Part shown: one piece after another, positions 1-64,000 of the stretch
How the letters are laid out: every line of letters begins with the position of its first letter
Numbering within the stretch: position 1 is the first letter of the stretch
Source of the DNA: Chrysophaeum taylorii
Lineage: Eukaryota > Sar > Pelagophyceae > Pelagomonadales > Pelagomonadaceae
DNA length: 64,000 nucleotides
Direction: 5' to 3'
NCBI GenBank assembly: GCA_029834535.1
Contig: JAQMWT010000314.1
Coordinates: forward strand, 372,001 to 436,000
Translations under genes and position numbers: made by a program
Notes under the pieces: model-generated
What the model was told of the DNA's origin: nothing
The model's database searches: none
The model's input: the letters and a program-made list of their open reading frames with translations, nothing else

Positions 1-2739
1 AAAAGCGTCACACTTAGCTTGTACATCCATAGGGATAGAACTATCAGCGGTGCGGCATATGCGCATACCCGGCAAAGTATGGACAATATCGAACTGGTCC
101 ACGGAGTAGCGATCCTTGAGAGCGTTCTGAAATTCAGTGCGTAGATCATCATCGTCTGATACGATGACAATTTCATCAACAGACAGACCGTAAAGAAGAA
201 AGCGGGCGTGCAAGGTCACCTTTGTGTACAGACATAGGTCCATAAGCTTAATGCCGGCAGGGAGTCGAACGAAGATGTGTGCTCGATGTCGGACAGGACA
301 AGGCGTTGGGGACGTCGGAGTGGTATACGGGGGATTTCTTTTAAGCCGAAATAGCTAAGTTGACACGTATAGCAGCCATCGTCGCCATCGGACCGAAAGT
401 CGAAACAATATCGGCACCAAGGGAAGTTAAGAAGCCACGTAGAACGAGTCGGGCCTTGTGCTTCACGTACTCGCCTGCTGCGTTACTTTTGATCTTGAGA
501 ACCAAGACGGGAGTCGATAGGGCGAGTGTTATTGTCCGGTAGGGACACTAACTTCAAACAACTACAAAGTAAAGCGGACAATATCATGAAGTTCCTTGTC
601 CATGGCCCTGAGATAGGCTTGCCTGTCATCAGGAGACTTGCCTTGCAGGCACTTTGTACTCATCGATCTGGATTTCGGACTCTTGAACTTTGTGCTCATC
701 TTGGCCAACAGTAGACGGAGAGGTCGATGTGTAAAAAATATCGGAATAAGCGTGTGTGGAGTAAGCAGAAGGAGTAGTGGCGTCTTTTTCCAGTTGCCAG
801 TGAAGAACGAGAAGTTGGTTCAGTGCGGAGTACTTCTCAAATGTACTCGGCGGAGACGAGGAGGTACTCCTCGAAATATGTTGGAGGCAAAGAGGTGACA
901 CCAAACTCCGCTGAAGACCAATGGGTGTTCTGACTGTGGTCGATAGAACTGTCGGGAGTCATATACGCCAAGGCACATTGTAGAGGAGGGACGCAAACGG
1001 GAGCACCATAGGCTGCAAACATGTCGACAAAGAAAGGCGGAAGCAGACGGTAAGGAGTAACGTCATTAGTGAGGAAGGCGGACAGAGGAAGGCTTGATGC
1101 ACATTTGGATTGCGAGAAGACACCATCTAGCGAAGGCTAGCGAGACAGGATGTCAGTGCGCAAAGGAAGTACGCGGTGGACAAGCAAGGACATTTTCCCC
1201 TCTGGCATAAAGTAGTCCAGAGGATGCCACCAGAGTCATGCGGGGTGGGGAGGGCAGGAGATTTGAATGTGAGGAATTTGTGTCGGAGATCCCAGCGAAA
1301 GTCAGCGAGCTTGCCACCTGCGGCTTTGTAAGCGCCAACAGTAGAAGCGCGAAGACGAGCCTTTATAGATTGCACGGAAGCAGTTTTGCGTTGGTTGGGG
1401 CGGCGAGGACCTGGTTGGAGTTCAATGTAATCTTCTTGGGCAAATATGTCCTTATAGCAAGGCAAAAGAGAAGGTGACGAGAGAGATTCGTCGGAAAACT
1501 GGGAAGGTGTTCGTGTGGGAATTGGAGAAGGTGTTGAGTTTACGGAGGAAGTAGATATTGGTTCTGGTGCAGAAGCAGGAGAAGGAGCAGTAACTGGAGT
1601 AGGGATTGTGGAGTTCCCCCTCTGAGTTTGATTCTCCCTCGGTAACGCATCATCGAGGGTATCATCTCGGTCGGGTGTTATGTCAAAAGTGACTGAGGAA
1701 GCGAGATTCAGAGCGACATCAGCATGGTGATCCACATTAGGAGAAAGAAGCGGGTTGAGGGCGTTGGCACAACATAGATGCAAATATATTTTACGGGACT
1801 CGCAAGTATCTTTTACGGGACTCTTCATACTCATGGTGTTCATGAGGCTCTAAAAGAAGAAAGCACTCAGCACTGAAGATTTTTATGTAGTCGTGTTCAG
1901 GAGTCGACGGCTGGTTATAGAGAAACTGCAGCGGACTGACCATTGCGTGATGGATGCGTTCAAGGGACGCGCAAGGAAGCCAGTTATAGCTAAAACAGCG
2001 TGAATAACGGCCCAAGGGAAAGGTGGCGTCGAATCCACAATTTTAGAACTCTTGTACTGCACGTTAAAAAGATTGCGAAGATGCGAGCGGCGGCAGATGC
2101 GATGAAACCAATTGCGGCTTCGACTTTATGGTTAAAGACATACAGGTAAGGTGGAAAAGCGACGAGGTTGATACCCTTTTCAGCACGATACGGCGTGGTG
2201 ATATGCTGTGACAGGTATGGTTTGAAAGTGCGCAGCTGAACCTGTATCTGAGTTCGGCAACAGTTACAGAGAAAGTCGAGGGCTTGGCAAAATCGGTAGC
2301 GTTAGTAGTGCGCGCGAAGTACACCAAGGGGAACTCAGAAAAGAAATTCTTTCAACACAATAAGATATGTAAAGCCTAATCATTCTGATCGGAGAGAAAC
2401 ATAGCCGCCACATCACTAGTCCATACTTCACCTGGACGGTGAGTTTGTTCAAAGTTAGGCTTGGTGGGGTCAAAAAAGTGATCACGGCGGTGCTTTTTGT
2501 CGAGTAGAATACTGTCAGGACAAACGTCAGGTATTCTACGTCTGATGCTGCAAATCCAGGGCGAGAGAGTACACCTACATTTTTCGTCGCCACATCGTCT
2601 GGGCAATGGAACGTACGGTGAAACCGATCATCACGTTCTTTGGCGTGCGTTATGATACTCGACAGTGTCGTGCAGGAAACCCTAACCTTACGAGTAGCAG
2701 CCTTGGGTGGAATATGCTTGAGCCGACGCGTATCGAATT

Positions 2740-3893
2740 TTTAATTTGGGCACGGGTCGAGTGAAGGTACGTTAATTTGGTCAGGTTGGTCTTTGGTATC
2801 AGCAGGAGTAAAGGCAAGAGCATCATCTTCGAGCGATACACGAGTAGCTGAGCTGTCGACATCGGTGAGTTTTCGATCCGTGATACGACTCATAAAGACT
2901 GTAGCTCGAGACACCAGGTTACTGTGACCATACGGTTGCGGCAACTCTAGCGTAGTTAATGTTAACTCATGGCAGTTGAGCCGAGTTGCATGATCGTGGT
3001 GAAACTTAGGTGATAGCATCAACAGTTTCATGTCAGTGACAATGCGACACAAGCTGGTGCACAAGAAATCGTACGTGCCAGCAGGTAAAGCGCTACTGAT
3101 AATGTCGCAGCACAGGTCGGCACGAAGAGACAGCAAGAAGGATTCTCGTTCTTTCGTATTTTTTTTAGCTCGAACGAGCTCTGGGCGTGTCGCGTGTCGC
3201 AGTTTGACATCGCGACAGTCAAGAATGATCATGATAGAGTAACCCCGTACAGTAGGCAGTCGGGTTCACATGGATTGAATCTTAGAACCAGTGGGACGGT
3301 CACTATTCCTCAGGTAGCCAATGTAGCGAGCATGCGAAAGGTAGTAGTCTTTCAAGGCAAAATGCGTGTCTTCAAAGGCAAGCGTGTTGTTAGAAGTGTT
3401 ATACGAAAGACATTAAGGAAGAGCTAAATCATATTTGCCCAGCAACTTGTTAGATAATTGCGGGGCGAATGTTAGCTGTCAAGGTGAGGTGGGGTTACGC
3501 TTGTACCAGCCATAGGTACCCTTTAAAAGGTTCAAGATAGATAACTTTTGTCCGCAGAGTCGTCGTGTGAGGTAAAAGAGTACGCTTCACCATATGGCTG
3601 TCTATGGTTGTCTTGTACTTAGTTGACCTATTAACGACAAGAAAATACCATCACCGTGTTTTACTTCCTGTTAAGAAAAGGGATATTATTGTGCTTGGAG
3701 GTAGATTTGGTAAGGAATAATCTGTGGGAAGGTTGGTTAGTTTCGAGAATCGTGATATAATCAGGCACGGATTTTGGAAGATCAGGCGAAAGCCTAGAAA
3801 AGATTTTACACGGGATGGTGAAAGTCTTATGGCGAATTGGATCGGCAGAATCTTTGAGGGGTGACGTAGAGTCACGCAGATAACCTATGTGAT
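2740..3893 (-). mobile_element. C5-methyltransferase-like domain of copy C (C-terminal half)
   Basis: This part of fossil copy C matches the C-terminal end of cytosine-C5 DNA methyltransferases. It has a TRPELVRA segment, which corresponds to motif IX, followed about 20 residues later by an ALPAGT segment, which corresponds to the NAvPp box of motif X. The same two blocks occur in copies A and B at the same place, between protease and integrase. The family assignment is by eye. Whether the domain was ever active cannot be judged from this copy. Confidence 0.6.
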
Positions 3894-3898
3894 GGTAT
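3894..3898. repeat. Target-site duplication GGTAT, left
   Basis: GGTAT directly precedes the first LTR and recurs directly after the last LTR at 23,856-23,860. Five bases is the usual Copia duplication length. It shows that the block 3,899-23,855 entered copy C as one insertion or grew from one. Confidence 0.8.
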
Positions 3899-4308
3899 TC
3901 CAGAGCGCTACACTATAATGTGTACGACACTGGAACTCCTTACTCCTTTCACACCTTTTTCTACTAGAGGGTTTTCTCTCCGCAATACGGCTTTCCCTCT
4001 TTCCTTCCTTACCCTTCCGCAATTATGATTTCCAGATTATGAAGTATTAGATCTGCAGTTCACTTCCAACAAGGAGTAGGCCTCCAGGTGCGTACCGTCA
4101 GGTATGGGGTTTTCTGTTTAATTAATGGAGGCTTCATTCTTCATTCCTCATTGTCAGCGTAAACGCTTCTATGGGACCTAATGTCCTTAAGGAGTTAGGG
4201 CCTAAATCCCTACCTTGTGTAGTAGCATGTGGCAAGCGGAATGGTCTGTACACGCCTAAGACTGCACGCAGTCTCTACCATATACCCGGCGAGGGTCAAA
4301 TCTCTCCA
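3899..4308 (+). repeat. LTR 1 (410 bp)
   Basis: It begins TCCAGAGCGCTACAC and ends AAATCTCTCCA. The ends form a short imperfect inverted repeat rather than the common TG...CA. It is nearly identical to LTR 3, with about 11 substitutions and one 7-bp length difference counted by eye. A primer-binding site follows immediately. Confidence 0.88.
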
Positions 4309-4322
4309 GGTTATGAGCCCAG
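4309..4322 (+). promoter_or_regulatory. Primer-binding site, initiator tRNA-Met anticodon arm
   Basis: GGTTATGAGCCCAG directly abuts LTR 1. Its complement, CTGGGCTCATAACC, is the anticodon stem-loop of initiator tRNA-Met, with CAU anticodon and GGG/CCC stem, rather than a tRNA 3' end. Drosophila copia is known to prime from an internally cut initiator tRNA-Met in this way. The identification rests on this complementarity. Confidence 0.7.
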
Positions 4323-4791
4323 ATGCGTAGGTGTGTCAGCCCAACTGTGTTGTGCGTATAATGGAGTGATCAGTTTACGCCTGATTACGAGTACAACGCG
4401 ACAATGTGTTCGGCGGTGGTCTAGTGTACATATTTGTCGTGTGACGGTATGTGCCCACCAGTTAATTTGGTTTGTGACCGAGTTGGGTCGGCCACTGGTC
4501 ATGTGCACTCGCATAACCAATAAAATTAAAAATTTTCCTACACAAGCCGCGGAAACTTGTACGGGTTTTTTCCTTCTATTCCCCAACAAAAGACTGACTG
4601 CTCGAGAACTAATCCATTCTTCAGTCTCAAATCATCATGTTTAAATGGCATATTGATTTGTTTGGTCTTGTAAATAAGCCCACGCTTAAAATAGCGAACT
4701 GTACATATGCCTCCGCATGTTATAAACCCTTCATTCGAACATGTCAAATTGTTTTATCACTCCTTTAACCTACCTTTAACAGGTCATAATC
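4323..4791 (+). other. Leader between primer-binding site and Gag of body A
   Basis: This is about 470 bp of untranslated leader. I see no domain and no second repeat. The first Gag-like ATG follows CATAATC at 4,792. Confidence 0.5.
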
Positions 4792-6700
4792 ATGTCAAAA
4801 CCTAAGCCGATATCCACTACGGATATCTATAAGCAGGAACAAATTCTCGTTGATAAACTCAACAATGGTTTGCGTTTCCAAGACAATTCAACTAAGGTCA
4901 GTTTGCAACTCGAAATGCTTCGCAGGCACATGACAAGTCCATACGCGGACGCGTTGTTCCTCTACGACTCGTATGACGCGTACACGCGAAATGCCCCAGA
5001 ATATAACCAACTTCTCGAACACGAAGTTGATATCATTTTCTCTCAATGGAAAGCCGAGAAAATCAACGAACTACATCTACCTAACGAAGATGCCTTGCCT
5101 GACTATCTCAGGACATGGCACATTAATCATTCACATCAACATCAACTATCAGTCGATGCACGTAATGATCTCGAACGGCTTTTCTATCAAGAGTCGTATA
5201 ATCTTGTTCGACCCGAATTAAACGAGGATGTTAAGCGTGTCCTCACTCGTTTAAATACCCGACACCCTAAATCAATTGCGTATGCTTCGTCTCTAACCAA
5301 TAAATCCTTCTCAGGTCTTTCTAATGCCGACTGGATTAAACACTGCGAAACCTACGCGGGTTTTTTGTACACGTTTTTCAACTTGGAATCTCAGGATCGC
5401 CCTGCCCTCGCTATGTGGCCCCAGTTGAAGAAAATTTACTCGTTTACAGCGCACCCCAATAAAACGCGTGCTTTGATGCTGTTATCCTATCACTATTATG
5501 AAACTGTATCCTGGACGGATGTCACTGAACTTAAATCTCAATTCAATCGAATGTCATTAAATGTTAATTGGTATGCTCATGTATTTGTCGAACAACTTCT
5601 TGCTTTCTAAACTCAGGCAAGTCAATTGAACACAGACGAAGCATCAATTCAATTTAATGATTCTGTTATCGCACTTAAAGCTCATGAAGAGCGTTACCGT
5701 CTTTACGCAAATCCATCTTACCACGAGCGCTACTCTCAGTCACTATTAGAATGGTGCAAACTTTACGAAACACGCTCGGGGAACAACTCGACTCGCGATC
5801 CTGAAGTTTTAGAGCTAGTTGATCCCAATAATGTTCGCCCGTTATTGGAGTTCTTGTTAAAGATCTACAATGAGACAAAATTCTCATCTAACCGACGCTT
5901 GGATAAACCTGCATCATGGATTCCATATATCCCTGGTACTACCGCTACCAAGCCACCTAAAGTATTACTGATGGACACCATTCATCAGTCCCACGATTCT
6001 CTAAACAACGCTTATTCATTGTTAGCTACCGTCGCTGGACAGTCTGGCTTTAATGCTCGTAAGCTTCGTAACGCAAAAGATAAAGCGTCGACAGTTTCAC
6101 CTCGAGACACATCCTACTATCGCCCACCTTCTAATTATAATGTCAAAGGTACCAGTTTTGATCGTCCTGTCTACTCACAATCTACTAATCGCAACTCACG
6201 CTCCAACATGTCGTTAATGGATCGAGCTACTTACCAAGTAGACCGTCTTCGCCATCTGTTTAGTAAATTACAGGAAGCGAATCCCAATCCCTCTACCGAC
6301 TCTAAAATAGTACAAGAAGAAATGAAGAGCTTACTAAGTACCCTTTGGACAACTGCTTCTCAAGCTTCTACACAGTCTCTCGACCCAGAAGAAGCCACCC
6401 CAGTTCAACTATACCTATCACGAGCTGATACAATGTCCAACACCATCTCGAACCTTCTAGAGACAGATAAAGAGTCTCACATCGTAGAAGAAAAGGATCA
6501 AGTTGAAATTTCTGCTCCCGCAGCGTCCCCCAGTGATGCGGAGCAGAGGGGGACTGCTGAAACAGAAAAGATGTTTCATACTGTTCTATCTATCAAAGAT
6601 GATGAAATCGATAATATTCCTCAACCGCTACTGCAGCATATAAATGCTAAAGCACAGAATGCTATCGAGTGTCGTCAAGCTCGGGAAACTTCTTTGCACT
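4792..6700 (+). mobile_element. Gag-like region, body A
   Basis: This is the first coding part after the leader. The N-terminal portion (about 270 residues) is helical and lacks known catalytic motifs. It contains a DALFLYDSYDAYTR segment that matches DAFLEYDSYEAYTR in body B, and a conserved FxNLES...PALAxWP region. The second portion ends in a low-complexity, acidic stretch. No CCHC zinc knuckle was seen. It is part of a fossil. The Gag assignment comes from position and from the paired relative in body B, not from a recognised capsid fold. Confidence 0.65.
6527..6553 (+). repeat. 27-bp internal direct repeat, copy 1
   Basis: It runs from CCCCC to GGGGGA and is repeated exactly at 10,716-10,742. 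Both copies encode PSDAEQRG in the forward frame. The 3' half (CAGAGGGGGA) resembles the polypurine tract beside the LTRs. Confidence 0.8.
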
Positions 6701-6779
6701 CCGAGCTTCCCAATAATCAACAAAACGAAGAAAACGAGGATGGTACAGATCCCCCTGTGTTGCTTCCGAAATTAAATAA

Positions 6780-7535
6780 TGGTTTTACACTTGTCGTGGT
6801 ACCTTCCGAACAAACGCAAAGTTTCATGACTCAGTATGTGTTTGGTCAAAGTTCTACACATGCTTGTTATGCAACAATGCTTAAACTGTATAATGAATAC
6901 AACTTACCATTATTGACTACGCCTGGGTATGCTGATACGTGCGCTTCTGAACATGTGGTTAACTTTAAAAGTTACACTCACTACATATCGTTAAACTGCC
7001 CGAATCCTTGTCACCCGCCATCCAGACGGCTACAGACACCCGAAGTATCACTCATGCCATGATAATAAGAACAGTCACCCCTGCTCTTCCAAAGCATCCT
7101 AACGTTGGATATGTAGAGCTAGATGTTGCTCTTTTCCTACCCAAACAAAATCAACATAACGATCCTGATTTGCACATCATCAGCATGACTCAATGGGGAG
7201 AAGACAAACTTGGTATACACCTCTATGGGGTTGAGTTTAAAGGACAATCATCTATCCAGAGCAAGATTGACGACAACGTCAAGATTACTTTGCTTAGATT
7301 CAACAATTCATTACCTACTCTCCCAATTTATTCGTTACAGCAAGCTAAAGCTCGAAAAATGGAACTACGCTCTTTACAGTTCAGATTGAGTGCTTTTAAC
7401 GAACAACGTGAGATGCTTAAACTATACTCCAAACTTCTCGAACGTGTAATTTACGTCCCGTGGTTTAAAACTATTTTGGAGTCCATGCATTCACAGTTGC
7501 CTTATGTTCGCAAACATTTCTCACCTCCTGTATGA
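6780..7535 (+). mobile_element. Retropepsin-like region, body A
   Basis: An aspartic-protease-like ADTxASEH segment lies near 6,935-6,960. It is followed by a beta-rich stretch and a VGYVELDVALFLP block that matches VGYVKIDFVLCL in body B, the usual layout of a Copia protease. It sits between Gag and the methyltransferase-like domain. The similarity is by eye and this is part of a fossil. Confidence 0.5.
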
Positions 7536-7579
7536 CGCAAGTTTAACACACGCCTGCTCCATACTGCAACAACCTCTTC

Positions 7580-9400
7580 TAGTTCACGAGTACCTACTGT
7601 AACTCTACTTTGCTCCGGGATGTCCACTCCTGCATTCTTGGCTTGTGCTTCCAATGACTTGCGAATCAACATTAACGTTAAAGTTCTTGTTGAAAGCGAT
7701 GAAAATCTTACGCATATGCTACGAAGACGGTTTGGTAATTCCATCGAAGTGTTTCCGTCACTACCAAAGTTCCTTACCTACCTACATCGAGCATCGGATG
7801 CTGAACGTGCAAGATATTACTCTGATATAGTGGAATTGACTTCCCCATGTACCAATCGTAACATAATCAATGGGAAATCTACATCAACTTTCGAGCGAGA
7901 TATGGGCGACTCTTTATTTCCAAGTGCTCTAAATGTACTTGAGCTTTTAAAGCCCCTTGTTCTTTTTATGGAAATGAGACCACCACACTCTGCATCGTAT
8001 GAAGATCATATACGAGTTGCTAACCTGATCTTCTCCACAATGCATTATACAGTGGATATGTGCGATCTCTTTCCATGTTACTGCTGTGGAGATTATCAAG
8101 CTAGAGAAAGATGGATCCTCGTTGCTCGCAAATATAATACCGGTCCATTAGATTTGCTCTCTTGGCCCAATAAGCGAGTTACTTCCTTCCTGGACATTGC
8201 GGATCATGTTAACTCCATAAGTCGCAAGTTAATTGTCGACGAACCCTGGACACAGGTCTTCTCGGATGTACCATTCGTTTCCATGCCCAAAACTTACAGC
8301 AGCTTCAGTCGCACAGGATCCGTTCGCCTAACGGTTACCGAGCTAGAGACACCAACGATGCTGTTCCTCCGTTTGCATTCATATAAAACAATCGAACACC
8401 CAAGTCAAGACGAAATGGAGGACATTTCTAACTTTCGCCTAGGATTCTTGACGAATTCAAGAAAGCCCCTCATGTGTATGACTTCACCCATTGAACTTAA
8501 GGCCTTTGTTATCCTCTATAACATTATGGGACGCTTGTTCCCAAATTCTACTACACTACCTGTGTCTTTTCGTATTACAACTATCGAATCTAACCAACCA
8601 TCTCACAGGTTATTTTTAAAGAAATCCTCTACTTCCTCCATTATCTACATCACTGGTGGAAGACACACAGGTGGAGACATCACAGTTTCTAACTCCTCCT
8701 CTAAATACCAGGCACACATAAATGCATTTGGGGAAACCTGCACCTTGCAAACACACGACACAGGAATTGATAAGACTGCTTCTCTCAATCATGTTACAGG
8801 TTTTCTTTGGTTATGTCAAGCTTATCATCATCATAATGAAACTCAAGACACCCGTCGTCTCTTGCAAACACTGGTCTCCCACACTTCACCTGTGCTTCAT
8901 GATTCTTTCTTTTTTTATCCCAAGACACATCATCTTGAATTTATCGACAGAGTCTTTGCTTTAAGTGACATGCATCTGTCTCAAAGCAGGTACCTTGGCT
9001 TCATCACATCTAGTGATAGAAAGATGGGCGCCAAACTTCATTCTATTCACACACCAACTCCCGCTATTCGTGGATTTGCGAACATGATCCTTTACGATCC
9101 ACGGCTTGATCGCATTCGACATTATTCAACTCGCGAACTGGCACGCGCCAATAACTTCACAGCGCACCAAATTAATTTTCTTCTGTCTTTGTCCCCGGAC
9201 CTTTGCTGTGACATAATTGCTAATGCTATTCCAGCTGGAACCTATCACGTAATTTATACACATTTGTGTCAGATTGTCTATGATTTGCGTAAATTAACGT
9301 TATCACCATCTTTTGACCCTGATCATGCTTCTCTAACCAAAAACTATAGGTCAACTTTTTTCACTAACATATTTCCAACTGACACATCCTTAATATTAAA
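7580..9400 (+). mobile_element. C5 DNA methyltransferase-like domain, body A
   Basis: Blocks occur in the order of cytosine-C5 methyltransferases. First comes a CSGMSTPAF loop (motif I, SAM binding) followed by VLVESDE. Next is a Pro-Cys segment, TSPCTNR, at the motif IV position. Then come a LVLFMEMRPPH block (motif VI-like) and an ARERWILVARK block (motif VIII-like). Last are STRELARAN and ANAIPAGT (motifs IX and X). The domain replaces the short spacer normally found between Copia protease and integrase. It belongs to a fossil element. A role in methylating or silencing DNA would be inference only. Confidence 0.65.
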
Positions 9401-9559
9401 CCAGAGTTCTATCACAATGTTATACATTTCTAATAAAGCCTTCCAATGTTGTGACAACATCTCTTCCAACCACGAACTTCCACTGTTTCATCTCGATTCA
9501 GTAGCCCACGTCTTTTTATCTAACATCTCATCCGCAGATGCACCATCTCCTACAAAAAT

Positions 9560-11130
9560 GAAACATATTCCTCTCATAACTCCAAGACAGTTACATGAAA
9601 AACATGCTTCTTTTGACAGAAAAGTACATGCCAGAGGCACTCTCGCTTTTCGAGATGCTCAGCGACGTGCCACAAATTTTCACAATATTCACCATTCTAG
9701 TGATTCTCAGGCTATAAAAGCTGTTCAGGTCATTGCCAGTCCGGGACATCATCCTTCAGATGTGCCCTACCGTAAGTTTTGTGTGGATTGTACCTTACAT
9801 AAAAACGTTTTCCTCATCCACATCATCTTACCAAGCAACCTTCATTTGAAAAAGTTTTTCAACCTGGTGAAGCCTGGGCATGTGATGGTGGTTACGTATC
9901 TGTCCTATCTGAATGGGGCTCCTTTCGCCACATTTTAGTTTTCAAATGTCTCATCTCTAAATTTTTGTTGGTGTACTTTTGTCGTACTACTAATGCTAGT
10001 GAATTTTGTAATGCCCTCGAGTTTGTTCGCAATTTTTGCTCCACCTATGTTCATGTACAATTAAAACAAATTTATTGTGACTCTTTTAAACCCTATTTAT
10101 CTCAACACGTTACCACTCCCTTCCGTGTTGAACATGGCATTAATATGTCTGCTTTCCCTCCCTACTTACATGTGTTTAATCATGAAGTAGAAGCTGCTGT
10201 TGGTCATATAGCAACTGCTGCGTCTACACGACTCCGGCGTATGCTTAATGTATCCTATAAAGGTCACCCCCTAACAGATCCGGCACCACATTACCCGTGG
10301 GCTGTTATACATGCCATTCAATCGTACAATCTCCTTCCTAATGTCTCTCTCGAACGTATTTATAATAAAGTCCTAAGCCCCCAACAAGTTTTGTTGGACC
10401 AATGTAATGTTCCCCAACAAGATTACCTCAAACCTTTTGGTTCTGTTTGTTATTTGCATCTGGAATCTAATGAATTTCACAAATATGAACCTCGATGTCG
10501 TCCCTATATCTACTTATGTGGTGCTAATGTTATAAACCCTTTAGTCACACCCCATGTTAACCACTTAGCTGATGTTGTCCTCAATCCTGAGAACGGCCAA
10601 GTCCGTGTTTCTTCTAAACTTACCTTTCCTCATCTCATTTCTAAATCTCCTCCCGATTACGAACAACATCCCCCACCCGCACCTTCACCCGAAATACCCT
10701 TTTCTGTTCAAAGCACCCCCAGTGATGCGGAGCAGAGGGGGAATGCTATGTCTAACGACATTGAACACGAGAGGGGGACTCCTTCATCCCTCGCACACGC
10801 TCCTACTCCCGTTCCCGCATGTGCTCCCGCTGTTTCTGCACCCGCTGCTTCTGTCGCTACACCTCCGGCATCTGAAGTGTCCTCCAACACTTTACCTATT
10901 TTACCATCCTATCGGCCCCTATATTCCCAAGATGTCCTTCGTCTCACCCGCGGTCCTAATCACCCTCAGCCTCGTCGCAATGCTAATCTCAAGGCTGTCC
11001 TCATTCGTATTGCTTCGCCAGCCGTTGCCGCTTATAAACAAGCTGGTGGTACGCTTGCTGACTTGAAGTATGGCCTCTCCAAGCAGTATACAACTTTCTG
11101 CGACCCCACCCTCCACTCCCTCTTCCGAGA
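9560..11130 (+). mobile_element. Integrase region, body A
   Basis: An HHCC zinc-binding segment lies near 9,680-9,800 (FHNIHHS followed by CVDC). The catalytic core spans about 9,960-10,400 and starts with LVYFCRTTNASEF, with a YCDSFKPYLSQH block around the second acidic residue. The C-terminal region holds a CGANVINPLVTPHVNHLADVV segment shared with copy C, followed by a Pro/Ala-rich linker. It is part of a fossil element. Confidence 0.75.
10716..10742 (+). repeat. 27-bp internal direct repeat, copy 2
   Basis: This is an exact copy of 6,527-6,553, 4.19 kb downstream in the integrase C-terminal linker, encoding PSDAEQRG again. Another AGAGGGGGAC tract lies 25 bp further on. Confidence 0.8.
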
Positions 11131-11139
11131 CGGTACCGC

Positions 11140-11984
11140 CAATGCTTAACTATTTTCGCCAACTTTCACCTGATCATCAATCCTCTTTTTAAAACGTGCT
11201 AGTCCAGGTTGGCTATCCCTCCGCTATAATCGATGCCTTTTCAGATAATACATTATCGGAAGGTGTAACACCAGCACCAGCCGAAACCCCATCCGCCGAG
11301 TCCACGCCAGACACATCTAATGACAACATGGTTGAATCTCTACGCCAGTTAAAAGAAGAGATTCAATCGCTATCCATATTCTCACGTCTCACTAACAGTG
11401 AACAGCAATTGATGGCAAAAGATCAACAGCTATCGGTTACACTAAAGCACTTAACCCAGGTACAAGAAGCTTACGACGATCTACATACTCAAGTAACTGA
11501 AAACATCAAGCATGTCGCGCTTTTGGATAACATACTATCAAGCCTACAGATGAATCAAGATAACATTGTACCAACCTTAGCTGTCTTTGTCCACATAATT
11601 TCACGATCGCTTATTTCGTCTATTGGACAGTTTCCTCCAAATACCTATAATGAATCACAGCAAGCTCTAATCGACGATGCAGCGCATAATGTACATGCAG
11701 CTATGTCTAATGCACAGGATCGTGTTATCCCGGCGCTTGATCTGCATACACTAACACCGGACGCAGCTATGTCCTTCCTCTCGTCTGTTATGGCACCCCT
11801 GGTCACCTTAAGTGATGCTGTGACTACGAACAACACTGTTAATGACCAATCCTCCGAAGATCACGATTCTTCCTGTCCAGAGTTAAAGGAACTGGAAGAT
11901 AATAGCGAGGATGAATTGGACCACACATCTGATGTTGTGGATGCCGCTTCTTTACGCAATATCACGACACGCCCGACCTCTTAA
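11140..11984 (+). mobile_element. Third ORF region, body A (C-terminal part)
   Basis: This matches the C-terminal part of the ORF at 21,339-23,318. Shared blocks include QVGYPSAIIDAFSD, SRSLISSIGQFPPNT and LDHTSDVVDA. A heptad-like coiled coil (about 11,390-11,520) separates them. The tail is very acidic. Its function is unknown. It lies where some Copia lineages carry an extra ORF between pol and the 3' LTR. Confidence 0.7.
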
Positions 11985-12110
11985 ATTAATCTGTCGTGTT
12001 ACCTCCCCATGTCTTCTTGTTGTTTGTTCACCTGTTCGCAGCTCCTATGTACATTACCCAAGTTCGCCCTCAAGAACGCCTGAAATGCACACACCCTTCT
12101 TTCACACGTT

Positions 12111-12519
12111 TAGGGGGTCCAGAGAGCTACACTATTGTGTGTACGACACTGGAACTTCTCACTCCGTTCACACCTATCTCCACAAGAGGGTTTTCTCTCA
12201 GTAATACGGCTTTCCCTCTTTCCTTCCTTACCCCTTCCGCCCTTATATCTCAGATTATGAAGAATTAGATCTGCAGTTCACTTCCAACAAGGAGTAGACC
12301 TCCAGGTGCGTACCGTCAGGTATGGAGTTGTCTGTTTAATTAATGGAGGCTTCATTCCTCATTGTCAGTGTGAACGCTTCTATGGGACCTAATGTCCTTA
12401 AGAAGTTAGGGCCTATATCCCTACCGTGTGTAGTAACATGTGGCAAGCGGAATGGTCTGTACACGCCTAAGACTGCACGCAGTCTCTACCATGTACCCGG
12501 AGAGGGTCAAATCTCTCCA
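12111..12519 (+). repeat. LTR 2 (12,118-12,519) with preceding polypurine tract
   Basis: The tract TAGGGGG (12,111-12,117) precedes the 402-bp LTR, which has the same termini as LTR 1. It differs from LTR 1 and LTR 3 at roughly 30-40 positions, so it is not the partner of either. No primer-binding site follows it. Confidence 0.85.
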
Positions 12520-12524
12520 TCCTA

Positions 12525-12720
12525 AAGTCAGTGCTCCTTCTCGTCACATCAACTCACGAGAATTTCGCATTCGCGACTACCAAGCTAAATCGATCATTAG
12601 ACCTCTCTGGTGTCTTACTCTCTACCAGGTCGCTGATCATTTTTCGAAGCTCCTTCAACGCAACTTATTTCATAAGCTCAAAAACGCCTACGGCGTTCAT
12701 TCCACTTCATCTTCCCCACC
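12525..12720 (+). mobile_element. RNase H C-terminus of a different Copia family
   Basis: A frame starting at SAPSRHINSREFRIRDYQ and running through a VADHFSKLLQRNLFHKLKNAYG segment matches the end of Copia RNase H (the ADxxTK-type ending). It is unlike the RNase H at 20,640-21,240, so it comes from another family. It directly abuts LTR 2. This is a fossil fragment. Confidence 0.55.
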
Positions 12721-13559
12721 ATCCCATCAAGTCACTCTTTCAGCTCCTCTTCCACCTCAAAGAAATCTGCTGCCTATTACCCTTATCCGTCCGTTGAGAA
12801 CGTGATCTCTTCCTTACCCTTCTTCTTCCTTTTTACACAGTCAAATAGTCCTCTTAAGCTCATAATCATGGTCTAGCGCGTCCCGAGGTATGTAGCACTA
12901 TACACTTTACCTTTCTCGTGTAGTTCTAGATGCCGCCTGTCGTGTTCGGAGGATATAGGGAACATACATTTTCATTCCCCGAATTAATACTTCCAGACGT
13001 TCATGATGAGACGGGATGGTTTCCCAGGTGACTTACCACTGCTTGCTAAATGCTCTGCAGATTATGGGCCCAGGCGGGTCCTTGAGAAATCATGTGTCAA
13101 CATGCACGTAACCTATGGGTTTTGGACTGTTACCGCGCCGGTCCAGCCTCGACATGTGACACGCTTGTCAATATAACGCCATTATCATTGGGCTGTATAT
13201 AGCATATTTTGCACACGTGATCGTGTAACCTAGTGTGCGCCTGTTCATAGTATCGTATTGTCATGTCAATGTTGATGTGTGTGTAAGTTGGCTAACCTGT
13301 ACTCTTGCACACATGCTATGGAATATTTTGGGTACGTCCACTCGTACATTCCATGGCAATGCACTTAACAAGCTCCTTGAGAGCACCAAAACTAACCAGC
13401 TGCCTGAGTGACTACGCTTAGCGACACTACTCTGGACTCACAGCTTGCACAGTCGTCAAATAGACATTTTTTTTCATCGAAAACGATGAGTGTACATAGA
13501 CACCGATAGACAGACCCCCTTAGAATGTCTAGACAGTGTGAACTGCGTGACTGAACCCA
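12721..13559. other. Spacer between LTR 2 and body B
   Basis: No domain, RNA gene or LTR copy is visible in this 840-bp stretch. It may be leader sequence of body B or part of the foreign fragment before it. Confidence 0.4.
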
Positions 13560-15400
13560 CAGGTTCCCCGTCAACTGCTATGGCAGAACACGCAGCACGA
13601 GCCGCACCCAAGGCGATCACAGGTGCGGATATATTGAAGCTCGAAGCTCCTGTAGTTGAGTTAGTTAACGAAGGAAATCGATTTCAGCTTCAGACCCGCA
13701 AGGTATCCTTGCAAATCAAGCACATTAAGCAATTATTACGGTCCAGTCATGCCGATGCCTTCCTCGAGTACGACTCGTACGAAGCATACACTCGGTCATG
13801 CAAGGACTACGAGATCCTCCGGAATCAAATTCGCGATCGCGTTTTCCTGGAATGGAAGACCGATAGGGCTGCCGATCTCCGTTTAGCTGTTGATGAATTG
13901 CCCCCTGAGTATCAGGAATGGCATTTCACCAACGAAGCTTTCCCCAACTTGCCTGATGCCGAAGTAGCTCAGCTAGCTACTGTCTGTTCCGACTATGAAG
14001 TCAGGGCATTACGTCCTGAAATCAATGCTCGTTTCTTAGAAGAGGAACGAGTCTTAAATCGCGCGCACCGAAAGCATTAGCTTTCGACACCCGTGTTCGT
14101 GCCCCTGTTACTATGTTTTCGTTAACTGCTGCTGATTGGCACGCTTATCAGAATACGTATGCTACATTCTTGCATAATTATTTCAATCTTGAAAGTGTTG
14201 GAAAACCAGCACTTTCGGCCTGGCCCGCCATCAAAGAGGTATATAACAAAAGTTATTTACCCAACAAGGCTCGAGCCATTATGCTCATTGCCTTTAGTCA
14301 CTACGAGTCTGTTACGACTACTGATGTGTCATATTTGAAACAGCAGTTTAACTCTGTTGTTTATAATCCTAACTGGTATGTCCATGTATTTATCGAAGCT
14401 GTCCTAGCATTTAGGCAAATCTCTAACTAACTAACTTAACTAACTTCAGACCTCTCCCGAGCATGGGAGCCAGGCCGGACCAGCAGGAGCCAGTCCGGAA
14501 TCACGGGCCTGTAGACGAGGAGCGCCGAAAGGTCGGTCGGCGGAGAGTGACCATCAAGCTCGTCGCCATGCGACGAGGAGACCGCGATGTGACTGACAAC
14601 CAACTCGTCGATAACCTTCCGTCTTCGCCCCCCGGCCATACCAAAATATAGGCAAATCTCTTACCAACTTAACCAGGAAGAGACTGACCTTCAATTCGAC
14701 TTTGGTACTCTTTGTAGAAAAATTTATGAAGAGATACATCGGCATTATGCCGATAATACCAGCAACAATCGTTACGATCGTGGTTGGGTAGATTGGTGTT
14801 ATATGTATGAAACCCGATCTTCATCTCGGCCTGTGCCAGAAGCTGAACGATTGTGTCACCCTACCAACCCTAGCTATATTTTAGAATGCGCATTAGACTT
14901 ATATATTGTAGTATCAAATGGTCGAACAAAAGACGCTTAGAACGCCCTGTTTCTTGGCAACCCTATGTCGAAGGTTTATCATCTCAACCAAAGCCAAAGT
15001 TACTACTTACAAACACGCTGGATTTAGCAGGCAAAAGTCTGACTCAAACTGCCAACACACTCGCCTTCATTACTGCGTCTCAACCTGGTACATCTATCCT
15101 CGACCGAAAAGTCGTTAAACTACGTGGAGCCACAACATCATACTGTTGCTACTGCTCCCAACTCAAAGGCAACTCCTCCTACTACAGACACCAAGAATGC
15201 CCCCAACACACAGGGTAATCCCTCCAATATTGTGCCTAACTTCTTTACTGCTTCCGCCATCTCGGCTTTACCACCAGCGTTACTATCGTCGCTATCTTCA
15301 CAGGTCCAATCTGCCCTCAACCAACCACCACAAGCCGAAACCAAAAGGGATGCCGATCATACTTCGCTATCGTCATTTGATGAGAAGTACGGCATGGCTG
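13560..15400 (+). mobile_element. Gag-like region, body B
   Basis: It starts near the ATG at 13,580 and contains KVSLQIKHIKQLL and DAFLEYDSYEAYTR, which align to body A at about 40-45% identity. It ends in a Pro/Thr-rich, then acidic stretch. A SINE is inserted at 14,425-14,648 with a 13-bp duplication. It is part of a broken fossil, and codons are more GC-rich than in body A. Confidence 0.65.
14425..14648 (-). mobile_element. SINE copy 1
   Basis: This is a 224-bp copy of a short interspersed repeat in minus orientation, flanked by TAGGCAAATCTCT at 14,412-14,424 and 14,649-14,661. Read on the minus strand it shares GGTTGTCAGTC, GCATGGCGAC and a TTAGTTAG-type tail with the copy at 53,101-53,334. 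The duplication shows it retrotransposed into body B. I could not identify a pol III A/B box pair with confidence. Confidence 0.82.
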
Positions 15401-15409
15401 ATGAGGCTG

Positions 15410-16090
15410 ACGAACCATCACCACCTGTTCAACCGATTATCATTCCAACTCATCTGTTATTGCTGGAGAACTTCTTCACTGCCAGCCTCTCCACTACTTG
15501 CCCGCATTCGGAAAATGCCTTCCTCGCCAACTACATGAAGGTAAACAGTGTCCCTCAACATTGTTCCTTTCTATATTTTGGCTCTTGTGCTACCATCTCA
15601 TTGATGTCCACGTACGATTTTGCAATACCAAATCATATTATTCCACTGGACTCCAAATACGCGCCGATTGTTATTCAAGCTGCCACTGGACAACAACGTG
15701 CCTCACACTTGATGTTAACGCGTAACATAGTTGTTCCCCTACCAGATCATCCGCAAGTTGGCTATGTTAAGATCGACTTCGTTTTATGTCTTCAGCCAGT
15801 GCACGACCGACATCTCGCTATCCTGAGCATGCTCGAGTGGAACCAGACGAACCTGACCACTGTGTTCAATGATCGATCTGAGCCAAAGCTCAGCGCTGTC
15901 ACGAGCCGCATAGACAAAGACGTACGTATTCCCATACACTACATAGCAGCGAATTTACCTGCTCTCCCTTGTCTCACCTACAACATCGCTCGCGACAAAC
16001 AACTCGAACTTCGTTCCCTCGCATTTCCTCTCAAGCGATACCATGAAAACAGGGATCTACTGGCATATTACAATTACCTACTCAAATGAG
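15410..16090 (+). mobile_element. Retropepsin-like region, body B
   Basis: It aligns to the protease-like part of body A: an aspartic-protease-type ATIS segment with IQAATGQQ and a VGYVKIDFVLCL block follow the acidic linker. It lies just before the methyltransferase-like domain. This is a fossil part assigned by position and pattern. Confidence 0.45.
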
Positions 16091-16219
16091 TTTTACCAGA
16101 TCGCCCGTGGATTCGTCCTTTGGTTCTCAATATTCGGAAACAGAACAAGTTTGTCCAGCAAAGCACACCGCCATTAACCTGAATACTCTCGCGCCCAGTG
16201 TTTCTCTCACAAGAGCCCA

Positions 16220-18000
16220 ATCTCCGCAAACCCTTTGTCATGTTACTTTGTTCTGGTTTGTCAACTCCAGCGTCCCTGTCTCAAGCCACTAATGACTTAG
16301 GCTTAAATATCAATGTAAAAGTTGTTGTTGAGTCTGATGATACGCTTGTTCGTATGTTAAGCCACCGTTTCCCTACAGTATTATTGTTTGAATCTCTCCC
16401 CGCCTTTATTAACCATCTTCACCTAATTTCACCAGAGGAAAGGCGCAAATTCTATTGTGATATAATTGAGATGACTCCTCCCTGCACAACAGGAATCTAC
16501 TAAAGCAGCATAAGACCGAAGACTTACACAGCCTGCTAGACGATTCTCTTTTCGACAGCATGCTGTCTGTCATCAAGCTACTCCAGCCCTTGGTACTACT
16601 GGCTGAGATGACGCCTCCGCACAAGTACTGTCATCAAGACCACATAACTTTGGCCAATCTCATCCATACGACACTCGATTACTGTGTCGATGTTGTTGAT
16701 AGGTTCCCGACCTACCTCTGTGGCGACTACCTATCTAGAGAAAGATGGATATGCGTTGCACGCAGGTATTCTACTGGACCAATTGACATATTGTCATGGC
16801 CTATCCTCCATCCACGCCCCTTCCTAAAGATCGTGGATGATCTACAATCCATTCCCAAGCGCCTTTGGTTACCCAAACACGTATCCAAAGACTGGATCCG
16901 GGTGTTCCCCGATCCTCCATATATCCCCGTTCCTAAAACGTTTGCACCTTACTCTCGCACAGGTTCTGTTCAGCTTACTATGGCTGACCTTGAATCCCTC
17001 AATATGTTACTGCTTCGCCTTCACTCACAACAGGCTCACGAGCAACGTACTCACTCTGTTCAATCCGAGTGTACTTATCATCAGCTGTGCTTTAAACGCT
17101 CCTCCATGGAGCCGCTACCTCATGCAACCTATTCTATACACGTCAAGGTTTTTACAATCCTCTATAACTTGTTTGCCAGATTACACACTAACTCACCCAC
17201 TCCTGTGTCCTATTACATAACCGTTTTCGAAACTGACCAACCGTCACACAGGCTACTACTTACAACCTCATCAACATCACACAACGCCCACTTCTTAACT
17301 GGTGGTCACCATTCTGATGGCAACCTCACCATAGAGAACGCCACCACCAAATATCATGCTTCCATTTACGCGTTTGGAAGCACGTATACGTTCACTGCTT
17401 CCGACACCCCCCGCGACCGGGACAGGTCCATATATTTGGAGCCGTTTATGGGTTACTTGTGGATAGTCCAAGCCCTCCCTCAAGTTGGCTCCGCTGCCAC
17501 CTATTGCACCGCCATACAAAAGCTCTTGTCCAGATGCTCTCTTGTGATGCCTTGCTGCCTTACCTACAAGGCCACCGACAACTCTTTCGACTACAAGGAT
17601 TCTCATTTTGCTCTGGAAGATCACCACTTATCTCATAGTCGCTATATAGGGTACCTTCGTGGAAGTGACCGCAAACTCGGCTCTAAACTCCACTCCATGC
17701 TTGCTCCATTGCCCACTGTCCGAGGGTATGCCAACATTATTTTACTCGACCCTCGCAACGGGAAATTACGCTACCCCACTCGACCGGAGTTGATTCGTGC
17801 TAACAACCACACCAAACAACAGGAGTCTTTCCTCTTGTCTCTTCGCCACGACCTTTGCTGTGACATGCTCAGCAATGCTCTGCCTGCCGGTACGTACAGC
17901 ACACTGTACCAGCACCTTTCGCTCCTCGTTGTCGATATTAAATCCCTTATGTTGGACCCTACCTTCCAACATACTGCTGCCGTGACGAAGAAATCCTAAT
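16220..18000 (+). mobile_element. C5 DNA methyltransferase-like domain, body B
   Basis: This is the clearest copy. It shows CSGLSTPASL followed by VVVESDD (motif I and the acidic residue that would bind the ribose of SAM). It then has EMTPPCTTG with Pro-Cys at the motif IV position, LVLLAEMTPPH (motif VI-like) and SRERWICVARR (motif VIII-like). The end has LRYPTRPELIRAN and SNALPAGT (motifs IX and X). About 600 residues separate protease and integrase, roughly the size of a complete methyltransferase. It lies in a fossil element. Family assignment by motif order is fairly strong, activity unknown. Confidence 0.68.
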
Positions 18001-18279
18001 GTATCCAATTTTATGACCATTGACCAGGCCTCCACCACGTGCAGCACAGATACCTTGTCTTTGGCACAATCTTTTATGATGTATATTTCCAGCAACTGCT
18101 TGACCGAAATGTCGTTAAACTATATATCATCGTCCTACGAAGATATTCTCGCTACTCGTGATGATGAGGATGCACCTCCAAGTGACCCTACTGCGCACCA
18201 GGATGACGACGCACCGCCTCCTCCTGCCTTGGACACCGAACTCAAGTTCGATGTTCGGCGCAAACGTCATATCCCCGCT

Positions 18280-18900
18280 CATCCCATTCCTCGCAAGTCC
18301 TTCGCACACGGATCTGCCGAATACCTCAACGCCAAAGAACGTGCCAATCGCTTCCACCGGGTGCACCACTGCCCCGACAACGTCGCTGCCAAGGCCCCCA
18401 ACGTACTGGCTCGCCCTGGCTTCTCTGCCTCAGACCTACCGTATCGCGACTTATGCACCGTCTGCATCGCACACAACAAGCGCCACCCGCACAAGCACTT
18501 CAATGCGACCAAGCCCTCTTTTGAGCAAACTCACAAAGCCGGCGAAGTCTGGGCGTGGGACGGCGGCTATGTGACCATCCCATCCGAATGGGAGGCTTCT
18601 CACATATTATCGTCTTCAAGGAACTCATTTCGAAATTTCTCTTGGTGTACTTTACACGCACCACCAACGCCACGGAGTTCACTCAAGCTCTGGATTTCGT
18701 GTATGACTTTTGTCGTACACAACTCAACGTGCACATGCGCACCCTCTACTCCGATGCCTTCAAGCCCTACTCTAGCCAGCACATTACCTCCCCGTACAGC
18801 GTCGATAAGGGCATTCAGCTCATCGCCTTCCCGCCATTCATGCACCACTCTAACTTTGAAGTTGAGTCCGCCATCGGTTTCATGTTGCTCATGGCATCCA
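18280..18900 (+). mobile_element. Integrase region, body B
   Basis: The zinc-binding HHCC segment (FHRVHH then CTVC) lies at about 18,350-18,470. The core begins with GEVWAWDGGYV and LVYFTRTTNATEF, followed by LYSDAFKPYSSQH. Order and motifs match Copia integrase. It is part of a fossil element. Confidence 0.72.
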
Positions 18901-19439
18901 CTGGATGGCTATACCTCCAGAGGGGGAATTTACACAAACTCTTCATCATCATGTTCACCAAGCGCTATTCCAGTCTTCTTCTGGTATGTGTCATAGTAGC
19001 CTTAGCCATCCGTCGACGGATGCCACTCCTGTTCATCTCCTCGACGACCTCAGCCTCGCGGACCTTCACCTTCCTCGCGCTCTTGTTCATCTCATTTCTG
19101 AACACGCTCAAGCTTTTCGAGTTCCTCCCGCTCAATATGCTTATGCTTTGCTAACGCCCCATTCTATTTTGGATCATAACGTTGCTTCTTATGGTGCCTC
19201 CGAGCCTCACCTCTCCGTGATTGAAGACTACATCACTGTACAGTCTCATTACATTGATGCACACCATGGAGATGACCCTCTACTAGTTATTCAACTTGTC
19301 GAAGATCCAGATCCCGCTCATACTAACGATATTGTTGCTTCTTACACGATCATCCACCTTACCAATGCTCAAGATCCCAGCACTGTTGGTCCGGACGAAT
19401 ATAAAATTCAATCCAAAGATATATCAAGATTGATGAATA

Positions 19440-21240
19440 TGAGTTGACCTGCCTCAAAGGTCTTTCTGACGCTGATCGTAAGGCTTATATCTCCGCTATT
19501 TCCAAGGAGATTTTTGACAATGTCAAATTTGGCTGCTTTAAACTCTCGTTGCCTATGGTCAACTCCAAGCCCATTGATACCCGACTGGTATTACGCATAA
19601 AAACCAATGCTGCCGGTGAGTTCATCAAACATAAAGCAAGATTGGTCCTACGAGGATTCTTAGCTTCTCTGGGCACCGACTTTTTTAACACATTTAGCCC
19701 AATGGCGCATCTCACCGGTATCCGTAGTGTTCTGGCGCTTGCAGCCCACCTACGACTTCCCGTCTACCACATAGACGTTCCTAATGCTTTTGTTCAAGCT
19801 CCCATAGACTCTCATGTCTACGTTAAACTGCCACAAGGTATTCACCTAGTCGATCCTGAAGATGCAAAAATATCAAGGACGACGTCTTCCAAAACTACTT
19901 AAATCTCTTTATGGATTACGACAGAGTCCTGCTCTTTGGAACCAAACCATAAATGGTTCCTTCGATATGCTAGGAAAAAAACGCTTTCGAACAGATACAT
20001 GCATCTATGCTAAAGTCCAAGCCGATGCTACGTTTTTACTTTGTACGCTATCAGTGGATGATGTTGTTATCATCTGTACATCGGAAAGCCTACGTCGTGA
20101 ATTCCAACAAGCCATGAAGAAGGAATACTCGGTTGAAAACTTTGAAGAAGTTCATACTCTCTTAGGTATGCGCATAACTCGCACTACCGATGGTTCCATC
20201 TCACTTGACTGCCAAGCTAAAATTGATGCATTGTTTGAAGAGTATCCCATCTTAATGCAGTTACGTCCCACATTAACTCCTATGTCCCCTTCAACTACGT
20301 ATAAAACTGGAGAGCCTTCTTCTGATATGGACAAGTTCATCCAACACACCTTTTCCACCTTACTTGGCAAGCTTACTTTTGTACAGTTGGCCTGTCGCCC
20401 TGATTTATCACAAAGCCTCAGTCGCTGTTCCCGAGGAATGCATAATCCAGCATATTTGCATGCCCAAGTATTAACAGGAACTCCTCGCTATTTGCGCAAG
20501 CCTGAAAATCGCAATCTTCGACTATGGTACTACTCCGGTTCTTCCGCTCTAATGGACCATCTTAGACTTCTCATCGGCAATCGTACCGACATGGCAACCA
20601 TGTTGGATTACACTAAAGAACAAGTGAATTCAGGTAATTTCGATCCACTGGTCGCGTTCGTCGATGCTGATAATGCACCCTCTTATGAGCAAGATCGCAA
20701 ATCTACAACTAACCAATGCCATCTTTTTATTCGGTTCCCTCATCACTTGGAAGTCCGAACTACAGCCTGTAACAGCTACTTCCACGCATGAAAGTGAACT
20801 TATTGCCCTTAATATGTGTGCTGATGACGTGGTCTGGTTACGTAAATTGTTAATGGAAATGGCGTTTGCTATAAACCCGCAATACTATCTTCGCCAACCT
20901 CCAGGGAAAGATTTGTTATTAGATTATGATGCTCATGACAACCCTCTCCCATCAGACATGTCATTCATGCGCAACAGTCCTATACTTGGAGACTCTGCTT
21001 CTGCTATCCATCTGTCAAATAATCCTGACAGTGCGACTAAAGCCAAAGCTATTAGCACACGCTGGTTTCGTATTCGTGACTATGTGCACCTAAGACGTAT
21101 TCGCTTACAACATGTTTCTTTCACTCAGAATATCGCTGATGGTAAATACTAAACCCTTTGGTGCTCCGCTTTTCACTAGATTTCGCACGTTACTTGGTTT
21201 ACAACAGCCCGTAGCCCAGCAAGATGCTTAATCATTACCC
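19440..21240 (+). mobile_element. Reverse transcriptase and RNase H of the composite
   Basis: Copia RT blocks are visible: RLVLRIKTNAAGEFIKHKAR, a DVPNAFVQAPIDS block, SLYGLRQSPALWNQ, the VDD catalytic box (SVDDVVI), and LGMRITRT. RNase H follows with FVDADNAPSYEQDRKST, SELIALNMCADDVVWLRKLL and a FRIRDYVHLRRI end. Base composition here is closer to body A than to the preceding part of body B, which suggests a mosaic. It is part of a fossil element. Confidence 0.82.
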
Positions 21241-21338
21241 TTCACTATGTCCGCAATGACATTAAACTAACCCTCATGGAAAACGGTATCGTGGCTCGCT
21301 AAAAAATGTGAAATGCGAAATGTGAGGATCTCCATAAA

Positions 21339-23318
21339 ATGAATCCTGCCAAGACCAAGGATGCTGCGAACCGACGTTACTCTGTATTGAACCGTGGACG
21401 TGGTGGCATATCAGCATTATCTTCTCCGTTTAATGCTCTGAACCCAGGACTTGCCCCTACTGGTTCTCCCAATAGCCGTAAACATCAAACATATCTTTCT
21501 GTTGCTCAAGGAAATCAATCCTCCCCAGTGACTCCCACGTCACGATCAACACAACATAATACTAAATCTCATGTTACGAGCACAGAATACTTTCTATTAA
21601 AGCACTGTAAATTCGATGTTATGGCGATGATGTCTGGGAACGTTCTTTCGCTTGGCACTCAACCACCAAATTTCTTGCTACCGTCACCTAAGAATCCTCA
21701 ATGTTGGTGTCAGCCCATCCAACAGCTGCTTACTGACGCACAACAAAATAACTGTGTTGAGAATCTCCACTTCTTGAGTTCTCTCCTGTGTCTAAAGACC
21801 AAACGTGTGCGCAATGCTCCTAACATACCGGCAAACGAGGGTATTCGATTGCATCGATACCCACCCATTAAAGACGTTGTCAAAGTACGTATAATGTGTA
21901 CTAAATGTTTCAATAAAACCGATCCACCGGGCACACCGCTCGTTCTCGCTATTTGCACCGAAGACGAAGTTAAAACGGACAAAATTATTAAAATCATCGA
22001 AGATCACTTGGCATCAGAGCAACATGACTCGCATTGTTTCGATGTACCCCGTCCAATTTTCCTTTTGATCTGCGTTGTGTGTAATTTATCACAGCATGGG
22101 ACAGCCTTAACTAGGAATAGTCTCCAGTCGTTTCATCTTTCATGCCATAATGATCCAACTGCACATATGCGAGCCATCATTCTACGTTTGGGTAAGTCCA
22201 TCACACTAAATAAGCTACTTAAAGATGCGCTCATTAAATGTATGGCTACGCACAATCTTAATGCTTCTAACATCATAGTGAACCCAGACGACTATGCACC
22301 CCGCTTGATACAGCTACCTCATATCTCGACCGTTAATCTTGAAATTCTCGTAGCGGCTTGGTCATTACTACAGTCCGTCGAAGATAAAGTCTGCGTCGTT
22401 ACAAACCCTGATGAGCTGCTTGCTGTGCTCATTGAAAGTTTCGTTAATGATGTTTTTCACCAGCTTAATGACACTTCTCACGAGATGTTACCGCCAATGC
22501 TGGACTACTTTCTTAAATTAACCCCTGAGCATCAAACCGCCTTTAAAAACGTACTGATCCAGGTTGGTTATCCCTCTGCCATAATAGACGCATTCTCAGA
22601 CACTAAATTGTCTGAGGTTAAACCAGCACAAGTCGAACCTACGCCAGACGAACCTAATGACAATATACGTGAAACTTTGCGTCAGTTAGAGAAGAAATAC
22701 AATCTCTATCTTTGCATATCGCCAAGAGTGATCAGCAATCTATAGAACGAGAGCAACGACTTTCTGATGCCTTGAAAACTTCAACTCAACTCAAAGATGC
22801 TAATGAAACCCTTAACGCGCAAGTGACCGAAAAACATCAAGCATGTATCGCTCTTAGACAACATACTGTCCAGCTATCAAATGCACCAGGATACTACATT
22901 GTCTACCCTTGCTGTCTTAACCCATATAATTTCCAGGTCACTTATCTCTTCTATTGGACAATTTCCTCCAAATACTTTTGAGGGGGCGCAGCAAAACATA
23001 ATCGATGATACAGCTACTAACTTATATACCGCTATGTCTGATGCACAGGATCATGTTATTCCCGCAACAGATTTGCACACTTTAACACCAGATGCAGCTA
23101 TGTCCTATTTGTCTTCTGTCATGTCACCACTTGTTGCTCTCAGTGGTGCAATCACTATAAATAATGCTTCTAACGACCAATCCGAAGATCATGACTCTTC
23201 CTCTCCAGAATTAAAAAAACTTGAAGACAATAGTGATGACGAGTTGGACCACACATCTGATGTTGTGGATGCTGTTTCTCTACGCAATGTAACAACACGT
23301 CCAACCTCATCCTCCTAG
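21339..23318 (+). mobile_element. Third ORF region downstream of pol
   Basis: This coding region follows RNase H and starts at an ATG at 21,339. The N-terminus is basic and Ser/Gln-rich. A central part has two Cys pairs (CTKC and CVVC) followed by a His and Cys, which could bind zinc. The C-terminal part has a coiled coil and a strongly acidic tail ending LDHTSDVVDA. It matches the region at 11,140-11,984 at about 75% identity. I recognise no family. An extra ORF here is known in some Copia lineages, but similarity to an envelope protein is not apparent. Confidence 0.6.
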
Positions 23319-23442
23319 CCTTAACTGTTATGTTACCTTCTCCTTTATCTTATTGTTGTTTGTTTAATTTAGTCGCTGTTCTCATGTATCATACACAAGC
23401 TCCGCACTCAAGAACGTCTGGAATGCATAAAGCCTTTCACAC

Positions 23443-23855
23443 GTTGAGGGGGTCCAGAGCGCTACACTATAATGTGTACGACACTGGAACTCCTTACTCC
23501 TTTCACACCTTTTTCTACTAGAGGGTTTTCTCTCCACAATACGGATTTCCCTCTTTCCTTCCTTACCCTTCCGCAATTAGGATTTCCGGATTATGAAGTA
23601 TTAGACCTGCAGTTCACTTCCAACAAGGAGTAGGCCTCCAGGTGCGTACCGTCAGGTATGAGGTTTTCTGTTTAATTTATGGAGGCTTCATTCCTCATTG
23701 TCAGTGTAAACGCTTCTATGGGACCTAATGTCCTTAAGGAGTTAGGGCCTAAATCCCTACCTTGTGTAGTAGCATGTGGCAAGCGGAATGGTCTGTACAC
23801 GCCTAAGACTGCACGCAGTCTCTACCATGTACCCGGAGAGGGTCAAATCTCTCCA
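23443..23855 (+). repeat. LTR 3 (23,453-23,855) with polypurine tract
   Basis: GTTGAGGGGG at 23,443-23,452 is the polypurine tract. The LTR is 403 bp and pairs with LTR 1 at about 97% identity by eye. Confidence 0.88.
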
Positions 23856-23860
23856 GGTAT
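23856..23860. repeat. Target-site duplication GGTAT, right
   Basis: This matches 3,894-3,898 and closes the composite block. Confidence 0.8.
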
Positions 23861-24470
23861 GTCAACTAGTGTTATAATTATCGTGGATTTTCTGTTCCAA
23901 GTCCTTTTGTGAGAGTGAAACCTGAGAACTAAGAGATTTAAAGTTTCGAGTTCATACATGCTCAGCCGAGTGGAGCCGGTACGAGAAAAGGCTGGGAAGC
24001 ATTTAGGGCAGGATACAGTTGGTGGAAATACCCAGACCGAGTCTCCGGCAAGGTCCTTTGATAGCCAGAGAGACTTGGGAATGGAAGACAGGTCATCCGC
24101 AATGGAAAGGATAGTGGGCGTTTGTTTGGCCAAGATAGCATGTTAAGCTTGTCAGTGTGGTTTCTACGTGCTACGCAAATCCATCGTTCTCAGGCCTGAT
24201 AATCACCGTACAGATAAGTCGGAAAGAGATCGACGACATCAACGGAATATTAAAGAGTTGCGTGGATCAAGTTAGCAACTGGGATGTGATCCTTATACAC
24301 ACCGTTGCGAGGTGGAGTCATCTCAGCAAGCAGAACCAGAGGTTTCAGCTGTTTCATGTCAGATAACGTGCTGTCGAACAAGGAATCGTCCAGTAAATCC
24401 GCTTGTCTTGGTAGACTTAATCACATTCCGTTTAGTACAGGGCTGCGTCTTCATGCGCCGACTCTTCTTC
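23861..24470 (-). mobile_element. Copia copy C, continuation
   Basis: This minus-strand fragment encodes the N-terminal half of the same methyltransferase-like domain, with FSRTGSTRLSMYELETLNLL matching body B. It stops in the element's coordinate system exactly where the fragment at 1-3,898 begins. The two are therefore one element interrupted by the composite block. It is a fossil and broken. A LINE fragment adjoins it on the right, and the boundary is accurate to perhaps 30 bp. Confidence 0.75.
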
Positions 24471-24474
24471 GAGC

Positions 24475-25375
24475 GCGACTTATCCTCGGCGCTACCGCAC
24501 TTTGTGTGCTCGTAGCGACTTCACGTGGGCGCATCGTCTTGCTTCGTCTTGACTTTTAACAACGCATATTGGCTCCCGGACGACTTTAAACACGCGGTCG
24601 CCATGATATGGTCAAGGCCTTCACGTACAGAACGGAAGGTACCGGACCTAGGATATCACTGTGGTCAACGCCGGTGGTTGAATCGATAAACGAGGAAGCG
24701 CCGGAAACGGAGAACCGCACTATAGTATACCGTAGAGTGCTACGATGAGGAGTACGAGTTTCGCTGGAACGCCGAACTTGGGTTGCCCTCGCCAAAAAAG
24801 TTCCCGCAGGACCCTGTCGTCGAAAGAAAGCCGTGACAAAATCAATGAATAGGACCCACGTTTCCATGCCAAGATCGCGACGGTTAGTTATTGCGTGCCA
24901 TTTTTGAACAGGCTGAGGGTAGCGTCGGCAGTTCCCCGCAAACCCCCCCCCCCCGGCTGATTGCCGCACTACGCTTCTTCTTCTGCCTCATCGGAATTGA
25001 AACACACCGAGACGCGCGCGTATGATGTTGGAGGCAGACAGACAGCCTTTTGCGCGACCTTTCGCGAGCATCATCACGCCTCTGTAATTGCCTGGCAGCG
25101 AAAAGTCGCGCCTGCCTTGGGCAAATTTCCAAATTGGCCGATACCCCTCTCTTCCGAACGACGCTTCTTCTCGGACGACCAGAAAAAATCATGCACTACG
25201 GTTCTGAGGACCAAAATTGTTCTTCGGACGACCAGAAATCATGCACTGCGTTTCTGAGGATCCAAAACACGTTTGTTTTGACGACCAGCGAGGCGTCCGC
25301 TATATGATTCTCCGCACGAACGCCCAATGCTCCAGCAGCTGAGAGACAGCGGTTGGCCGCCGTGCGATATCCGCG
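24475..25375 (-). mobile_element. LINE reverse-transcriptase fragment 1
   Basis: This minus-strand non-LTR retrotransposon fragment aligns base by base, with gaps, to 34,740-35,480. Readable RT sequence includes RRDLGMETWVLFIDFVTAFF, the first catalytic block, which corresponds to EHGMETRVLFVDFVETFF in the second copy. Frames are scrambled by many small indels and stops, so it is long dead. It is truncated at both ends: neither the YADD box nor the 3' tail is present. Confidence 0.7.
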
Positions 25376-25721
25376 ACGAAACTCTCGCGCGTCAAAACAC
25401 ACAAGGCTTACGATTATAGTTCTCACAAGTATGCGCGGAAGACGCAGCCTTAACTCTCCTGAGGTGACTAAAAAAACTAGGTAGTTTCGCATTAGCGTCG
25501 GACGTGACGACCTATGCTAGAAAAAGAAACCGCTTTTGACACGGCCTTTGATCTCCCAATACCGCGACGTGCCACAGCCAACATTCAACCCGTCAGATAG
25601 ACATAATAACGATCCATCATTCCTTTGCCTTTTCCACGCAGAAAGGCGAGGAGCGAGCGACACGTGGCGGACGAGGATGCAGCCGTGAACGCCGCACAGT
25701 CTAATCAAGCATACTTCAAGC
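25376..25721. other. Spacer before the GT47 gene
   Basis: No gene is recognised. If the GT47 gene has upstream exons or a promoter they lie here. CTTAACCCCCAG ending at 25,841 looks like a 3' splice site. Confidence 0.4.
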
Positions 25722-26840
25722 ATGATGATGTCATACGTTTTTTTCGGGCGCTTCAAGTATGTTGCGCGTCGTCGAATTGTAATTGCTCGCGAGGTTGAAG
25801 ATGCTGGATCCATAGTAGACGCGTCAAAACTTAACCCCCAGCTCCTGCACGAGATGCCGCTCGTCTCCTTCGAGCCGCCGGCGTGCGACCTGCGGCTCCT
25901 CAAGACAAAGAACGTGCCCCTCCGGCGCACGGGCCACGAGAACGACGACCTCTGGAAGCATCTCGGGTGTTTTCTGCCGCGAATTCCGCAAGTCGCGTAC
26001 CTCCGCGAGTGCAGGAGTCGCGCCTGCCGCGACGGTCTTTGCGGCGCCGTGCCGCGCGAGGCGCGGGCCCTCGTCCACGCCGGCGTCGGGCGGTGGCCCC
26101 GGAAGCTCCTGGATGAGTGCGGCGGCCTGAACGTGACGCTCGTTTCCATCGAGAGCGCCGCGTTCTATCGTAGTCGCCGGTGTCCCGCGGTGAGAGCGAC
26201 CCGCGACGTCGCCGTTCCATACCCGACGCACTTCCGCGCCGCCGACGAGGCCGAGCTCGCGCGCCACGTCGAACGCGTGCGGGCCGCGAGGAGGCCGCGC
26301 CTCGCGACGCACGTGGCGGGGCTCCACCGTCACGGCCGGAGCTCGGGGTTCCGGAGACTCGTGCACGAACAGTGTGTGCGTGATTCGCGGTGCGACAGCA
26401 TCGTCCACGAGGGTCGCCTCAACCTGACGGACGCCACCATCCTCGATGCCTACGAAAGCTCCGAATTTTGTCTCCAGCCCGAGGGCGACACGGCGACGCG
26501 CCAGGCCTGGTTCGACGCGATGCTCTCGGGGTGCGTCCCTGTGTTTTTCGCCGACTGTGCGGATTTTTCGCGCCCCTTGCTTTTCGAGCACCTCTACGCG
26601 CCCTTTCTCCCGCCTTACTTTTCCAGAGTCGGGTACGGCCCCGGCCCCTGGGCGGTCGTCCTCAACGCGTCGCGCGTGCACGTCGAGCCGGACTACCTCG
26701 TTTCTTCTCTCGCGGCGGTCCCCCCCGAGCGACGGACGGCTATGCGGGACACCATTCTCGCTTTCCTCCCTGGCCTCCAGTACGCAGAGGCCAAAATGCC
26801 CAACGACGCCGCCGCCCTCTACCGGAACCTCATCTCATAG
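25722..26840 (+). CDS. Exostosin-like glycosyltransferase (GT47), N-terminus uncertain
   Basis: The family transfers sugars in the Golgi to glycans or glycoproteins. The open frame is 372 codons from ATG 25,722. The signature is ESSEFCLQPEGDTATRQAWF followed by DAMLSGCVPVFF at about residues 245-277, the GT47 block around the nucleotide-sugar site. DVAVPYPTHF at about 166 is the second conserved block. No signal anchor is visible, and base composition changes sharply near 25,845. The real coding part may therefore start at ATG 25,854 or be an exon entered at a CCCCCAG acceptor at 25,841, with the start further upstream. The BAR gene follows 99 bp downstream on the same strand. The family call is firm, the start is not. 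Confidence 0.75.
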   Translation: MMMSYVFFGRFKYVARRRIVIAREVEDAGSIVDASKLNPQLLHEMPLVSFEPPACDLRLLKTKNVPLRRTGHENDDLWKHLGCFLPRIPQVAYLRECRSRACRDGLCGAVPREARALVHAGVGRWPRKLLDECGGLNVTLVSIESAAFYRSRRCPAVRATRDVAVPYPTHFRAADEAELARHVERVRAARRPRLATHVAGLHRHGRSSGFRRLVHEQCVRDSRCDSIVHEGRLNLTDATILDAYESSEFCLQPEGDTATRQAWFDAMLSGCVPVFFADCADFSRPLLFEHLYAPFLPPYFSRVGYGPGPWAVVLNASRVHVEPDYLVSSLAAVPPERRTAMRDTILAFLPGLQYAEAKMPNDAAALYRNLIS

Positions 26841-26939
26841 GGAAAAAAAGAATGTTCTCCATTCTTAACTTTTCAAATAATTCTTTAGTGTCCGTCCGTC
26901 CTCCTATAGTTCTAGTTGGTTCGAGCTGGGAATGAAAGA

Positions 26940-28238
26940 ATGTCCGAGCTGGCTGTGAAATCCTTGGACGACGGTGTCCTCTACACTGTGGGGACGACAG
27001 GCCTCGCCGAGACGGGGGATGCGCCGGTCTACAGCGGACGCGTGTCGGGCTGCGGTGTCGGAGCCCGCCAGGAGTCGTCGTCCGCTGGTGAGGAGCAGAA
27101 GGACCAAAACCACCACCACCACCAGAGGAGTTCCAAGCTCCGCGTCAAGCAACGACTGCGGGAGTCGGTGGGGCTCAAGGCGCGGACCAAGGACGTCGCG
27201 CTGGAGGCCGCGCGGCTGCGGCAGAACGTCCACGTTCAGCGCATTACGAAACTCGCCGAGGTGATCGAGGAGCGCGACTCGCTTCTTCGAAAACTGAGCG
27301 CGTGCGAGTCCGATCTCGCCACGAGGCTCGAGGAGCTCGCGGCGGCCTCGCCCCTCGAGCCGAGTGCGGGGGCTCTCGTGCGCGAGCTCGAGCGACGCAA
27401 GCGACGCCTCGAGGCAGTCGTGCTGCCCGAGCACACGTCGGCGCTGATTGCCATCTGCCAGCGGTGGCGCGACGCTCTCGCGAAAAGCGACAAGGTGACG
27501 CGACGGGACCAGGAATCGGCGCGGCTTCAGCTGGACCACTACGACGAAAAAGCCGCCGCGCTGCGGAAGGCCAAGGTGAAGCGCGACTTGGCACTTCTCG
27601 AGAAGGCGGCGACCGAGACGGCGCGCGCCGACCCCGGCCAGAAGGTATCGGTGTCGGCCAACCATGCCGCCGACGACAAGTATCACCGCAACGAGGCGAA
27701 ACTCAAGGCGGCGCAGGACGACTACGAGAAGACGACGGCCTCGGCAATCAGAGTCTACGACGCGGCCGTCGTGGAGCGCTGGAACGATCTCGCGCCTCTC
27801 GTGGGCCAGCTCTGGGGTTTTGAGGCCGCGCTCGCCACCCTCCACGCCCGCGAGGCCGAGAACAATCTCAAAGCCTGCGCGGCGGGCCTCCAGTCGCTCC
27901 CGCCCGTCGCGCCGCTGCACTCGCGCTTGCTGGCGGCCAAGGCCGGAAGACCGACCCGAGCGACGCAAGAAGGAACCCTCCCCGTGGCGATCGAGGCGCC
28001 CGCGCCGGTGGCGGCCTTGTGCGCTGCGGCGGAGGAGCACGGCGGTCCGGAGGAGGAGGAGGAAGTGGTGGTGGTGGAGGAGGAGGAGGAGGAGGAGGAG
28101 GAGGAGGGTGTCGACTCTCCTCCTCCGAAGGACGAGTCCTCGGAGGGAGAACCGTCCCCTCCGCCGAAGAAGAAGCCGCCGCCCCCCCCAAAAAAAGCCA
28201 AGACCCCGCCGCCGCCGCCGCCAAAGCTCCTCGACTGA
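26940..28238 (+). CDS. BAR-domain protein with acidic and proline-rich tail
   Basis: BAR proteins dimerise into curved helical bundles that bind and bend membranes in endocytosis and trafficking. The 432-residue product starts at ATG 26,940; the frame is open a little upstream but only with a non-ATG start. Residues about 60-325 are almost entirely charged helix. The block DKYHRNEAKLKAAQDDYEKT and the following AAVVERWNDLAPLVGQLWGF match the second and third BAR helices of the amphiphysin type. The tail has a run of 11-12 glutamates (about residues 375-387, encoded by a GAG/GGA repeat), then Pro-Lys repeats that could bind SH3 or WW domains. No SH3 domain is encoded. It is spaced 71 bp from the ENT gene. 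Confidence 0.72.
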   Translation: MSELAVKSLDDGVLYTVGTTGLAETGDAPVYSGRVSGCGVGARQESSSAGEEQKDQNHHHHQRSSKLRVKQRLRESVGLKARTKDVALEAARLRQNVHVQRITKLAEVIEERDSLLRKLSACESDLATRLEELAAASPLEPSAGALVRELERRKRRLEAVVLPEHTSALIAICQRWRDALAKSDKVTRRDQESARLQLDHYDEKAAALRKAKVKRDLALLEKAATETARADPGQKVSVSANHAADDKYHRNEAKLKAAQDDYEKTTASAIRVYDAAVVERWNDLAPLVGQLWGFEAALATLHAREAENNLKACAAGLQSLPPVAPLHSRLLAAKAGRPTRATQEGTLPVAIEAPAPVAALCAAAEEHGGPEEEEEVVVVEEEEEEEEEEGVDSPPPKDESSEGEPSPPPKKKPPPPPKKAKTPPPPPPKLLD

Positions 28239-28309
28239 CTGAAAAAGATAAGATCAGCCACCACCATACTGCTGCAATAAAAAGAAGAAAAGAATCATAA
28301 ATTTTGGGT

Positions 28310-29623
28310 ATGGAAGTGCAAAACTCCAAAATCTATGAGAGCGTGGTCGCGGGGTGGGCCGTCGCCACGATGGGGTGCGCCGCCTTGTTCAGCTGGAATG
28401 CCGTTATCACCGCATCCTCGTACTACTCGAAAATGTTCTGCGGGAGTCCGCTCCACAGGAGCTACGAAAGCATCTTTTCGATAACCTACCAAACCACATC
28501 TCTCCTCGGTACCGTGTACGCCGCCCGGGTGACCGAAGAGATGTCGGCCGAGAAGCGAATCATCCCGCGGCTCCGGTCGCTGGCGGTGCTCTTTGGAGGT
28601 TTGACGGTTTTGGCGTGCGTCCCGAGCGCGCCGCGCGATTGGGTGTTTACTCCCGCGACCCTCGTCGGGGTTGCAGCGTGCGGCGCGCTCTCGCAAGCCC
28701 TCGGTTCTGCCTTGTACGGGATCGCGGCCGCGATGCCGCCCGCATTCGTGTCGTGGAACATGGCGGGACAGGCGGTAGGAGGACTCGTGCCCGCGGCGAT
28801 CGTCGTCGCGACCGACCTGGCCACGCCCATGTCCAACGACGACGACTGCGGCGAGAAGGACGTGGATCCCGCCGCGGTCGGGTACTTTGCTGCCGCTTCG
28901 GCGCTTTTTGTCATCGCCGAAGCTGCCTTCCGCGTCCTCGATCGCACCGCGGTCTTTCGGCAATACGTCGTCGAACCGGCGCGAAAACGAGCGAGACGTT
29001 CGGAAGAATCGTCCGCGGCACCCCTCGTCGCCGCAGACAGCAAGCCGCACGACGAGTGGCGCACGATCGCGCACCTGGCGCACCTCTGCTCGGTGCCCGC
29101 GGCCGCGGTATTCGTGATATTCGCCGTCACCCTAGCCACCTTTCCCACGCTCACCGCTCTCGCGAGAGCCGCGCACCACGCGGACGACGACGACGGCGAC
29201 GGCAGCCGCTTCCGCGAGCTCTTCGTCCCGCTCTTGTTCCTCGAGTTTAACCTCTTCGACTTCTTTGGTCGGTCCGCCGCGCCGCTCTTCAAGCCGCTCA
29301 CCCTCCGACCCAAAGCCTTGCTCGTCGCCTCCTGCCTTCGCGTCTTCTTCGTCCCCCTCGTCGCCCTCGGCACCCTCGCCGGCGGCCGCTACAACCACCT
29401 CAAATCAAGCGCCATCCTCCGCGCCTCCCCTGCCCCCTTCGTCCTTATGGCGCCCTTCGCCCTCACCAACGGCCTCGTAGCTACCCTCGCCATGGGTGCC
29501 GGTCGTCCCCTCGTTCACGAAGACCACCACGAACTCGCGGGCAACATCCTCTCCTTCTTCCTTACCTTCGGCCTCACCGTAGGGTCCGCCCTCTCCTTCC
29601 CCCTCCTCGCCCTCGTCTCCTAG
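28310..29623 (+). CDS. Equilibrative nucleoside transporter (ENT/SLC29 family)
   Basis: The family moves nucleosides or nucleobases across the plasma or organelle membrane. The product is 437 residues from ATG 28,310. It shows the ENT hallmarks: FSWNAVITASSYY in TM1, a MPPAFVSWNMAGQAVGGLVPA block around TM5, and a C-terminal LRVFFVPLVAL followed by ALTNGLVATLAMG and ELAGNILSFFLTFGLTVGS. About 11 hydrophobic segments can be counted, with a large hydrophilic loop at about residues 220-260, as in eukaryotic ENTs. Substrate cannot be told. There is no intron. Confidence 0.88.
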   Translation: MEVQNSKIYESVVAGWAVATMGCAALFSWNAVITASSYYSKMFCGSPLHRSYESIFSITYQTTSLLGTVYAARVTEEMSAEKRIIPRLRSLAVLFGGLTVLACVPSAPRDWVFTPATLVGVAACGALSQALGSALYGIAAAMPPAFVSWNMAGQAVGGLVPAAIVVATDLATPMSNDDDCGEKDVDPAAVGYFAAASALFVIAEAAFRVLDRTAVFRQYVVEPARKRARRSEESSAAPLVAADSKPHDEWRTIAHLAHLCSVPAAAVFVIFAVTLATFPTLTALARAAHHADDDDGDGSRFRELFVPLLFLEFNLFDFFGRSAAPLFKPLTLRPKALLVASCLRVFFVPLVALGTLAGGRYNHLKSSAILRASPAPFVLMAPFALTNGLVATLAMGAGRPLVHEDHHELAGNILSFFLTFGLTVGSALSFPLLALVS

Positions 29624-30970
29624 CGCTTCGGCGGTCTGCGCCTTTTCTTATTGAAATTATAGGACCGCCTAGTGCGCGACTGATGACGACTATAACTTAA
29701 CTACCTGCGTCTTTTTGGTCGGGGTTTTTCTGTTATGGGCGCGTCTCGACGACGACGACGACGACCAATGGGCTGCTGACGACGACGGCGGTTTGAAGCG
29801 GCGGCGGCCGGTTCACGACTAGACGGTTTGGAACGAATGAATGAATGAATGAATGAATCACCAAGGGAAAGACAGACTTCCTTCCTCCCGCCCTTCCTCC
29901 CTTCCTTCCTTCCTCCCTTCTTGGCCGCGGCCATTACCGCCCAAAGCAGCTACTTCTTCGAGAAGAGCGCCCCGCACGCACACGGCCTCTGGCACGCGCT
30001 GCTGGTACATTCGAGTCCTATGGCTCCACGACGACCGAAGCACCGCCCCGCCTCGGATAAACTCGCTTTTGGATCGTTTTTTATCCGGATTTTAATCAAA
30101 TCCGACCAAAACTCTCTACACGGCGGTTAGTTTTATGACGAGATGCTCGAGGTTGCTTGCCGCAGGCCGGCGGGAGGTGACGGTTTCAGTCGGGCGTCGT
30201 AGAGTGATGTTCGCGCTAACATGATCGAGCAGCACCAGAACGAAGACCGTCTGAACGTGCGCGGCCCCTCGTAATTCGCGGCGTCAAAGCGCAGGACGAA
30301 GACGTTCAAGGCGGCGGCGGAGTGGACAAAGCATGTAGTTTTCGAGTGCGAGTTTTCGTCCGAGGGCTTCAAGCGAAGCTTCGCCAAGAAGAGCTCGTCG
30401 AAGGCGGTCCACGAGCCAGATTTTGCGCGCGAGACTGACTACGGAGTCGTCGCCGGAGCCCAAGACCTTCGCACACCGCCGAGTCAGTGTCGTCGATGTC
30501 GGCGGGATCCGACTCCGCCCCCGCTGCGCAGTCGAGGTCGAACCAGCGGAGCATGCCGACGTTCGCGACTCGAAACGTGCGGCCGCGCCCGTCATCGCCG
30601 AGTTACTCGACGCCACAGCTCAGCCGTTCATCGTGGTCAACACGCCGTTCTTCTTCATCAAGATGATCAAGTCCCGAAGCCTTCCTTAAGTTCTCTCCAA
30701 GTGCCTTCCGTACCATCTACGCGCCAAGGTTCTTCGAAAACAAGGTGCACGACGTCAATTAGTAATATCAATACGCCCAGTGGTGCGCGTTGACTGATGA
30801 TGGGGACGCCAGCCAGCGCGCCAGCCGCGGTGGCGATGCGGCGCGTGCGTTCTTGGGCGCTCGCGGTAGCAGAGACACCTCCCAGCGTGCGGCGGGGTCG
30901 GTGGCACGCGCGTTGTGGATAACCTTGCTTGGCATGACGTGGCGGTCCCAACCTCCCTAAGAATTATTGG
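29624..30970. other. Intergenic region without recognised genes
   Basis: It contains a (GAAT)n microsatellite at about 29,834-29,858 and a C/T-rich tract to 29,930. Open frames on both strands at 30,130-30,690 are GC-rich with no recognisable domain; a decayed gene or repeat is possible. An 18-base stretch, GGCATGACGTGGCGGTCC (30,931-30,948), recurs almost exactly at 45,258-45,278. Confidence 0.5.
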
Positions 30971-30974
30971 ATGA

Positions 30975-31193
30975 CTAATAACTATAGTGCATGTACGGGG
31001 CTGATCCCAACGCCGTACATAGCGCGCAGGATCCGGGAAAAAGAGACGAGGAGCGCTGAAAGGAGCGTCGGGGGAGATTTTTTCGACGCCTGTCGCCATG
31101 CGACGACGCGAAGACCGCGATTTGACTGACAACCATCTCGTGGTTGATGTTTCCTTCTGCGCCCCCCAGCCACAACCCGTCCCGCTGCGAACG
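30975..31193 (-). mobile_element. SINE copy 2
   Basis: On the minus strand it starts CGTTCGCAGCGGGACGGGTT, as the copy at 53,101 does, and shares the ATGGTTGTCAGTCAAATCGC and GCATGGCGACAGGCG blocks. Its 3' end differs: it carries GGCGTTGGGATCAGCC and ends AGTTATTAGT. This resembles the 3' end of the LINE at 32,620-33,058. No clear target duplication was found. Confidence 0.75.
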
Positions 31194-31199
31194 TGCCGG

Positions 31200-32225
31200 C
31201 TTCCAACCGGACCTCCCGAGAGGCGAACAGGTGCCGAGCTACGCCGGGAGGATGAATGCCCTCGCAAGGCGCAGGTTCAGAACGCACCGTCCTCAATCGT
31301 GCGAGGGTAATTTTAAGTAGCTGGTTAATTTTTTTTCATCTTTCAAAACGAGTCCGTCGCAGACTTTTTTCTTCCAGTACACATAGCCCTGCCGGTTTTA
31401 AACTGCCAGGAGCCATAGAGCACGCATCGTTCCTTCGGTTGAGCGATTTGAACCTCTGCGTCGGCCCAGACTGCGAACAAGACATCTCGTCGAGGCCGTC
31501 GTTATAGGAGTCCCATTCACCAGAATTGCGACGACTGCCCCGGAAGCCCGCGTCTCTCTCTTTTGCCCCCTTTTGGCCGCGAACGCCTGTCGTGGTGGAC
31601 ATTCTTATCATCGCGATATTTCCCCGGATCGTGAAGCGCCTTGTTGTCACTGTTGCTGTATTTGACTATTACTACTTGACGAATGTAAAGTGCACCGCAC
31701 GTCGGGCTCGGACGTGCTGCTAGCGAGTTGCTTGTCAGATGATCGTGGTATGCCCTCACATAAAATCTAAAACTTTGCGAAGGTTGCATGGTGCAGCTTA
31801 CGTTGCCACACGTCAAGTTCAAGTAAAACCAAGAGCGTCGGGCGCAGTAATCCATGATCTGGTCCAATCCGATGGCGTCAGACTATCATCCCAGGATTAC
31901 TATTTGCCCTTGTACACGAGGCATTGCTGATGCGTTTTTGTTTGGCCTCGCGGAAGGAGCATAATTTGTTCCAGAAGGTGATTCAAACAGGTGCAACGAA
32001 GGCGGCAAGCAGGCAACTGAAGAGCGAGCCATCGAACAATTTATTTGAGCGCGTCTAATTTTGGACCGTGAATCGGACGCTGTGCGCTCATATTCACGAG
32101 AAATCGCAAAAAAAAAAGGCAGCAAGGAATGTTCTTGAGGCTATGCTTGAATGGCGAGGGAGTCGAGCGTGGATACCTCTGTGGCAGTAGTAACTTAACT
32201 AACTAACGAACTAACTTGTCTTCGT
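31200..32225. other. Intergenic region without recognised genes
   Basis: No domain is visible in any frame. A TAACTTAACTAACTAACG stretch at about 32,193-32,215 looks like a SINE 3' tail (reverse of TTAGTTAG) without a readable body. Confidence 0.4.
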
Positions 32226-32615
32226 GTGTTCTTGCTTTTTTTCACCTTCCATCCAACACGCGCTCAACGGGATCGCTCTCCCGCCTTCAAACATGCGGCG
32301 GCCTTGGATTGCCCCGTCTCCCCGGTTGGTAGCAGCGACAACGGCGGTTGTGCGCCCCTGCCTCTGAAGCAAGTCCCAGCCCCTCTCTCCTCGACCACCA
32401 AGTTCATACCCTCCCATTGCTTGACGTTCTGTACTTCTCTTTCGCCTCCTCCCACCATGTTCTCACCGTGCTTCTCTCTGCTTTCCCACCTCTCCCTGCC
32501 TTCTCCCGTCTGCTTTGCCATTTTCCTTCTCCATCGCCGGCCTCTGCGGTCGTCATTGGTCTCCTCTTCTTTTCGTGTTTCTCTTCCTTTGAGCTATCGT
32601 CCATTCTGGGTCTCT
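32226..32615. repeat. Pyrimidine-rich repeat, copy 1
   Basis: This C/T-rich stretch ends TCGTCCATTCTGGGTCTCTAAGC just before the LINE tail. A similar C/T-rich stretch with repeated ATCCATTCTG lies at 40,640-41,210. It is a diffuse repeat of unknown type. Confidence 0.45.
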
Positions 32616-32619
32616 AAGC

Positions 32620-33058
32620 CTACCATAATAATAATAATAATAATAAGAATAATAATAATAACTGGAGGCCTGCCCAATGCATGGGGCGTAGGCTAATCCC
32701 AGCGCCGTGGCGCATGGGATCAGAGCCACCGGGCGTTCAGACGGGGGGGTAGAAAGGAGGATTGAGGGCGAGATGGTGATATGTTGCCAGTTGTCACGGT
32801 CTCGAGCGAGGGAGTACCAGGTCTTCGTTGGTATGTGGTGGAAATGGCGGAATTCCTTATTGAGACTCCGGCCGTGTGTGAACTATGGGTACCCGCAGGG
32901 GCGTTTGGAGGCGCACCAGGAGGAGAGCATCTTTCGTGCGAGGCGGTTCATGCGGGCGACATGGCCAGCAAGGCGGAGATGTCGGGGAGAGATGTGGGTA
33001 TCAATAGTCGTTAGGCCAAGGCGCTCAATGAGGTTGAAGTTTTGTTGATATGATATTT
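32620..33058 (-). mobile_element. LINE 3' end (same element as 34,170-35,690)
   Basis: The minus strand encodes the C-terminal tail of a non-LTR RT ORF: RLGLTTIDTHISPRHLRLAG HVARM, then KMLSSWCASKRPCGYPQFTHG and a final Trp-containing helix, in the pattern RWLGHvaRM...RPrG. A stop and short 3' UTR follow, with GGCGCTGGGATTAGCC and a (TTA)n tail at 32,622-32,657. It continues the RT fragment at 34,170-35,690, from which it is separated by an opposite-strand insertion. Confidence 0.72.
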
Positions 33059-34165
33059 TTTCCAGGTCTGGTGACATATATATCAGCTCGTGGCCCAGCT
33101 CTGGCCTTCAAATCCCCAACCGCTGCTGGGCTGAGATGTGTGCCCAGTACTTTGGCTACCCCTCTCCAGCTTGTTTGGGCCTCGTGGGCACTCGCATTCT
33201 GGGCACTGACGTCGTTCTCGACGCTCACGGCAAGGTGCTTCTCACGCAGGCCAACCTTGTCAACCGCGGAGGAGCGCGGACCACCTGGCATGACGGCCAG
33301 CTCGACTGCGTCCACGGCAGCGTCAAAGAGGCCGGCATCCCAGCCCTGTCCGAGGTTTTCGGCATCTTTGCTGACGTCGTCGCCCCTACCATTCGCACGC
33401 GCCTCTACGGCCGGTACCGAGGCAATCTCGCCCGACGTCAAGTCGTCCCAGACATCCTCACCACGCTCGACAACAAGGAGCAACTCTACGACATCAAAAC
33501 CCTCGCTTGGGGTTCGTTGTACACCGCCCACGCCCTCCATCCCTCCCACCCGTCGCCTGTCGATCGGCGCGCAGCGCAAGTCCACTCCGAATACCTCGCT
33601 CACGCCCGCGGCATCGACGCCATCATCCCCCAGCCGGGTACAGCACCACCGCCTGGCTTCTTGGGCCCTGTCGAACAGCGGCTACGTAGCTACGGCACCG
33701 TCGCCGGCCTCGTCTTTGGTGCCTTCGGTGAGGCCAGCGCGGCGTGCCACGCTCTCGCCCAAACATGCGCAGAGCGCATCGCTGCGCGAACCTGGGTGAC
33801 AAGCGGCTGCGCCAACTTCACAGAGGCAAAGGCGGCCCAAACTCGCCGCATCTACCGTGAGTGGGGGATCGCCAACGCATTAGGCCGGGCTCGCTGTGCC
33901 CTCACCGCCCTCACCCATGTCGCCGCCTCGGGGAACCCCGCCCAGGGCGCCCGATCCCAGCAGGACGTCACCCTTCGTCGCACATACGTCCGGCGGCAGC
34001 ATGCGTGCGACCTACGGGCGGGGCCCGTCCTCTCTTCGCCTGCCCCACGCCTCGGCGATGACCCCGACTAGGTCCCGCGTACTTATCTCCGCCCGTCAGG
34101 CACATCCCTCATACCCCACAAACCCACCCACATCCTTCATGCTCCCCACACACACCCCCCCCTCT
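33059..34165 (+). mobile_element. Fragment of a second LINE with PD-(D/E)xK endonuclease-like ORF
   Basis: The ORF 33,136-34,071 (311 codons) has no stop. It contains QVVPDILTTLDNKEQLYDIK, in which PD, D and K are spaced as in PD-(D/E)xK nucleases, followed by LGPVERLRSYG-like and GLVFGAFGEAS blocks. To my recollection such blocks occur at the C-terminus of algal LINE polyproteins that use a restriction-like endonuclease. No RT is present, so this would be a 5'-truncated copy with a short 3' UTR (34,072-34,165) ending in C-runs. It sits in opposite orientation inside another LINE. Alternative: a host gene of unknown function. Confidence 0.45.
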
Positions 34166-34169
34166 TAGC

Positions 34170-35690
34170 AGTCGACATTTAAAGACATATAACACGGCAC
34201 GTCGCGCATGCGCACTGCGCGCGAAAGCATCGTAGGTGATAGTAGACAACCTCGGTTAGGCACCATGATTCCGCTCCGTGGAGGAGGTATGCGACCAACG
34301 TAGACAGCTCGCTTGGCTCGAGTAGCATGGACGTCTCTCGAGGTGAAAACGTTACTACGGAGCCCACTACGGAAAGCCACTGCGTCCTTCTTCAGACGAG
34401 AGTCTATATCCTCAGAGTCACTACTGTTCCGAGAGATTACCGAGCCTAGGCGGCATTTGAACGTCGCCACAACGGTGATATGACGACCGTCACCTACGTC
34501 CAATATGTCGGAGAGGTCAGCACCATCGTAGTAGATTGCCGGGTCATTGTAGAGAATGCCTGGCATGGCAACGAACAGCATCTCGGATTTCGACTCTTTC
34601 CCTGCTTGGCGGTCGCCCGGGTGGACTTTGTTCCATACCCCATCTGGCAGCTAAGTACGCTCGATGAGACGGGACGTCTCTTCATTCACAACGCGACGGT
34701 CGTGAAACGGAAACGCCACATCATCTGCATACGCTGACTAGTTTTCTAGCGCGGCTTATCCTCACTGCCGCGTTTTGCGTCGTAGCAACTACCAGTGACT
34801 TTATCCTCTTGTTTCGTTTTGAAAAACACATAATGGCTCCCGGCCTTTGAACACGTCGTTAACATGAGATGGTTAAGGCTTAAATGGACAGAACGAAAAA
34901 AAAAACCGGACTTAGGCCATCACATTGCTCAGAGCCGATGATCGAATCGATCGACGCCGTAGTGCCGGAGACGGAGAACCGCACTTGTTTGCCGTGTAGC
35001 GCCATAATGAGGCGTGCGAGTTTCGCTCGAACGCCGAAATTCGGTAGCATTTGCCATAGTAGTCCCCGCGGGACGGACCCTGTGGAAAGAAAGTCTCGAC
35101 GAAATCAACGAATAGGACTCGAGTTTCCATACCATGCTCACGACGCTTCTTCAGTGCCATCTTCAGGCCGAAGGTTGCGTCGGCAGTTCCCCATTTCGGC
35201 TGAAAGCCGCATTGCGATTCGTGCTCTAGCTCAGCGGAGATGATGGCACCGTGACGCGCAAGTATGATACTGGAGACTGTCTCTTGCGCATCATTATCAC
35301 GCCGCGATGGCAGTGAAAGGCCACCTTAAAATACTTCGGCAAAATACCCAGAAGACCGATATCCCAGTCTCCCGGTTGTTTCTTTATCGGACGACCCTTA
35401 GAAATCATGCATTACAGTTCCGTGGATCCTAAACGTGCTCTGACAACCAAAGAGCGTCCGCCGTATCATTCTGTGCACGAACGCCCGATATTCTAGCAGC
35501 CGAAAGATTGAGCTGCCGCACAGCACGACGAATGTCGTCATCTGACGGAAAAGCACCATGTTCATCCCGGATTGAACGCTGTGCTATATCCTCAATGACT
35601 CCTGCGCCGAAAGAGGGTTGGCGGCTTCAGAACGGATGGTGCGCGCTCTTCAACACCGAAGTCAGTAAGTAGTATCTGGCCAGAAGAATC
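34170..35690 (-). mobile_element. LINE reverse-transcriptase fragment 2
   Basis: Minus-strand non-LTR RT. In order it shows SQCGFQPKWGTADATF, EHGMETRVLFVDFVETFF, YADDVAF (about 34,715-34,735), GSVISRNSSDSEDIDSRLKK, then AESWCLTEV and LRCFRAQCA. These are the finger, palm and thumb blocks of a CR1/jockey-like RT. Several frame changes and stops occur, so it is a pseudogene. It is homologous to the fragment at 24,475-25,375 and continues into 32,620-33,058. Confidence 0.78.
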
Positions 35691-36324
35691 CCGCAAGCGA
35701 GGCCAGGGAGCTACGAGTTTGCTGATAACGACGTTCCTTGTTCAGCAGCACGATCGAACATCATTATCGGCGATTCTAATAATAATGCTTTCCGCTCTGG
35801 GGCACCGCGCCTCCGATGCTTTCCGTTCCATGACGTCATATCGAAAATCTTTCGGCGGTGGCTCCGGCAGAATCGCAAAGAGAAAACAAAGAAAACCATT
35901 GATGTTGGCTGTTTCGGTCCTGATACCGTTGAACACAACCGCAGCTTCGATTCAAGGTCAATTCAGCTTCGGTATGATGTTATTAGCGTATCTTCAGTAA
36001 TGGGTGATGTGCGAGGAATTCTGCGCGCCGTTAAATTAATGGGTTCATCATAGGCCGGCCGTTATGGAGAGAGGTCTGTGTCGGACGATGGTGGTGGGGA
36101 GGGGGGGAGGGACCCGAACGAGGTGGAGTGGGCGCGATCGCGACGTTTCGGTCATTCCTTCGCTCGCCCGTTCTTTCGCGGGCGAGGGGGTCTTTGTTTG
36201 ATTTCTTGGTCGGGCGGTCGATTGTTCTCGGGAGGAGGCAGAGGAGGAGCAAAACACACATTTGGGAGAGAGGGGGAAAGGGGGCGCGAGTGACCAACCA
36301 AACTTGGAGAAGAAAGTGCATCAA
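35691..36324. other. Spacer before the RING gene
   Basis: No gene is recognised. A G-run (about 36,090-36,110) and several GGGAGG tracts lie downstream of the RING gene's stop codon. Confidence 0.4.
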
Positions 36325-37253
36325 TCAAAGCGGGAGGGCGCCGAAGGGGGAATTTCCAGCGGTGGTGGCGGAGCGGGCGCGGCGTGGCGTGGTGAGGGCG
36401 TGCCATAGCTGGAGAAGTCGGCCGCGGTTGTTGTTGTTTTGCGCGCTCTGCGGAGAGGACGAAGGCCGAGAGGAAGAGGTCGAGCTGACCGAGTTCGAGC
36501 GGGAGAGAGCAAAGGCGCGGTCGGCGTCGGTCTCGAGCTTGGGGAGGGCCTCGAGGAGGGGTTTGTTCGAGTCGACGTGGAGGGCACCGGCGAGCGCGAA
36601 GGGCGCGCGGCAGAGCGGACATCTCATCTCCGCATCTACGTCGCGCGTCCTGAGGGCGCAGCGCGCGCGCGCAAAACACTGCGCGCACGCGACGTGACCA
36701 CAGGGCGTGAGGGCCGCGTCTTCGAGGCTGCTGAGACAGATGGGGCACTCCTCCTGGAGCTTGGAGCAAGGCGCACAAACGAAATCAGCCTTCTCTACGT
36801 TCCAGCTCAAGCGGGGGGCCGGCGCCGACCCTCTGAAGTGTCGGTGCGTCGCGTCGTCGCACGGGCACACGCGCCACTCGCGGGCCTCGCTCGTTGCGTC
36901 ACACCAGTACAGGTCTTCCACGGCCGCGCGCTCGTTTCCGATCCACCAATTGGAGCCTATAGCGGGGCGTCAGACGACGAGGCCAAGCTCGAGCTCGCAC
37001 CGTCTCGCAGGATGCAGAGCCAGGACCGTTCGGCGTGGCGCCACCGCGCCGCGTTGTTCTGCTTGCCCGTGCGGACGTACACGCCGTTTGCCCTCGCATC
37101 GCCCGCGCCCGAGACCAGAATAGGTTGCTCGAGACGTTTTTCGACGTCCTCCTCGTCCTCGTCGAGGGGCAGCGGCGCGCTCGCCAGCGACTCCGACGCC
37201 TTCCCGCGAACGCGCAGCACGAATATGTTCATCCTTCGGGGCGACTCGATCAT
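36325..37253 (-). CDS. RING-finger protein with N-terminal VSGAG..NGVY domain; one intron
   Basis: It is probably an E3 ubiquitin ligase. Exon 1 is 37,253-37,001 and exon 2 is 36,956-36,325. Splicing out the GT...TAG intron restores one frame of 294 codons and rebuilds LCILRDGSNWWIGNERA across the junction. The N-terminal part (VSGAGDARANGVYVRTG, then ARWRH and WWIGN) looks like the algal NG-x-Y repeat domain that often accompanies regulatory proteins; I do not know its ligand. The RING is C3HC4-like at about residues 152-197 (CPIC, CGHVAC, CPLC). A Ser-rich tail follows. ATG 37,232 is an alternative start. Confidence 0.78.
36957..37000 (-). other. 44-nt spliceosomal intron in the RING gene
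   Basis: On the minus strand the segment begins GTGCGAGC and ends GCTATAG, with CTGAC upstream of the acceptor as a possible branch site. An in-frame stop lies just before the acceptor in the downstream frame. Removing the segment joins two frames into a sensible domain. It is very short for a eukaryotic intron. Confidence 0.7.
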
Positions 37254-37259
37254 CACAGA

Positions 37260-40200
37260 CTTGTTCTTCTTCTACGACGAGCTGTCAACAAGCACGAAAA
37301 AGACCAGTTTGCCTGCCAAACGCATACAAAGTACTTGAAGTTACTTACCAGCTTTCCTTGAACTTGTGGCTCCCTCAATCAATGCGTCACCCTTACCCTT
37401 CTGTTTTCCTTCCCTCCTTCAATGGGACTACTTATTCAAAAGTGCATCATAGTACATACTTTTAGAACATGAGATTTTTGGGCGGCCACGTGGCCAACGT
37501 CGAAACCGAACTTCGAACTTCTCTGTTCCTTTTCGAATCGTTGTGGAGCGGTCTTATTAAAAGACTATATAGCGACGAGAAACGCCCTCGTGAAGGCGCC
37601 ATCGCCAAAGTGAGTGGAGTACTACAAGTTTGGGCAACTTCCTTGCCACCACTTGAGCATGGAGAGGTGCTGGGGGCGCTGCCGGCGGACTCGGGACGGG
37701 CTCAATCGTTCGCTCGAGCCACAGCGAGGTTGGAGCGGAGCGCGGGAGTGATACTAGAGCCGGCCACGTCTCGCGTCACTTGAAGCTGGTCGCTGACCGA
37801 CCGACGGACTCATTCACCGGCAACTGAGCCTGGCCCGTACTACACCGCCAAGTCCGTCGTCTTGGCACGTCCCCGGGCACGCGACGACTACCGCGGCAAT
37901 GGCGACGGCACTGGCCTCTACGGTCCCGTCAGCAGCATGCCCATTTTACCGAAAAGCCACGTCCTACTGTTCAAACTCCCGAACGAGGGCCACGCCGTCT
38001 AGCAGGTTGAATACCACCAGCCTTAGAGCCGCAAATCCGCCGTCATCGCCGCGGCCCTTGCCGAGATCAAGACCTTCGCGGAGGCTGCCGCTGCCGGTTT
38101 CGACGCCATCCGCAACCACCAGCTCTACTACAGCCATAAGCTCACGCAGATCGAGGACCACTCCTCACGAAAGAGTCCCCGTGGGTGTTGAGCTCGCTAC
38201 TAACGGCGCGAGCGGCCGACTTTCCGATTCGGCCCGTGCTCTTCTTATTTCTGTCGTAGACGTCGAAAACATCCGACAACAAGAGGAAAGGCAGAAGAAG
38301 GCCCAGAAGGCTGCTGCTGTCGCCAAATTTGCAATGAGTAGGTACGTCGAGCAGCGCAAGCGAGACCTCGAGCTGGCCCGCCGACGAGTTACCGAGCAGG
38401 AACAGCAAGCTACTCTCCACCCCCCCTCCTCCTCAGACAACTACAACCCTGAGCCTCCTGTCCCAGTGCGCTGGACGTGCGACTCAGACGAACGACGACG
38501 ATCTCGTTCACCGGTGCCCAGGCGGCCGTATACCCGATCGCGAGGGTCTGACTCCGCTTCCCGAAGCCTTGGCCTACCTACGCGCTGCCGTGAAGCGCCG
38601 CCTGGATAATCTTGTCAAGGAAGACGGACTCATTGGGAGCTCCCAATTGAACTTCCAACACACCCCCTCGAAGATTTAGTAACCCCTTCGCTGTGGTCTC
38701 CTTGAAGTGCTGTCTCCTGCCTCCCCTTCCAAGCAGACGCCTATTAAAACCACCATGATAGGGAGGGAATCTCTCGTCGACAATGAGCTCGGACTTCTTC
38801 TTCTTGGTGTGCAGGCACGAGCGTCGCTCCTCGTTGTTTCGATAAACTGGTGGACGTTGCTTGAGTAGTGCAGCGGGACGTCGAGGGTGGTGCGAAGATA
38901 GGCGCGGTAGACCGTGTGGTTACCGGGAAAATCAAAGGAGGAGCTCTAGGCCAACGCCTTCTCAAGCTTGGCGAGGTTGTGGTCACAGCTCCAGGCGCAC
39001 CGCGATCTCTCCTTAGCCGACTCCAACGCTCGCACGGGCCCCAAACGTCGTCAGCAATTGAAATTGGGTTTGGGGCTGGACGTCCGGAATCTCGTTGATC
39101 CGGTTGACGTCGGCAAGGCTGGCCAACGGCACCCGGCGAGACATCGCGGTGGCCGCGAGACGATCCAAACGGTACCCGTTCCTCCCGATTCAGACATACA
39201 TGCGAGTCGGGTGTAGAAAAATGCCCAAAACCCTGTTTTCAATCAACACCCCGATGGTGCCTTTTCCTGTCTTTAAATGTCGACTGCTAAGAAGGGGGTG
39301 TGTGCCTTTTCCTGTCACCTATAGGCTTCAACATGATCCTACGTTGGTTCCCCATTTTGATGATGCTTTCATCCTGTCATCAAGGACTCAACATGATCCC
39401 AATTTCGTAGTCTTGTGACGCCCTCACTCCATCGACTACTGGGGATTGAACTGCACCCCACTCGACTTGACGACGACGCCTACGAAAACGAAGTGTGGTC
39501 CACGTGATGGAGCCTCATGCGCCGTGTCCTTAATAATCCCCCCGACTCTGCGCTATTCGACGACAACGAGAAGTCTGGGACCGTATAGCGTCGTTTATCC
39601 ATGCCACTTCCGCCGAGTAGCAGGGCCAATACGAGCCTAAGAGGCCGACGCCATCGCGTCTTCTCTGCGCCTCGACGATTTTACAAGTGAGAACCACGAT
39701 GACGCTCATACACGTTTGTTACGGTCTCTTGCCCCTGCAACCCACCGGTGGTACCTTTCGCGCTCGTCGACGAAAGCCAGACCAGGCGTAGCTCTTTGCA
39801 ATAATGCTAGGCTACGATTTCCCCGTGTCCAGGGTATATTTCGCATCGCGTCGCTCAGTGCCGATGCGGCCCAGTCTCAACGCAGATGACTTGCCGCGTA
39901 TCGATATCAATGTGGTCGTTTTCGACCCTGTCACATCACGCCCCTTTAGTTTCGTGCTTTGCGGGTCTGTGGAGCGAAAGGGCGGCGACAATAGCGACAC
40001 GCGTGATCAGGGACGACAAACCCCTAGACAGCAGAGCGCTGTCGGGCCGCATATTGTGCCATAAGGAATTTATCCTGCATGGCACGTGTCATCAAGGACC
40101 ACCAGCACGGGCCGACGAAAGACGTCAAGACGAGCAAAAGTTGAGGATCCACATTCGCAGGCTCGTATGCACGAAGACGCGCAATTTAAAGCTGCGTCAT

Positions 40201-40639
40201 AAAAGTCGAGCAAACCTCATAAAAACGACGACGACGCCGCAGGAAGGTGACATGAATCAAAATGCGCCGCAGGGCGCGGAGTATCTTTTGCCTACATGCC
40301 CAGATCCCACTTTGACAACAGCGCGACAGAGTTATGTGGCTGCTTCATTCCCTTGTACTCGCGAGCGCGATTTTGCGGGACTGGTCGACTTCCCATTTCC
40401 CTGCTCCCCAGACTCCCTTGCTCTTGATTTACGGGCGTGACGTTCGTCTGCTCCCCCCCTTGCATACGGCACCGACACTGCTTATAACTTCGCGCACAGT
40501 TGTTTGCCGGCGGAGCTTATTGGCATCAATTTTGCTTGTACCGTTGCTGCTGGCGACATGCGATTATCCTGTGGTCTCGCGAAATTTGGCTGCCTCGCCT
40601 GGACAAATAACGGCGGCATTTTTTGGGAGTCTGCCATCG
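37260..40639. other. Gene-poor region with unrecognised decayed coding sequence
   Basis: Open stretches occur at 37,469-37,783, 37,900-38,610 and 38,740-39,100 (minus). The 37,900-38,160 part reads as an Ala-rich helix (AALAEIKTFAEAAAAGFDAI) in one frame and another helical segment later in a different frame. This suggests a mobile-element ORF broken by indels. At 39,268-39,303 a stretch beginning CTGTCTTTAAATGTCGACTG matches the reverse complement of about 34,150-34,185. Nothing else is recognised. Confidence 0.45.
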
Positions 40640-41210
40640 TGCTGCGACCGTCTCCTAGCGTGTCTTTCTCCGTAGCAACGCCTTCCGCTGTCTCTCTTTG
40701 CCCCTTCTCTTCTCTCCTCCTTCCTCTTTCTGTTCCTTTGACCACTTCTGGTGTCACCATTTCTTGCGCCTTTCTTCCCCCTCCTTCTCTTGCCACTCTC
40801 TTCCTGCTTACTTCCTCGCTGTCCTCACTTCTTTTCTCTGCCCCCCTACCTACTTCCGCCGTCCCTTTTTGCGCTTTCTAGCTTCTTCTTCGCACTCTGG
40901 TCTTTCTTGGTCTTTCTTCTTTGTTTAGCTTCCTCGCTCATCCATTCTGGCTCTTGGGAGTTGCTTGCCGTAATAATACTGCGGTCGCCTGTGGACTTTT
41001 CTTCTTTCTTTCTACTCCTCTGCAATTATCCATTCTGTTTCTTTGAGAAACGCTGACGATAATAATGACAATAACAGTCATCGCCCGTTTTTCTTTCTGT
41101 GCCTCTCTGGGCTTCTGTCTCCTTTGAGCTTTCTTTATCTTTGCCTTTCCCTATGCTCTTAAATCTTCTGCGATCATCCATTCTGCCTCTCTAAGCTTGG
41201 GAGTTGCTTC
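40640..41210. repeat. Pyrimidine-rich repeat, copy 2, with ATCCATTCTG units
   Basis: Very C/T-rich DNA. ATCCATTCTG (or TATCCATTCTG) recurs at about 40,940, 41,027 and 41,178, at uneven spacing, each near a TAATAAT-like or CTCTAAGCTTG stretch. It resembles 32,226-32,615. Whether it is a decayed tandem array or a chain of retroelement tails is open. Confidence 0.4.
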
Positions 41211-42489
41211 CCACGCGAGGTTTGGAGCTGCGGGTCACCGTTTGCAGCCTCTTCTTCTTCGAGTTCGTCGTGATTCAAAATCCTTATCACGAAAACCAAG
41301 GGCTGAGTCTCGAGTCCCTTAGGGTTACCTCTCGATCTTGAGGTCCAGAAGTCTGGTCCACAAAGCCGGCGTGTTTTTTGCCACGGGCCCGGGTCTTATT
41401 AGTGAGCCAAATATGGTGAACTTTCCATTTTCTCTCTCGGCGTCCGTTACTTGGGGATCCATAAATATCTTGACGTTGCCGATAGAATCCGAAAGCTAGT
41501 CGAAGACTTTGCGGGTGAAGCTCCGCGCCGTGCCGGCAGCTCCGGATAGCGCGCGCTTACACCCTCGACCAAAGTGCTCTGGCCTATCGCTTTCGTTTCG
41601 CTTTGTGGATTCACTTCAACGTCAAGGGGAGCCAGCCTCTGTTACTGAAGCCAGCGCGTCTGGGCCAAGCCACAACTCGGCCGATCGTACGGACACCAGC
41701 GACCCTCAGCGATGCTGAGTTCCGACCCTATTCATGCGGATCGCTCGCAATATGGGATGGCGCGTTTGTTTGCACCGGCGCGGCCTAGCGGCAGGGCTGG
41801 GCAAGGCTGCTGATCGAAGCGCTCGCTCGCCAGACTCGATTGCGTTTCGGCGCCAGTTCCCCTATCTTCGAATCCCGCCATGCGATGGGTGCCAAATGGC
41901 CCACATCCATTGCCAAGGACCACACGTGTTTTGGCTGGGTCGAGGGCTCCATCGTACAGGTCACTAGTACGAAAGTGTGCATCTTGCTGGGGACGGTCTG
42001 CTCACCGGATCAGCAGCTGACACAGGGCAGTCGTCGATCTTGCGCTCGCAGTTGGTTGGCCGGTTTGCAGCGGGTGTGCCCACAAAAACGAGGTTTGGTG
42101 GTCCACCTCCTTCCTCGCGGCGGGCAGCTGTACCTTCCACGACACTGTTACATCGGGCGCTTGAAGGCATTACTCCATGTGGATGTTGCCGGTCATTTTG
42201 GGCGCGGGTTTCGGGTTGATCGCACGGTGGCAGGTGTCAATGCGAATTTGATGGTACGGCACTTCGCCATATATATCCACGAAGTCCCCCTTTTCGGGCG
42301 GGTCTATGAGCGCGAACGGCTGGTGGTCTCTCGAAGTACACACCATGCCACGCTTCCGCGCGATTGCGCCCACGCTTTGCATTTGCCTTCAGCATTTGGG
42401 TTCGAAGAGGATGACTCGTCGTCCTTGAACCAAACGCATGACGGTCATTTTTACTACGCTACCAGCTCCTACGTGGCAAGAATCGTTGA
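41211..42489. other. Region without recognised genes
   Basis: Frames are long on both strands because of GC content, but none shows a domain. A CTTCGAATCCCGCC stretch (about 41,871) mimics a tRNA T-arm, but no cloverleaf can be folded around it. Confidence 0.35.
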
Positions 42490-42860
42490 GGCGCGCGTCT
42501 TTCCGGTACCAGGGTTGCCCATTATGACAATGACGTTCCTGGGCTCCTCCGTTGCCTCGAACGCGTGCCGCGCCAGCAAGCGCTGCTTGATTCTAGTGAT
42601 TACGGCGCTATTTTTAGAGTCGTCCGAGTCCATCTCGATCGCGATCGAAACGGTTTCTTCGCCAGCACATCGTGCCGCCCCGCGTATCGCACTTCGCTGC
42701 CGATCTCATCGCCCATATCGACATTTTCATCTAGCGCGCAGCACTTCTCGCGCAGCAGCTGGATCAACCTGGCGGCGAGCGAACCGGCAAGGTCCTCGCG
42801 GCGCTTCCAGACTATTGGCTGATCTTGCCGGCGTGCGATGGTGGCGCAGTTCAAAAATCC
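42490..42860 (-). pseudogene. P-loop NTPase-like remnant
   Basis: On the minus strand one frame reads RNVIVIMGNPGTGKTRASTIL, a Walker A loop in a beta-strand context, preceded by the charged helix AVITRIKQRLLARHAF. A frame change about 120 bp upstream leads to IVWKRREDLAGSLAARLIQLL. No Walker B can be followed downstream, where the frames decay. It could be the remnant of a AAA-type ATPase of the host or of a mobile element. I cannot name it further. Confidence 0.4.
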
Positions 42861-43599
42861 TTTAAGGTTCCCTCGAGTTAGTTAATCATGCGTGAGAAGC
42901 AAGTCGGGCACGCATTGTACGCAAAAACAGGAACAGACTCAACAACAACAACAACAACAACAATGAAACGGGTGGGACGACTGTGCGCATCGAGAGTGTT
43001 TGCGATATTTAGCTTACGCATCGCGGCGTGCTCTCGCTCTTCGACGATGTGTTGTCGGCATCCGTGCCGCTCGCGGCGCTCGAGAATGGCATGCCGTGTT
43101 CACGAGCCCTCCGAACGACCATACGCTTCGCTCTCGCCACGCGCGGCTATACCAGTTGGTACCGCGCCGCGCCGCAGCACTGCTCGGCACCGCGATCCTC
43201 GAACGCGGCGTCGACGGTGCAACGACGGAGCCAGCGCCAGCGCGTCCCAGTTGCAGCAGAGACTGGGTGCGACAGAAGCTCGAGCTAAGAGTGGCGCCGT
43301 GGCACTAGAGACAACAACGCTGTGAACAACAACGACGACGATGATAGCACAACAGCGATGCACATAACACGAGGGGTTCGTCTCCCATGAGTCACCAGAC
43401 ACTTGCGGTGCAAGTGTCGACTGCCGATCTTCTTCTCGAGCGCCGAGGATATTTTCCAGTTGGGCCTCCCAGGCGATGGCGCGCTTGTACAAGGAGCAAA
43501 ACGTCTTGTCGACGGGATCAGTCGAGGTCCGTTGTTGACTTCAACGGAATGATCGCATTGTTGAAGAGGCAGCGTTGTCCCAGAAAAAAAGGGTAAAAG
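42861..43599. other. Upstream region of the IspD-like gene
   Basis: It contains an (AAC)n stretch at about 42,945-42,962 and CAACAACGACGACG stretches. No coding domain is visible. The promoter of the IspD-like gene must lie in its right part. Confidence 0.35.
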
Positions 43600-44376
43600 A
43601 TGCGCGGGGCGGTGTGCGTGTTGTGGTTGACGGCGAGCAGCGCGTTCGTCGCGGTGGCGCCCGGCAAGCATGGGAGAATCGTGGCATTGTTCGGCGGCGG
43701 CGAGAAGGAGGATGTCGCCGTCATCTTGCTCGCGGGCGGCGTGGGGTCACGGATGAAGGCCGATAGGCCAAAGCAGTTCCTTTCGCTCGAGGGAAAGCCC
43801 GTGCTGACGCACAGTCTCGAGTTGTTTCTGGGCCTCGAGGGAATCGGGCAGATCGTGCTGGTGATCGACGAGGCTTATCGAGGGGAGTTCGAGGGCAAAG
43901 ACGAGCGGCTCGTATTCGCGGATCCGGGTAAGGAGCGACAAGACTCGGTTCGCAACGGGTTTTCCAAGTGCGAATCTGCGGGTCTGGTGTGCATCCACGA
44001 CGCCGCGCGACCCCTCGTGACGGCAGAGGCCGTGTACGAGGTGATCGCCGATGCGCGAGAGCACGGCGCGGCGGTGCTCGGAGTGCCGTTGAAGGCGACG
44101 GTCAAGGAGAGCGAGGACGGGCGGTTCGTGCTGCGGACGCTCGACCGGTCTCGGCTCTGGGAGATCCAGACTCCGCAGGTGATCCGGCCGGATCTCCTGG
44201 CGGAGGGCTTCGTGCGCGTCGATGCCGAGAAACTCCTCGTGACGGACGATGTGTCGATCGTCGAGCAGATCGGCCACCCCGTCAAGCTCACCCTGGGGGA
44301 CTACACCAACCTCAAGCTGACCACCCCCGAGGACTTGGTCATCGCCTCGCAGATCCTCGACCAGCGCCGATCCTAA
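43600..44376 (+). CDS. ispD: 2-C-methyl-D-erythritol 4-phosphate cytidylyltransferase, plastid-targeted
   Basis: IspD joins CTP and MEP to form CDP-methylerythritol, the third step of the plastid MEP isoprenoid pathway. The 258-residue product shows LLAGGVGSRMKADRPKQF at about residues 43-60 (CTP binding, with the GxGxRM loop), GKERQDSVRNGF, HDAARPLV, GVPLKATVKE, WEIQTPQVIR, VTDDVS and GDYTNLKLTTPEDL. These are the complete family set at normal length. The first 40 residues are extra: a hydrophobic signal peptide followed by SSAFVAVAP, the ASAFAP-like cleavage motif of red secondary plastids, then a basic, acid-poor stretch. ATG 43,600 is chosen because it includes this presequence. The gene has no introns and starts a plus-strand run. 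Confidence 0.92.
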   Translation: MRGAVCVLWLTASSAFVAVAPGKHGRIVALFGGGEKEDVAVILLAGGVGSRMKADRPKQFLSLEGKPVLTHSLELFLGLEGIGQIVLVIDEAYRGEFEGKDERLVFADPGKERQDSVRNGFSKCESAGLVCIHDAARPLVTAEAVYEVIADAREHGAAVLGVPLKATVKESEDGRFVLRTLDRSRLWEIQTPQVIRPDLLAEGFVRVDAEKLLVTDDVSIVEQIGHPVKLTLGDYTNLKLTTPEDLVIASQILDQRRS

Positions 44377-44499
44377 TAACTTAACCCTAGTCTTCCTTTT
44401 AGACCGAGAGCCTAAACACCGCGCCGGATTGAACTCGGTTTTGGAACCGTTTTATAGGCGACGCGGGAGGCGGCCGTCCTCTGCGGCTGGAACGGCTCC

Positions 44500-45110
44500 G
44501 GCGCACGGCGGGTCGGCCTCAAGGACCCGGCGCACATCTTGGCCTGGTTTCTCGAGCCCTTCCTTCACTACGCCGACAATGGAGAGTCTCCCGCGGGGCT
44601 GGCAGGAGATGTGCCTCGTGGGCACCAAACAGTTCTACCCGGATCCCGCCGACCAGGACGCCGCCCTCCAGGAGCTCAGCGACCTCATCCTACGCGCCGA
44701 GGCCCCTGGGGCGACCTCATCCGCCGCGAGCGAGTCCTCGCCAATCCAACGGCCGACATCATCGCCAAGTTTAACAAAAAGACTATCACGATCGTCGAGG
44801 TCGAGATCTGGAAGCAGACGAGGATGCACTCCACCGCCTCCTCCGACTGGGTCGTGACCGGCGCGACGTAATTCCCCAAGCTTCCCCCCGTCATCGCCTC
44901 TCGCCTCGACAGGCTTGGTATCCAGTCAACCCACGTCGAACGTGCCTGCAAGGCCCACAAGGTCATCCACACCAGGGCCCGCAACTGCCTCCACACCCGC
45001 ACCGTTCACATGCTCCTTTTCACATACATCAACCTGCGCCTCCTGAATAAGTGCACAGAAGAGTTCGGCGATGTCCTCCTCCTTCAATGCATCATCAGCG
45101 AGTATGAACA
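44500..45110 (+). pseudogene. hAT transposase C-terminal remnant
   Basis: Three plus-strand frames in turn give a DPAHILAWFLEPFLHYADN block, a VEIWKQTRMH block, and FPKLPPVIASRL with CKAHKVIHTRARNCLHTRTV. The last part is the hATC dimerisation domain, which in intact proteins reads roughly as a SERxFS-like element followed by RNxLxxxxVxxLxFxxxN. Frames are broken by indels and one stop. No terminal repeats were found. It is not a copy of the hAT element at 47,059. It lies between the IspD-like and SPC24-like genes. Confidence 0.6.
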
Positions 45111-45408
45111 AGAAGACACCACCAACGACACTCCTCCTCCTGGTGATGACGGCGACGATGAGCCCGCCATCATTGATCCCCCCTCAGCCGCTACCCCATC
45201 CTTGACGACGACGACGACGACGACTGGAGCAGGAGCTCTTGTGGGGTAAGCCTACGTGGCATGACGTGGTGGCGGTCCAAAACCAAAACCGAAAAGCGCC
45301 CCGAGCATTTAACAGTTTTAAACCGGTTTAAAACCTTTAATAAATCCGGATTAAACTTGTGTCGGTTGGTTATAAACAGCACTACTAAAGAACAACGGTC
45401 TTTTGAAA
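45111..45408. promoter_or_regulatory. Upstream region of the SPC24-like gene with palindromes
   Basis: It contains a perfect 20-bp palindrome, GTTTTAAACCGGTTTAAAAC (45,315-45,334), and a 10-bp one, AATCCGGATT (45,343-45,352), both 55-95 bp upstream of ATG 45,409. Spacing and symmetry suggest a protein-binding site, but no factor is known. Confidence 0.4.
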
Positions 45409-45885
45409 ATGATCGAGGCGTCGGTAATTGAGAAGGTGGAGCGCGCGAAGACGGCGCTGCGCAAGTCGAACGCCGACATGGCCGCGGTGGAGGCGGGGAT
45501 GGGGCGGGTGCGGTTCGAGGCCGCGCGACGCGTCGAGGACGCGAAGCGACTCGTCCGTGACCTCTCGCGCGTGGTTGGGGGGGCAGCGTCGACATCGTCG
45601 ACATCCGACGCGAAGACCGTCGAGACGCGTCGGCAGGCCGCGGCGCAGCGGCTCGCGGTGGCCCAGGCCGAGCGCGACGAGCTCGTGCGCGCCGCCGAAA
45701 GGCCCGACGCGATGGCTCATCTCGAGCACGCGGTGTCGCTCTACGAGAACATCACCAGAGTCCGTTGGACCTCGGAGAACGGCGGGGTCGTGATCGACCC
45801 CAGGACCCAGTCGGCCCGCCAGTTCACCCTCCCCGACGACGACTGGGACTCGACCAACCGGCTCTGGCGCATGCTCGAGGATTAA
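45409..45885 (+). CDS. SPC24-like kinetochore protein
   Basis: SPC24 pairs with SPC25 in the NDC80 complex, which links kinetochores to microtubules. The product is 158 residues from ATG 45,409. Residues 1-105 form an uninterrupted charged coiled coil. Residues 106-158 (LYENITRVRWTSENGGVVID, then QFTLPDDDW and TNRLWRMLED) match the small RWD-like C-terminal domain of SPC24, including the final LW helix. Size fits the family. It is convergent with the sirtuin gene, with only 6 bp between stop codons. An alternative is another small coiled-coil kinetochore subunit such as SPC25. Confidence 0.6.
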   Translation: MIEASVIEKVERAKTALRKSNADMAAVEAGMGRVRFEAARRVEDAKRLVRDLSRVVGGAASTSSTSDAKTVETRRQAAAQRLAVAQAERDELVRAAERPDAMAHLEHAVSLYENITRVRWTSENGGVVIDPRTQSARQFTLPDDDWDSTNRLWRMLED

Positions 45886-45891
45886 TTAAAA

Positions 45892-46902
45892 TTAAGACAG
45901 TTTGCGTTCGACGAGGGAAGCGAGTTTCGGAAGGATGTCCTCGGCCTTGCCGAGGATGGCGTTGTGGCGGAGGACGTCCGCGCGGGTGATGGTGGGAGGG
46001 GGCATAACGAGATTAATGTCGTAGACGGGAATCCCCCGCTCGCGCGAACGCCGGAGTGCTTCTCGCGTCAACTCGACGGCAAAGGAAGTTCCCACGAAGA
46101 CAAAGGCGGCGGCCGAGTCCATCCAGCCGTCCCAGGCGTCGGCCTCAAAGAAAAAGTGTGCGTCGTAGCACTCGTCGAAGAGCAACGCGAGGGGTGCCGC
46201 GACCGATCCGCACTTCGGACATCGCGGCGGCGCCGGCAGCTGCGTTCCCTCGGAGGCGGCCTTTTCCAGGTTCGCCGCGTCTTCGGCGCTGAGCTCGCTC
46301 GGCTCGTACCAGTCGTTCCGCGCGGCCTCTTCGTCGCACGGCGCCTCGCCCGATCGGAGGCACCGATACAGACCCGCGCGGCCGTGCGCCTCGACGAGCT
46401 GCGGGTCCTCGACGCCCTCGCTCCCGTGCTTTCGTGCGCAATGCAGGCCGTCCACGTTCTGCGTCACCACCCGCGTCTCCGGCGCCAACGCCGCTATCTT
46501 CGCGAGAGCGGTGTGCGCGGCCGACGGCCTCGCGTCGCGAACCTTGGCCGCCTCGAAGGTAGGAACCCAGAACTCGTTGTACCACTTGAGAGGATCCTTC
46601 CGCAACGCCTTCCGCGTCCCCATGTCCGTCACGTGCCGCGACCACACGGCCTCCTCCCCGGTCCGAAATGCGGCGATTCCAGATGCGCACGACAGCCCTG
46701 CACCGGTCACGAACAACACACCCTTCCTCTCCTTCCCCGCGATCAGCTCGGCGATCTCGCCCAACAGCTTTTCGTTCCGCACCAGAAGCTTCGCCTCGCG
46801 CCGCGACGCCTCCACGGCAACCCGGACATCCTCCTCCTCCTCCTCCTCCTCGCGCACGCGCTTCTTGGGCATCGACACGACGGTTGGGTGGCCACGCGTC
46901 AT
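45892..46902 (-). CDS. Sirtuin (Sir2-type NAD-dependent deacylase)
   Basis: Sir2 proteins use NAD to remove acyl groups from lysines or to transfer ADP-ribose. The product is 336 residues from ATG 46,902; ATG 46,872 is also possible. The N-terminus is basic followed by a glutamate run (PKKRVREEE), which could serve as a nuclear signal. The Rossmann fold shows FVTGAGLSCASGIAAFR (about 63-80), TQNVDGLH (about 145-152), the catalytic His in EAHGR, Cys pairs YRCLRSGEAPC and CPKC (zinc) and FVGTSFAVEL near the end. The open frame continues upstream through a GAAA microsatellite, but that part is low-complexity. The gene ends 6 bp from the convergent SPC24-like gene. Confidence 0.88.
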   Translation of the reverse strand: MTRGHPTVVSMPKKRVREEEEEEEDVRVAVEASRREAKLLVRNEKLLGEIAELIAGKERKGVLFVTGAGLSCASGIAAFRTGEEAVWSRHVTDMGTRKALRKDPLKWYNEFWVPTFEAAKVRDARPSAAHTALAKIAALAPETRVVTQNVDGLHCARKHGSEGVEDPQLVEAHGRAGLYRCLRSGEAPCDEEAARNDWYEPSELSAEDAANLEKAASEGTQLPAPPRCPKCGSVAAPLALLFDECYDAHFFFEADAWDGWMDSAAAFVFVGTSFAVELTREALRRSRERGIPVYDINLVMPPPTITRADVLRHNAILGKAEDILPKLASLVERKLS

Positions 46903-46923
46903 CTCAACCGCAACCCGAACCCT

Positions 46924-46969
46924 AAAAAAAGAAAGTAAGAAAGAAAGAAAGAAAGAAAAATAGATAGCT

Positions 46970-47007
<38 letters not shown>

Positions 47008-47010
47008 TGA
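46924..47010. repeat. (GAAA)n microsatellite upstream of the sirtuin gene
   Basis: About 85 bp of GAAA/AAAG repeats with a TAGATAGCTAG interruption, beginning about 20 bp upstream of the sirtuin start codon. On the minus strand it reads as a Phe/Leu/Ser-rich open frame that should not be taken for coding sequence. Confidence 0.85.
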
Positions 47011-47050
47011 AAGAAGGGGCGGTTCCAATTCTAATCAAACCGAAACAGGA

Positions 47051-47058
47051 AAAACCTC
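47051..47058. repeat. hAT target-site duplication AAAACCTC, left
   Basis: It precedes the left inverted repeat and recurs exactly at 49,584-49,591. Eight bases is diagnostic of hAT transposons. Confidence 0.88.
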
Positions 47059-49583
47059 CAGCGTTGGGAATTCACTGGGCTCACTTCACTAGGTTCACTG
47101 AATTTGGTTCGCTTCACTTCACCGAAAATTTTCGTCCGAAGTCCAATGTTCAGTTCACGTTCATTCACTTTGGCTGACGGCCAAGTCTGATGAGCGAAGT
47201 CGAGCCGCGCTATCTGGAGGTGGAGGATAATGTTGATGATGAGGAGGAATACGCGGAACAGAAGGAGGAGCACAAGAACAAGCCGATTGCGACGTCGATG
47301 TCGTGACGTGGAACACACCCGGCAAAAGTGGACGATCAACCAGGTTTTTCCAAGGTGTGGGACTGCGTGCGTCGACTGAAGGAAAATCATCCTGGCCGAG
47401 TCAGTGGGAAGGCGACGCACATGTGTATCCGGTGCTGGGAGCGCCTGAAAGTGACGAGAGACTTCAAGAAAGGCACGTGGCAGACGACCAAGCCCTTTTG
47501 GGGCCCACTTCAAGGCTGCGCATCCGGAGGAGGGCGATCTGGGACGTCAACAGCTCACCAAGAAACAGAAGACAGCCAAGATAAGGAGGGAGTTATGACG
47601 GCCGTGGGCGTTGTGGCAGCCTCGAAGGGTAAATCAGATATTGCGAGATACTTCATGGCCATGCCCAGCCAGGCAAAGCACTCTTCCCTGATAGCGTTCT
47701 CGGCTCGGCACTACGCGTACACGTCGCAGCGGATCTCCAAGCGCACCTTTGACGACGAAGATCATCGCAACCCAATTGAGGCGTATTACCGCGGCGGTGG
47801 CGGGAAAGGCAAGTGCCCGTTCATGACTCGAAAGGCGCCGTTTGAATGGGTGGACGCTGAATATCGTTACTTTGTTCGAATCTTGATACACGTCGTTACG
47901 GAGTGTTATGAAGCGGCGGCTTTCGGCAATCCATTCGCCCAGGTGCTGCATGACGGCGGGACACTCAAGGATAAGTTCAAGCGACAGGCCATTGGCCTAT
48001 CCTTCATCTGGCCCGATTGGAGTGGCGTTGAGACGGTGTGCGTGGGCCTTGTTCCAGCTGACGACGAAACCGATTCCGGCACGGCTTCTCTGCTCCGTTC
48101 TGTGGTCGCGGAGCGTGCGAGATTCGATGTCGATTTGGCGGCCGCAACCATTGTTCAAGACCGGGCTGCAATTGGCGTCGCCGAAGAAATTTTTGTTGAG
48201 GTCGAAGCGTGTGTGACATGCATGATATCTCAAAAATCTCGGCAGCGGCATGTGGCGACTTGACACGACCCAGAGGCAAGCAGTTGATCAATCTATTCCC
48301 AGCTCGCCAGGAGCTGCTGAACAGTGCCCACGATGGAGCCAAGTACTTTTCTTGCGGCACACGTTTTGAAGGATCTGCATGCGCTTTTGCCATTATAGCC
48401 GGGGAAATAAATCGCCGAAGCTCAAGCTCGACCTCAATGAGACGAGGTTCCGGGCGCGATACCAACTTATTCGTTCCTTGCTGCGTATGCACCACGTGCT
48501 CAAACTGTACACGGCTACCAACATTGGACTCCCCTGGACAATCAGTGATGAGCAATGGGTGGCGTTGGCTGAATTCGAGGCGATTTTTGCTTTAACGGAT
48601 GACCCCGTTGTTTTCGTGCAACATGAACACTTATACCTGGGGGCGTGTGCCGCATTGATCAGGCACGACATGATCGAGTCTCTGCGAGCTAGGACGCTAG
48701 AAGTCATTGATCTCCCGAACATAACTGCGAAATCCAATCCATGCCACGTAAGACTGTCGATGTTGACGACCTCAGCAAGACCGGCAAAATCTGTCTTCAG
48801 CGGGCTATACTCGAATGTGAGCGTCGGTTTTGCGGGAATAATGAAAACTACGTGCGTCACTTCGACTACGAATTCAACGATCGCGAGCTGATTGCCTTCC
48901 TTCTTGACTTTCGGACTATCAACTGCCGGCGTGCTCGACGTTGGAAAGCTGTATCGACCGCTCACCAAGGAGCAGTATGGGATCCTTCCGGACATGGCGA
49001 GAGCCTCTAAGGGTTCAATTGGTACACATGGAGCGCAGAGCTACTGTGAGCGCTGCCTGAGCATTGGAAATCTTGTCCTGACCGAGGGAAACACGTTGCT
49101 CGGCGCGGACGAGACGGACAAAGTTGCCCTACTGCGCATGAACCAGAATTTCATTGCGGCGGCCCGGATTAAGTACAGGGACCTCGGACACGAGACCGAG
49201 TTTTTCAAAAACGCCGAGAGCACCATCCCCGAGACTCTTTGGAGATGGAGGTTGATGAGGAAGAACCAGACGAAGTTACCGAGGTCGTTCACATTGCCTA
49301 AAGTAAGAAACACTGAACCCCATCCACGATAACTCCTCCTTCCCGAAACGCGCATGAATCTAAGAGCACCAGACCTAGGCAATAGCGCGCAGGGGGGGAC
49401 GGAACTGACGGGGCGCGGCAGGGATCGGCGCTGGCGTTAAAAAAAGAAAAAATGTGGCGTTCACTTCACAAAGGTTCACGATGGCCACGTAGGGTGACGT
49501 GTTCACTTCAAATCACTTCACCAATATTGCCGTGGCTGGTGAAGTGGTTCACGTTCACTTGCTGAAGTGAATTCCCAACGCTG
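47059..49583 (+). mobile_element. hAT DNA transposon (2,525 bp) with intact ends
   Basis: The perfect 18-bp terminal inverted repeats CAGCGTTGGGAATTCACT lie at 47,059-47,076 and, inverted, at 49,566-49,583. They are flanked by the 8-bp duplication AAAACCTC. Subterminal zones on both sides are full of TTCACTTCAC-like motifs, probably transposase-binding sites. The single gene inside is a BED-type hAT transposase. Exact duplication and perfect ends show a fairly recent insertion between the sirtuin gene and a decayed Copia-like element, although the transposase frame is now broken. Confidence 0.9.
47190..49332 (+). pseudogene. hAT transposase with BED zinc finger, broken frame
   Basis: Coding sequence starts at ATG 47,190 (MSEVEPRYLEVEDNVDDEEE). 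An in-frame TGA lies at 47,304-47,306, after which the same frame continues to about 48,206. The BED finger is WDCVRRLKEN with ATHMCIRC at about 47,350-47,430. After frame changes near 48,208 and 48,400 come CMHDISKISAAACGDLTRPR, WTISDEQWVALAEFEAIF and, after a further change near 48,890, the hATC domain (HGAQSYCERCLSIGN, then DKVALLRMNQNF). At least four lesions make it inactive unless some are introns; no good splice sites were seen. Confidence 0.75.
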
Positions 49584-49591
49584 AAAACCTC

Positions 49592-52500
49592 CACTAGATA
49601 CAAGTAGTCTACACGGAGCGGACATCCCGAGCGCCCCGGATGCGGCTGTCGCCAAGCCCGGATGTCACACTCGACTGTGCTGACAAACTCCTTAGTGTGC
49701 TCGTGGACCCAGAAAGTCATGATGACGCGTTAGGCTCGATGGCAAAGCCCTTTAAGAAACGCCCGCCGAAGCAGAAATCAAAGTTCAAGGTCACGACGGC
49801 CATTCGATTCGCCACCGATGCGGCGAAGTTCAAATCTGCCGACAGCACCGCCAAATCTGACTGGCCGGCCACCAACGCAGTATCATCACGTGCCGAGTTT
49901 TCTGCCAATTTCCTCTATATCGGCTGGTATCGCTCAATCATTTTTGCACTCGGCCTGACACGATGAAAACTTGTGATCTCCAGGCTAGTAGTTCGCGTTA
50001 CTTGCGTTATCTAGTGTTAGATGATTTCATGTCAAAGTACCTTGACAAACTAAAATGGTCAACCTCGCTGTCTGCGTACACACCCGACGAGCCAAAATTC
50101 GCGTTTGGACAAGTCCTCCCCATTGGGGAAAGGCCATGGATATAGCCAAGTCTACACTTCCGTCAGTGTACCGTCACACCTGTACGTGACTGTGTGTGTC
50201 GAGTGCGACTTAAAAATTATCCGGTTCGACGACTTGACGCAAAAGCAACTCTAGCCGCCATTTTGTACGCCGTCAGCCAGATGAAGGTTCGTTATGTCGT
50301 ACGCGTTAGACTTGTGCTCACCGATGCTGCAAGACAATTTCAAGCGCACGAGCTGGATAATCTGAAAATAAGGTTATCACTCCCGATCGAGACTCTTGGA
50401 AGATACAATTTACTCTATGGCAACCATGCGGAGCATTTCGTTGGCCGACTTACAAAAGATGCCCACGATGTTGCAAGAAGGCCTGCATGACAAAGTCGCA
50501 AAATCGTCATCATGTTGAACCCGTCGACGAACTGAGTGAACACCTCGACGTACTGAGCCATATCGAGACTCCTCTACAGCACGCTACACAACTGCACGGG
50601 GTCGCGTCACATCTCTCGCTGCGACCATGTCGAGCACACGCTACATCAACTCGTGTCGCGCCAGCAGGAACTGAGCACAGAACCCTACCTGTTTGGAGCA
50701 TGGGGTCTTGTGAACCTACCGCATCGCAATAAACGTGAACCAAAGACAGTACGAGGCCTGTACCTTCGAAGTGCATATAGGCTGCCACTGTCAGGGCTTC
50801 ACATCATGGCAAATCGACGAGAGTCGCTAGAGCAACTCGCAGACACCAGCCAGCGGGATGTTTCAAGCGGAGGAGCTCCGCCCAGACTGCAGAGAATGTT
50901 GGACTCAACATTTGGTGAATCAGGCATCCAGCAGTGTATAAATCCTTGAAGATCTGCCTTTAATTCCCAACACGGTCGCTTCTGACTCGCAACCGAATGC
51001 GCGGGCCTCGCCAATACGCACATTGATCCATCCTTCTTCGAGGAACTCTGGCTCTCCGACAGCTCCGGACGAGGCCGAAGCAGATGACGATGACGATGAT
51101 ACCTGGTCTTCTGACTCGCACTCGCCACAGGCTTCTCCTGCTGCAACACCGCCAACGGCACATCCGCCGCGCAGCACCAAGCATGCCAATATCTCGGGTT
51201 ACTAGGGACATCATGACTCTTAATCCTCAAGCTCGACAAACAAAACCCCGGGAGTCAGACGCCGGCAGCACTCCTCGTCTTCGGAACCCGCAATCACAGC
51301 CGACTCCACTCCTGACAAGTCCTCTCAGGACGCAGTCACTCCGCCTCACGCTCCTTGCGACACCGCAAAGTCTGATGATGATGACGACACCAAAGGCCCC
51401 ACTATGTCTTAACGGTGGTGACGTTCGACAGTATGTCATTGTTGTCCTCCCCTGACCCACGACGTCATCCAAGTGCCCTGGGCCGGCACTGGCGGCAAAG
51501 ATATTTGGGCAGACGCACTCATCACGCCCAATCAGAGAGACGACGTAGGTCCCGCTCAAGCATGACAACGGCACGCCGATTCCTCCCGAGAAAACCCAAG
51601 AATTCGTCGATCTTCAAGATCCGAACCACGCACGCTACATCAAGCACCTGTCCACCTATCACCAAGCCTCCACGGTGACACTTCGTGGTGCAGAGGTGCT
51701 GCGGCTTTAAGTACCCGCATAAAGCACCTCGCGCGTCTCGCCGCTCCGTCTGCTATGGAGAGCATCGTTGCCGCTCATCCTCACCACGTTGGCAGCTCGT
51801 CTCGACAAAAAGGCGACGATTCGTCACTCGACGACGCACACGAGTCCCTAGTGTCAAAGAAAGTTCGACTTGAGGGGGTGGATTTTCATCCGACATCACA
51901 AACAACAAACTCACGCAATGCCACGCGCAACGCCTTCAGTCAAGGTCCGCAATCTCAAGCAGGACGTGCCATAAGCCAATTTTCATAAACATGCGTTCGC
52001 AAAGGCGACAAACATAGCCGAGTTCTCACATCCTGAATGACCTACACCGAACCTTCGCAGCGCTATTCTATTGAGAATCAATCCTTTAAAATGGAGCTCA
52101 TCTCCCCCGATGGTGAAAAAAAAATGGTTGAGCTCATCAATCCCGATCGCGCGGTGAAACCACAAGTGTATCCAACACGAGCCCAAGCTCGAGTCCAAGT
52201 GTTTCTACCAATACGACACGGAGACCTACGTGGACACATCTTTGGCACGTTTTGCTTCGACAAACATTACTACCGCAGTTAGTGCCCTGAAAAACTCACA
52301 GGATGCTCTCTTGAAAGACTTTGAGAATGATCACGTGTTTGGTCTTCATATAGAAGCCAACTCGACCCCAATCAGGATTTACAATCTTCGATCATAGATA
52401 CGGATACTAGTCAAGTGGAAGAAGTGTCGCTCACTTTTGACTCGATGTCTAAGCATTCAGGTGTTGGTCCGGACGTGAAGACAGGCGACTTCGAATATGC

Positions 52501-54120
52501 AAGTGTGATCAGATTTTGGAGTTTGAATGTCAGACGAGGAGAAACGCAAACACCTAACGGGCATCATCCGAGAGTATGATGGCGTTACCGACAAAGTAAT
52601 GTAATAAGACTCGCCATTGTGCCAGAAGATCGATCCGCCTTAACCTACTCGCTCGAGTCTACGAGTTAAGACTGGAAACGCGGCTTAAAATCGAAGCATA
52701 AGCACAATAAGGCTCGCTGTGTCGTTGGGGTTTCTAATGGTCGAGCTAGAGGGACGGCTGGGGAAGGAGGAGAGGACAGGATATCAGGGGGCTGCTTGAC
52801 GCGTTTTAAACTGGATTTTTACAGTGTCTAGTCACCTACAACAATGTTTGCGGCTGGTCAACCATTGCTAGCAGTCGTTACTCACCATGTTTTGCCGGCT
52901 AACATGCTCACGTACCTCAGGCTTTCATTCAGAGCCGTATGATCTACCGCGAGGCATTTAAGTCAAACCTGAGATCTTAGACATCCTTCAGGAAAGACAA
53001 TCCCTAAGGCAAGATAGCCTTTATGATTACGAAAGCACTATACGGAATATAGTCTACGCCCGCGTTGTTTTCGAAGCATCTCAACACATTCTTCGCTGAT
53101 CGTTCGCAGCGGGACGGGTTATGGCCGGGGGCAGAAGGAAACGCTAACGACGAGATGGTTGTCAGTCAAATCGTGGTCTCCGCGCCGCATGGCGACAGGC
53201 GTCGTCAACCTCCCTCGACGCACCTCGACCCTCCTTTTTCTGCACCCCTCGTCTCTCGACCCCGTGATTCTGGACCGGCTCCTGGTCCCCATGCTCGGGA
53301 GGGGTCTGAAGTTAGTTAGTTTTAGTTAGTGTATCGCTGATCTCAATTTCACTCGTAGCAGTTTTACGCATTACGACCCGGACACCATTAAGGGGTGTGC
53401 CATCACTGCTTTCGTAGATATCCTGTTGATAACAGGCACTGAAACAGAGTTGATACGAAAAGTCAGAGGCGCACTGTTCAAAGAAGTTGGGGCGATGGTG
53501 TTAAGTGGGCCGACTTTGTCAAGTCCCTCTTGGACTCAGCTGCAAAGACGACCTGACTAGGGGGGTAGTTACAATGTCAGCGGGGCGTAAGATCAAGGAC
53601 TACTCACCAAGTTTAACCGTGGTGACCTCCCACGCAAGCGCGTCCTGTACTCTGAGAATTTCCGGGACCTCGCAAAGCACAACTACGAGCCATTGACTCC
53701 TGACAAGCAAGCACGACTGACAGCGAGCACGAATTAACAACAGGCGTTTCAGTCAATTTGAGGCTCACTCATATAGTAGAGCATCACTACCATTCTTAAT
53801 CGTGTGTATAAGGGCGTGCGTTCGCCAGAGCGCCTACACGTCGTGTGGCTGAAAACACATCGCGCGTTAACTGCACACGAACGTTGATTATGGTCTGGTT
53901 TACAGAGCTGATGGCGCAACATTATCATCTGAAGTTCTCCATGTGCGCAGTTTCAAACACCCAGAGCTCAAGGAGGGCAGTATCATCGAAACCTGTGATA
54001 AGATTCAGTGATGCCGATTTTGCAGATTCATACGATGAACGCCCCGGATCTACATCTGCATCTTGTGTCCGTCCGTGTATGAGGATGTCTAGTTTCAAGG
54101 TCATCTGAACGACAAACATT
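49592..54120 (+). mobile_element. Decayed Copia-like element, second family
   Basis: Plus-strand fossil with integrase before reverse transcriptase. Recognisable parts are an integrase core-like stretch (about 50,190-50,490, LVLTDAARQFQAHELDNLKI) and an integrase C-terminal-like part (about 50,660-50,780, TEPYLFGAWGLVNLPHRN). RT blocks lie at about 53,020-53,500 (MITKALYGI, then FVDILLITGTETELI), and an RNase H start at about 53,980-54,060 (FSDADFADSYDERPGSTS). It is heavily broken, with many breaks, and no LTRs could be recognised. It looks much older than the elements at 1-24,470. A SINE lies within the RT part. Confidence 0.65.
53101..53334 (+). mobile_element. SINE copy 3 (full length)
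   Basis: A 234-bp copy flanked by TCGCTGAT at 53,093-53,100 and 53,335-53,342. It starts CGTTCGCAGCGGGACGGGTT and ends TTAGTTAGTTTTAGTTAG. It shares all blocks with copy 1 at 14,425 and the 5' half with copy 2 at 30,975. It is inserted in the RT part of the decayed Copia-like element. Confidence 0.85.
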
Positions 54121-55036
54121 CACAAGCAAAGTCAACACTACATGCAGAAAGCTATTGCCGCTGCATTCATGCACCCGCCCTCTAGATCGGCCACCGTCAC
54201 ATGTGTGTGGTTGAAAGGGTAGAGATTTTTTTCCCTGGTGCCTTGATGCGGAGCCGGAAGGGCATTAAATTGGCTGCTGCCGTTGTTGCGGGCCTAAGAT
54301 ACCTGCCCCCTTGGAGGACGGCCCCTTCAATAAGTCTTCTTCATCACGTTTCCTAGGCCCGAAGTCGAGCTTGTTTGCGCCCTCGCATGGCCACCCAAAT
54401 CATTTTCTCACGGTCCAACGGAACACAATTAAGAACTTTGGATGACAATAATTCTGTTATGTCAAAAAACACTTGGAAGGCGAAAGGCGCATCCCGTCGC
54501 AGTCGTCGTTACACTCGTGGGTGGTGGCGTGCACATCGCCGTCCTCGCCCAACGCCGACCACGCCAGGACGTCGTCGCTATCGCTGCTGCACTCTGGCTC
54601 CACGCCAGCCGCGACCAAACTGTCGTCTCAGGACTTCCCCGGTCATTCGATGAGAAGTGCGCGAGAGCAAGGTCGGTGTCACGAGAGTGCTCAAACTCGC
54701 TTGCCGCCGGCGTCGCGCGCGAGCACGAGGGCTAACGTTCCGTCCCTCCACTGCGTACAAAAATACTTCATTGGTGCGCGTTCATCACGCTCGCGTCCTT
54801 TTGGACCCACTCCATTTTGACGCACTCGATTTGCTGGCGACCCCCTTAAACCAATCCTCGCGTTCTTGAAAGACGCATGTGATCGCCTTCCTCGGACGGT
54901 AGTAGAGTCTTCGGGTTCCTACGTCCGCCCTCAAAGTTATCTGGCTCAGAGCGCAGCAACAGCGTAATGCTTGCTTGCTCGTTTGTTTGTTTGTTTGTTC
55001 GTTTGTTAATAGGACACCCCTTGGAAAGAAAGATAA
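54121..55036. other. Intergenic region 3' of the channel gene
   Basis: No gene is recognised. A (TTTG)n stretch lies at about 54,979-55,008, roughly 30 bp beyond the channel's stop codon. Confidence 0.45.
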
Positions 55037-56757
55037 TCATCGCCGAGGTCCGTCGACAAGGTTGGTTTCGTCGAGGAGGTGTATCCACTCGGACGTCGCC
55101 GCGGCAGCGGCGCGGAGTGTGTGGTCCATGTAGTTGAAGATGGGCTGGTAATTCTCTTTGATGTCGTCGTAGTCGAGCTTGGCGAGGACGAGGGCCGTGG
55201 TCCTCGGGGCGCGGCACGCCACTTCGACGTTGAGGTTGAATGCGGTGTCGGCGGGGACGAGGATGGTCGCCTGGCCAAAGTGGCGGCGCGCCTCGATGCG
55301 AAAAACCTGCTGCTCGATCGTCGGTAATTCCTTTATTCGCGCGTTCGCTGGGTCGGTCGCGTACTTGTGACGGACGTAGACGCTTCCCTCGAGAACGAAG
55401 TGGAGCTCCCTGGCGTTGATGTGGGGGTCGTTGATGATCTGGTCTCTGACGTATGCGACTGGCTTGAGTTTGGCCATGACGACGGCGGCGGAGCCGGGAT
55501 ATTGGGCTTCGAGCTCGCACAAAAAGGGCGCGCTAGCGAGGGTCCGACAGTGGACGAAAAGGCAACACTGATTTCTGAGTTTGGGGGGAAGCTTGTCCAT
55601 GATCTCTGACTCGTCGTAGACGCCGCGAAAGTCGCCGTGGAAGGCGTGGTTCTTGAACATGGACCTCCCGACCTGCGCGGAGAGCCGTTGGTCGCGAACA
55701 AACTCCCCCAAGATGTCGACACCCTGCTTTCTTCTGCGTTCCATGGGATCGAGGTTGGTAACGAGGTCGACGACGACGCCGATCAAGTACGCGAACAACA
55801 TCGTACCCAACACTTGGCACACGATCACCAAGATCATGCCGTCGACGTTTTCGGTCGACGGAGCAACGTCTCCGTAACCCACGGTCGTCATCGTCGCGAA
55901 CGCCCAGTACAACGTCGTCACGTACTGCGTGTACCGGTCGGCATCCCGCAGCGGCACCATGGCTTCATTGCCGCCGCAAGCGTGCGACGAGCACCCGGAG
56001 AAGGAGGAGGAGGCCTCCGTTGAGTTGTTGACGACGGCGACGACGACGTCTCCGCGATTTGACGGGGAATGCCAGACGCAGCGCTCGTCGAGCCACGAGC
56101 CCCTGTGGCAGCGGCGGAAGCGGCGCCCGGCGTTAAAGAAGACGCAACTAAAGAGATGCGCGACGAACGTCGTGATGATCATCGGCTTGACGGGCTTGAG
56201 CACGGCGGGATTGATACCGCACAACTCCTCCAGCGTGTCGACCATGTTGTGGAGTTTCATTACCCGCGTGATCTTGGCGATGCGAATGAGACGCAGCGAC
56301 TTGAGGAGCCGCAAACTCCCGAGGAACTGGGAATTACCGCCGCTCGAGAGGGTGTGGAGCCTGTCGAGCGGTAACGTGCTCAGCAAATCGACCCAAAACC
56401 ACCCCTTGATGTATTGCTTGGCGATCTCGTACCGCCCCGAGATGAGCATGACGTCGCTAATAAATGCCGTGTTGAAGCAAATCCCAATGTCCAACGCGAA
56501 CAAGCCGTCGATGAGGTACTCGAGCGTAAACCACGGTTCGTCCTTTTTTTCGAGCTCGACGCTGAACCCGATTCTGTACGTAACGACGAGCACGGAAAAC
56601 AAGATGAGCACGCACACGACGCAGTCCCAGACAACCTTCGGATACGCCTCGGGGTGGAACACCCGCGTTCGCTGCCAGAGTTCCAAAGGGGTCACGATCA
56701 GCTTGATCTTTTCCGCCGAGTCGCTTCGAGCTAATTCAGCCTCCTCACTTCTGCTCT

Positions 56758-56790
<33 letters not shown>

Positions 56791-59461
56791 GAGCATCTGC
56801 GAGGGGTTTCAGCTTTGGTGGCTGCCCGCCCAACATTGGTGTCGCAAGCGGCGGCACCCGATATTTCGAGCAGTTCGTGGTGCTGGGGGGTGCTGCTGTG
56901 GGCGCCTCTGCCTCGTCGACGGCGTCGCGGGGATCATTATTATTATTATTATTATTTGCCGCCGCCGCCGCGGCCGCCGCCGCCGCCGCGGAGGGTGCAG
57001 CAGCCGATGCGCCCTTTTGATCGTCGTTTGCCCCCCCGAGAGGCACGACTCTTGGCTCTGGGCGCTGCTGAAGTGCGGCGAGCTTGATTCCACCGCGCGA
57101 CTCGTATTGAGGAGGAAACGCTCGCTTGTCGGCGACGACGACAGCAGCTTCGTCCGAATGTTCATCATCATCTTCATCTTCTTCGTCGTCATTGGTGATT
57201 GCGTTTGGCGTACAAGTAGGCTTTGTGGATAAAAAGGCAGAAGCTTCAGAAGGTTCTCCTCCTGCTTTTTCTTTCGTCGTCGAAAACGTCTCGGCGTCGA
57301 GTTTGACGAGCTCCGCGTCCGCGTCTCTGACGAGCGCCGCGCGCACCGTGGGATGGTCTTCGAGCTGCTGCGTTAGGACTTCCTTTGGGATGATGTAGAA
57401 GCTGAGCGTGGTGGTCGCGACGGCGGTGAACGCGTGAGTGGTCGTCACGAGGATGGCCTCGAGAGCCACGAGGTCGCCGGGGCCGGAGACGCCGGTTTCA
57501 ATCATGTTGGTGTGCGGCGCGAGGGTCATCATCATCCCGGTGGGCGTTTTCTTGGAGGAGGCGGCGCGGACATGCCTGGCGGTGCCCGCGGCGATGCAAT
57601 AGAGATGCGTGCAAACCTCGTTCTGAAAAAATAAAAAGTCGTTTTTGTCAACCAGACACGGGAGCGCGTGCGGCGCGACGGCGGCAGCGAAGGGCCTCGG
57701 TGATTTTGCGAGGAAGGGGACGTCGGCCAGAAGGGCTCGGTGCTCGACGTGCGCGAGATCGAGGGCGAGTCCTGTCGGCAGGTTTTCAAAGATCCGATCG
57801 CGGTCGAAGCACGTCTGGCGCGAGTAGACGTGCTTGAAGTGGCGGACGACCTTGATCCCGAGGCCCGTCGGGAACTGGCGGTCGTAGACGTACGCCTTGA
57901 CCATGTCGATCTTCTCGCGATAGAGCGACGCCGACTGGTTGAAATTTTCGAGGAGCGACGTGATCGACCCGATGATGTAACCGAAGGAGGCGCCGCCGAC
58001 GATCATCGTAAAGATGGCCAACAACTTCTCGCGATTCGACGAGACGACGACGTCGCCGTAACCAACGGTCGTCATCGTGGTGAACGCCCAGTAGAGCGAC
58101 AACACGTACAAGTGACGCCGCGCGTAGGGCTCGCCGCCGCGTCGCTGCTCCATGTCGTGCTTCCAATGCGTCGTGTCCTCGTACTCGTTTTGAGTGAGGC
58201 CGTGGCGCACGCACGCGATGAGATGACCCACAAAAAACAGTTGGAACAACATCTTGAGGATCGCGATGATCGCGGGGTTGACGTCGACTTTGCGCTCGTC
58301 GCTCGACGCGAGCGCCGTGTTGTTTCGTCCGAGCCGCGACACCTTGGCGAGTTTGAACAGTTTCGACAGTCGAACGATTCGAAACAATCTCGCACTCCGA
58401 AGGATCGAGAGGCTGCCAGATTTCGACGACGACGACCCGTCGTCGCGCTTGCCGGAGCACGGCCTCGTGACGTCGAGGCCTTTCTGGATAAGTTCGAACG
58501 GGAACGTCGAGACAAAATCGACGACAAAGTTGGGAAAATACTGCAACGCGATCTGGCGGTGGTTCTTGACCATGTTTCCCGTCTCGTCCTGGTAGGCCGT
58601 GCAGAAGGAGAGCGCGATGTCGAGCCAGAAACACGAATCGACGAAAAAGTCGACGACAAACACCTCGCGCATGCAACGGAGCGAGGGATGGACGTCAAAG
58701 CACATAAAGTAGGGAACCGTCATCGTGGACCACACGATGCACGTCGAGACCACAACGTCCCACAAGAGTTTCGAGGTCGATGCGGGATGTATGACAAACC
58801 TCGGCATGGCCTCGAGCCCGTTCGTGTTGTTGAAGTCGTCGTCGTCGTCGGCGGCGAAATCCGTTTGAGTGTTGTGCGCCGAGGACCGCCTCGTTTGGGG
58901 CGACGTCAAGGGCGTCGCCCCCGCCGAAACATCACCGTCCCCGGTGCTGCATCGCGCCGTTTCGGGAAATTCCGTCGCTGCCGACGTCCTCGACGTTCGC
59001 ACACAACGCTCGATAGACCCCGAGCACGACGGGCTGTCGGTCTCTGGCATCGTCGCGACGCTCTCCCAGAGCGCGTCCCGCGACGCCCTGTGTTTCACGA
59101 CCACCTGCACCGCCGCGCCGTTGTCGTCCTTGGCGTCGACGTGAATGAGTTTGTGCTGGTGATCTGTCCAGTGCTTGATCTGCGCTGCTCGCCTCATCGC
59201 GTTCGCCGTTCGCAGCGAAAGTTGCCGCGACGCGCGCGGCGGGCGTTCGCCAACAGCTGCGTCGAGGGGGCTCTTGGTTGTCGTCGCGGCGCTCTCGAGC
59301 AGCATTGATGATCTTCGCGCCGGTTGGCCTCCTCCTCCCGCATTGTTGTTGTTGTTGTTGGCGAGTCTCGAGGGCTGCTGCTGCTGCAGCTGCTGCTGTG
59401 CCTTGCTCGGCGTCCGACTCTTGGGCTTGGTCGAGGTCGATTTCTTGTTATGGACCACCAT
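55037..59461 (-). CDS. Tandem EAG/CNG-like cation (probably K+) channel with two 6-TM repeats
   Basis: The product is 1,474 residues from ATG 59,461, without introns. Repeat 1 (about residues 222-700) has S1-S6, an S4 RLFRIVRLSKLFKLAKVSRL with basic residues at every third position, and the pore AFTTMTTVGYGDVV at about 466. A cNMP-binding-type beta-roll follows. A low-complexity linker with poly-Ala, poly-Asn and acidic runs spans about 740-900. Repeat 2 (about 940-1,430) again has S1-S6, S4 RLLKSLRLIRIAKITRV, the pore AFATMTTVGYGDVA at about 1,194 and a second cyclic-nucleotide-type domain. GYGD selects for K+. Two repeats per chain would assemble as a dimer instead of a tetramer. The N-terminus is Gln/Asn-rich and disordered. 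Confidence 0.88.
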
Positions 59462-59645
59462 GGTGATGATGACGATAATCTGTCTCAACCCGCCATCACT
59501 GTATCGTCGGCGGCGGCGTCCTAGGACCCGTCCATACTCTCTCGTTAACGCGAGACTAGGGGGTCAAAGATATGTAGCCGTTCGCCACAACGTCACAGAA
59601 AATCCGAACTATTTTGGAAGCCGTCGCCTTCGCGTTCGGTGTCAG
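59462..59645. promoter_or_regulatory. 184-bp divergent promoter region
   Basis: It lies between the start codons of the minus-strand channel gene and the plus-strand receiver protein. Both genes must initiate here. I see no TATA box or clear symmetric site. Confidence 0.55.
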
Positions 59646-61316
59646 ATGGGCAACTCAATCGCCGGCCTGCCCCGGTCCATCTCGAGCGAGGCCGAGGACG
59701 AGCGCGGGGTGCTCCGGGCCTTCGTCGAGGAGTACGACAAGCAGGGGGGCGACGACCCGTTGAAGCTCTACGAAGCGCTCGCCAAACGGCTCGGGGGCGG
59801 CGAGTCGGAAGAAGCTGCAAAAAATTCAAAGAAAGGATTCTTGCGCGTTGTGGTGGTCGACAGCTGCGAGTCGTCGCTAGAGATGGCGCGAAGGGCGTTG
59901 CGAGTGGCGCTCGGCGGCGAGACGGAACTGGAGACCCGGACGGTCGCGGACGGCGCGAGCGCGTTGGCGGCGCTCCGAGCGGCGGGCGCCCGGCTGAACA
60001 TCCTGCTGCTCGAAATCGATATGGCGACGGGTATGAGCGGGATCGAGCTGATGCAAGCTATCAACGAAGACGACGATTTGGCGAGGACGACGTCGGCGTC
60101 TCTGTTGACGAACGCGAGCGACGCGACGCGGTACGACGCGTTTATGAGTTACGGTGCGAACGAGATCCTGTCGAAGCCCTTGACGGTGCACAAGGCAGCC
60201 CAGATAATGTTTAGTAACGGCCTTCCGTGCACTGCGCCGTCGTTGGAACAAGTAGAGGCGTGGCCGTTCTTACGCCCCGCCAACAACAACAAACAGGTCG
60301 TGATCGGATTTACGACGAGCCTCGCGACGTCCGTTGTGAGCCGTAACCTCGTCCGGATGCTCGCGTTCTACGGCGGGGCGCTCCGCGACGCGAAAATCGA
60401 GGTCGTCGTCGTCAACGACGACGACGTCGAGACGCTCGCGAAGGCGGTCGACGAGGCGGGCGGGGCGTCGCCGATCCTCGTTTCGGACGAAACCCTCGAG
60501 GCGAGCGCGTGCTTCGTCGGGATGTGTCCGGACGGCAAGAACGGTGCGGCGCCGCGCGAGGGTTTGGTTTTCGTTTCGGACGACGACGACGACGACGACG
60601 GAAAGCGCGTGCACCGCCGTCTCGCGTCGCTCGATTCCCGGGACGACGCGAACCTTTTTGCCGAGTTGGCCGCGACGACAACCAGCGCGATCGCCGGCAA
60701 GCAGGCGGGCCTGGTGTCCGCGATGCACGCCTGGGGCCAAAACACAATAATACCCGGACTGCCTCTCCGCTGCTGCTGCCCGGGAGAGGAGCGCGACGCG
60801 CTCGTCGAGGCGTTCGCGGGGGTCCGGGAACGCGCGCGAAAGGGCGCGTACGAGTCCCTCAATCTCAGTCCGCCCCATTTTGCTGCTGACGACGTCGTTC
60901 CGAAACGAGTCCTTGTTGTCGAGGACTCGACCGCGAGCGCCGCGGTCGTAATCCGCATCCTGCTCGGGTTGGGCCACGTCGCGGTGCACGCGGCCGACGG
61001 CGTCGAGGCTTTCCGGCTCTTCCAGCAGTCGTTCGGAGACGAGTTCGACTGCGTGCTGTCAGACGTGAACATGCCCCGCATGGACGGCGTCGAGCTCCTC
61101 TCCAGGATCCGGGCGGTTGATCGTTGCATGCCCGTCGTCCTGATCACGGGGCTCGAGGCCACCGAGGAAGAACGAACGGTATTGTGCGACAAATTCGGCG
61201 CTCAGCGCGTCCTCGACAAGCCGCCGAGTATCGACGGCATCCGCGAGGTCGTCGACGCCTGCCCGTCCCGGAGGAGCCCCATCGCACCCCCCCCGCCCGG
61301 AGGGATGGATGGATAG
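59646..61316 (+). CDS. Two-receiver-domain response-regulator protein, possibly myristoylated
   Basis: The product is 556 residues from ATG 59,646. The start MGNSIAG is a plausible N-myristoylation site and argues for this ATG, although the frame is open further upstream. REC1 (about 64-185) keeps the fold (VVVVDS, LLTNAS, ILSKPL) but has Glu123 at the phospho-acceptor position (LLLEIDMATGMSG). REC2 (about 422-540) is canonical: ED at 426-427, acceptor Asp473 in SDVNMPRMDG, Thr501 and Lys525. The 230-residue middle has no recognised domain and includes an Asp run. There is no histidine kinase or output domain, so it may be a phosphorelay adaptor. Divergent from the channel gene. Confidence 0.8.
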   Translation: MGNSIAGLPRSISSEAEDERGVLRAFVEEYDKQGGDDPLKLYEALAKRLGGGESEEAAKNSKKGFLRVVVVDSCESSLEMARRALRVALGGETELETRTVADGASALAALRAAGARLNILLLEIDMATGMSGIELMQAINEDDDLARTTSASLLTNASDATRYDAFMSYGANEILSKPLTVHKAAQIMFSNGLPCTAPSLEQVEAWPFLRPANNNKQVVIGFTTSLATSVVSRNLVRMLAFYGGALRDAKIEVVVVNDDDVETLAKAVDEAGGASPILVSDETLEASACFVGMCPDGKNGAAPREGLVFVSDDDDDDDGKRVHRRLASLDSRDDANLFAELAATTTSAIAGKQAGLVSAMHAWGQNTIIPGLPLRCCCPGEERDALVEAFAGVRERARKGAYESLNLSPPHFAADDVVPKRVLVVEDSTASAAVVIRILLGLGHVAVHAADGVEAFRLFQQSFGDEFDCVLSDVNMPRMDGVELLSRIRAVDRCMPVVLITGLEATEEERTVLCDKFGAQRVLDKPPSIDGIREVVDACPSRRSPIAPPPPGGMDG

Positions 61317-61402
61317 CAGCACCCTTCGTCGAACCCCCTAATTAATAATAAGGATTAAAAACCGTTTGGTGCCTGGCAATCAATCAGAACGCGAAGAAGA
61401 AG

Positions 61403-64000
61403 ATGATGAGCCGGCGGCGTTTATCGAGCGAGGTCGTCGCAGCAGCCGCAAGGAGTAGTAGTCGTAGTCTCGAGGCGGTGGCGACGCGGTCGCCGGGGGC
61501 TGTCCTGCGGAGCCAGACCTTGGCGTGGCAGGAGGCGTCGAGGCGGTGGATCCGCGAGAGTCATTACGCCGACGAACGCGCCGTGAACCTCTCGAACGTG
61601 CGCGCGTGCCGGCACAGCAGGGCCGAGGAGGCGGTGATCGTCGAGAACGCGGTCCGGCTGGTGAAGGCGTGCCGGACGCCCGAGGCGAAGCGGCGGGCGT
61701 CGCCGGTCCAGTCCCTGCTCCACGAGTACCGGTTGTCGTCCAGGGAGGGCGCGACCCTTTTGAGCCTGGCGGAAGCGGTGCTGCGCGTGCGATCTCCCGA
61801 GGGGCGGTCGCGGCTCATCGCCGACAAGCTCGAGAACGTCGAGTGGGGTCGCATGGGGCTCGGGAAGCCGGCGATCGTGAACGCGGCCTCGGCAGCGCTG
61901 GCGGCCGGCGAGATAGCGACGCGCGCGCCCGCGAGCGACGGGGCCCTCGCGGCGCTCGTCCACCGCATCGGGCGCGACGCCGTGCGCGTTGCGGTGGTCG
62001 CCTTGATGCGGCGGCTGGGGGACGAGTTTGTGTTGGGGGAGAACATCGAGGTGGCGATGGATCGCGCGGCGCGAGACGCGCGCAAAGTCGAATCGCTCCG
62101 GCACAGCTACGACATGCTGGGCGAGGCGGCCAAGACGGCGCAGGACGCCGAGATTTATTGGGAGGCGTACGCGGAGGCCATCGACGCCATTGGTAGGCGG
62201 TTCGGGGAGGGCGAGATCTCGGTGAAGCTGTCCGCTCTGGATCCGAGATTCGAGCCCCATCGTCTGGACGACGTCGGGAAAGTGGTCGGCCGAGTCGTCG
62301 AGCTCGCGACGCGCGCCGCCGACCGCGGGATCGACCTGACGATCGACGCCGAGGAGGCAGCGCGGCTCGAGCTCCAACTCGACGTGGTGTCGCACGTCTC
62401 GTCGGAGATGGCCAGAATCAGGCCGTCGTGGAAGGGCCTCGGGCTCGCCGTTCAGGCGTACCAGCGTCGCGCGCCGCAAATCGTCGACTGGGCCGCGAGC
62501 ACCATCGCCACAAAATCGCGGCCGCTCCGCGTGCGGCTGGTGAAGGGGGCGTACTGGGACTCGGAGATCAAGTGGGCCCAGCAGCTCGGGGCCGCGACCT
62601 TCCCCGTGTTCACGCGCAAGGAGGCGACCGACGCGTGCTACGCGGCCTGCGCTTCCAAGCTTCTCGAGGCCCGCGACCTTTTCTACCCCGCATTCGCGAC
62701 CCACAGCGCACGCACGGTGGCGACGGTCGCCTGGCTCGCCGACCGGTGCGAGAACCGGAATTTCGAGTTCCAGAGGCTCCACGGCATGGGCGAAGACCTG
62801 CACGCGGCCGCCCGGGATTTTTTGACAGACGCCCCGACGCGCGTGTACGCGCCGGTCGGAGATCACGACAGACTCCTGGCCTATTTGGTGCGGCGTTTGC
62901 TCGAGAACGGTGCCAACAGCAGCTTCGTCCACGCTGTGGCCGACGATTCCGTGCCCGCGGAAACCCTCGCCCTCGACCCGGCGGCCGTCCTCGAGCACAA
63001 GCACCTGTGTTCGCCCCACCCGGAAATCAAGCAGCCGCCCGACCTCTTTCTGCCGCGACAAAACAGCCGCGGCCTCGACGTCTCGGATGTCCTGGCGCTC
63101 CACGAGTTCGCCCAAAACGTCGACGACGACCGAGTCTCCGGAGGCGAGGTGGCGGTGTACGACCCGACGACGGGCGATCGCGCCGGCTCGGCGCCTCAGG
63201 CGAGCGACCAAGACGTGGCGGCCGCTCTAGGAGGTGCCAAAGCCGCCCAGCCGGCGTGGGACGCGACGGGACTCGAAAAGCGCGCGACCATCCTCCGGAA
63301 CGCAGCCGACGAACTCGAAGCGAGACGAGAAACGCTGTGCGGGCTTCTCGTGGCCGACGCGGGGAAGACGTGGGTCGACGGCGTCGGCGAGATCAGAGAA
63401 GCTGCGGATTTCTTGAGGTACTACGCGGACAGGGCTGAGGCGGACCTCGCCGACCGCGCGCTCCCCGGTCCGGTCGGCGAGACCAATACCCTCGCGTACC
63501 GCGGACGCGGCGTCTGGGCGGCCGTCTCGCCTTTCAACCTGCCGTTGGCCATATTTGTCGGCCAGATGGCCGCGCCCCTCGTCGCGGGCAACGCCGTCGT
63601 CGCCAAGTCGGCACCGCAGACGCCCCTCGTCGCATCCGCGGTGATCGACGTCATGAGGGCGGCGGGGGTTCCCGAGGATGTTCTCGCCCACCTCCCCGAC
63701 CCCCGCGACTTGGTCGGCCCCCTCCTCGTCGGCGACCCCCGCGTCGACGGCGTCGTCTTCACGGGCTCGGGCCTCGCCGCGCGCTCCATCGCCAGAACCC
63801 TCGCCGACCGCGACGGTCCGATCGTCCCCCTCATCGCCGAGACGGCAGGCCTCAACGCCATCATCGCCGACGAGAGCGCGCTCCCCGAGCAGCTCGTCCA
63901 CGACGCCGTCCGCAGCGCCTTCAACTCGGCCGGCCAGCGGTGCTCGAGCGCGCGGCTCCTCTGCGTTCCCTCGCAGACGAAGGACCGCGTCCTCGAGATG
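61403..64000 (+). CDS. putA: Bifunctional proline dehydrogenase / P5C dehydrogenase (PutA type), 3' end off window
   Basis: PutA oxidises proline to glutamate in two steps in one chain. The frame from ATG 61,403 is open for all 866 codons to the window edge. The N-terminus (MMSRRRLSSEVVAAAARSSS) looks like a mitochondrial presequence. Proline dehydrogenase blocks are ISVKLSALDPRFEPHR (from about 272), LRVRLVKGAYWDSEIKWAQ (about 378), EFQRLHGMGE, and YAPVGDHDRLLAYLVRRLLE. The aldehyde dehydrogenase part begins at about 590 and shows VSPFNLPLAIFVGQ, VFTGSG, Glu813 in LIAETAGLNAII and catalytic Cys847 in GQRCSS. The helix-rich region before residue 270 matches the alpha domain of PutA. No DNA-binding N-terminus is present. 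The last part of the ALDH domain lies outside the window. Confidence 0.92.
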   Translation, partial: MMSRRRLSSEVVAAAARSSSRSLEAVATRSPGAVLRSQTLAWQEASRRWIRESHYADERAVNLSNVRACRHSRAEEAVIVENAVRLVKACRTPEAKRRASPVQSLLHEYRLSSREGATLLSLAEAVLRVRSPEGRSRLIADKLENVEWGRMGLGKPAIVNAASAALAAGEIATRAPASDGALAALVHRIGRDAVRVAVVALMRRLGDEFVLGENIEVAMDRAARDARKVESLRHSYDMLGEAAKTAQDAEIYWEAYAEAIDAIGRRFGEGEISVKLSALDPRFEPHRLDDVGKVVGRVVELATRAADRGIDLTIDAEEAARLELQLDVVSHVSSEMARIRPSWKGLGLAVQAYQRRAPQIVDWAASTIATKSRPLRVRLVKGAYWDSEIKWAQQLGAATFPVFTRKEATDACYAACASKLLEARDLFYPAFATHSARTVATVAWLADRCENRNFEFQRLHGMGEDLHAAARDFLTDAPTRVYAPVGDHDRLLAYLVRRLLENGANSSFVHAVADDSVPAETLALDPAAVLEHKHLCSPHPEIKQPPDLFLPRQNSRGLDVSDVLALHEFAQNVDDDRVSGGEVAVYDPTTGDRAGSAPQASDQDVAAALGGAKAAQPAWDATGLEKRATILRNAADELEARRETLCGLLVADAGKTWVDGVGEIREAADFLRYYADRAEADLADRALPGPVGETNTLAYRGRGVWAAVSPFNLPLAIFVGQMAAPLVAGNAVVAKSAPQTPLVASAVIDVMRAAGVPEDVLAHLPDPRDLVGPLLVGDPRVDGVVFTGSGLAARSIARTLADRDGPIVPLIAETAGLNAIIADESALPEQLVHDAVRSAFNSAGQRCSSARLLCVPSQTKDRVLEM

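Follow-up and report, generated by a model that had tools for sequence, protein, structure and literature searches.

A C5-cytosine methyltransferase-derived domain conserved in a Copia retrotransposon lineage of Chrysophaeum taylorii

Introduction

Cytosine methylation is the usual host weapon against transposons, and elements that bear a methylating enzyme of their own, of which few cases have been found in print, reverse this picture. A locus of the alga Chrysophaeum taylorii raises the question of whether a Copia retrotransposon can be such an element and, if so, what the enzyme would do for it. In the window, a stretch of 64,000 nucleotides (assembly GCA_029834535.1, contig JAQMWT010000314.1, positions 372,001 to 436,000), the initial annotation, made from the letters alone, placed a cytosine-C5 DNA methyltransferase-like domain between the protease and the integrase of a Copia element and saw the same layout in two further copies. 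We report that a real C5-methyltransferase-derived domain is conserved in this Copia lineage and that, as far as sequence can tell, its function on DNA is likely, if unproven.

Results

The window holds a single insertion unit, LTR-A-LTR-B-LTR, at 3899-23855, with a 5-base GGTAT duplication flanking both sides; among the elements considered here, the combination of LTRs and short target-site duplication expected of Copia was established for this unit alone. In a blastn self-comparison of the window, 3899-4315 and 23453-23861 were 95.7% identical, and 3899-4308 and the internal LTR at 12118-12519 were 91% identical. Since the LTRs are 91-96% identical although the methyltransferases of copies A and B share only 45.5% identity (over the longer piece of B), recombination between families sharing LTRs is suggested. 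The reverse transcriptase (RT) frame of copy A has been lost by a deletion between the integrase region and the remnant of the 3' open reading frame (ORF). Copy C is no intact third copy: its methyltransferase is halved by the LTR-A-LTR-B-LTR insertion (Table 1).

Table 1. Coordinates of retrotransposon features in the window
Feature	Position	Strand	Basis or remark
Target-site duplication GGTAT	left copy 3894-3898, right copy 23856-23860		short 5-base repeat
5' LTR of the insertion unit LTR-A-LTR-B-LTR	3899-4308	+	blastn self-comparison
Copy A, gag-like region	4780-7062	+	protease-like DTCAS in C-terminal part, by eye; no Pfam match
Copy A, second part of protease-like region, ending in the conserved UGA	6969-7535	+	by eye
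Copy A, in-frame UGA between protease-like and methyltransferase frames	7533-7535	+	
Copy A, open frame with methyltransferase and start of integrase zinc-binding region	7536-9938	+	zinc-binding region by eye
Copy A, C5-cytosine methyltransferase-like domain, motif I to motif X	7596-9245	+	
Copy A, motif I block TVTLLCSGMSTPAF	7596-7637		
Copy A, VLVESD	7683-7700		
Copy A, motif IV, TSPCT	7839-7853	+	catalytic-type Cys, codon 7848-7850
Copy A, motif VI, FMEMRPP	7965-7985	+	Glu of ENV position kept, Asn not
Copy A, QARERW	8097-8114		
Copy A, lengthy variable region separating motifs VIII and IX	8115-9125	+	place of the target recognition domain, named by analogy
Copy A, STRELARAN	9126-9152		
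Copy A, NAIPAGTY	9222-9245		
Copy A, integrase core region, separated by a frame break from the methyltransferase frame	9803-11149	+	Pfam, below cut-off
Copy A, remnant of the element's 3' ORF	11193-11984	+	
Internal LTR separating the A and B bodies	12118-12519	+	blastn self-comparison
Copy B, gag/protease-like frame	15043-16089	+	by eye; no Pfam match
Copy B, in-frame UGA upstream of motif I	16180-16182	+	
Copy B, C5-methyltransferase-like domain, one frame break near 16488	16225-17966	+	tblastn
Copy B, reverse transcriptase RVT_2 (Copia type), two frames	19405-20791	+	Pfam
3' ORF, two frames, between RT region and 3' LTR	21312-23318	+	matches no Pfam family
3' LTR of the insertion unit	23453-23855	+	
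Copy C, methyltransferase N-terminal half, degenerate	23861-24496	-	
Copy C, C-terminal half of the methyltransferase, separated by the insertion	2852-3893	-	

In Copia elements the integrase lies upstream of the RT, which is of the RVT_2 type. Pfam found RVT_2 in copy B (E 6.7e-21 for 19405-19899 and E 1e-16 for 19850-20788) and in a third family, F3 (loci L041-L069, elsewhere in the genome; E 5.4e-39); the window's copy A has none. Comparison of the genome tables, that of RTs holding at least 150 rows, showed that at least 15 copies of A and at least 29 of B are followed on their own strand, within 5 kb, by an RVT_2 match. In F3, a single frame of 1,150 residues runs from the last part of the methyltransferase through a weak rve match (residues 214-308, E 0.0034) to RVT_2 (residues 884-1131). 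This order of integrase and RT fits Copia, but rve scores under its cut-off in both F3 and copy A. In the placement of the methyltransferase between protease and integrase, the protease side rests on DTCAS in A and LIDGGAS upstream of the F3 methyltransferase, both read by eye, with Pfam finding neither gag nor protease in the frames given for A and B, and the integrase side on rve (E 0.0029) and SH3_retrovirus (E 1.5e-5) matches in copy A, both under the curated cut-off, on frames of copy B that are integrase-like by eye and match no Pfam family, and on the integrase region that follows the methyltransferase in F3. An integrase beside the methyltransferase of locus L058 was taken as belonging to another element and left out.

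All six motifs listed in the initial annotation were recovered in order in the open frame of copy A, and the same domain was recovered in body B; the motif names in Table 1 are those of C5-methyltransferases, to which we take these blocks to correspond. At 30 of 38 A/B loci, two of them the window's own copies, at least four of the six motif patterns occurred in order, and two or three occurred at the other eight, a count in which the motif I pattern was too strict for family B. A core alignment of 25 rows was built from selected stop-free copies of A, B and F3, the transcript P0001 (described below) and a host Dnmt2-like protein. In it no row departs from the Pro-Cys of motif IV or from one Arg in the motif VIII segment, and conservation at the Glu of motif VI reaches at least 90%. 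The F3 rows have the canonical PCQ and ENV in 11 of 11 cases; the A/B rows have PCT and EMT or EMR and so lack the full PCQ and ENV pair. Having lost Gln from PCQ and Asn from ENV, the A/B domains could have an altered or RNA-directed activity.

Profile searches detected the domain with a strength that varied among the families. The sole Pfam match of the copy A frame was DNA_methylase (PF00145), at 14.7 bits, below the cut-off of 22; the Pfam search of the frames given for copy B returned no PF00145 match, and an NCBIfam search with A and B matched nothing. Two F3 frames exceeded the PF00145 cut-off, with 33.4 and 34.2 bits. A profile of A, B and P0001 scored all three F3 domains tested (E 6.8e-6 to 1.1e-3) higher than any of 5,000 shuffled decoys, and in the reverse test the F3 profile scored 10 of 11 B domains, but none of 7 A domains, higher than the best decoy. 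In profile-profile comparison, A1 aligned with A3 over 456 columns at a low reported probability (1.6%, E 0.031) and matched the host Dnmt2-like protein weakly; the decoy tests were preferred to these comparisons. A protein database search with A found a single relative: P0001, a transcript from MMETSP that aligns with 56% of the query at 40% identity; searches with F3 and with L070, a Gypsy-type element described below, found nothing at E of 1 or less, within length limits that excluded much shorter enzymes. Searches of PDB sequences with A, alone and as a profile, gave irrelevant matches only, and those with F3 and L070 gave weak C5-methyltransferase or DNMT2 matches (E 0.16-0.28) together with chance matches. 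In viral contigs, 28 and 27 pattern matches included no relative.

An AF2 model of the core reached a pLDDT of 70.1 and a pTM of 0.71; F3 and one host Dnmt2-like row were part of its alignment and may have biased it. A full-length AF2 model of copy A, built from nine rows, was poor (pLDDT 35) and was discarded. When the core model was compared with the PDB, 49 of the 50 matches listed were C5-cytosine methyltransferases by title, mostly DNA methyltransferases and among them DNMT1, M.HhaI, M.HaeIII, DNMT2 and DNMT5. DNMT2, a tRNA enzyme, tops the Foldseek list, and no more than about 2 Z units separate the fold scores of DNMT1, 2, 3 and 5 from one another and from those of bacterial enzymes. 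By predicted structure, then, the domain has a C5-methyltransferase fold. Profile searches with no C5-methyltransferase hit, or with a clear better one to another fold, would have spoken against the initial annotation; for the copy A frame they gave DNA_methylase, weakly, as the only Pfam match, and the structure comparison gave this list of folds, so its reading is supported.

The domain recurs across the lineage, as the initial annotation had proposed. A genome search gave at least 76 matches for A and at least 88 for B, lower bounds from a search that scored 68 and 84 candidates, respectively; at least 25 of the A matches, the window's own included, are stop-free from query residue 5 or earlier to residue 655. 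The PF00145 table for the genome holds about 56 rows of F3 type and 63 that match the profile start only, as grouped by profile range, with motifs checked in 28 loci of the F3 group and in one (L070) of the start-only group. The ratio dN/dS was 0.08 for A, 0.20 for B and 0.12 for F3, indicating purifying selection among the unbroken-frame copies sampled (7 of 8 A, 11 of 30 B and 3 of 28 F3 loci). In family A it fell to 0.03-0.06 over the part from motif I to motif VIII, with its minimum around motif VI, and peaked in the middle of the stretch between motifs VIII and IX.

These data bear on whether the segment could be a spacer of other origin whose likeness to methyltransferase motifs is accidental. 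The weak Pfam score of A, the poor full-length model and the failure of the F3 profile to find A would fit such a spacer; conservation at corresponding positions in A, B, P0001 and F3, the detection of F3 above 5,000 decoys with the A+B profile, the fold match and purifying selection argue against it. We regard a chance origin as very improbable and descent of the domain from a C5-methyltransferase as nearly certain.

At the same place ahead of the domain, all 7 A loci with motif I and 21 of the 22 such B loci have an in-frame UGA, a count that omits 9 of the 38 loci in which the motif I pattern was missing. It stands 24 or 21 codons ahead of LLCSG, and the adjacent codons in B are variable. 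The F3 frames of L050 and L055 pass this position without a stop. Folding found no covarying RNA structure 3' of the UGA (z -1.5, -0.4 and 0.0), with pseudoknots outside the model. We infer a programmed bypass of the UGA in A and B.

Base composition was considered as a sign of self-methylation. The observed/expected ratio of CpG had family means of 0.90-1.06, compared to 1.30 in the gene region, a slight depletion, and transitions between copies were only 1.08-1.34 times as frequent at CpG sites as elsewhere. With so slight an effect, CpG decay was not retained as a sign of self-methylation.

A second, unrelated element type in the same genome appears to carry a methyltransferase as well. L070 (G000:C235:20000-25000; frames 3-2333 and 2240-4917) is of Gypsy type and matches PF00145 ahead of RVT_1, at 23.5 bits against the cut-off of 22 and over profile positions 2-52 only. 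By eye, the frame continues with SPPC and SSRVRLLVSSH, and a protease-like stretch precedes it; the later frames match RVT_1 (E 1.2e-13), RT_RNaseH (E 1.6e-27) and Integrase_H2C2 (E 1.1e-13), in Gypsy order. The Gypsy case consists of this one element and some 60 similar rows of the PF00145 table.

The host has cytosine methyltransferase genes of its own. The DNMT5-like protein L040 matches PF00145 (E 7.9e-18) and PDB entry 7r76 (E 3e-143), whose sequence is the same as that of 7r77, titled DNMT5; the DNMT2-like protein L039 also belongs to the PF00145 family. Both have PF00145 in common with the element domains, but the host frames read contain no retrotransposon part, and neither protein was among the matches listed for the A+B and F3 profiles. 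Elsewhere in the window, a 717-residue frame at 59163-61313 carries response-regulator receiver domains in two stretches (Pfam), and an IspD gene at 43597-44373 (Pfam) bears a plastid-type leader, which suggests an algal host with a red-derived plastid.

Discussion

The explanation that we consider probable is that an ancestor of this Copia lineage captured a C5-cytosine methyltransferase gene, which became a fixed part of the Pol polyprotein, placed after the protease-like region and ahead of the integrase, and that the element uses it to methylate its own cDNA. The lineage would then have diverged into at least three families, A and B in the window and F3 elsewhere. The enzyme part, methyltransferase-integrase-RT, would be produced via a leaky UGA or a similar bypass, and the methyltransferase would be packaged in the particle alongside RT and integrase. 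There it could methylate the double-stranded cDNA before or at integration, so that a new copy would bear the host mark from the start, a mark that the host DNMT5-like enzyme could keep. Methylation of the element's own cDNA is the simplest mechanism, and its benefit may be that the new copy resembles host DNA or escapes a nuclease or a deaminase. The slight CpG deficit, the modest excess of CpG transitions between copies and the altered motifs of A/B speak against it. That the domain is active on DNA in the element's own cycle is, on present sequence evidence, favored by a small degree.

It is conceivable that the domain, though related to C5-methyltransferases, has come to act on RNA (that of the element or of the host, or a primer tRNA) or to work as a nucleic-acid-binding part, in place of methylating DNA. 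The departures from PCQ and ENV in A and B and the weak CpG depletion would fit such a role, and RNA has been proposed as a substrate of the LINE-borne enzyme (PMC5890265). However, F3 keeps both PCQ and ENV, and the PDB fold matches listed are mostly DNA methyltransferases, even with DNMT2 at the top of the Foldseek list; we consider this reading rather unlikely. The enzyme could also have been kept for disturbing host silencing or remodelling the host methylome, with no role on the element's own cDNA, an idea with which the high copy number and the presence of a DNMT5-like enzyme in the host are compatible. The fixed place of the methyltransferase in the polyprotein, before the integrase, argues instead for a role inside the particle, and we think an exclusively host-directed function distinctly improbable. 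The families themselves offer a natural pair for testing whether the element methylates its own cDNA, since PCQ and ENV are canonical in F3 and altered in A/B.

L070 widens the question. There is a slight balance in favor of the view that two unrelated LTR retrotransposon superfamilies within one 70.8-Mb genome, Copia (in three diverged families) and Gypsy, each took up a C5-cytosine methyltransferase and fixed it at the same position, downstream of the protease region and ahead of whichever catalytic domain follows. If true, such convergence would mean that carrying the enzyme is a strong and general advantage in this host, for example because unmethylated cDNA is recognized and destroyed.

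The present case sets the methyltransferase within Copia elements that give at least 76 and at least 88 domain matches (A and B), in a compact genome with a DNMT5-like enzyme; this would make it testable whether an element methylates its own cDNA and to what gain. For the conserved UGA, a parallel exists in Tca2, a Copia-group element. In Tca2 of Candida albicans, the UGA that must be bypassed lies between the gag and pol frames, with a potential pseudoknot 3' of it (PMC2194720), whereas folding gave no such support in the window families, pseudoknots being outside the model. The part of PMC2194720 available to us mentions no methyltransferase, while the window families carry one.

The precedents named in the initial annotation, from Symbiodinium and Klebsormidium, proved to be real carriers but not Copia elements: PMC5890265 describes LINE and DIRS carriers in Symbiodinium and a Gypsy carrier of a DNMT in Klebsormidium, and gives Symbiodinium Copia elements as having no DNMT domain. 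The Gypsy and DIRS carriers recur in PMC6338049. One sentence of PMC12344493, with the 2018 paper as its reference, puts DNMT3 members in 'LTR Copia and DIRS' elements; we take the mention of Copia as a slip, although unshown data are possible. The literature consulted in part, PMC9998398 included and subscription papers and preprints excluded, yielded no other Copia carrier. As to activity, both tested domains of SymbioDIRS-Dnmt3 methylated CG in yeast, and the LINE and Gypsy domains showed no activity in the same 2018 test, which its authors called inconclusive; self-methylation of cDNA was proposed there for DIRS elements (PMC5890265). SymbioDIRS-Dnmt3 and SymbioLINE-Dnmt resemble the window element in being high-copy retrotransposons with a C5-methyltransferase, but the former belongs to the DIRS class, with a tyrosine recombinase, and the latter is a LINE, whereas the window element is of Copia type. 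KnitGypsy-Dnmt3 of Klebsormidium nitens likewise has its C5-methyltransferase within the Pol of an LTR retrotransposon, with purifying selection reported (de Mendoza et al. 2018, PMC5890265). It combines a Gypsy element with a Dnmt3 domain, whereas the window element is of Copia type (RVT_2) with a methyltransferase unplaced as to DNMT class, and in element type it is L070 of this genome that forms the closer parallel to KnitGypsy-Dnmt3.
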